IMG/VR virus record: IMGVR_UViG_3300020141_000812
Span: 1-25,684 of that record
Length of the DNA: 25,684 bases
Origin: a virus
Direction: 5' to 3' (one strand)
Shown here: piece after piece, positions 1 to 25,684 of the stretch
Position numbering within the stretch: the first letter of the stretch is position 1
How the letters are laid out: every line of letters starts with the position of its first letter
Translations under genes and position numbers: made by a program
The notes under the pieces: model-generated
The model's database searches: none
Seen by the model: the letters and a program-made list of their open reading frames with translations, nothing else
What the model was told of the DNA's origin: nothing

Positions 1-1
1 T

Positions 2-196
2 GATTTTGCCTCTAACTATGCGGGTAAGGGTAACTCAGCTGTAGCAGCAGGTACTGGTGGTGTTGAGTTATTAGGTGAGCTATCTGTTATGGGTACCAAG
101 ATTAATGGAACACCTGACATTATGGTTATAGCTGCTAAGGGTGTAGGTGGTGCTACATCTATGTATGCAGCTGTTGATATGATATTGAGAGCTTAA
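2..196 (+). CDS. C-terminal end of an unknown protein (5' truncated)
   Basis: The frame beginning at base 2 is open from the window edge to a TAA at 194-196 and encodes 64 residues, ending in AAVDMILRA. The fragment is rich in Gly, Ala and Val, has no charged cluster and no recognisable motif. The composition would fit a virion structural protein or a repetitive fibre end, but I cannot assign a family. Its stop directly abuts the stop of the convergent holin-like gene, with no intergenic terminator visible. The start lies outside the window. Confidence 0.6.
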   Translation, partial: DFASNYAGKGNSAVAAGTGGVELLGELSVMGTKINGTPDIMVIAAKGVGGATSMYAAVDMILRA

Positions 197-514
197 TTAC
201 TTCTTAATAAATTTAGTCGGGTTTCTTGCAAAGGATTTACCGATTTTTACAATTCCATTAATTATCTCTGGTGATACCACACCTATAATACCATATGTCA
301 TTGCTTTTATCAAACTTGATACATCGGTTTGCTCTAAAATAAACCAAGCAATACCACTAGCAATCGCAGCGGTTAGTATTTTTTTAATTTGTTCAACTAT
401 AGAAAGATTAGTATCAGATGATATTAGACGAGCTAACATAGCAGCGGCACCCACCATAGGCACAAGCCAACCACCATTTAAGAATTCTCGTATTAGTGAT
501 TTTTCTGGTTCCAT
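197..514 (-). CDS. Probable holin (small protein with three hydrophobic segments)
   Basis: The protein has 105 residues with three hydrophobic stretches at about 15-32, 46-60 and 70-90, a short charged N-terminus and a basic C-terminal tail (ARNPTKFIKK). Size, topology and the basic tail fit phage holins of the three-segment type (LydA / holin superfamily III style), which permeabilise the inner membrane at the end of infection. The next gene upstream encodes a secreted 3D-domain protein that could act on cell wall, which supports a lysis role. A T4-late-like box (CATAAATA) lies 10 nt before the ATG. The family call rests on topology and pattern rather than a diagnostic motif; another small membrane protein remains possible. 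Confidence 0.6.
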   Translation of the reverse strand: MEPEKSLIREFLNGGWLVPMVGAAAMLARLISSDTNLSIVEQIKKILTAAIASGIAWFILEQTDVSSLIKAMTYGIIGVVSPEIINGIVKIGKSFARNPTKFIKK

Positions 515-523
515 GTGTTAACA

Positions 524-961
524 TTATTTATGGTAAATAATGCGAACTTTCATGTATTTTGGCTTAGTTTTGGTTAGTTTGATTAGCTTTTGATTAGAAT
601 TAAGATAAACATCAATAACATCTGTTTTACCACGTGATGCTGTTTTTTTCGTTACGGCAGATCCTCTATCTTGAACAATAAAAACACTATCACCCATTAC
701 ATCAGCTAGTTCAGGAATTTCTATAATAGTACCAAACTTGAGATTTGGGTGTGCTGCGACTGTAATTCCCTCCTTAGCTCTTTTAGTCTTTTGACAGGCA
801 ACCTTGTCTCCGTAAGGGCTCGCAGGGGTATAGTATGTAACACGAGTTGTTATCCATTCATGTTTTAAATTACTATTGACAGTAGGTGAAGCGTGTGATG
901 ATGTAATAAAAATAAAGTTTACTATCAGTAGAGTAATAATTTTATTCGGAAATAACCTCAT
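524..961 (-). CDS. Secreted 3D-domain (double-psi beta-barrel) protein, probable cell-wall or lysis enzyme
   Basis: The 145-residue protein starts with a signal peptide (MRLFPNK, hydrophobic residues 8-20, probable cleavage after SHA at 22-24). The mature part has the 3D-domain pattern seen in MltA, RlpA-like and some phage lysis proteins: RVTYYTP near 40, a central basic region, then QDRGSAV (97-103) and TDVIDVYL (113-120). The three aspartates of the name are D98, D114 and D117. MltA-type enzymes cleave peptidoglycan glycan strands lytically; isolated 3D domains are often found with holins. Only 9 nt separate its stop from the start of the holin-like gene downstream. A catalytic role is inferred; the protein could instead bind the wall. 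Confidence 0.75.
   Translation of the reverse strand: MRLFPNKIITLLIVNFIFITSSHASPTVNSNLKHEWITTRVTYYTPASPYGDKVACQKTKRAKEGITVAAHPNLKFGTIIEIPELADVMGDSVFIVQDRGSAVTKKTASRGKTDVIDVYLNSNQKLIKLTKTKPKYMKVRIIYHK
525..532 (-). promoter_or_regulatory. Late-promoter-like box before the holin gene
   Basis: CATAAATA on the minus strand lies 10 nt before the holin-like start. It resembles the T4 late box TATAAATA with one mismatch. The gap is longer than the 5 nt seen at the other boxes. Confidence 0.4.
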
Positions 962-1196
962 ACGTAGTTGTAGCTTTAATTAGGTAATTCGGCTTATTTC
1001 TTAGACCTGGTGGAATCTTAGTAAGTACAACAGTATATTTGCTCATAGCTTCTTCAATCGTTTCAGATCTACTATAAGGTGATAATGGTATAACCTTTCC
1101 GGTAGGCATACAAAACGCATGGTAGTAAACTACTTCTTCGGGTATAGGTTTCATATTGTATGGTTCAATTAAGCTTGATGGATTTATAAATTGCAT
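942..1196 (-). CDS. Hypothetical protein, 84 aa
   Basis: I do not recognise this protein. The frame opens at 1220, but the internal ATG at 1196 (MQFINPSS) is preferred because it overlaps the upstream stop in a TAATG junction, the usual arrangement here. The protein has a YYHAF motif and a Pro-rich middle (LTKIPPGLRNKPN). Its 3' end overlaps the start of the 3D-domain gene by 20 nt, so the two are probably translationally coupled. No membrane segment or catalytic motif is visible. Confidence 0.6.
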   Translation of the reverse strand: MQFINPSSLIEPYNMKPIPEEVVYYHAFCMPTGKVIPLSPYSRSETIEEAMSKYTVVLTKIPPGLRNKPNYLIKATTTYEVISE

Positions 1197-1420
1197 TATA
1201 GTGTATGTGTTAAACAACAATCATTTGACTGGTATAAGTCTCTATCTTCAAACAATTCCTTAATTGTATCCTCGGTAAATGTCTGATGTATTAATATTGT
1301 CTTGAACGCGTTGACCCAATCATTAATATCAGCATCCCAATTCAAAGTTAATTGTAAAGAATTATTAGGTATATAAGATTCAACCTTCACTGTAATCTTA
1401 GTGTCTTTATTTAATATCAT
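1196..1420 (-). CDS. Small acidic protein, paralogue of the gene at 3143-3397
   Basis: The 74-residue protein shares about 50 of its first 65 residues with the 84-residue product of 3143-3397, including an identical 28-residue core containing LNWDADINDWVNAF and ILIHQTF. The codons of that core have diverged at many third positions, so the duplication is old and the protein has been kept by selection. The C-termini differ. Similar short proteins with a W-D-A-D, AFK-T-L and TF pattern occur in other T4-like phages without known function, from memory. A degenerate TATAAT-type box lies at 1424-1432. The two copies flank the sulfotransferase and glycosyltransferase genes. Confidence 0.75.
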   Translation of the reverse strand: MILNKDTKITVKVESYIPNNSLQLTLNWDADINDWVNAFKTILIHQTFTEDTIKELFEDRDLYQSNDCCLTHTL

Positions 1421-1443
1421 AATAGTATTATATTCTTGTTAAT

Positions 1444-2247
1444 TTAGAAATCAACCGTACAATTTTGAGCATTCTTACAGATCAAGCGCCTTACCTTCGT
1501 ATCCATTTGGCTTGTTTGTTCAATAATAAATTCAATTTCTTTGGCTGAGAGATGATTTTTGTATTCATGTGGATCAGAGTTTACATAAAGTCCTCTTTTA
1601 CCGTCATCAAAAAGCTCATTATGACCAATTAATGTTTCTGGATTTTGTATATTTAAATCAGTATTTAAGAAATTACTTAAATCATTAATTAACAAACTTT
1701 CATTATTAATATAGTGATCATAATCAATAATAATCTTATTTTTAACATATGGATATATATGGCTAAGCCAATTATAGGTTGTTATTTTTAATCTTGATGT
1801 AGATTCTTCAAAACTCTTAAAAAACCAATCTGCTCCTTCAGCTTTTTCAATTTTAGATCTTTTTATTTCTGAATAAATAGTAGCGCAAGGATTTCTATAT
1901 GTAAAAATAAAATATGCATCAGAATAATTTTTAACTAAGTTAGTACAATACTCTACGGTATGGCAATATGTTATAAACTTGTCTCCAAAAAATTCAAGAT
2001 TACCTTTGTTTTCGAAATTACCAATAAAGAAATCGTCTATATCTTTTTCAGTTAACCCTTTCCACTTTAGAAACTTTGTATTATATTGATTATTAATTTT
2101 TTTTCTATGACAGTTATAATAATGATTTGGTTCGTAATCAAAAATTGCTAGTTCATTCATTACAAGTATTTTGGATGAATACGATAATAGTGTATTTAAT
2201 GCCGTACTGCCTGTGCGAGATGCGCCTGTTACTATGATTTTTTTCAT
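1444..2247 (-). CDS. Sulfotransferase (PAPS-dependent), N-terminal P-loop type
   Basis: The 267-residue protein carries the PAPS 5'-phosphosulfate-binding loop near its N-terminus (GASRTGSTAL, residues 8-17) and a 3'-phosphate-binding element with R118 and S126 in YRNPCATIYS. Both are hallmarks of the sulfotransferase superfamily, which moves sulfate from PAPS to a hydroxyl or amine. Length is normal for bacterial and phage members. The substrate cannot be read from the sequence; the adjacent glycosyltransferase suggests a glycan. The gene looks more AT-rich than its neighbours and lies between two paralogous small genes, which suggests an acquired cassette. It is only distantly similar to the second sulfotransferase at 22297-23097. 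Confidence 0.85.
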   Translation of the reverse strand: MKKIIVTGASRTGSTALNTLLSYSSKILVMNELAIFDYEPNHYYNCHRKKINNQYNTKFLKWKGLTEKDIDDFFIGNFENKGNLEFFGDKFITYCHTVEYCTNLVKNYSDAYFIFTYRNPCATIYSEIKRSKIEKAEGADWFFKSFEESTSRLKITTYNWLSHIYPYVKNKIIIDYDHYINNESLLINDLSNFLNTDLNIQNPETLIGHNELFDDGKRGLYVNSDPHEYKNHLSAKEIEFIIEQTSQMDTKVRRLICKNAQNCTVDF

Positions 2248-2311
2248 TAGTTAAAAATAGTTAGTATATTTGTATGACAGTATATATAAAAAATTTACAA
2301 TCTAATAGTTA

Positions 2312-3139
2312 TTATTTCCTATTAATTAAGCATTGAATTGGAGTTCGTGTCTCCCAAGCATTTAAATTACAGTCTTTAAGCCAGTTTAAAACACGTATAT
2401 AGCGGGGTATGTTACCTCCACCTTGTCGGTGTAGTGCATCTGCGTTGGCACTATATGACGCATGACTCCCGTCGAACAAGGTTTTGTGAGGCGTAATGGG
2501 ATAAGAGCAGTTATACATTTTAATATTTTTCATTTTAAGGTAGTTTGATATTATTACATCGTCACTATTTCTACAATCTACTGTTTCAGACGTTTTAATA
2601 ACATAATCTTCAAAATCTCTTTGAATTATAAACGACGGGTATAAAACAGAAGCGAAGCCTTCAATAAAGTCAACAAATCCCTCTCTTCGAAAAGAATTAT
2701 AACCTACACATTCTTTAGAATCGACATTATACTTCCAGAAACCACCGCTGTGTGATAATACATATTTAGTGGTAGTTCTGAATTCTCTATATAGAACAGC
2801 TACCATATTTTCAGGATATACAAAATCATCATCCACGGACCATATATACGTGTCTTTTTTATCTTTGTAACGTAATAGCGTAGGAGCTATTTTTGTAATA
2901 GCTCCATAATCCTCTGTTCTAAAAATTCGAACTTCACACTTAGAATTTTTAGTAGATTTCTCTAGATCTATAAGCCATTCTGGTATTTCGTAAGTTTCAC
3001 CTGTTCTTTTAAAGATAAAAGGAATGTTTACTTCAATACTATCAATAGGTATTGTTTGATTTAAAATACTTTGTATTGTTGCAAAAATTAAATCAATACG
3101 AGATGGAATCGTAGTTAAAGATGCTATTATCTTTACCAT
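2312..3139 (-). CDS. GT-A type glycosyltransferase
   Basis: The 275-residue protein begins with SLTTIPSRI (7-15), typical of a group of phage and bacterial GT-A glycosyltransferases. It has an invariant-looking DYGAITKI (77-84), followed by WSVDDDFVYPE (100-110), whose DDD would bind the metal and nucleotide sugar. Family 2-like enzymes of this kind transfer a sugar from a nucleotide donor. The start overlaps nothing and lies 3 nt after the stop of the upstream small gene (a TAATTTATG junction). It precedes the sulfotransferase in the transcript, so the pair may build a sulfated sugar. Donor and acceptor are unknown; the rhamnose operon at 14.6-17.3 kb could supply the donor. Confidence 0.8.
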   Translation of the reverse strand: MVKIIASLTTIPSRIDLIFATIQSILNQTIPIDSIEVNIPFIFKRTGETYEIPEWLIDLEKSTKNSKCEVRIFRTEDYGAITKIAPTLLRYKDKKDTYIWSVDDDFVYPENMVAVLYREFRTTTKYVLSHSGGFWKYNVDSKECVGYNSFRREGFVDFIEGFASVLYPSFIIQRDFEDYVIKTSETVDCRNSDDVIISNYLKMKNIKMYNCSYPITPHKTLFDGSHASYSANADALHRQGGGNIPRYIRVLNWLKDCNLNAWETRTPIQCLINRK

Positions 3140-3142
3140 AAA

Positions 3143-3397
3143 TTAAAAGTTATCTGACCATTCAAATTTCGAAGTTTCAAAGATAGAATCTCCTCTATTC
3201 CCTGTATAGTACAAATCCTTTTCTTCAAATAATTCTTTAACACTGTCTTCATCAAACGTCTGATGAATCAGGATCGTCTTGAATGCATTGACCCAATCGT
3301 TGATGTCAGCGTCCCAGTTTAAGGTTAGCTGCAAAGAATCGTTGAGTCTATAACCTTCAACCTTAATCGTAGTTTTTTTGTCTTTATTTGTTATCAT
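3143..3397 (-). CDS. Small acidic protein, paralogue of the gene at 1196-1420
   Basis: The protein has 84 residues, with the same core as the 1196-1420 product (LNWDADINDWVNAF, ILIHQTF, KELFE) and a longer, different tail (GDSIFETSKFEWSDNF). About 77 percent of the first 65 residues are identical, by hand count. The region before the start lacks a Shine-Dalgarno sequence but has a TATATATT stretch 5 nt before the ATG. It sits immediately upstream of the glycosyltransferase. Function is unknown; retention of two copies around a carbohydrate cassette suggests either tandem duplication followed by insertion, or a cassette carried together with one copy. Confidence 0.75.
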   Translation of the reverse strand: MITNKDKKTTIKVEGYRLNDSLQLTLNWDADINDWVNAFKTILIHQTFDEDSVKELFEEKDLYYTGNRGDSIFETSKFEWSDNF

Positions 3398-3428
3398 GCC
3401 ATAATATATAGGGGGTAATACTATTAAA

Positions 3429-3692
3429 TCAATCGCTTAATTTGTGTTTACAATCGCGGTTTTGAATATTGATTAATTGATCCACAAGATCTGCAAGGCT
3501 TTGATCGTTGAGCAAAACCATATCAGTGTATGGTTTACCTTTAAGGCAATTCCATGCCAGCTTGATTCTATTGCTCCATGAGCGGTTTTGTGGGCTATGT
3601 TGAAATAGTGAAAGCTCAGTGCTACCATAACCATCAGATTCAACCCACAATCCTTCACTGCCACAGTCACATTTGTAAAATTTACCTTTCAT
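3429..3692 (-). CDS. Hypothetical phage protein with N-terminal Cys pair
   Basis: The 87-residue protein begins MKGKFYKCDCGSEGLWVE, continues with SLFQHSPQNRSWSNRIKLAW, then CLKGKPYTDMVLL. I recall this layout (CDCGSEG, a NRSW-RI stretch, then GKPYTDMV) as a recurrent conserved protein in phages and some bacteria, without known function. The C8-x-C10 pair, with C48 and C82, could bind metal. The ATG follows the upstream stop in a TAATATG junction. A different frame in the same strand is also open across this stretch but is a shadow. Confidence 0.65.
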   Translation of the reverse strand: MKGKFYKCDCGSEGLWVESDGYGSTELSLFQHSPQNRSWSNRIKLAWNCLKGKPYTDMVLLNDQSLADLVDQLINIQNRDCKHKLSD

Positions 3693-3693
3693 A

Positions 3694-4086
3694 TTATTTT
3701 AATAGTGCTTCGATGATTTTCTCGGCATTTTCTTGAATCGATGGATATTCGAGAGTGTTGAATTCTTTACCGTGTTTAGCAATGAATGCTTGCCAGTCAG
3801 CAAGTGCCTCTGGAGTTAAAGGATTTTGTGATGGTCGAGCTTCGCTTGCTTTGCGAATGATATCAACTAATTGATCTTCCTTATCTCGCGCAGCAGCAGT
3901 AATTTCTGCCTTATAAGGATAGACTTGCTGACGAATCGAAGTGCTTCCAGGAGCAACTTTAACAAGCCACCAACCTTCGCGCAATCCTTCGTAGGCCCAA
4001 ATGTCACTATCTTGCACATATTTGCGTCCAACCTTCTTGTAGCGAATTTGATTCATCTTTTCGTAGACTCTTGTTTCTGCATTCAT
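3694..4086 (-). CDS. Hypothetical protein, 130 aa
   Basis: I do not recognise this protein. It is soluble and mixed in charge, with an N-terminal part rich in Tyr and Trp (YKKVGRKYVQDSDIWAYEGLREGWWLVKV) and a helical C-terminal half containing PLTPEALADWQAFIAKHG. The start at 4086 is supported by a bipartite promoter-like element ending 2 nt before the ATG. The C-terminus EALLK overlaps a degenerate version of the same element before the 3692 gene. No catalytic or membrane motif is visible. Confidence 0.6.
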   Translation of the reverse strand: MNAETRVYEKMNQIRYKKVGRKYVQDSDIWAYEGLREGWWLVKVAPGSTSIRQQVYPYKAEITAAARDKEDQLVDIIRKASEARPSQNPLTPEALADWQAFIAKHGKEFNTLEYPSIQENAEKIIEALLK

Positions 4087-4088
4087 AC

Positions 4089-4109
4089 CTAATTATATCT
4101 TAGTTCCTT
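4089..4109 (-). promoter_or_regulatory. Promoter-like element, class A
   Basis: On the minus strand: GGAACT, 4 nt (AAGA), TATAATTAG, then 2 nt and the ATG of the 3694-4086 gene. It overlaps the last codons of the upstream gene. Confidence 0.6.
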
Positions 4110-4284
4110 TACGTTTTTCGAGTTTTAAATCTTCTTCAAACGCTGCAAACTTATTAGGCGTTTCAATAATATATGCTAGCTTATTGGTGCTTGTTAACCT
4201 GTCGTAAATCATAGTAACATCAGAAATAACTATACCTGAACCATACACGCCATGAATAATACTATCTCCTTGTTTAAATTTCAT
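4093..4284 (-). CDS. Small protein with a Tudor/SH3-like N-terminus
   Basis: The 63-residue protein opens with KFKQGDSIIHGVYGSGIVISD. The pattern G-D-x-I-x-H-x-x-Y-G-x-G-x-V resembles the start of CarD-type and UvrD/PcrA C-terminal Tudor-like modules, which contact RNA polymerase. The resemblance is to a short stretch only, so the link to transcription is an inference. The last codons (GTKI) are formed by the promoter-like element that serves the downstream 3694-4086 gene. The gene starts in a TAAATATG junction just after the upstream membrane protein gene. Confidence 0.55.
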   Translation of the reverse strand: MKFKQGDSIIHGVYGSGIVISDVTMIYDRLTSTNKLAYIIETPNKFAAFEEDLKLEKRKGTKI

Positions 4285-4286
4285 AT

Positions 4287-4526
4287 TTAACGACCCTTTT
4301 TACTAAACATACTCAAAATTACATAACCGATGGCCGCAACAAACAACGCGGATAAAATCAAAGCAGGTGCAATCCATAACGGAGATAAAACCCACCACCA
4401 CGACCATGTAATATAACCTGTCAATTTAAGCCCAATAAAGAGGACTGCTAATAGACTTGTAAACCCAACACCACTGGATGATGCATGGTTGGTCATATTT
4501 CTGTTTTTATTAATTTTTAAACTCAT
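4287..4526 (-). CDS. Small membrane protein, 'Fragile-X-F'-labelled phage family
   Basis: The 79-residue protein has two hydrophobic segments, about 23-39 and 45-74, separated by the distinctive TWSWWWVLSPLWIAP. This LKLTG-ITWSWWWVLSPLWI signature is familiar from many phage and bacterial genomes, where it is labelled transmembrane Fragile-X-F protein; no function is established. The frame starts at 4526; an internal ATG (MTNHASSSG) at 4496 is a possible alternative and better matches the usual length. A promoter-like element lies 13 nt upstream of the first ATG. Confidence 0.7.
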   Translation of the reverse strand: MSLKINKNRNMTNHASSSGVGFTSLLAVLFIGLKLTGYITWSWWWVLSPLWIAPALILSALFVAAIGYVILSMFSKKGR

Positions 4527-4539
4527 ATCTTTTTATATA

Positions 4540-4560
4540 ATTATTATATCAGTGTTTCTT
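4540..4560 (-). promoter_or_regulatory. Promoter-like element, class A (variant)
   Basis: On the minus strand: GAAACA, 4 nt (CTGA), TATAATAAT in the intergenic stretch after the metallophosphoesterase stop. The ATG of the Fragile-X-F-type membrane protein gene is 13 nt further on, the longest gap of the set. Confidence 0.55.
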
Positions 4561-5246
4561 TAAGCTTTTCGATGCTCTTTTATTTCTTCAATCGCCAAAA
4601 TTGTAGAGTAACATTCAGCAAAGTCAACCCAGTGACTCGCATGAAAGTGTCCATGATACGATTTAGATGGCTGGCAGAGTTTAATCAATTCGCTATGCTC
4701 AATACGCTCTTTATAGCATAAATCCCAGAGTGTTGGATCTTTTTCACACCAGTTGCTAATATTTACTTTGTCGAAGGGACCAATCCAACTTGGCGCAGAA
4801 TGCGTAATAAGAACGTCGCATTTTTCAACCAACTCTGGTTTTAACACGAATAATTCATCACTCCAGTAGCTTAAGCCTTCCTTACGCCAGGTTCGATCAA
4901 TACTTACTGCACCACCAACAAACAAAAACTTTTCGTCGTTGATGGTTTCCGTATGATAATCGGGAAGTAATTTAAAGTGGCTAAGGTCAATTTGATATTC
5001 TCCACTAAAATAGATTGGGTCATCATGATTACCTCGAATCGACATAAACACAATATTTCGTTCACTGAAAAATTCATTCATACGAACGCACCCCTCACGT
5101 TCACCATCAGGTGAATAGTGAAATCCCATACCAAGATCGCCAACACAGATAAGTGTGCAGTCTTTGAGGTCGAGATCGCTTACCTTTTTCATCAGGCGAT
5201 TAAATGCTCCGTGAATGTCTCCGATAATGTAGATTGGGTTGCTCAT
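4560..5246 (-). CDS. Calcineurin-like metallophosphoesterase
   Basis: The 228-residue protein shows the full motif set of the metallophosphoesterase fold: GDIHG (9-13), GDLGMG (36-41), GNHDD (72-76), ITHSAP (147-152) and GHFHASHW (199-206). These coordinate two metal ions and hydrolyse phosphomonoesters or diesters. Phage relatives include lambda-type Ser/Thr phosphatases, whose natural targets are poorly known. The start overlaps the upstream stop by 4 nt (ATGA). After its stop comes one of the bipartite promoter-like elements, so transcription of the downstream membrane protein gene may restart there. Confidence 0.88.
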   Translation of the reverse strand: MSNPIYIIGDIHGAFNRLMKKVSDLDLKDCTLICVGDLGMGFHYSPDGEREGCVRMNEFFSERNIVFMSIRGNHDDPIYFSGEYQIDLSHFKLLPDYHTETINDEKFLFVGGAVSIDRTWRKEGLSYWSDELFVLKPELVEKCDVLITHSAPSWIGPFDKVNISNWCEKDPTLWDLCYKERIEHSELIKLCQPSKSYHGHFHASHWVDFAECYSTILAIEEIKEHRKA

Positions 5247-5434
5247 GATATGATGTATTTTTGTTCTTTTAAATAGTGGATGATGTCATCCTGTTGTGAT
5301 TTTGTATAGCTCCTTTTCAGCTTTCTTCTGGCATTTATTGTAGAATAATTCCTGTATGCTTCACCGAAACTGCAATGAAAAACAAAGCCGTGTTTAGGGA
5401 AAAACACATTATTACCTTCTACATAGTAGCGCAT
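5243..5434 (-). CDS. Hypothetical protein, 63 aa
   Basis: I do not recognise this protein. It is basic and Tyr-rich (MRYYVEGNNVFFPKHGFVF, then NARRKLKRSYTKSQQDDIIHYL) with no membrane segment. The start at 5434 is supported by a promoter-like element ending 2 nt before the ATG. Its stop overlaps the start of the metallophosphoesterase gene (ATGA), so the two are probably translated together; whether they work together is not visible. Confidence 0.6.
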   Translation of the reverse strand: MRYYVEGNNVFFPKHGFVFHCSFGEAYRNYSTINARRKLKRSYTKSQQDDIIHYLKEQKYIIS

Positions 5435-6153
5435 TACATATTATAGTATTGTTCCTTCGCTACAGAAAACCCAAGTCGCTTTGCTTCTTTCGGGGATAGT
5501 GTTGCCCACCAGCTACCTTTATTAACTGGAGATCCTTCTTTACCAGTATTCTGACATGTCTTTGAACTGAGATATTCTGCAAAGCGAATCATACCTTCTA
5601 CATTTTCATCTCCGCCATCAACATAGAATCGCAGAGTACCAAACTTTTCTTTGTATTGGGAGATCTTAACATCTGGCGGTCTTTGAGTGGTATAAAGTCC
5701 TTGTTTGTAAAAGAAGCTAGTAATTCTGGATGTAAAGATACGAACCTTCTTGGAAAACTTTTTATCGATTTCTTCCTGTTGTTTTGATGTCGGCGAAGCA
5801 AATTTTCGAATGATAAATGTACCTTTATACGGGTCAAATTGTCGATTAATTTTAGCTGCGATATATGTCCATACTTTTTGCAGAAAACGCATGGTTTTCT
5901 TATTCGGATTAGGAATCGAACGAAAAGTATTTTTGGTATAGTTTACAATTGCTCCACATAGATTGTCTATAAGAGGCTCCCAACCTTTAGGGCAATCATT
6001 CCAGCATCTTTGAAACTGCGGCAGCAGTTCTCCATCTTCTCCTTTATAGAAAAGATCGGGATACTTCTTAAATAGGTGTTGCTCAAAGTCAAAATCTTCT
6101 TTGACTTCTGCTTCGATTTTTTCTTTTAGTTCTTTTACAGTTTTAGATTTCAT
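5434..6153 (-). CDS. Conserved phage protein with C-terminal CQNTGKEG module, 239 aa
   Basis: The N-terminal half is charged (VKELKEKIEAEVKEDFDFEQHL) and contains WNDCPKGWEPLI. The C-terminal part has IKEKFGTLRFY-like (QYKEKFGTLRFYVDGGD), then SKTCQNTGKEGSPVNKGSWW. I recall the paired pattern KEKFG-LRFY-GGD and C--TG--G from proteins of unknown function in phages and bacteria. The start at 6153 (MKSKTV) is preferred over 6168 because it gives the standard TAATATG junction with the upstream stop. The last codons (KEQYYNM) lie inside a promoter-like element for the next gene. Confidence 0.65.
   Translation of the reverse strand: MKSKTVKELKEKIEAEVKEDFDFEQHLFKKYPDLFYKGEDGELLPQFQRCWNDCPKGWEPLIDNLCGAIVNYTKNTFRSIPNPNKKTMRFLQKVWTYIAAKINRQFDPYKGTFIIRKFASPTSKQQEEIDKKFSKKVRIFTSRITSFFYKQGLYTTQRPPDVKISQYKEKFGTLRFYVDGGDENVEGMIRFAEYLSSKTCQNTGKEGSPVNKGSWWATLSPKEAKRLGFSVAKEQYYNM
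5437..5457 (-). promoter_or_regulatory. Promoter-like element, class A
   Basis: On the minus strand: GGAACA, 4 nt (ATAC), TATAATATG, 2 nt, then the ATG of the 5243-5434 gene. It lies entirely within the last codons of the upstream gene. Confidence 0.55.
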
Positions 6154-6154
6154 A

Positions 6155-6355
6155 TTATTTTTCGTCAAGCGCGTTTATAAATTTGCATCCTAATAATATA
6201 AGGTATGCGAGCGATAGCATAAAAGTGCTGATACTAATTAGTATAAAAGCGTTTTGGTTTAGTTTCTGTGTTGCCAATATCCACCAACCATTAGATACGA
6301 TTGCGGCCCATCCTGTGTATAGTATAAACCATGCTAATTTTGTTTCTTGTTTCAT
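6155..6355 (-). CDS. Small two-segment membrane protein, 66 aa
   Basis: The protein has hydrophobic segments at about 7-27 (LAWFILYTGWAAIVSNGWWI) and 36-58, with a short polar loop (ATQKLNQNA) and a charged C-terminus (NALDEK). The frame opens at 6373, but the ATG at 6355 (MKQETK) fits the TAATATG junction used by its neighbours. Function unknown. It is one of five predicted small membrane proteins in this block. Confidence 0.6.
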   Translation of the reverse strand: MKQETKLAWFILYTGWAAIVSNGWWILATQKLNQNAFILISISTFMLSLAYLILLGCKFINALDEK

Positions 6356-6356
6356 A

Positions 6357-6662
6357 TTATTGTTCTTTTTCAAATAAAGCTTTTAATCTCTCATATTCAG
6401 AACGATCTCGGGTCATTTGTCGCTCTAAGCTTTCTTTTTCGCGCCTTGATCTGTTTTCATATTCAAGATCAGTTTCAAAGCGTTTACCACGAAGCTTGAG
6501 ACGATACCCGCCTTCATAACAAGGATCTTCGTAGATTTGCAAATCAGTCCAACCTTTTGAATATTTTTCTTGTAGCGATTGAAGATATTCAATCGCTCCT
6601 TCAATACTCATCTCGTCTAACTCAAGATCAGTAGCATCTCTTGTGTGAATTAATTTTTGCAT
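6357..6662 (-). CDS. Hypothetical protein with charged C-terminal coiled coil, 101 aa
   Basis: The N-terminal half contains SIEGAIEYLQSLQEKYSKGWTDL followed by IYEDPCYEGGYRLKLRGKRFET, a layout I associate with small phage proteins of unknown function. The C-terminal 35 residues are highly charged heptad-like helix (NRSRREKESLERQMTRDRS). The gene start lies 12 nt inside the preceding small membrane protein gene. No catalytic motif is seen. Confidence 0.6.
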   Translation of the reverse strand: MQKLIHTRDATDLELDEMSIEGAIEYLQSLQEKYSKGWTDLQIYEDPCYEGGYRLKLRGKRFETDLEYENRSRREKESLERQMTRDRSEYERLKALFEKEQ

Positions 6663-6790
6663 AACATTTCTTTAAAAATAAAGTATATTGGCATTCCAAT
6701 TATAATCAACATTAAAATTAACAATTCTGGATTTCTTTTGTGGAATTGCCATTCCCATTTTAATTCGTATTTAAAGTCTTCCCATTTCAT
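6650..6790 (-). CDS. Small single-segment membrane protein, 46 aa
   Basis: The frame opens far upstream, inside the neighbouring gene, but the start at 6790 (MKWEDFKYELKWEW) forms an ATGA overlap with that gene's stop, the usual arrangement here. The 46-residue product has a charged and aromatic N-terminal 20 residues and one hydrophobic segment, about 21-40 (PELLILMLIIIGMPIYFIFK). Size and topology would fit an inner-membrane regulator or accessory protein; nothing in the sequence tells which. Confidence 0.5.
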   Translation of the reverse strand: MKWEDFKYELKWEWQFHKRNPELLILMLIIIGMPIYFIFKEMLCKN

Positions 6791-7080
6791 GCTTCTTCTT
6801 CCCATCTTCCAAGTGTCCGCAAGAAGGCTTCTGCGCGTTGGGCTGCGGTTGCACGAATCATTACTCTCCAACTGCACCCGCATACATTTTGCAATTGGTT
6901 ATGCCATTCAATTTCTGATGTTGGGGAAAGAATCTTCTCTGCGTCGTGCATCGCATTGAGGTCATTGAGGTAGTCTGGTGTAATAATTGCTTTCACGCCG
7001 TTTGGATAATGCCATGAGTCGTCCACGAAGACCCCCCGACACGCCACCGCTATGGCTATTCTTTGTTGTTCTGGTGTCAT
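6787..7080 (-). CDS. Phage ABA-sandwich-like domain protein, 97 aa
   Basis: The pattern MTPEQQRIAIAVACRG, then PDYLNDLNAMHDAEKIL, then RATAAQRAEAFLRTLGRW matches a widespread family of small phage proteins with a predicted ABA-sandwich fold, recognised from memory. The usual middle section varies, as here, where it holds CGCSW. The role is unknown; such proteins occur in accessory blocks of many tailed phages. Both ends overlap neighbours in ATGA junctions, which implies translational coupling. The gene looks more GC-rich than most of the block, which may reflect later acquisition. Confidence 0.65.
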   Translation of the reverse strand: MTPEQQRIAIAVACRGVFVDDSWHYPNGVKAIITPDYLNDLNAMHDAEKILSPTSEIEWHNQLQNVCGCSWRVMIRATAAQRAEAFLRTLGRWEEEA

Positions 7081-7415
7081 AATTTATTTAAATTTTTATC
7101 AAATAATCCAAGCATCCAATTCAATCTAAACTGACAATTAAAACGATCACCAATATAGGACAAATTAGTAAGAACATTTTCTTCGCTCTTGTAGCCGTAG
7201 GTATCCAATGGACTTCTGTAATCTCCTCCAAAATAATCAGTAGCGGCAAGCCATCTAGATTGTGCAGCAATCACTCCAGCATAAGGATGAATAATCTCTT
7301 TTGCTTTTTCTAAAGTTTTATCTTGACTATAAAAATTAGAAAACACATGCTTAGTCAAAAGCTTACAACGCGCTTCTGATTTCTTTTCGAGACGATTTTT
7401 AGTGCTATTCTTCAT
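7077..7415 (-). CDS. Hypothetical protein, 112 aa
   Basis: I do not recognise this protein. The first 30 residues are strongly basic (KNSTKNRLEKKSEARCKLLTKH). The rest contains YAGVIAAQSRWLAATDYFGGDYRSPLDTYGY, a conserved-looking block, and ends in a moderately hydrophobic stretch (NWMLGLFDKNL). Both ends overlap the neighbours by 4 nt (ATGA). The basic start would fit nucleic-acid contact, but this is a guess. Confidence 0.55.
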   Translation of the reverse strand: MKNSTKNRLEKKSEARCKLLTKHVFSNFYSQDKTLEKAKEIIHPYAGVIAAQSRWLAATDYFGGDYRSPLDTYGYKSEENVLTNLSYIGDRFNCQFRLNWMLGLFDKNLNKL

Positions 7416-7795
7416 GGATACATTTTACTGTGTTTGTCGGCATTGTCAAGAAACTCTTTGGTCTTTTTGTTTCGAAACGCAACCATCTCTTTAAATTTTT
7501 GTAGTTGTTCTGCGGGTGGTTGTAGTTCTTCCCATGACGGAGGAAGTGCTTCGGCTAATGAATATGCAGCTTCTCTCCAGCCATCACGTTCGCGTTCCAG
7601 TTTCTCATTCTCCGCAGCAAGTTTAAAATACTCATCGTTAGCTGTTTTGTGCGAAATATCCATAATGCTAATGTGCTTTTTTAGGATATCCCGCTCGCGT
7701 TCCAGTTTGCGGGCGAAGTCTGCTTCAACGACCCGATCTGGATCGCACATTGCGTCGAAATATTCCATTGCGTCTGTCTCGGGTGTGTCAGTCAT
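7412..7795 (-). CDS. Coiled-coil phage protein with TDTPETD N-terminus, 127 aa
   Basis: The protein starts MTDTPETDAMEYF and continues with DFARKLERERDILKKH and AAENEKLERERDGWREAAYSLAEAL, long predicted coiled coils. I know this TDTPETD---ARKLERERD layout from many phage and prophage proteins of unknown function. The start at 7795 is preferred over 7813 because it places the TDTPETD motif at the N-terminus, as in the next gene upstream (MSDTPETD). The start then overlaps the upstream stop by 8 nt. Probably structural or a scaffold for other proteins; not established. Confidence 0.6.
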   Translation of the reverse strand: MTDTPETDAMEYFDAMCDPDRVVEADFARKLERERDILKKHISIMDISHKTANDEYFKLAAENEKLERERDGWREAAYSLAEALPPSWEELQPPAEQLQKFKEMVAFRNKKTKEFLDNADKHSKMYP

Positions 7796-7988
7796 TGTAT
7801 CCGATGATTCCATTTTCTTGTAGTAGTGTAGTTAATTCCCAGACCTTCTCACGAAGTTCGTTACGCTCACGTTCCAACCTCTTCGCGGTATGAACAAACA
7901 CATACTCAACCATAACGTGCCGAGCGGACGGAACGTCCCACGCCTGAAACGTTCTGACGGATTTATCTGTTTCTGGTGTGTCGCTCAT
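7788..7988 (-). CDS. TDTPETD-type coiled-coil protein, 66 aa
   Basis: The protein begins MSDTPETDKSVRTF and has AKRLERERNELREKVWEL, so it shares both the N-terminal tag and the coiled-coil onset with the next gene downstream (MTDTPETDA and FARKLERERD). The two are probably distant duplicates, or two members of one modular family. The middle part (QAWDVPSARHVMVEYVFVHT) is distinct. Function unknown. It starts 7 nt after the upstream coiled-coil gene's stop. Confidence 0.6.
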   Translation of the reverse strand: MSDTPETDKSVRTFQAWDVPSARHVMVEYVFVHTAKRLERERNELREKVWELTTLLQENGIIGYND

Positions 7989-7995
7989 AATTTAT

Positions 7996-8274
7996 TTACC
8001 AATATTGTTGATCATTACGAAACTCATCATTAGAAATATGTTTAAGTTCTTTTTCGAGTTTATCGAGTTTGTCTCTTAGTATATGATTGTCAAAAGCAAA
8101 TCGAGCGTTTGCTTCACGAAGGTTAGCTAGATCTGCTGGCAGACATACCATGTCTTTATGCTCTATAAGTCTATCAGCATAATCGTTTGCTTCTTGTAGT
8201 TCAATCTTTAGCTTTTCGTTTTCGGCTACAAGTTCTTCAAAACGATCAAGTATTGTTTCTGAGGTCGATTTCAT
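7996..8274 (-). CDS. Coiled-coil protein, 92 aa
   Basis: Almost the whole protein is heptad-like helix (DRFEELVAENEKLKIELQEAND, then ANLREANARFAFDNHILRDK and LDKLEKELKH). It shares the AENEKL element with the 7412-7795 product, so the three consecutive genes 7412-8274 may be related coiled-coil proteins able to pair with each other. No catalytic motif is present. The ATG follows the upstream stop by 3 nt (TAAAATATG). Confidence 0.55.
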   Translation of the reverse strand: MKSTSETILDRFEELVAENEKLKIELQEANDYADRLIEHKDMVCLPADLANLREANARFAFDNHILRDKLDKLEKELKHISNDEFRNDQQYW

Positions 8275-8277
8275 ATT

Positions 8278-8478
8278 TTAATTGCCGTCTTCTGGTCCTG
8301 TACAAAAGAGTGTATCGATTTTTGACAGATTAGCAAGGATTACTTCTTGATTCATACTAATATTTCTGGCAATGAAGATCTGATGACAAATATGCTTAAG
8401 CAATACAAGTTGCTCTTCTTGGGTATAGTTATGAATTTGCGTTAGTATTCCAGTTGGTAAGCGGGTGTGCTTTTTCAT
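8278..8478 (-). CDS. Hypothetical protein, 66 aa
   Basis: I do not recognise this protein. It is helical and mixed in charge (TRLPTGILTQIHNYTQEEQLVLLKHICHQIF, then NQEVILANLSKIDTLF). The start at 8478 is supported by a promoter-like element ending 2 nt before the ATG (TATAATAAG with an AAAACT variant of the upstream half). No membrane segment or metal site is evident. Confidence 0.5.
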   Translation of the reverse strand: MKKHTRLPTGILTQIHNYTQEEQLVLLKHICHQIFIARNISMNQEVILANLSKIDTLFCTGPEDGN

Positions 8479-8480
8479 GT

Positions 8481-8501
8481 CTTATTATATTATAGTTTTT
8501 T
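8481..8501 (-). promoter_or_regulatory. Promoter-like element, class A (variant)
   Basis: On the minus strand: AAAACT, 4 nt (ATAA), TATAATAAG, 2 nt, then the ATG of the 8278-8478 gene, in a noncoding stretch. Confidence 0.5.
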
Positions 8502-8507
8502 ATTTAA

Positions 8508-8699
8508 TTATTGGTAATTGCTTAACCAATGAAAATCATAATTGCGATCATTTTTAATTACAGTAAATTCTGTACACCCACCCTCAACCCAACTTAATAT
8601 AGTCCTTTGAATATAATACAATGTTTCATCAAAATGCCCTTCACTGAGTTTACCATTTTCGTCTCTAAACTCAATAATAGTTGATGTGTTTAGGTCCAT
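8508..8699 (-). CDS. Hypothetical acidic protein, 63 aa
   Basis: I do not recognise this protein. It reads as a small alpha-beta protein (STIIEFRDENGKLSEGHFDETLYYIQRTI, then GCTEFTVIKNDRNYDFHWL). The start at 8699 is fixed by an exact GGAACT, 4 nt, TATAATAAG element 2 nt upstream. A noncoding stretch of 29 nt after its stop carries the element for the next gene. Confidence 0.5.
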   Translation of the reverse strand: MDLNTSTIIEFRDENGKLSEGHFDETLYYIQRTILSWVEGGCTEFTVIKNDRNYDFHWLSNYQ

Positions 8700-8701
8700 A
8701 A

Positions 8702-8722
8702 CTTATTATATTAGAGTTCCTT
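8702..8722 (-). promoter_or_regulatory. Promoter-like element, class A
   Basis: On the minus strand: GGAACT, 4 nt (CTAA), TATAATAAG, 2 nt, then the ATG of the 8508-8699 gene. The GGAACT part also encodes the KEL end of the upstream protein. Confidence 0.6.
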
Positions 8723-8986
8723 TTTGCCTTCCCAATCGAAGCTCCACATACTGAAAAATGGTAGATCACGCTCGGTATCATAAGCCTCGATCTCTTCTAG
8801 CCAAACGTATGTCGAAGAGGAATTAAGTTGAGTCCTACGCACGGTATATTCTTGTCCAATGCCAAGATACTTTTGATCGGTTATTACATTGGTATGCCAT
8901 GCGTGTTCACATGGTTGAGTAAACGTAACCTTTTGACCATCTTTCGGGAGTCCCATTCTTTCTTTATCTTTTTCAAATATACTCAT
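8711..8986 (-). CDS. Hypothetical protein, 91 aa
   Basis: The protein contains GQKVTFTQPCEHAWHTNV and GQEYTVRRTQLNSSSTYVWLEEIEAY, then FFSMWSFDWEG. The alternation of Y-T-V, S-T-Y-V-W-L-E-E and F-x-x-x-x-F suggests a small beta-barrel of the kind seen in phage accessory proteins, but no family is certain. Its last codons (KKEL) are written by the promoter-like element of the downstream gene. Start and upstream stop overlap as ATGA. Confidence 0.55.
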   Translation of the reverse strand: MSIFEKDKERMGLPKDGQKVTFTQPCEHAWHTNVITDQKYLGIGQEYTVRRTQLNSSSTYVWLEEIEAYDTERDLPFFSMWSFDWEGKKEL

Positions 8987-9378
8987 AATTTTTCTAATAG
9001 TTCGGGGGTTTCAAATATATTTCCAATAACTTCAATATCATCTTCACCCCAAATTCCCCGAATATCATTTTTATTAATCCATGTTAAAAAACACCCTTCA
9101 TCAAAAATCACTTTGCCAACAAAGTTTTCATTTTCGTATTGGTCAGATGTCGCTTTTACGATATCACCTTCATAAATCTCAATACCATTCTTATCTTTTA
9201 ATCCAGTGTATTGTTGAGCTACAATGCAAGTGTTTGAGAATTCAACAGGATCATCAAATGCCATCATTTCATAATCATAACTAACAAGTTTGCCTTCTCC
9301 ATCAACTGCATACTTTGATGCGGGTTGAAAACGACGGGCTATTTTATTCCAGAATTTAAATTTTATTTCTCTGCTCAT
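8983..9378 (-). CDS. YopX family protein
   Basis: The 131-residue protein matches the YopX pattern: REIKFKFWNK at the N-terminus, VAQQYTGLKDKNGIEIYEGDIVKA (72-95) in the centre, then VIFDEGCFLTW and DIEVIGNIFETPELL at the end. YopX-like proteins are common in phages and prophages of many bacteria. The fold is beta-rich and the role is not established. The length is typical. The end overlaps the next gene as ATGA, which suggests coupled translation. Confidence 0.85.
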   Translation of the reverse strand: MSREIKFKFWNKIARRFQPASKYAVDGEGKLVSYDYEMMAFDDPVEFSNTCIVAQQYTGLKDKNGIEIYEGDIVKATSDQYENENFVGKVIFDEGCFLTWINKNDIRGIWGEDDIEVIGNIFETPELLEKL

Positions 9379-9383
9379 AATAT

Positions 9384-9596
9384 TTAATGAATATAAATTG
9401 CTTCACAATCAAACGGATCATCATCACGATCAGTAACTTCATGCTTACCATAATACCATTCAGTATACACATTAAGTTTAATCTTAACGTCAGCTGCATA
9501 TTCCGCCTCATTGACTCCTCCTTCATAACCAGAAACAATAACCATCATTTCTGGATCATAGGCACTTAGTTTTTCAATTAGTTGTTTAACGTTCAT
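9384..9596 (-). CDS. Conserved small phage protein (NVKQLIEKLSAYDPE type), 70 aa
   Basis: The N-terminus MNVKQLIEKLSAYDPEMMVIVSG followed by YEGGVNEAE is a familiar layout of short phage proteins: V-K-x-L-I-x-x-L, then D-P-E-x-x-V, then G-Y-E-G-G. Function is not known. The start at 9596 is chosen instead of 9641 because it overlaps the upstream stop as ATGA and puts the conserved motif at the N-terminus. The C-terminal part is acidic (VTDRDDDPFDCEAIYI). Confidence 0.65.
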   Translation of the reverse strand: MNVKQLIEKLSAYDPEMMVIVSGYEGGVNEAEYAADVKIKLNVYTEWYYGKHEVTDRDDDPFDCEAIYIH

Positions 9597-10177
9597 GACC
9601 ACAAATATTGATGATATTTTACAATAGTATTCATTGCCCACAAGTCCTTTTCTTCGATTAGTTTTTCAAGACGATTTGTTTCGGCATATGCTTCTGCGTA
9701 TGGCATTCCATAAACATCATCACAACTTCTCATTGTTCTATTGCCGTCTTCATTTTTAGTAAATAAATCTTTTGTGGGAGACAGTGGAATTGGATAAGAG
9801 TTGTCGTGTGCTGCTTCAAGCTCTGAACGCTCAGTCTTAACATAGTTATAAACTGCACGAAGAAGAGCGCTTCTTGTTTTGATTGTATCAATATATTCTT
9901 GCGACACATACCCTGCTTTAAGATCCTCGCCCCAATCAATTTCATCCTGCAAGCCTTTCTCATCTTCAACGTAATGAATAAGGCAAGTAAACAGCAGATC
10001 GGGAATGAGCGTTGTCTTATCACACCATGTATTTGGAATGGTTTTAGTCAACCACTTTTGCCGTGGATTAAACCATGCAGAAATTTGATATTTCAAATCC
10101 CACCAGAAATAACTATTAAGTAACAAAGATGGATGTTTAAAAATTCTTAGCGGATTGGTTTTATATGTATTAATCAT
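9593..10177 (-). CDS. Conserved hypothetical phage protein, 194 aa
   Basis: The N-terminal third is Trp- and Tyr-rich (YFWWDLKYQISAWFNPRQKWLTKTIP), with NTWCDKTTLIPDLLFTCLIHYVEDE following. I have seen the segment FNPRQKWLTK-IP--W-DK in other phage genomes as an uncharacterised conserved protein. The C-terminal half is helical and charged (YNYVKTERSELEAAHDN, NRLEKLIEEKDLWAMN). No catalytic residues stand out. The start overlaps the upstream stop (TAATG) and the end overlaps the next start (ATGA), so it belongs to a coupled group. Confidence 0.65.
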   Translation of the reverse strand: MINTYKTNPLRIFKHPSLLLNSYFWWDLKYQISAWFNPRQKWLTKTIPNTWCDKTTLIPDLLFTCLIHYVEDEKGLQDEIDWGEDLKAGYVSQEYIDTIKTRSALLRAVYNYVKTERSELEAAHDNSYPIPLSPTKDLFTKNEDGNRTMRSCDDVYGMPYAEAYAETNRLEKLIEEKDLWAMNTIVKYHQYLWS

Positions 10178-10482
10178 TAGTATTCTTCTTTGTATAGTTC
10201 GTGTATATTATGTCTTAGCATACGATGAGATGCAAGTAAAAAATTAATTGGGTCTTGAACTCCAATATTTCCATTGGAGCATTCTTCTACGATGTATTGA
10301 GTGACAGCTTCTTCTAGTAAAGTCAGTCTATTCGCTTCGTTTACATATCGAGTAATTTTATCTGGCAATGCTGCATACGACAAATCTTCACCAGCGATTG
10401 GCACTCGTTCATAGATATCAAACAATAGTTGCTTTGCTTCTTGATCAGTGAGTTCGGACACAAATTGAATTGTAGGTTTCAT
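10177..10482 (-). CDS. Hypothetical protein, 101 aa
   Basis: I do not recognise this protein. It is acidic and helical (LTDQEAKQLLFDIYERV, RLTLLEEAVTQYIVEECSNG, RMLRHNIHELYKEEY), with no metal site or membrane segment. It starts in a TAATG overlap with a tiny membrane protein gene and ends in a TAATG overlap with the next gene. Confidence 0.55.
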   Translation of the reverse strand: MKPTIQFVSELTDQEAKQLLFDIYERVPIAGEDLSYAALPDKITRYVNEANRLTLLEEAVTQYIVEECSNGNIGVQDPINFLLASHRMLRHNIHELYKEEY

Positions 10483-10580
10483 TATTCGTCAAAGTATCTA
10501 ATTGAATTATAGGTAAACCAAATACATGCGATTAAACAAAATATAGCAAGAATAATTTCAAAGTTGTTAATGTTAATCAT
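10482..10580 (-). CDS. Tiny membrane protein, 32 aa
   Basis: A short frame encodes MININNFEIILAIFCLIAC and ends IRYFDE. Residues 7-24 form one hydrophobic segment, followed by a short charged tail. It fills what would otherwise be the only gap in this part of the array, abuts the upstream stop directly (TAAATG) and overlaps the downstream start by one base (TAATG). That tiling is the main reason to believe it is translated. Function is unknown. Confidence 0.5.
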   Translation of the reverse strand: MININNFEIILAIFCLIACIWFTYNSIRYFDE

Positions 10581-10781
10581 TTAGCCCATACTTTCCATAG
10601 TTTCATTTCTTGTTTTTTTAATGTCAGCTAAGACGTTTTCTGCTCGTTGCTGTAAAGCCTCACGGCAATAGTTGTATGTACCATCTGGACGAGGACCAGT
10701 TGCTACTAAACGAACGAAACTATGAAGCTTTTCATATTCAATAAGGTCGTTGATTTCCATAGGTAATAAACTGTCTTTCAT
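10581..10781 (-). CDS. Hypothetical protein, 66 aa
   Basis: The protein contains LLPMEINDLIEYEKLHSFVRLVATGPRPDG followed by YNYCREALQQRAENVLADI. The G-P-x-P-D-G-T-Y-N-Y-C-R-E-A-L-x-x-x-A pattern suggests a helical conserved accessory protein of phages, not one with a known role. The start at 10781 is fixed by an exact promoter-like element 3 nt upstream, and the 45 nt before it are noncoding. Confidence 0.6.
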   Translation of the reverse strand: MKDSLLPMEINDLIEYEKLHSFVRLVATGPRPDGTYNYCREALQQRAENVLADIKKTRNETMESMG

Positions 10782-10784
10782 ATG

Positions 10785-10805
10785 ATTATTATACCAAAGT
10801 TCCTT
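10785..10805 (-). promoter_or_regulatory. Promoter-like element, class A
   Basis: On the minus strand: GGAACT, 4 nt (TTGG), TATAATAAT, 3 nt, then the ATG of the 10581-10781 gene. The element is in noncoding DNA, so it is not explained by protein sequence. Confidence 0.65.
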
Positions 10806-10826
10806 CGGAAAGTAAATAAGAAAAAG

Positions 10827-11105
10827 TCAAATATTCCATGTAGTTTCGGTCACAGAATCGCCGCATGTCTCACAGTAACCATCCTCAGTTTCGCACTCAT
10901 CATATTGAAAGCAACCAATCAAATCATCGATGCTCACCGAATTACTCTTTAATTCTTCCTTGAATTTCTCGCAGAGATAATCCACAAACTCATTGATCTG
11001 AGACTCATTCATTGGTTCATATTCTCCGTAAACGTTTTGACCGTTTACGGTAGTACCAAACGATCTACATCCTTCGCTCTTAACAATTTTGTATTTTGTT
11101 TTCAT
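10827..11105 (-). CDS. Hypothetical acidic protein with C-terminal cysteines, 92 aa
   Basis: The protein starts MKTKYKIVKSEGCRSFGTT and has NEFVDYLCEKFKEELK. The acidic C-terminal part, CFQYDECETEDGYCETCGDS, holds four closely spaced cysteines (C-x5-C-x6-C-x2-C) that could hold a metal ion. I do not recognise a family. The start overlaps the HAD gene stop as ATGA, so it belongs to the 12380-10827 coupled group. Confidence 0.55.
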   Translation of the reverse strand: MKTKYKIVKSEGCRSFGTTVNGQNVYGEYEPMNESQINEFVDYLCEKFKEELKSNSVSIDDLIGCFQYDECETEDGYCETCGDSVTETTWNI

Positions 11106-11620
11106 AGCCTGTCTTTAAGGAATTTCTTTATATTTTCAAAGAAATCTTCATCGTTTAGATTATTGCCAAAATACTCTGGGGTCTGATGGTAATTTTTTGT
11201 GACGATGCCCATCATATCCATTTTATAGTCGTTGTAGCGAGGCGGAAGGTTATCAATAAGCACGTTGTCCTTATCTGCAATAGGCAGCTTCATCATTCCC
11301 TCACCTCTATTCCCAAAGTGAGTTTTATGTTGCTGAATGTCTTCGCGTGTAAAAATATGAGCATAGTCTAAACCAAACTCACCAAGCCGATTTAGCGCTT
11401 CAGCATATTTACGTGTGGCAGTGGTAAGAATATAAACGTTTTCTTTACCAACTAGGTCATTATAATAAGCGAAGAGTTTTTTTGCGCAGGGACGAATGAG
11501 TGTTCTGTATATGTGCAAGTCTTCGCTTAAAGTAAATTTAACATGAGTTTGATTCGGGTCATTATTTACTGTCGTATGCAAGATGCACTCATCAAGGTCT
11601 TGAAATATTCTTTTTATCAT
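11102..11620 (-). CDS. HAD-like phosphatase, NIF/FCP-like
   Basis: The 172-residue protein shows the HAD order: IFQDLDECIL (5-14) with D8 as nucleophile and D10 as acid/base, VYILTTATRKYAEALNRL (62-79) as motif II, and DNVLIDNLPPRYN (118-130) as motif IV with D123. The long cap-less layout and D-L-D-E resemble the NLI-interacting-factor-like branch of phage and viral HAD proteins. It would remove a phosphate from a small molecule, nucleic acid end or protein. A promoter-like element ends 2 nt before its start, inside the end of the cREC gene. It is followed by a coupled Cys-rich small gene. Confidence 0.75.
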   Translation of the reverse strand: MIKRIFQDLDECILHTTVNNDPNQTHVKFTLSEDLHIYRTLIRPCAKKLFAYYNDLVGKENVYILTTATRKYAEALNRLGEFGLDYAHIFTREDIQQHKTHFGNRGEGMMKLPIADKDNVLIDNLPPRYNDYKMDMMGIVTKNYHQTPEYFGNNLNDEDFFENIKKFLKDRL

Positions 11621-11622
11621 AT

Positions 11623-11643
11623 CTTATATTAATACAGTTCCTT
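11623..11643 (-). promoter_or_regulatory. Promoter-like element, class A
   Basis: On the minus strand: GGAACT, 4 nt (GTAT), TAATATAAG, 2 nt, then the ATG of the HAD phosphatase gene. It overlaps the KELY end of the cREC protein. Confidence 0.55.
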
Positions 11644-12042
11644 TAATACCTCAGCAATATTCTGACCACCCCACTTATTTGCTGAATGTACAAATGTTTT
11701 GATTTGCTTAGGTTTGCCCTGCTTTTTCCATTCCTGTACTAGATATTCCGCACAATGTTTGCCAGTTTTTTCTTTGAGATTACCATATTCAACTATACCA
11801 ATATCTTGAGTTACCTTAAAGTAATGCATAATATGCTCTTCAGCTAGATCATGATCAAATGAAACAACGTCTGGCAATCCAAGATGCTCAAGACATTCTA
11901 CAAACTCATTATAGGTTCTCATAATCACCCAATCATCTTGATGAATGCCTGAGTGTTCTACTAAAGAAGTATTACCAGCTATACCATCAAGATGCAGGTA
12001 AGCATCATTTGGATTCCGCTGGTCATCGAGGAAGTAATTCAT
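11629..12042 (-). CDS. Cyclic-phosphate-processing receiver (cREC) domain protein
   Basis: The 137-residue protein begins NYFLDDQRNP (2-11), with acidic residues D6 and D7 then R9, continues with VVSFDHDLAEEH (59-70) and ends KTFVHSANKWGGQNIAEVLKELY. This L-D-D-x-R-x-P / F-D-H-D-L / H-S-A-N-x-x-G pattern is that of the cREC family, a receiver-like fold predicted, from comparative genomics rather than biochemistry, to act on cyclic phosphates at RNA ends. The start overlaps the thioredoxin gene stop as ATGA. The last codons (KEL) are written by the promoter-like element of the HAD gene. Confidence 0.75.
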   Translation of the reverse strand: MNYFLDDQRNPNDAYLHLDGIAGNTSLVEHSGIHQDDWVIMRTYNEFVECLEHLGLPDVVSFDHDLAEEHIMHYFKVTQDIGIVEYGNLKEKTGKHCAEYLVQEWKKQGKPKQIKTFVHSANKWGGQNIAEVLKELY

Positions 12043-12380
12043 GATTCAGTCCTAATACGATTAATGATATCGTCTGCACCTTGAATAACTTCCACAAGCT
12101 CATCACCTTTAAAGATAAGCAAGCGTGGCACAGTCTTAATATTATGCTGCCTGAAGAATTCTGATTCATCTTCCATCTGCTTAACCTCTACATTAAGACT
12201 CTCTGTATCAATTCTAGATTTAAGCATCTTACACGGACCACAGAATGAAGCAGAAGCTAAAATAAGCTTTGTCTTCTTCTTAAAGATATTATCCCAACCG
12301 TCACGATATGCCTGGTTAGGTGGCTCTGACTTAATAAATTTTCCAGTTACATCATTTTTTGCTATATTTCCTGTTGCCAT
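12039..12380 (-). CDS. Thioredoxin-like protein with phage-specific N-terminal tag
   Basis: Residues 36-110 have a thioredoxin fold pattern: a beta strand KLILASASF, the active-site CGPC (47-50) with K51, and TVPRLLIF (83-90) with the cis-proline P85. Thioredoxins reduce disulfides, for example in ribonucleotide reductase. The first 33 residues are an extra segment, TGKFIKSEPPNQAYRDGWDN, which I know as the end of small free-standing phage proteins (TG-x-I-K-S-x-x--AYRDGWD-IF). A fused module of unknown use is therefore likely. The 4-nt overlap with the cREC gene couples their translation. Confidence 0.8.
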   Translation of the reverse strand: MATGNIAKNDVTGKFIKSEPPNQAYRDGWDNIFKKKTKLILASASFCGPCKMLKSRIDTESLNVEVKQMEDESEFFRQHNIKTVPRLLIFKGDELVEVIQGADDIINRIRTES

Positions 12381-12382
12381 AA

Positions 12383-12604
12383 TTATTTAAAAATATTATT
12401 TCTTACCATAGTAGTGTACTCATCATTATCGTTTGTGTCACAGTTAAAGATATAATCATACAACCAATTATTATCAATACCAACCTCTTTAACAAGATTA
12501 GCATAAATGAGATCTTCTGCTTCACGAAGCTTACTAATTGCTTCTTTTGAAATTTCTACTCTCACACGTTCATCTTCATTTAATTTCTTCATACCAGATG
12601 TCAT
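12383..12604 (-). CDS. Hypothetical protein, 73 aa
   Basis: I do not recognise this protein. It opens with a charged helical region (KKLNEDERVRVEISKEAISKL), then an acidic C-terminal half (CDTNDNDEYTTMVRN). The start at 12604 (MTSGMKK) overlaps the upstream gene by 29 nt; an internal ATG at 12592 is an alternative. The AT-rich stretch before the first ATG resembles the other starts here. Confidence 0.5.
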   Translation of the reverse strand: MTSGMKKLNEDERVRVEISKEAISKLREAEDLIYANLVKEVGIDNNWLYDYIFNCDTNDNDEYTTMVRNNIFK

Positions 12605-13295
12605 ATTTTATTCTATATTCTTTGATTAAAATTCTTATATTACTCAGTGCGTGATCGAGATCAGTCTCGTCCATAATTGATTCAGCAAGTTTACACTCAC
12701 GATCAATATTGTCAACAAGTTTTTGTTCAACAGATGGATGTTTTTTACGACTCTCTTTAAAAGAAATTTCGTTCTCTTCTCTTCTCTTCTTATTTTGAGC
12801 TATACGCTCCTCAAATTCTTCATCAGAAAGTTTCTTTGGCTCCTTGTGCTCGATAAGAGTGATATCACCAATCAATTTACCATTTTTAAATAGTGAGGTA
12901 TATTCAATCCATCCATACTCAAAGCGTAAAAATATATTAGTGTCAAATGAAAGGCCTTCAGCATGATGTTCAGGGTGATTGTAACTCTCATAAAAGTTAA
13001 TAGCACCATCAAAGGCTTCTGGCTCCCACCACTCCTTGTCAGTTACAAAGCGCCCAATCGCGGCCAACTTATCACCGATGCTCGCATCTTCTGCGACAGC
13101 TTCTCCCTCCTCCCAGTGACCTTCAGTCTTTAGAACCCACATCTGACCAGCACCGTCAATCTTATAAGTTGACATTGCTTGATTTGGCGTGTCTTTAGTC
13201 TGAAAAGCTACCCCTTCCTTTCCCCAAGCATCAGCTACAGCTTGAGGCAACTCCGGTAAAGTTGTATCTACTTTAATATAATCGAACATACCCAT
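12576..13295 (-). CDS. Conserved phage protein (MGMFDYIKV type), 239 aa
   Basis: The N-terminus MGMFDYIKVDTTLPELP followed by FQTKDTPNQAMSTYKI is the hallmark of a widespread phage and bacterial family of unknown function, recognised from memory. The middle is Trp-rich (WEEGEAVAEDASIG, KEWWEPEAF). The C-terminal third is a charged helical region (EEFEERIAQNKKRREENE) that may form a coiled coil. The length is longer than usual for the core, mainly because of that tail. The start follows the small membrane protein gene's stop by 4 nt (TAAAATTATG). Confidence 0.7.
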   Translation of the reverse strand: MGMFDYIKVDTTLPELPQAVADAWGKEGVAFQTKDTPNQAMSTYKIDGAGQMWVLKTEGHWEEGEAVAEDASIGDKLAAIGRFVTDKEWWEPEAFDGAINFYESYNHPEHHAEGLSFDTNIFLRFEYGWIEYTSLFKNGKLIGDITLIEHKEPKKLSDEEFEERIAQNKKRREENEISFKESRKKHPSVEQKLVDNIDRECKLAESIMDETDLDHALSNIRILIKEYRIKYDIWYEEIK

Positions 13296-13299
13296 AATT

Positions 13300-13464
13300 T
13301 TATTTTGTTAGTGATTGTGCTGCAATTAATCCGAGGTTGGATACTGCATAACCTCCCCATACCACGGCCCATGCATAGTTTTGTTTGTAGAGGTGTGCAA
13401 TGCATACACCAGTATATAGTATGAATGCAAGAAATACAACTATATTTTCAAATGTTAATTGCAT
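13300..13464 (-). CDS. Small two-segment membrane protein, 54 aa
   Basis: A frame of 54 residues, MQLTFENIVVFLAFILYTGV ending in SLTK, fills the gap between two genes. It has hydrophobic segments at about 5-24 and 31-50 separated by HLYKQNYAW. It overlaps the upstream zinc-ribbon gene by 10 nt and ends 4 nt before the next start, the dense tiling expected of a real gene here. Function is unknown. It is one of the small membrane proteins of the array. Confidence 0.55.
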   Translation of the reverse strand: MQLTFENIVVFLAFILYTGVCIAHLYKQNYAWAVVWGGYAVSNLGLIAAQSLTK

Positions 13465-13712
13465 ATACTTTTACTAAAGTTTTTAACACAACTTCTATTA
13501 TTAGGTATAATATATTTTTTTTGATCAGACCAGGATTCTGCAGAAAGTATTTGAATTTCAGCACCTGTTTTATGCGCGTACGACATATAGCCTTTCGGTC
13601 GTTGCAGATCAGGTCCAGTAAAGGCGCAAGATTTACAAATTTTCAAATTTAGCTCAGCACGCGCTGGCTCCACCATACCCCCACACCCACAGAACGTATT
13701 TTGCATTGACAT
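13455..13712 (-). CDS. Small zinc-ribbon-like protein, 85 aa
   Basis: The protein has CGCGG near its start (C8, C10) and CKSCAF at 26-31, a four-cysteine layout suited to binding zinc. It is followed by RPKGYMSYAHKTGAEIQILSAESW, which I recognise as a recurring tail in phage proteins of unknown function. The N-terminal part (CGCGGMVEPARAELNLKICKSC) is reminiscent of DksA/TraR-type ribbons, but the spacing is not exact. A promoter-like element 3 nt upstream supports the ATG at 13712. Confidence 0.6.
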   Translation of the reverse strand: MSMQNTFCGCGGMVEPARAELNLKICKSCAFTGPDLQRPKGYMSYAHKTGAEIQILSAESWSDQKKYIIPNNRSCVKNFSKSICN

Positions 13713-13715
13713 AAT

Positions 13716-13736
13716 ATTATTATAAAGGAGTTCCCT
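13716..13736 (-). promoter_or_regulatory. Promoter-like element, class A
   Basis: On the minus strand: GGAACT, 4 nt (CCTT), TATAATAAT, 3 nt, then the ATG of the zinc-ribbon gene. It lies in noncoding DNA between genes. Confidence 0.65.
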
Positions 13737-13752
13737 TATATAAGACTAGTAT

Positions 13753-13935
13753 TTAAGATTTGCTGCTATCAGCATACCACGACATAATTTCATAGTGAAA
13801 AGATTTTTCACTAATATTAGGGCTTACATGAATAAGATTTACAGGCTCAACGCCTGCACCCTCTTCATAAACCATAATTCGATTCGTTTCTGAGTCATGC
13901 TCAAACCGATATTTATTAATTTTACCACTATACAT
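13753..13935 (-). CDS. Hypothetical protein, 60 aa
   Basis: I do not recognise this protein. It is a small, mixed alpha-beta protein (KINKYRFEHDSETNRIMVYEEG, then NLIHVSPNISEKSFHYEI) with no special motif. It starts 9 nt after the upstream gene's stop, and after its own stop comes the noncoding stretch carrying the promoter-like element of the zinc-ribbon gene. Confidence 0.5.
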   Translation of the reverse strand: MYSGKINKYRFEHDSETNRIMVYEEGAGVEPVNLIHVSPNISEKSFHYEIMSWYADSSKS

Positions 13936-13944
13936 TTTCGTTGT

Positions 13945-14190
13945 TTATTTGCTCTCTTTCTCGCTTTCTAGATATCGTAGCATCTCATTTGCTATGACAA
14001 GTTTATCAATGATATTAACAGGCAATTTCTTACCTACAACACTATTTATAATAGCATATACCCTAACATCAACACTTTTAAAATTATCTTCATCATCTTG
14101 CATATATTCAAAATCAACAAGCGTACCTTCAGCTGATTTTATATCAGACGACGCGTTATAATTTACATCTATACACCTCATTACATTCAT
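13945..14190 (-). CDS. Hypothetical protein, 81 aa
   Basis: I do not recognise this protein. It has an acidic middle (VDFEYMQDDEDNFKSVDVRV) and a helical end (NIIDKLVIANEMLRYLESEKESK). The start at 14190 is supported by an exact promoter-like element 5 nt upstream, which lies within the end of the HExxH gene. It overlaps that gene by 4 nt (ATGA). Confidence 0.5.
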   Translation of the reverse strand: MNVMRCIDVNYNASSDIKSAEGTLVDFEYMQDDEDNFKSVDVRVYAIINSVVGKKLPVNIIDKLVIANEMLRYLESEKESK

Positions 14191-14636
14191 CTTTTATTAT
14201 TATAGATCAGTTCCTTAAAAGAATCGAATTTAAACTTAGCGTATTTTTCCTCTATGCTCTTATATCCGTTATAAATACGACAAACGTCTGCTGCTAATTT
14301 TTCGTATTTACGTGCGTCTTTTTCTTCAGGAGAATTGTAGTATTCGTTATAGTTCTCATAATCAAAGCGAATATTTTTGACTTCTTTGACTTGCTTAACG
14401 TGTCTAATTTCATGTAGTAAAGTTGATATAATATATTTTAGTGATGTTCCCTGCTTAATATCTATTTTAATTATTTTTTCGTCCGACCAATATTCTGACC
14501 AATGTTGTTTACATATTTGAACTTTAATGGGAGTACGCCACTTAACTTTTAAAAACCGGTTTAATATAAAATTTATTAAATTAAAATCAAGCTTAGTTGC
14601 TTTAGCTATTCCAGGAGATGGCTTCAAAACTAACAT
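14187..14636 (-). CDS. HExxH zinc metalloprotease-like protein, 149 aa
   Basis: The central motif STLLHEIRHVKQV places HEIRH at 75-79, the HExxH signature of zinc peptidases, inside a predicted helix. Downstream, YNSPEEKDARKYEKLAADVC supplies acidic residues (E104, E105, D107) that could be the third zinc ligand, as in ImmA/IrrE- or SprT-like domains. Protease activity is inferred from motifs alone. The gene follows RmlB directly (TAAATG junction), so it is co-transcribed with the rhamnose genes. Its last codons (KELIYNNKR) contain the promoter-like element of the next gene. Confidence 0.65.
   Translation of the reverse strand: MLVLKPSPGIAKATKLDFNLINFILNRFLKVKWRTPIKVQICKQHWSEYWSDEKIIKIDIKQGTSLKYIISTLLHEIRHVKQVKEVKNIRFDYENYNEYYNSPEEKDARKYEKLAADVCRIYNGYKSIEEKYAKFKFDSFKELIYNNKR
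14196..14216 (-). promoter_or_regulatory. Promoter-like element, class A
   Basis: On the minus strand: GGAACT, 4 nt (GATC), TATAATAAT, 5 nt, then the ATG of the 13945-14190 gene. It is embedded in the last codons of the HExxH gene. Confidence 0.6.
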
Positions 14637-15617
14637 TTACCATATAGATTTATACTTCTCTACGTAATATGTTACTATTTCCGGTACACCTCTCGTAAAA
14701 AAATTACGCTGACTATGTAATGGTACTACTTCATCATATACAGTTGTCATTGCATATCTAAAATCGTGACCCATTCTATCTTTTACACTCTCAATATATT
14801 CACCGCTTTCGCGTTTATACTCTGGATACTGCTTGATAACCTCATCGATAATAGTCTGCATTATGTTATAGTTATCAATTTCTTCGGTACCGTAGAGGTT
14901 ATAAACTCGTCTATGAGATAAGTGACGTAAGACATATAATAGAGCTTTCGCGTGATCCTCTGCGTGTATCCATTCACGGATATTCTTACCGTTTCCATAC
15001 ATTGGAATATTTTTACCGCCTACAATAGAACGAATAATAGTTGGAATTAATTTCTCATTATCCTGCCTAGGTCCATAATTGTTACAACAGCGCGTAACTG
15101 TAATATCCAAGCCATAAGTACTGTTATATGAAAGAGCAAGTAAATCGGATGATGCCTTTGAAGCTGAGTAGGGCGATCTTGGATTGAGATTAGTTAACTC
15201 AGTAAAGGGTGTATCATCAATTTTAAGATGACCATACACTTCATCTGTAGACACATGTACCATTCTCGCTTTAGGTGTAAATCGGCGCATACCTTCGAGA
15301 ATATTAGCTGTACCATTTACATTAGATTCGATAAAGCTGAGAGGATGTGTAATCGATCTATCAACATGCGATTCAGCTGCAAGATGTACGATGTAATCAG
15401 GTCTGTAAGCTTCGATAATAGTGAATATTTTTTCATCGCAAATATCTATAAAGTAATTAGTCACACGGTCGTCTTTTGAGATATTATTTACAGAACTACC
15501 AGCGCCCATTTTATCTATATTGATTATTTCAATATTTTTATTTTTAAGGAGTTGCTCGATAACGTAACTCCCAATAAATCCACATCCCCCAGTAATCAAG
15601 TAACGTGATTTATTCAT
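14637..15617 (-). CDS. rmlB: dTDP-glucose 4,6-dehydratase (RmlB-like)
   Basis: The 326-residue protein has the complete motif set of extended short-chain dehydrogenases of this type: GGCGFIGS (10-17) for NAD, LAAESHVDRSI (79-89), HVSTDEVYGH (121-130) with the catalytic T124, D125 and E126, YSASK (150-154) with Y150 and K154, NNYGPRQ (179-185), GNGKNIREWIH (208-218) and DRMGHDFRYA (280-289). RmlB converts dTDP-glucose to dTDP-4-keto-6-deoxyglucose; UDP-glucose use is possible. The start at 15617 (MNKSRY) is preferred over 15623. It overlaps the rmlA end by 8 nt, so both are translated from one mRNA. Confidence 0.93.
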   Translation of the reverse strand: MNKSRYLITGGCGFIGSYVIEQLLKNKNIEIINIDKMGAGSSVNNISKDDRVTNYFIDICDEKIFTIIEAYRPDYIVHLAAESHVDRSITHPLSFIESNVNGTANILEGMRRFTPKARMVHVSTDEVYGHLKIDDTPFTELTNLNPRSPYSASKASSDLLALSYNSTYGLDITVTRCCNNYGPRQDNEKLIPTIIRSIVGGKNIPMYGNGKNIREWIHAEDHAKALLYVLRHLSHRRVYNLYGTEEIDNYNIMQTIIDEVIKQYPEYKRESGEYIESVKDRMGHDFRYAMTTVYDEVVPLHSQRNFFTRGVPEIVTYYVEKYKSIW

Positions 15618-16347
15618 ATGCATTGAGACCTACTATCTTATTTGTTCGTTGTTCAATTGCTTGTACTAGGTTGGCACAAGATAATAAATCATCATGCGTA
15701 CCGCAATCGAACCAAAATCCATCTAATTGTTGAACTTTAACTCTATTAATATCGTCCATAGCTTTAATTAAATCAACAATTTCTAGCTCACCTCTTAGTG
15801 AAGGAGTCAATGCCGGAGCTATATCCACTACAAAATTTTCAAATACATACAAACCTACTACAGCATCATTACTAATAAATTCAACCGGTTTCTCTACAAG
15901 CAAATTAATGTGACCACTATCTGTTAATTTAACAACACCGTACGATTCAGGTTGCTTTACCTTATAAGTAAAAATAGTATTAGGTTTAGCTTCAATACAC
16001 TCTGATGTAATAAATACATTATCACCTAAAATTAACGCTACATCATCATCTCCAATAAAGTCCCTACCTACAATAAATGCATCTGGTAAACCTCTCGGTG
16101 AGCTCTGTACCGTGTAAGAAAGGTTCAAACCATAATGTTTGCCGTCTTTTAATTGATCTTCAAATAGCCTGCATTGTTGTGGATCAGCTGTGATAATAAG
16201 AATATCCTTAATACCCATACTCTTTAAAGTATCAAGCGGGTAATATATCATAGGTTTGTTATATACACAATGTAATTGCTTTGATACTGCTCTTGTGGTA
16301 GGTAAAAGTCTAGTACCGTTACCTCCTGCGAGACATATGCCTTTCAT
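15610..16347 (-). CDS. rmlA: Glucose-1-phosphate thymidylyltransferase (RmlA-like)
   Basis: The 245-residue protein has GGNGTRLLPTT (8-18) as the nucleotide-binding loop, SKQLHCVYNKPMIYYPLDTL (22-41), SPRGLPDAF (83-91), LILGDN (105-110) with D109 for metal binding, VEKPVEF (151-157) and GFWFDCGTHDDL (210-221). It would make dTDP-glucose from glucose-1-phosphate and dTTP, the first step of dTDP-rhamnose synthesis. It is shorter than the common length of about 290, mainly at the C-terminus, which would fit the smaller sugar-nucleotidyltransferase branch. The 5' leader carries an (AAC) repeat. Confidence 0.9.
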   Translation of the reverse strand: MKGICLAGGNGTRLLPTTRAVSKQLHCVYNKPMIYYPLDTLKSMGIKDILIITADPQQCRLFEDQLKDGKHYGLNLSYTVQSSPRGLPDAFIVGRDFIGDDDVALILGDNVFITSECIEAKPNTIFTYKVKQPESYGVVKLTDSGHINLLVEKPVEFISNDAVVGLYVFENFVVDIAPALTPSLRGELEIVDLIKAMDDINRVKVQQLDGFWFDCGTHDDLLSCANLVQAIEQRTNKIVGLNAYE

Positions 16348-16360
16348 ATTATTATTAATA

Positions 16361-16381
16361 GTTGTTGTTGTTGTTGTTGTG
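16361..16381 (-). repeat. (AAC) triplet repeat in the rmlA 5' leader
   Basis: Six GTT triplets in a row on the plus strand read as (AAC) on the transcript, 14 nt before the rmlA start, in the 69-nt gap after the NRS/ER-like gene. Such unstructured CAA/AAC tracts can favour ribosome loading where no Shine-Dalgarno is present. Length may vary by slippage. Confidence 0.7.
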
Positions 16382-16416
16382 TTAAGATAGAGTCTAGTGA
16401 CCTGTATGTTTAGGTA

Positions 16417-17271
16417 CTAATCTATTTTAATGTTAGCCAAAGCATAATCAAGTGCTTGCTTTTCAGTCTGAATATTAAAGTCAGGAAACAAGGATGTAAG
16501 TTTATCAATTGACAATACGCAATTAGATCTTGGTGCTGCCATTTTAAGTAATTTAGGGTCAACATAAACCCATTTAGGATTATCCATTCCATATGCAGTC
16601 ATAAGATCTGTTACCTGCATAGTATCAAGAGCATCCGGGTTAACAAAATTAATAGTATTAACAATAGATAGGTCGACCTTATTATCTATTAAGTATTCTA
16701 TAAACATACACAAATCTGGTACATATGTTTTAGAATTCTTAAAATTAATCAACTGATCATATTTGTATATCTTAGTAAGATAGCTACGCGGGTTATAATC
16801 ATCACAGAAGGGCATACGAACACGAATAATGCAACCGTAATCATTAAGTGTCTCAAAAGCGTGCTTCGATTTTGAGTATGTTGATGAAGCGTCAAATAAT
16901 CCGAAATTAGGCTCATCTTGCTCTGACCATTCCTTTTCATATCCACTATATATACAACCTGAGGAAATATGTATATATTTAATACTTAGTTGTTTACATA
17001 TATTACTAATATTAAGTGGAATAACTACATTAAGATCCCAACATTCTTTCTTTCTAGTTTCGCCCTCATCTACATTAGGACGTCCAGTAAATCCAGAACA
17101 ATTAACAATATATTCAATGTCATGATTTAAAATAAATTTATGTAAAAGAGCTTGATTGGAATAATCAAGCTGTCTACGAGATACGATACGATAATTGTGT
17201 TTATCAGGATTAACCCAAGACATAATAGATTGACCTACATATCCAGATCCAATAATTAATACTTTACTCAT
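16417..17271 (-). CDS. Epimerase/reductase resembling the bifunctional NRS/ER (UER1) enzyme, final step of nucleotide-rhamnose synthesis
   Basis: The 284-residue short-chain dehydrogenase has GSGYVG (8-13), SGFTGRPNVDE (59-69), SSGCIYSGY (103-111), YSKSK (132-136), RVRMPFCDDYNPRSYLTKIY (150-169) and APRSNCVLSIDKL (246-258). G-R-P-N-V-D, S-G-C-I, R-V-R-M-P, N-P-R-x-x-x-T-K and A-P-R-S-N are shared, from memory, with the plant and algal NRS/ER or UER1 enzyme, which does both the 3,5-epimerisation and the 4-reduction of nucleotide-4-keto-6-deoxyglucose. C106 and K167 occupy the positions I recall as the epimerase Cys and Lys. A plain RmlD reading is less consistent, since no RmlC is present in the window. 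It lies first in the rmlA-rmlB transcript. Confidence 0.8.
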   Translation of the reverse strand: MSKVLIIGSGYVGQSIMSWVNPDKHNYRIVSRRQLDYSNQALLHKFILNHDIEYIVNCSGFTGRPNVDEGETRKKECWDLNVVIPLNISNICKQLSIKYIHISSGCIYSGYEKEWSEQDEPNFGLFDASSTYSKSKHAFETLNDYGCIIRVRMPFCDDYNPRSYLTKIYKYDQLINFKNSKTYVPDLCMFIEYLIDNKVDLSIVNTINFVNPDALDTMQVTDLMTAYGMDNPKWVYVDPKLLKMAAPRSNCVLSIDKLTSLFPDFNIQTEKQALDYALANIKID

Positions 17272-17314
17272 ATAGAATAATTATAACGGTAGCGAAATAA
17301 TAAGTCAACTAATA

Positions 17315-18226
17315 TTATAAATTTTCTTTCGCAAGCTTAATATAGTACTCCGGATCTTCCGCAAGGTGTTGCTCTGACAGTAATGTCTCGAATGTCTCTA
17401 CATTTAATTTGTGAATATCTCTCTCCCACAATCTTATAACACTATAACCTTGACTTTTCATTTCATCTGTTCTTATTAAGTCTATCTCTCTATAATTTGG
17501 ATAATTATGCCAGTAGTCACCATCACACTCTATTACTAAATTAAACTTATCTATAAAAAAGTCGCATTGATATCCATGCTTTATATCTTCTATATATTTG
17601 TGCTGCATAAATGGTATCGATAACGTTTCAAGAAATTCTCTTACCTTTACTTCGATTTTTGTATCTTTTACTGGGAAGATCTGATATTTTCTCTGTTCTC
17701 GTAATCTGACTATCCATTTTTCCTTTTTTTCGTCAGATAAATTTACCCATCTCATCTTTGCGCTGTTTGATAATTTTTGCATATATTGAGTATATGCTTC
17801 GTCTGACATAAGATCCTTATGACGTTTTCCAAACATGCCATTATTGCTTCCGCTATTTGACCTACCTATTTTAAGCCTTGTTTCTTGGCTAACAGGTCGC
17901 CCTTTACCACTCTCACTTATTTTACGTCTCGTTTCAACTGAATGAACTCTACCCTTCATCCACTTACCAACACCATTTAGTTTAGCAGTTATACTTATTT
18001 TTAATTTAGTCTCAGGTAATACATGAAGATTTCCATTTTCATCTCCATACTTCTCTCTTTTTGTTTGTAGGCATTTTTGGATAGACTCCTCACTCCTTGA
18101 TTTTCCTACATTACCTCTACCTATTCGTTCATTATGTTCTAACGTATTTTTTCTACCTCTTCTCGCATGACCGCGCTTATAATTTTTTGACACTAATTCG
18201 CCACAACCACATTTACATTTAGTCAT
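17315..18226 (-). CDS. Homing endonuclease-like protein: NUMOD3 repeats, Vsr-like nuclease and DUF5661-like tail
   Basis: The 303-residue protein begins with a Cys-rich element (KCKCGCGELVSKNYKRGHAR, residues 3-22). It then has NUMOD3-type DNA-binding repeats (GKSRSEES, KGRVHSVETRRKISESGKGR at 91-110, PVSQETRLKIGRS). The C-terminal nuclease part resembles the Vsr/EDxHD fold: YQCDFFID (219-226), LVIECDGDYWHNYP (230-243) with D222, E233 and D235, and GYSVIRLWERDI (260-271). The last 20 residues (EQHLAEDPEYYIKLAKENL) resemble the end of the neighbouring DUF5661-like protein. Such free-standing enzymes cut phage DNA and spread their own gene. The start at 18226 is preferred over 18244. Confidence 0.8.
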   Translation of the reverse strand: MTKCKCGCGELVSKNYKRGHARRGRKNTLEHNERIGRGNVGKSRSEESIQKCLQTKREKYGDENGNLHVLPETKLKISITAKLNGVGKWMKGRVHSVETRRKISESGKGRPVSQETRLKIGRSNSGSNNGMFGKRHKDLMSDEAYTQYMQKLSNSAKMRWVNLSDEKKEKWIVRLREQRKYQIFPVKDTKIEVKVREFLETLSIPFMQHKYIEDIKHGYQCDFFIDKFNLVIECDGDYWHNYPNYREIDLIRTDEMKSQGYSVIRLWERDIHKLNVETFETLLSEQHLAEDPEYYIKLAKENL

Positions 18227-18245
18227 ACATATATTTAATCGCAAG

Positions 18246-18263
18246 ATAGTATTTTGATACTAT
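18246..18263 (-). other. Short hairpin before the homing endonuclease gene
   Basis: The 7-bp stem ATAGTAT / ATACTAT has a 4-nt loop and lies 20 nt before the endonuclease ATG. Free-standing phage homing genes often carry such hairpins to limit early translation; here that is an inference. Confidence 0.3.
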
Positions 18264-18276
18264 TACTAGATGATGT

Positions 18277-18468
18277 TCAATCTATTCCTGATCTCTCTAA
18301 TTCAGAATAATAACGAGGATTAGACGCAAGGTGCTGCTTAGCGATAATTTTAGCGATAGACTTATATGGTGTGTGTTCGCTTTCTACTTTGATACCTGCA
18401 GCAAGCTGCTCTGCATCATACTCAATACTAGTATCTACTGGTTTAAAAAAGGATTTAAAGGCTTTCAT
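18277..18468 (-). CDS. DUF5661-like protein, 63 aa
   Basis: The protein reads YDAEQLAAGIKVESEHTPY, then AKIIAKQHLASNPRYYSEL. The A-G-I-x-V-E-x-E-H-T and I-A-x-x-H-L-x-x-x-P-x-Y-Y-x-x-L patterns match DUF5661, a short phage protein of unknown function, from memory. The frame opens at 18516, but the start at 18468 (MKAFKSFF) gives a TAATATG junction with the upstream gene. The short C-terminal helix is closely similar to the tail of the homing endonuclease immediately downstream (QHLA, P-x-Y-Y). A hairpin lies between them. Confidence 0.65.
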   Translation of the reverse strand: MKAFKSFFKPVDTSIEYDAEQLAAGIKVESEHTPYKSIAKIIAKQHLASNPRYYSELERSGID

Positions 18469-18469
18469 A

Positions 18470-18694
18470 TTATTGTTTTTTGCCGTAATATTCTTCAATA
18501 TACTCGAGCATATCACCGCTTGTTACAATGTCATTATCGGAAATATACTCTACCATTGCATCTGCTAAGTCATTGCCCATTTGGGATAAATCATCATTTT
18601 CTGTATCATCTAAAAGATCCCGCAAATCATAAATTGCATTAGTGATTTTATCTATTTTTTCGTTTATCTTTCGTATTAATGTACCTTTATTCAT
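18470..18694 (-). CDS. Hypothetical acidic helical protein, 74 aa
   Basis: I do not recognise this protein. It is nearly all helical and acidic (KINEKIDKITNAIYDLRDLL, NDLADAMVEYISDNDI, MLEYIEEYYGKKQ), which would fit a coiled-coil or DNA-mimic type protein, but that is speculation. A TATAAATC stretch lies 15 nt before its start. It is followed by the DUF5661-like gene in a TAATATG junction. Confidence 0.5.
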   Translation of the reverse strand: MNKGTLIRKINEKIDKITNAIYDLRDLLDDTENDDLSQMGNDLADAMVEYISDNDIVTSGDMLEYIEEYYGKKQ

Positions 18695-18734
18695 TATTAT
18701 TATTTAATTGATTTATACTAATTAGTCTATGGTG

Positions 18735-19430
18735 CTACTTTTTTTGTAATTTTAGTTTATAATCTTCTAATATATTAATAATATCGGTTTTAAGATAATT
18801 AGCATGATATGGAATCCACTTATCATCCTCTAAATATAGTGTAACTATTTTATTGCACTTTTTACCTGTCTTTTGTTCAAACATATAAGCATACATTGAT
18901 AACTGCAAGGCATAGTTATTAAATTCGCAATATGTCAAGTGCTCTACAGGAGCTATAAAGTAATCGTTAAAATCGTTTGAAAATTTATATTTTTTATTTG
19001 TTTTAAAGTCAGCAACTATAAAATCATCTTTACGTTCATAAATAAGATCTGATGTACCTGCAATTTCATAATCATGTAAAAACAGTAATTCTTCGGATAA
19101 TATATTTTTAAAATTTCCAATATAATTCGTTACGAACTTATCATAACTCTTATACAAATAACTATATTCATCATTCACTTCACCCACTTTAACAAAATCT
19201 TCCATGAGTTTGTGAATTTTTGTACCTCTATCTGTAGCGGTTTTTGTAGTTGCTCTCCAAGATTCTAAAACGAATGATTGCGTTACTCCTTCACGTTCTG
19301 CGACTCGCTTGGAGTGAGTATCGGAATCAAATGGTTTCTTATACTTACCTAATAAAGTTGTTACAGAAGTGTATTTATTGTTTGTATCTGTATTAGTATA
19401 TGTGTGTGATTTTTCATCAAAAATAATCAT
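18735..19430 (-). CDS. PD-(D/E)XK nuclease, RecB/Cas4-like exonuclease
   Basis: The 231-residue protein shows the RecB-family motif order: TDRGTKIHKLMEDF (66-79) with H73, EELLFLHDYEIAGTSDLIY (113-131) with D128, DFIVADFKTNKKY (136-148) with D141 and K143, and QLSMYAYMFE (176-185). These residues bind metal and cleave DNA. Phage relatives act in recombination or DNA degradation. No Cys cluster for an Fe-S site is seen, so it is not a full Cas4-type protein. It begins divergently from the fibre gene, with only about 45 nt between starts. Confidence 0.8.
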   Translation of the reverse strand: MIIFDEKSHTYTNTDTNNKYTSVTTLLGKYKKPFDSDTHSKRVAEREGVTQSFVLESWRATTKTATDRGTKIHKLMEDFVKVGEVNDEYSYLYKSYDKFVTNYIGNFKNILSEELLFLHDYEIAGTSDLIYERKDDFIVADFKTNKKYKFSNDFNDYFIAPVEHLTYCEFNNYALQLSMYAYMFEQKTGKKCNKIVTLYLEDDKWIPYHANYLKTDIINILEDYKLKLQKK

Positions 19431-19462
19431 AACTTTATTATACTACAAAGTAAGCATAATGC

Positions 19463-19470
19463 AATAAATA
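19463..19470 (+). promoter_or_regulatory. Late-promoter-like box before the fibre gene
   Basis: AATAAATA ends 5 nt before the ATG at 19476. It resembles the T4 late box with one mismatch, and its spacing matches the other two boxes. This favours the start at 19476 over 19470. Confidence 0.5.
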
Positions 19471-19475
19471 TGTGT

Positions 19476-22271
19476 ATGGGTCTTACAATTACAGAACTAC
19501 CTAACAGTTCAACAACATTTACAGGTACCGAGGTACTACCTATTGTTCAGAGCGCTATTACATCAAAAGTTAGTTTAAATAACTTGTCAAGCTATTTTGC
19601 TGTAGTGAGTGCTAATAATAATTTTAAAGCAGGTCAAACTGTCAATGGCTCATTAACAGCGGCATCGTTTAAATTATCTGCATCTGATTTTTCACTCGGC
19701 AAACTCAATCAAACCTCAGTAGGTCTAACGAACAATCTTTTTCCTCAAAAATCATCTTATGTAGTCGTAATGGGCCATGGTACTGGTTTTCAAGCTGGTT
19801 TTCAAACTGGTAGTAATGTATCATATTCTAATATGATTGGCTCTAGTGCTGGTGCTAATGCTGGTTATAATGGTAATGCATCATATTCTAATATGTTTGG
19901 AACTAATGCTGGTAATACTGCTGGTTATTCTGCTTCTGGTAATGCGTCATATTCTAATATGATTGGAACTAATACTGGTTATTATTCTGGTTATAATGGT
20001 AATGTATCGTATTCTAATATGATTGGCGCAGCTGCCGGCTTTCAAGCTGGTTATAATGGTAATGCATCATATTCTATTATGTTTGGAACTAATGCTGGTA
20101 ATAGTGCTGGTTATAATGGTAATGCAGCATATTCTAATATGATTGGAAATACTGCTGGTTATTACGCTGGTCAGAATGGTAATGCTTCATATTCTAATAT
20201 GATTGGTTCTGACGCTGGAAGTAATGCTGGTCTTAATGGTAATGCTTCAAATTCTAATATGATTGGAAATACTGCTGGTTATTACGCTGGTAGTAATGCT
20301 ACTGGTAATGTATCAAATTCTAATATGTTTGGAAGTAATGCTGGTAATACTGCTGGTCTTAATGGTAATGCATCATATTCTAATATGATTGGAAATGGTG
20401 CTGGTTATTATTCTGGTTATAGTGGTAATGCTTCAAATTCTAATATGATTGGAAATACTGCTGGTTATTACGCTGGTAGTAATTCTGGTGGTAATGCTTC
20501 AAATTCTAATATGATTGGAAATACTGCTGGTTATTACGCTGGTCATAGTGGTAATGCTTCATATTCTAATATGATTGGAAATAATGCTGGTTATTACGCT
20601 GGTCAGAATGGTAATGCTTCATATTCTAATATGATTGGACGTAATGCTGGTAATAGTGCTGGTAATTATGCTGGTGGTAATGCTTCATTTTCTAATATGA
20701 TTGGACATGATGCTGGTATTAGTGCTGGTTATACTGGTAATGCTTCATATTCTAATATGATTGGTTCTGAAGCTGGAAGTAGTGCTGGTCTTAATGGTAA
20801 TGCTTCAAATTCTAATATGTTTGGACATAATGCTGGTCAGAATGCTGGTTACCAGGGTGATGCTTTAAATTCTAATATGATTGGAAATGGTGCTGGTAAT
20901 AATGCTGGTTATGGTGGTAATGCTTCAAATTCTAATATGATTGGAAATGGTGCTGGTAGTAGTGCTGGTTATTATGCTGGTGGTAATGCTTCATATTCTA
21001 ATATGTTTGGAACTAATGCTGGTCTGAATGCTGGGTATTCTGCTACTGGTGATGTATCATATTCTAATATGATTGGAGCTAATGCTGGTCAGAATGCTGG
21101 TTCTTCTGGCGATGTATCATATTCTAATATGATTGGACATAATGCTGGTAGTAGTGCTGGTAATTATGCTGGTGGTAATGCTTCATATTCTAATATGTTT
21201 GGACATAATGCTGGTCAGAAAGCTGGTTATACTGGTAATGCTTTTAATTCTAATATGATTGGAACTAGTGCTGGTAGTAGTGCTGGTTATAATGCTGGTA
21301 ATGTATCAAATTCTAATATGATTGGAAGTCAAGCTGGAAGTAATGCTGGTCATAGTGGTAATGCTTCAAATTCTAATATGTTTGGAAATACTGCTGGTTA
21401 TTACGCTGGTTATAGTGGTAATGTATCATATTCTAATATGTTTGGAACTAGTGCTGGTCTGAATGCTGGTTATTCTGCTGGTGGTAATGCTTCAAATTCT
21501 AACATGATTGGAAATACTGCTGGTTATACTGCTGGTTATAATGGTAATGCTTCAAATTCTAACATGATTGGAAATACTGCTGGTAGTAATGCTGGTTATA
21601 ATGGTAATGTATCGTATTCTAATATGATTGGTAGTAATGCTGGTAACCAGTCTGGTTATAATGGTAATGTATCGTATTCTAATATGATTGGAGCTAATGC
21701 TGGTTATGGTGCTGGTAATTATGCTGGTGGTAATGCTTCATATTCTAATATGTTTGGAAGTAATGCTGGTAGTAATGCTGGTTATTCTGGTAATGCATCA
21801 TATTCTAATATGATTGGAAATGGTGCTGGTTATAATTCTGGTTATAATTCTGGTGGTAATGCTTCATATTCTAATATGATTGGACATAATGCTGGTTATT
21901 ACGCTGGTTATTCTGGTAATGCATCAAACATAATTGCTATAGGTACCAGTTCAGGTTTAAGTGCTGCTTATGCTGTTGGTACAAATACAGAAAATTCTAT
22001 TTATATAGGACTATCGTCAGGTGCAAAACAAACAGCACAAAAGAATATATTTATAGGAGGCGAAACAAATACAACTAGCCCTAGCGCAGCATCATTATCA
22101 GGATGTATTGCAATTGGTTATGGAGCTCAACCTTCAGAAAGAAATACAATAGCTTTAGGTTCAGCTAGTGTACCATTAAGTGTTATACCAGGCCGTCCTT
22201 TTTCAGGTTCTCTATCAGGATTGAAAATAATGGTAAATGGTATATATTATACTATACCGCTACTTGCATAA
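19476..22271 (+). CDS. Long virion fibre with 34 tandem beta-roll-like repeats
   Basis: The 931-residue protein starts with a head region typical of phage tail-fibre ends (MGLTITELPNSSTTFTGTEV, then LPIVQSAITSKVSLNNLSSYF). Residues 118-818 hold 34 near-identical repeats of 20-22 residues with consensus SNMIGxxAGxxAGYxGNASY. After them the frame moves into a YadA-head-like stretch (NIIAIGTSSGLSAAY, NSIYIGLSSG, CIAIGYGAQ, RNTIALGSAS). Together they suggest a trimeric left-handed beta-roll fibre or adhesin that touches the host. The start at 19476 is chosen because an AATAAATA box ends 5 nt before it, rather than 19470. The codons in the repeats are very uniform, implying recent expansion. Confidence 0.85.
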   Translation: MGLTITELPNSSTTFTGTEVLPIVQSAITSKVSLNNLSSYFAVVSANNNFKAGQTVNGSLTAASFKLSASDFSLGKLNQTSVGLTNNLFPQKSSYVVVMGHGTGFQAGFQTGSNVSYSNMIGSSAGANAGYNGNASYSNMFGTNAGNTAGYSASGNASYSNMIGTNTGYYSGYNGNVSYSNMIGAAAGFQAGYNGNASYSIMFGTNAGNSAGYNGNAAYSNMIGNTAGYYAGQNGNASYSNMIGSDAGSNAGLNGNASNSNMIGNTAGYYAGSNATGNVSNSNMFGSNAGNTAGLNGNASYSNMIGNGAGYYSGYSGNASNSNMIGNTAGYYAGSNSGGNASNSNMIGNTAGYYAGHSGNASYSNMIGNNAGYYAGQNGNASYSNMIGRNAGNSAGNYAGGNASFSNMIGHDAGISAGYTGNASYSNMIGSEAGSSAGLNGNASNSNMFGHNAGQNAGYQGDALNSNMIGNGAGNNAGYGGNASNSNMIGNGAGSSAGYYAGGNASYSNMFGTNAGLNAGYSATGDVSYSNMIGANAGQNAGSSGDVSYSNMIGHNAGSSAGNYAGGNASYSNMFGHNAGQKAGYTGNAFNSNMIGTSAGSSAGYNAGNVSNSNMIGSQAGSNAGHSGNASNSNMFGNTAGYYAGYSGNVSYSNMFGTSAGLNAGYSAGGNASNSNMIGNTAGYTAGYNGNASNSNMIGNTAGSNAGYNGNVSYSNMIGSNAGNQSGYNGNVSYSNMIGANAGYGAGNYAGGNASYSNMFGSNAGSNAGYSGNASYSNMIGNGAGYNSGYNSGGNASYSNMIGHNAGYYAGYSGNASNIIAIGTSSGLSAAYAVGTNTENSIYIGLSSGAKQTAQKNIFIGGETNTTSPSAASLSGCIAIGYGAQPSERNTIALGSASVPLSVIPGRPFSGSLSGLKIMVNGIYYTIPLLA
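19827..21929 (+). repeat. 34 tandem 60-66 bp repeats inside the fibre gene
   Basis: This tract encodes repeats of SNMIGxxAGxxAGYxGNASY: 23 copies have 20 residues, 10 have 22 and one has 21, totalling 701 residues. Length changes are extra residues in the loop just before GNAS, such as NYAGG, SATG or NSGG. Codon choice is highly uniform (AAT, GGT, GCT, TCT), and copies such as those beginning near 20245, 20440 and 20506 are almost identical at the DNA level, as expected from recent tandem duplication or recombination. Repeat number could vary between isolates. Confidence 0.95.
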
Positions 22272-22296
22272 TATGTAGCTAAATGTAAGTAATTAC

Positions 22297-23097
22297 ATGA
22301 AAAACTTTGCAATGGTCTCCGGGTTACCTAGATCAGGATCTACTCTTTTAATGAATATTTTAGGACAGCATCCTGATGTTCATGTAACGCCTACTTCTGG
22401 TATACACGAAGTTTTATGGACAACGCGTAATAATTGGAATACATTTCAAGAGCATCAAGCAGATAAGGTAGCATCTAACCCTAAAAATCTTCAACGTGTA
22501 CTTCAGGCAATGTTGAATTCCTATCACGATACAGATAAACAAATTGTTATTGATAAGCATCGTTCTTGGATTCATAGTATTGAGTTACTTGAATATGTTT
22601 TAGGTAAAAAGGCTAAAATAATTGTTCCAGTTCGTTCAATTACTGAAATACTAGCTTCATTCGAACAATTACACAGAAAAAATGCTCATATTGCTAATGT
22701 ACCTGGAGATTTTTTAATCTCACAAACAACAGAAGGTAGAGTTAATCATTGGTTATCTAATTCAGGTGAAGTAGGTATTGCTTATTCTAGAATAAAAGAT
22801 GCCTTTCAAAAAGGGTACAATAATAGATTAATGTTGGTTGAGTTTGATGAACTGACTCAGCAACCGAAACTCACGATGGAGAGGATATGGGAGTTTCTAG
22901 ATATAGATGCACCAGCACACGATTTTAATAATATAACCCAAATCACACAAGAAGATGATAGTGTAATTGGAATTCACGGACTTCATGATATTAGATCTAA
23001 AGTAGAACCTATAATAAATAAGGCATATTCTATTCTTGGTAATAATATTGTAAATCAATATCAAAATTCGGAATTTTGGAGATTTACACGTAAATAA
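22297..23097 (+). CDS. Sulfotransferase (PAPS-dependent), marine T4-like-phage type
   Basis: The 266-residue protein has the PAPS-binding loop GLPRSGSTLL (9-18) near its N-terminus, then QHPDVHVTPTSGIHE (24-38), VPVRSITEILASF (110-122) with R113 and S121 for the 3'-phosphate, and VEFDELTQQPKLTMERIWEF (181-200). This is the usual layout of small sulfotransferases known from marine T4-like phages. Its target is not visible. It begins 25 nt after the fibre gene and probably shares its transcript, so the fibre, or a glycan bound by it, is a candidate substrate. It is distinct from the sulfotransferase at 1444-2247. Confidence 0.85.
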   Translation: MKNFAMVSGLPRSGSTLLMNILGQHPDVHVTPTSGIHEVLWTTRNNWNTFQEHQADKVASNPKNLQRVLQAMLNSYHDTDKQIVIDKHRSWIHSIELLEYVLGKKAKIIVPVRSITEILASFEQLHRKNAHIANVPGDFLISQTTEGRVNHWLSNSGEVGIAYSRIKDAFQKGYNNRLMLVEFDELTQQPKLTMERIWEFLDIDAPAHDFNNITQITQEDDSVIGIHGLHDIRSKVEPIINKAYSILGNNIVNQYQNSEFWRFTRK

Positions 23098-23126
23098 CTA
23101 AATCTTGTAAGTTTTTATTACTTTTA

Positions 23127-23134
23127 CATAAATA
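23127..23134 (+). promoter_or_regulatory. Late-promoter-like box before the 81-aa gene
   Basis: CATAAATA ends 5 nt before the ATG at 23140, in the 42-nt gap after the sulfotransferase gene. Confidence 0.5.
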
Positions 23135-23139
23135 ATTAT

Positions 23140-23385
23140 ATGAGCTTAAAAATCACTCTCACAACACCAAAGATAATCATCAAGCAACCTGAGATTTCTG
23201 TAACCCTTAATGAAGTTACTATAGATCGTATTGTAGATTTACCTAGCCAACGTAAAGTTGTGGTATTTGTATCGGGAGAGAGAATCGAACTTGACGCCCT
23301 TTCTGGAGATAATTACGACACACCAGAAGAGTGGTCTAATGAAACGTTAATTAATGCAGTTAAAGAGCATTACGGTATCGTTTAA
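23140..23385 (+). CDS. Hypothetical protein, 81 aa
   Basis: I do not recognise this protein. It is beta-rich and hydrophobic in alternation (MSLKITLTTPKIIIKQPEIS, VTLNEVTIDRIVDLPSQRKV, VVFVSGERIEL) with an acidic C-terminal part. The T4-late-like CATAAATA box lies exactly 5 nt before the ATG, so it may have its own late promoter. The strong hairpin at 23412-23442 ends the transcript. A small structural protein is a reasonable guess. Confidence 0.6.
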   Translation: MSLKITLTTPKIIIKQPEISVTLNEVTIDRIVDLPSQRKVVVFVSGERIELDALSGDNYDTPEEWSNETLINAVKEHYGIV

Positions 23386-23411
23386 TTTATAATTTAACTT
23401 ACTAGAAATAC

Positions 23412-23442
23412 ACCCGGATATAACATAGTGTTATATCCGGGT
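23412..23442 (+). terminator. Intrinsic terminator after the fibre-sulfotransferase transcript
   Basis: A perfect 14-bp stem (ACCCGGATATAACA and its complement) has a 3-nt TAG loop and is followed by a T run on the plus strand. It lies 27 nt after the stop of the 81-aa gene. Confidence 0.88.
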
Positions 23443-23461
23443 TTTGTATAATTATATTAAT

Positions 23462-23479
23462 TAGCTTAATGATAAGCTA
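23462..23479 (-). terminator. Weak hairpin downstream of the neck-like gene
   Basis: The stem TAGCTTA / TAAGCTA has a 4-nt loop. On the minus strand it lies about 30 nt beyond the neck gene's stop and is followed by AT-rich DNA without a clear U run. It may be a minor terminator or an mRNA 3'-end structure. Confidence 0.35.
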
Positions 23480-23506
23480 GTATAAATATTGAAAATTGCA
23501 ACCCTG

Positions 23507-24283
23507 TTAATAATAAGTACCATATATATCGGTATTATTAGCATTCATATTAAATACTTTAGTTTGCGATTCTGTATCTATGTCAAAAATATAAGACTTA
23601 GCCTCTGATGCACTAATACCCGGTATATTAGATGAAAGTACACCAGAAGCCGTATTCTCGTATACTTGTTGGTTCTGGCGCTCACCAGATAGACCAGGTT
23701 CGAACGAATGCTCATATCTCTTAGCTTTTACTCTATATACATAATGACCTTGCATCGGGTTAAGAGACGCAATATCTTGATCCACACGCTCAGTTACCTC
23801 AAACCACTTCGATCCACGACCATTAGGTCTGTCACAGCCCAGTGAAGCTAGCTCTATTATATCTCCCGATTTCGGCTCTATTACTTGATTAAACGAGTTA
23901 TAATTTAAAGCAACACCCATTACCGATGTAAATGTCTCTATATGTAAAAACCCTGTAAGTTCGTCGTCAGACGCAAAACCAAATTTAGAAAGATTTATAG
24001 CATTCTCGGATAACTCAATATACATCTGTAGCTCATGAGGACCTGCAAACTGCGATGTAGGCTGTTCACCGTATATTAGATCTGCAGATAGTAAATTAAA
24101 TGTATTAACATAGTATTTAATAGGTACACCAAAACTGTTAATTTGATCTCTAAAAGCAGCATCGTATATTAATTGCTCTGCTTGAAAATTAGCAGGATTA
24201 GAAAACTGACTACACTGTGAAGAAGCTGTAGCAGCAAATACACTTTCTGGAGTACAGTTTTCCCTATTAGAGTTACAAGCCAT
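23507..24283 (-). CDS. T4 gp14-like neck protein
   Basis: The 258-residue protein has the pattern of the T4 neck protein family. Shared features are QLIYDAAFRDQINSFGVPIKYY (37-58), LIYGEQPTSQFAGPHELQMYIE (69-90), LSKFGFASDDELTGFLHIETF (98-118), IEPKSGDIIELASLGC (135-150), KWFEVTERV (159-167) and GHYVYRVKAKRYEHSFEPG (179-197). T4 gp14 helps complete the head and join it to the tail after DNA packaging. The match is by recalled pattern, not alignment, and the C-terminus is not obviously conserved. It overlaps the upstream gene by 11 nt, and both are late-type genes by context. Confidence 0.7.
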   Translation of the reverse strand: MACNSNRENCTPESVFAATASSQCSQFSNPANFQAEQLIYDAAFRDQINSFGVPIKYYVNTFNLLSADLIYGEQPTSQFAGPHELQMYIELSENAINLSKFGFASDDELTGFLHIETFTSVMGVALNYNSFNQVIEPKSGDIIELASLGCDRPNGRGSKWFEVTERVDQDIASLNPMQGHYVYRVKAKRYEHSFEPGLSGERQNQQVYENTASGVLSSNIPGISASEAKSYIFDIDTESQTKVFNMNANNTDIYGTYY

Positions 24284-24668
24284 AGATTTTTGTATTAGGG
24301 GTTTTAGCTCTTAACTTACCGCATTGTCTATGCTCTCCATCCTCAAACATTTCTATTTCAACATTAGAATTACCTATTGTTTTAACACCAGGCTCAAACA
24401 CTATACCATAGCAATTTAATAAGCTTGTAAGATTTATACCTACCATCAGTACATTATTAGTCTTACCCTGACATATACTGTTAATAATAGGGTGTTTATG
24501 ATCGTACTCTTTTACATTATGATTTTTATGTTTTCTTAAGTGAGCTCTAGTCATATCTTTACCATTAAAGATACCCTCTTTGGTACGCACTTTTAATTTT
24601 GATATACCTGAGAAAAAAGCGTTTTCTCTATTTGCATATTCAAGTAAATAATCCTTAAACGTTACCAT
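24273..24668 (-). CDS. Hypothetical protein upstream of the neck gene, 131 aa
   Basis: I do not recognise this protein. It begins MVTFKDYLLEYANRENAFFS and has a basic centre (DMTRAHLRKHKNHNVKEYDHKHP), then LMVGINLTSLLNCYGIVFEPG. The start of the C-terminal part is mixed beta and alpha, with no catalytic motif. A TATAAATA box ends 5 nt before its ATG, directly after the terminator of the acidic protein gene, so a late transcript probably begins here and continues into the neck gene. Confidence 0.6.
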   Translation of the reverse strand: MVTFKDYLLEYANRENAFFSGISKLKVRTKEGIFNGKDMTRAHLRKHKNHNVKEYDHKHPIINSICQGKTNNVLMVGINLTSLLNCYGIVFEPGVKTIGNSNVEIEMFEDGEHRQCGKLRAKTPNTKIYGL

Positions 24669-24673
24669 ATTAT

Positions 24674-24681
24674 TATTTATA
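24674..24681 (-). promoter_or_regulatory. T4-late-type promoter box
   Basis: The minus strand carries a perfect TATAAATA, ending 5 nt before the ATG at 24668. It follows directly after the poly-U side of the terminator at 24683-24717, so a new late transcript probably begins here. Confidence 0.6.
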
Positions 24682-24682
24682 C

Positions 24683-24717
24683 AAAAAAAGCCTGGTAGCG
24701 TTAAACTACCAGGCTTT
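24683..24717 (-). terminator. Strong intrinsic terminator after the acidic protein gene
   Basis: A perfect 12-bp stem (AAAGCCTGGTAG and its complement, loop CGTTAAA) is followed on the minus strand by seven U in a row. It lies 19 nt beyond the stop of the acidic protein gene and just upstream of the TATAAATA box of the next gene. Confidence 0.9.
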
Positions 24718-24735
24718 AAAATTAAATTTGATTAA

Positions 24736-25680
24736 TTATTGTTCGAATAATGATTTACCAGTCTTAAGACTGCCAACTTTGTTATTTTTGCCTACGTTAG
24801 GTTGTTTAGCGTTAGCAATAGCGTGACCATGATCACCGTCAGCTCCTACTTTGTTAGTATAAGCTGATGAAGCACCACCTGATTGAACTTTAAGATTACC
24901 AACCTTATTATTCTTACCCATGTTTACTTCCTTAGCACCTGAAACAGGATTACCAAGGTCTTCTTCATCTTCGTCCCAGAAGCCTTCTTCGTCTTCTTCA
25001 CCAGCATACTCGTCTTCGTCTTCAAGACCTTCGTCTTCAAGACCTTCGTCTTCTCCGCCGATTTCATCCTCACCGCCGTTCATTGCAGCCATAAGAACTT
25101 CATGAAGCTTTTCAGCTGTTGCACGATCAAGTGTAAATGTAACTTCGTCACCTTCACCTTCAGTTTCGTCCTCGATACCGAGTGCGTCAAGTTCCTGCGA
25201 ATCATCCATCTCGTCGTTCATGTCAGAACCACCCATAGGTGAGCTACCTGGCTGCATAACATTTTCGTAAAGCTTATCAAAAATTGATTTTCTTCTCATA
25301 AAATTATTTATGCTCTCCTTAGCAATTTTTCTACTTTCTTTTGCTATTTCTTCATCTTCTTTAGCTTTATAAATACCTGTTTTCTTCGCTTTGGCAGTAT
25401 TATCTATTTTCTTAGTTGCTTCTTTGCTATTTTCGCTCTTTTTAGGCTTGGAGGACTTCTTATCTTCTTCATCCTCATCATAAGAAAGATTATCTATATT
25501 ATATAGATTATCATCAATATCCTGTTTGGACATTGCTTTTTTATCAATCTTAGGTGACATATAACCAGACGTTGTTTGTGGACCGCCTTTAATAAGTGAA
25601 ACTTCACCTATTTCACCAGGTTTAACTTTTGGTCCTAGTTTGCCCTCAGAGACGAGTCTATGTTTCATACCGTTTAACAT
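24736..25680 (-). CDS. Acidic, scaffold-like phage protein with SIFDKLYENVM motif (possibly truncated at the window edge)
   Basis: The 314 visible residues begin at an ATG at 25680, but the frame remains open to the window edge, so the real start may lie outside. The sequence has a basic linker (KKSSKPKKSENSKEATKK), the motif NNFMRRKSIFDKLYENVMQP, then a very acidic stretch (residues about 155-245, rich in E, D and G). Near the end are two related segments, NMGKNNKVGNLK and NVGKNNKVGSLK, and the C-terminus is KSLFEQ. The acidity and helical elements fit a prohead core or scaffold protein, as in T4-like heads, but no family is certain. A strong terminator follows. Confidence 0.65.
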   Translation of the reverse strand: MLNGMKHRLVSEGKLGPKVKPGEIGEVSLIKGGPQTTSGYMSPKIDKKAMSKQDIDDNLYNIDNLSYDEDEEDKKSSKPKKSENSKEATKKIDNTAKAKKTGIYKAKEDEEIAKESRKIAKESINNFMRRKSIFDKLYENVMQPGSSPMGGSDMNDEMDDSQELDALGIEDETEGEGDEVTFTLDRATAEKLHEVLMAAMNGGEDEIGGEDEGLEDEGLEDEDEYAGEEDEEGFWDEDEEDLGNPVSGAKEVNMGKNNKVGNLKVQSGGASSAYTNKVGADGDHGHAIANAKQPNVGKNNKVGSLKTGKSLFEQ

Positions 25681-25684
25681 ACCA

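Follow-up and report, generated by a model that had tools for sequence, protein, structure and literature searches.

GGAACT-N4-TATAAT, a candidate class of pre-late and probably leaderless promoters in uncultured T4-like phages

Our analyses support the bipartite element GGAACT-N4-TATAAT as a genuine class of promoters shared among a large group of T4-like phages that have yet to be cultured. The element is very probably a pre-late, and most likely a middle, phage promoter, in which TATAAT would act as the -10 hexamer and the A of the ATG start codon as +1, giving an mRNA that is leaderless or nearly so.

The window analysed here, i.e. the whole stretch of 25,684 bases (34.6% GC) that makes up an IMG/VR record, comes from an uncultured phage of the T4 superfamily, of whose genome it is a 25.7-kb fragment, and most of its genes lie on the minus strand. 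Among its gene products are a head closure protein of the T4 type and an exonuclease that is related to the cyanophage enzyme found next to gp55. A megablast search of the window against GenBank phages returned no match. The original prediction had listed nine minus-strand sites, six with an exact upstream half and three with variants of it, and all nine were recovered at their positions: GGAACT is exact at 4089, 8702, 10785, 11623, 13716 and 14196, the variants are GAAACA (4540), GGAACA (5437) and AAAACT (8481), and TATAATAAT is exact at 4540, 10785, 13716 and 14196. Eight sites end 2-5 nt before an ATG, as had been proposed, and the ninth (4540) ends 13 nt before one; the claim that TATAAT or a near variant follows after 4 nt also held, with the correction that the hexamer at 11623 is TAATAT and not TATAAT. 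Allowing up to three mismatches, the pattern had 12 matches in the window compared with 3.07 +/- 1.80 in dinucleotide shuffles, a fourfold enrichment that none of 100 shuffles reached.

The nine candidate sites, all on the minus strand, differ in strength and setting. The element GGAACTaagaTATAATTAG (4089..4107, 25.6 bits) is separated by gt from the ATG of gene 3694-4086 and contains the stop codon of the upstream ORF, while the noncoding variant GAAACActgaTATAATAAT (4540..4558, 21.0 bits), with ATG 4526 lying 13 nt further on, would give a short leader if used. Gene 5243-5434 is preceded by the variant GGAACAatacTATAATATG (5437..5455, 13.5 bits), gene 8278-8478 by the weak, noncoding element AAAACTataaTATAATAAG (8481..8499, 12.4 bits), and gene 8508-8699 by GGAACTctaaTATAATAAG (8702..8720, 29.6 bits). 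Before gene 10581-10781, which follows GGAACTttggTATAATAAT (10785..10803), 22 bases up to the ATG, spacer included, are identical in the related contig G007, the upstream flank being unrelated; the site with the TAATAT hexamer (11623..11641, 14.2 bits), before gene 11102-11620, is likewise kept before its G007 orthologue. Similarly, an element-like sequence precedes the orthologue of gene 13455-13712, which follows GGAACTccttTATAATAAT (13716..13734, 26.8 bits), in most related contigs (G001, G002, G003, G004, G007, G008, G011, G014 and G015). The last site, GGAACTgatcTATAATAAT (14196..14214, 22.6 bits), precedes gene 13945-14190 and lies inside the 3' end of ORF 14187-14636.

Relatives were drawn from among the matches listed by an exact-pattern scan of IMG/VR, in which many single matches were due to chance or fell in unrelated coding sequence and several contigs carried many copies; the analysis was accordingly confined to contigs whose copy number had been checked. 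All 19 checked records matched at no more than two mismatches, most of them with many copies and two with only 2, the richest bearing 39 copies within 121 kb and 28 copies within 19 kb. The reversed-pattern control gave 0-3 matches, and the copies lay mostly on one strand per region. The genome-scale scan that the original prediction had proposed was run on these relatives: a 26-position matrix applied to 18 related contigs (~1.05 Mb) and the window, ~1.07 Mb in total, gave 357 matches at 12 bits or above, whereas order-2 shuffles gave 4 and the reversed sequence 2. Since the contigs had been picked for carrying one or more exact copies, and also served to construct the matrix, the enrichment is not independent of selection; this bias does not account for the copy numbers, the spacing histogram or the two other promoter classes described below. 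The contigs with identifiable markers all belong to the T4 superfamily (gp17, gp18, gp20, gp23 and gp44, at 27-40% identity), and the 197-kb contig G018 additionally encodes gp43, gp41, uvsX and gp55. Orthologues of window genes occur in nearly all related contigs, at 30-90% identity. Nine isolated T4-superfamily phages, i.e. T4 and eight others, had no more matches than the control, in agreement with the view that the element is unfamiliar among T4-type phages; when the consensus was compared with GenBank phages by blastn, all matches were at chance level, and a search of the PMC literature found no description of the element.

The refined consensus reads wAAGGAACTCYGATATAATAATAGT and is followed by ATG. 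GGAACT and TATAAT were separated by 4 nt in 198 cases, and each of the other spacings between 0 and 24 nt occurred at most three times. Counted from the first T of TATAAT, the ATG lies 12 nt downstream in 159 of the 357 matches, 11 nt in 52 and 13 nt in 17, so that about 64% (228/357) stand directly before a start codon, as had been expected of the element. If TATAAT is placed at -12 to -7, the predicted +1 is the A of ATG. This fixed distance, and with it the prediction of leaderless mRNA, had been missed in the original prediction. For 104 of the 357 copies, no ATG lies at 9-16 nt, and some of these would consequently produce a transcript with a leader or serve an RNA gene. The -35 region of the class showed no conservation, a TTGACA-like -35 with a 16-18 nt spacer being absent, and no MotA box was found near -30, nor any conservation upstream of the AA that precedes GGAACT; a G at -14 in the spacer is common. 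The octamer TATAAATA is not a feature of these sites, which carry TATAATAAT instead, and ATAAATA marks a separate class.

The position of the element relative to other signals points to a promoter rather than to a translation signal. Nine copies lie only 1-8 nt downstream of a terminator-like U-tract (in one of the nine, a T-rich stretch after a tRNA and not a clear terminator), as in the arrangement GCGAGAGCCTTTTTTA-TGAACTTGTATATAATAAG-GTATG; because the U-tract adjoins the element, the RNA of the next gene must start within ~25 bp, i.e. at the element. Furthermore, 10 of 52 tRNA and tmRNA genes, among them the tmRNA of G018, have the element just upstream, compared with an expected 3%, and the predicted +1 lies 6-49 nt before them. 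The start codons at offsets 11-13 comprised 223 ATG, 3 GTG and no TTG (of 226), a near-exclusive use of ATG such as leaderless translation requires, and Shine-Dalgarno-like sites preceded none of 161 element genes. A signal acting in the mRNA, either an enhancer of Shine-Dalgarno-free initiation or an operator before the AUG like that of RegA, which in T4 binds near start codons, would share the fixed distance to the ATG and the A/U-rich sequence adjoining the start; we consider it very improbable, given that elements precede tRNA and tmRNA genes and directly follow terminators, where transcription must restart, that both the TATAAT -10 and the distance between the hexamers are what promoters typically show, and that the two other classes at the same position are recognizable promoters. 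Chance or compositional bias is less credible still, to the point of being negligible: TATAAT-like words are common in AT-rich DNA, and many single matches among those listed from IMG/VR fell in unrelated coding sequence, but the shuffle, reversed-sequence and spacing controls refute such an artefact. The 4-nt spacing, the occurrence in 19 of 19 contigs and the association with terminators and RNA genes thus uphold the original proposal of a promoter-like protein-DNA element of an unfamiliar T4-type class.

Two further promoter classes accompany the GGAACT class (M) in these phages, a sigma70-type class (E, TTG-N17-TATAAT) and a T4-type late class (L, ATAAATA). The predicted leaderless geometry is common to all three, a regularity that had also been overlooked before. 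ATAAATA occurs at -12 in 95 of 958 genes and at -13 in 33 of 958, is scarce elsewhere upstream, and precedes gp18, gp17, gp20, gp21 and tail genes. Where TATAAT takes this place before the ATG and GGAACT is missing, the genes show a -35 TTG (0.70/0.58/0.55) at canonical spacing. A fixed AGTTGA-TAAATA pair hinted at by k-mer counts was discarded since it had no fixed short spacing, AGTTGA being the -35 of sigma70-type promoters. Of 1377 ORFs, we placed 170 in the GGAACT class, 155 in the late class and 128 in the sigma70-type class, the last of which includes some chance matches; the remaining ORFs presumably lie inside operons or are unassigned. Both companion classes are represented in the window, by a candidate T4-type late promoter TATAAATA (-13..-6; 24674..24681, minus strand) immediately following the hairpin and T run of a terminator and preceding gene 24273-24668, by the late-type CATAAATA (-13..-6; 23127..23134, plus strand) before gene 23140-23385, and by a sigma70-type promoter TTGCAT-N16-TATAAT (19437..19464, minus strand) with TATAAT at -12 of the exonuclease gene 18735-19430. 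Shine-Dalgarno motifs in the carriers of the element were near random (mostly 0-4%, with 12% and 8% in two contigs of small size), compared with 13-44% in T4, C48C1, HTVC008M, RM378, XG4, phiM9 and P-SSM4, seven isolates in which TATAAT or ATAAATA at -13 to -11 is nearly absent (0-3 each, and 7 ATAAATA in HTVC008M). An exception is the capsid gene gp23, which is preceded by a leader containing AAAGGAAA in the four contigs where it was seen. Overall, these phages seem to be leaderless for early, middle and late genes alike.

The genes preceded by the element include those of DNA polymerase gp43, clamp loader gp44, a helicase, an RpoD-like sigma factor and many small ORFs, and the class looks pre-late by this content. 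A sigma70-type -10 before pre-late genes is a trait of T4 middle promoters, and TATAAT indeed stands before gp43, gp44, the sigma gene and small ORFs; the label of middle promoter, probably correct, rests on this analogy with T4 together with gene content. The exonuclease gene has a class E promoter in the window and a class M promoter in some relatives, and such switching of orthologues between the two classes makes early use possible as well.

In the mechanism we favour, TATAAT would be the -10 hexamer at -12 to -7, AATAGT would occupy -6 to -1, and GGAACT at -22 to -17 would stand in for the missing -35 and confer class specificity, with sigma70-type and T4-type late promoters of the same phages placed at an equal distance from the ATG. 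GGAACT would most likely be read by a phage-encoded factor, either an activator or a sigma subunit, acting with a host or phage sigma at the -10. An RpoD-like sigma is encoded in four contigs (G009, G018, G004 and G012), the G009 protein having Pfam regions 1.2, 2, 3 and 4, and in G009 and G012 its gene follows a sigma70-type and then a GGAACT promoter. The regions of this sigma that read the -10 and -35 look host-like, so that the phage sigma alone does not explain GGAACT. MotA (phrog_1345) was absent from 11 phage records, mostly fragments, with a positive T4 control, and gp33 was not detected in the phage records, mostly fragments, again with T4 as positive control.

A different reader is conceivable within the same promoter interpretation. 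Host RNA polymerase with its primary sigma might recognize the sites unaided, GGAACT serving as an extended -10 or spacer contact and no phage factor being involved; the canonical TATAAT, the common G at -14 and the host-like regions 2 and 4 of the RpoD-like sigma encoded by the group's phages all fit this account. Normal extended -10 promoters, however, require only TGn at -15/-14, whereas GGAACT is sharply conserved and separate from the class with the -35 TTG, so that we regard unaided recognition as a real but less probable alternative. A phage-encoded single-subunit polymerase of the T7 type, which the compact conserved block of ~25 bp without a -35 could bring to mind, is highly implausible given that the block includes a canonical -10 and that PF00940 is absent from 11 phage records, mostly fragments but including the 197-kb contig (T7 control, 1e-109).

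The element stands close to, yet apart from, several known systems. T4 middle promoters (MotA/AsiA) likewise combine a TATAAT -10 without a -35 with an upstream box marking a pre-late class, but the MotA box lies near -30 there and GGAACT at -22 to -17 here, and the phages studied, with no MotA homologue detected, have a predicted leaderless mRNA. T4 late promoters (gp55/gp33/gp45, TATAAATA) resemble the ATAAATA found before structural genes, G018 encoding a gp55 homologue, and differ from the GGAACT element, which joins TATAAT to an upstream half; moreover, the late box stands at -12/-13 of the ATG in these phages and not in T4. The Thermus phage phiYS40 reportedly has leaderless transcripts and phage promoter classes near start codons, with sequences unrelated to the element. 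The promoters read by phage multisubunit polymerases in phiKZ and AR9 (PMC5312081) also form phage-specific classes near start codons, with unrelated sequences. Leaderless promoters whose -10 adjoins the ORF occur in Deinococcus-Thermus (PMC12340547) and leaderless genes are known in mycobacteria (PMC4633059); these share a -10 placed for a start at the ATG and the lack of a ribosome-binding site, but they are cellular and have no GGAACT half, whereas here three phage promoter classes follow one geometry. Some huge phages rarely have Shine-Dalgarno sites, which has been linked to ribosomal protein S1 homologues (PMC7162821); a low Shine-Dalgarno signal is common to them and the phages studied here, and the main text of that study does not contain the word "leaderless".

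The host phylum may be Verrucomicrobiota, a lead rather than a proof. The best match of the phage sigma is Verrucomicrobiota RpoD (62-64% identity, 333 bits, colinear through region 1.2), in a search that somewhat favoured this phylum because its genomes were far more numerous than others; identity was 59% to the first Kiritimatiellae genome, of the same GTDB phylum, 57% to Geobacteraceae and 55% to Haemophilus. Shine-Dalgarno motifs were found in 6% of a Verrucomicrobiota gene sample, compared with 5% at random. Bacteroidota, considered as host on account of the missing Shine-Dalgarno sites, match the phage sigma at only 38-40% and were set aside, and DnaJ, as a host marker, gave identities of at most 43% to matches spread over mixed phyla. 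The fullest account, in which a widespread and uncultured T4-superfamily lineage, possibly with Verrucomicrobiota as hosts, expresses its genes in leaderless form from three promoter classes, one of them undescribed and read by a phage factor, has in our judgement an even chance of being correct as a whole.

Leaderless mRNA usually counts as a side route in translation. In the present case, a large group of dsDNA phages appears to depend on it for replication and virion genes, a reliance that would suit a host without Shine-Dalgarno signals. The GGAACT element defines a promoter class whose recognition factor should be findable and, as it marks start codons and transcription starts together, it allows the gene calls of many T4-like genomes from uncultured phages to be corrected.

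The T4-superfamily phages of the carrier group include some that encode an RpoD-like sigma70 factor (L153:9940-11088 and G018:30758-31873, both on the minus strand, and G004:77868-78710 on the plus strand), the top cellular match of which is the RpoD of Verrucomicrobiota. In the related contig G009, Pfam regions 1.2, 2, 3 and 4 are all present in this factor, and in both G009 and G012 its gene is preceded by sigma70-type and GGAACT promoters in tandem.

Window:13455-13712 encodes a small protein that is rich in cysteine and resembles a zinc ribbon, with no known function and no match in Pfam. Its homologues occur in most related contigs, usually with a GGAACT element in front of the gene. The protein encoded by window:19470-22271 is probably a tail fibre; it is 933 aa long, and GNASYSNMIG-like units recur in it dozens of times.

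The element also occurs near RNA genes. It lies upstream of the phage tmRNA gene of G018 (15777-16193) and downstream of that of G006 (17080-17495), as well as upstream of tRNA genes for which ARAGORN called a four-base anticodon, aatg (G001:13571-13647 and G003:94506-94582). Two GGAACT-class elements of G005 (9043 and 9192, plus strand), opposite in strand to the neighbouring genes, precede putative structured noncoding RNAs that had no Rfam match.

The major capsid gene gp23 constitutes an exception in G003, G010, G014 and G018, where a start-adjacent promoter is absent and the upstream region comprises a leader containing AAAGGAAA. A possible hairpin was observed in the leader of some of these contigs.

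In the isolated Pelagibacter myophage HTVC008M (NC_020484), seven late boxes are located at -13 to -11 relative to start codons; therefore, isolated T4-like phages may also have partial leaderless late expression.
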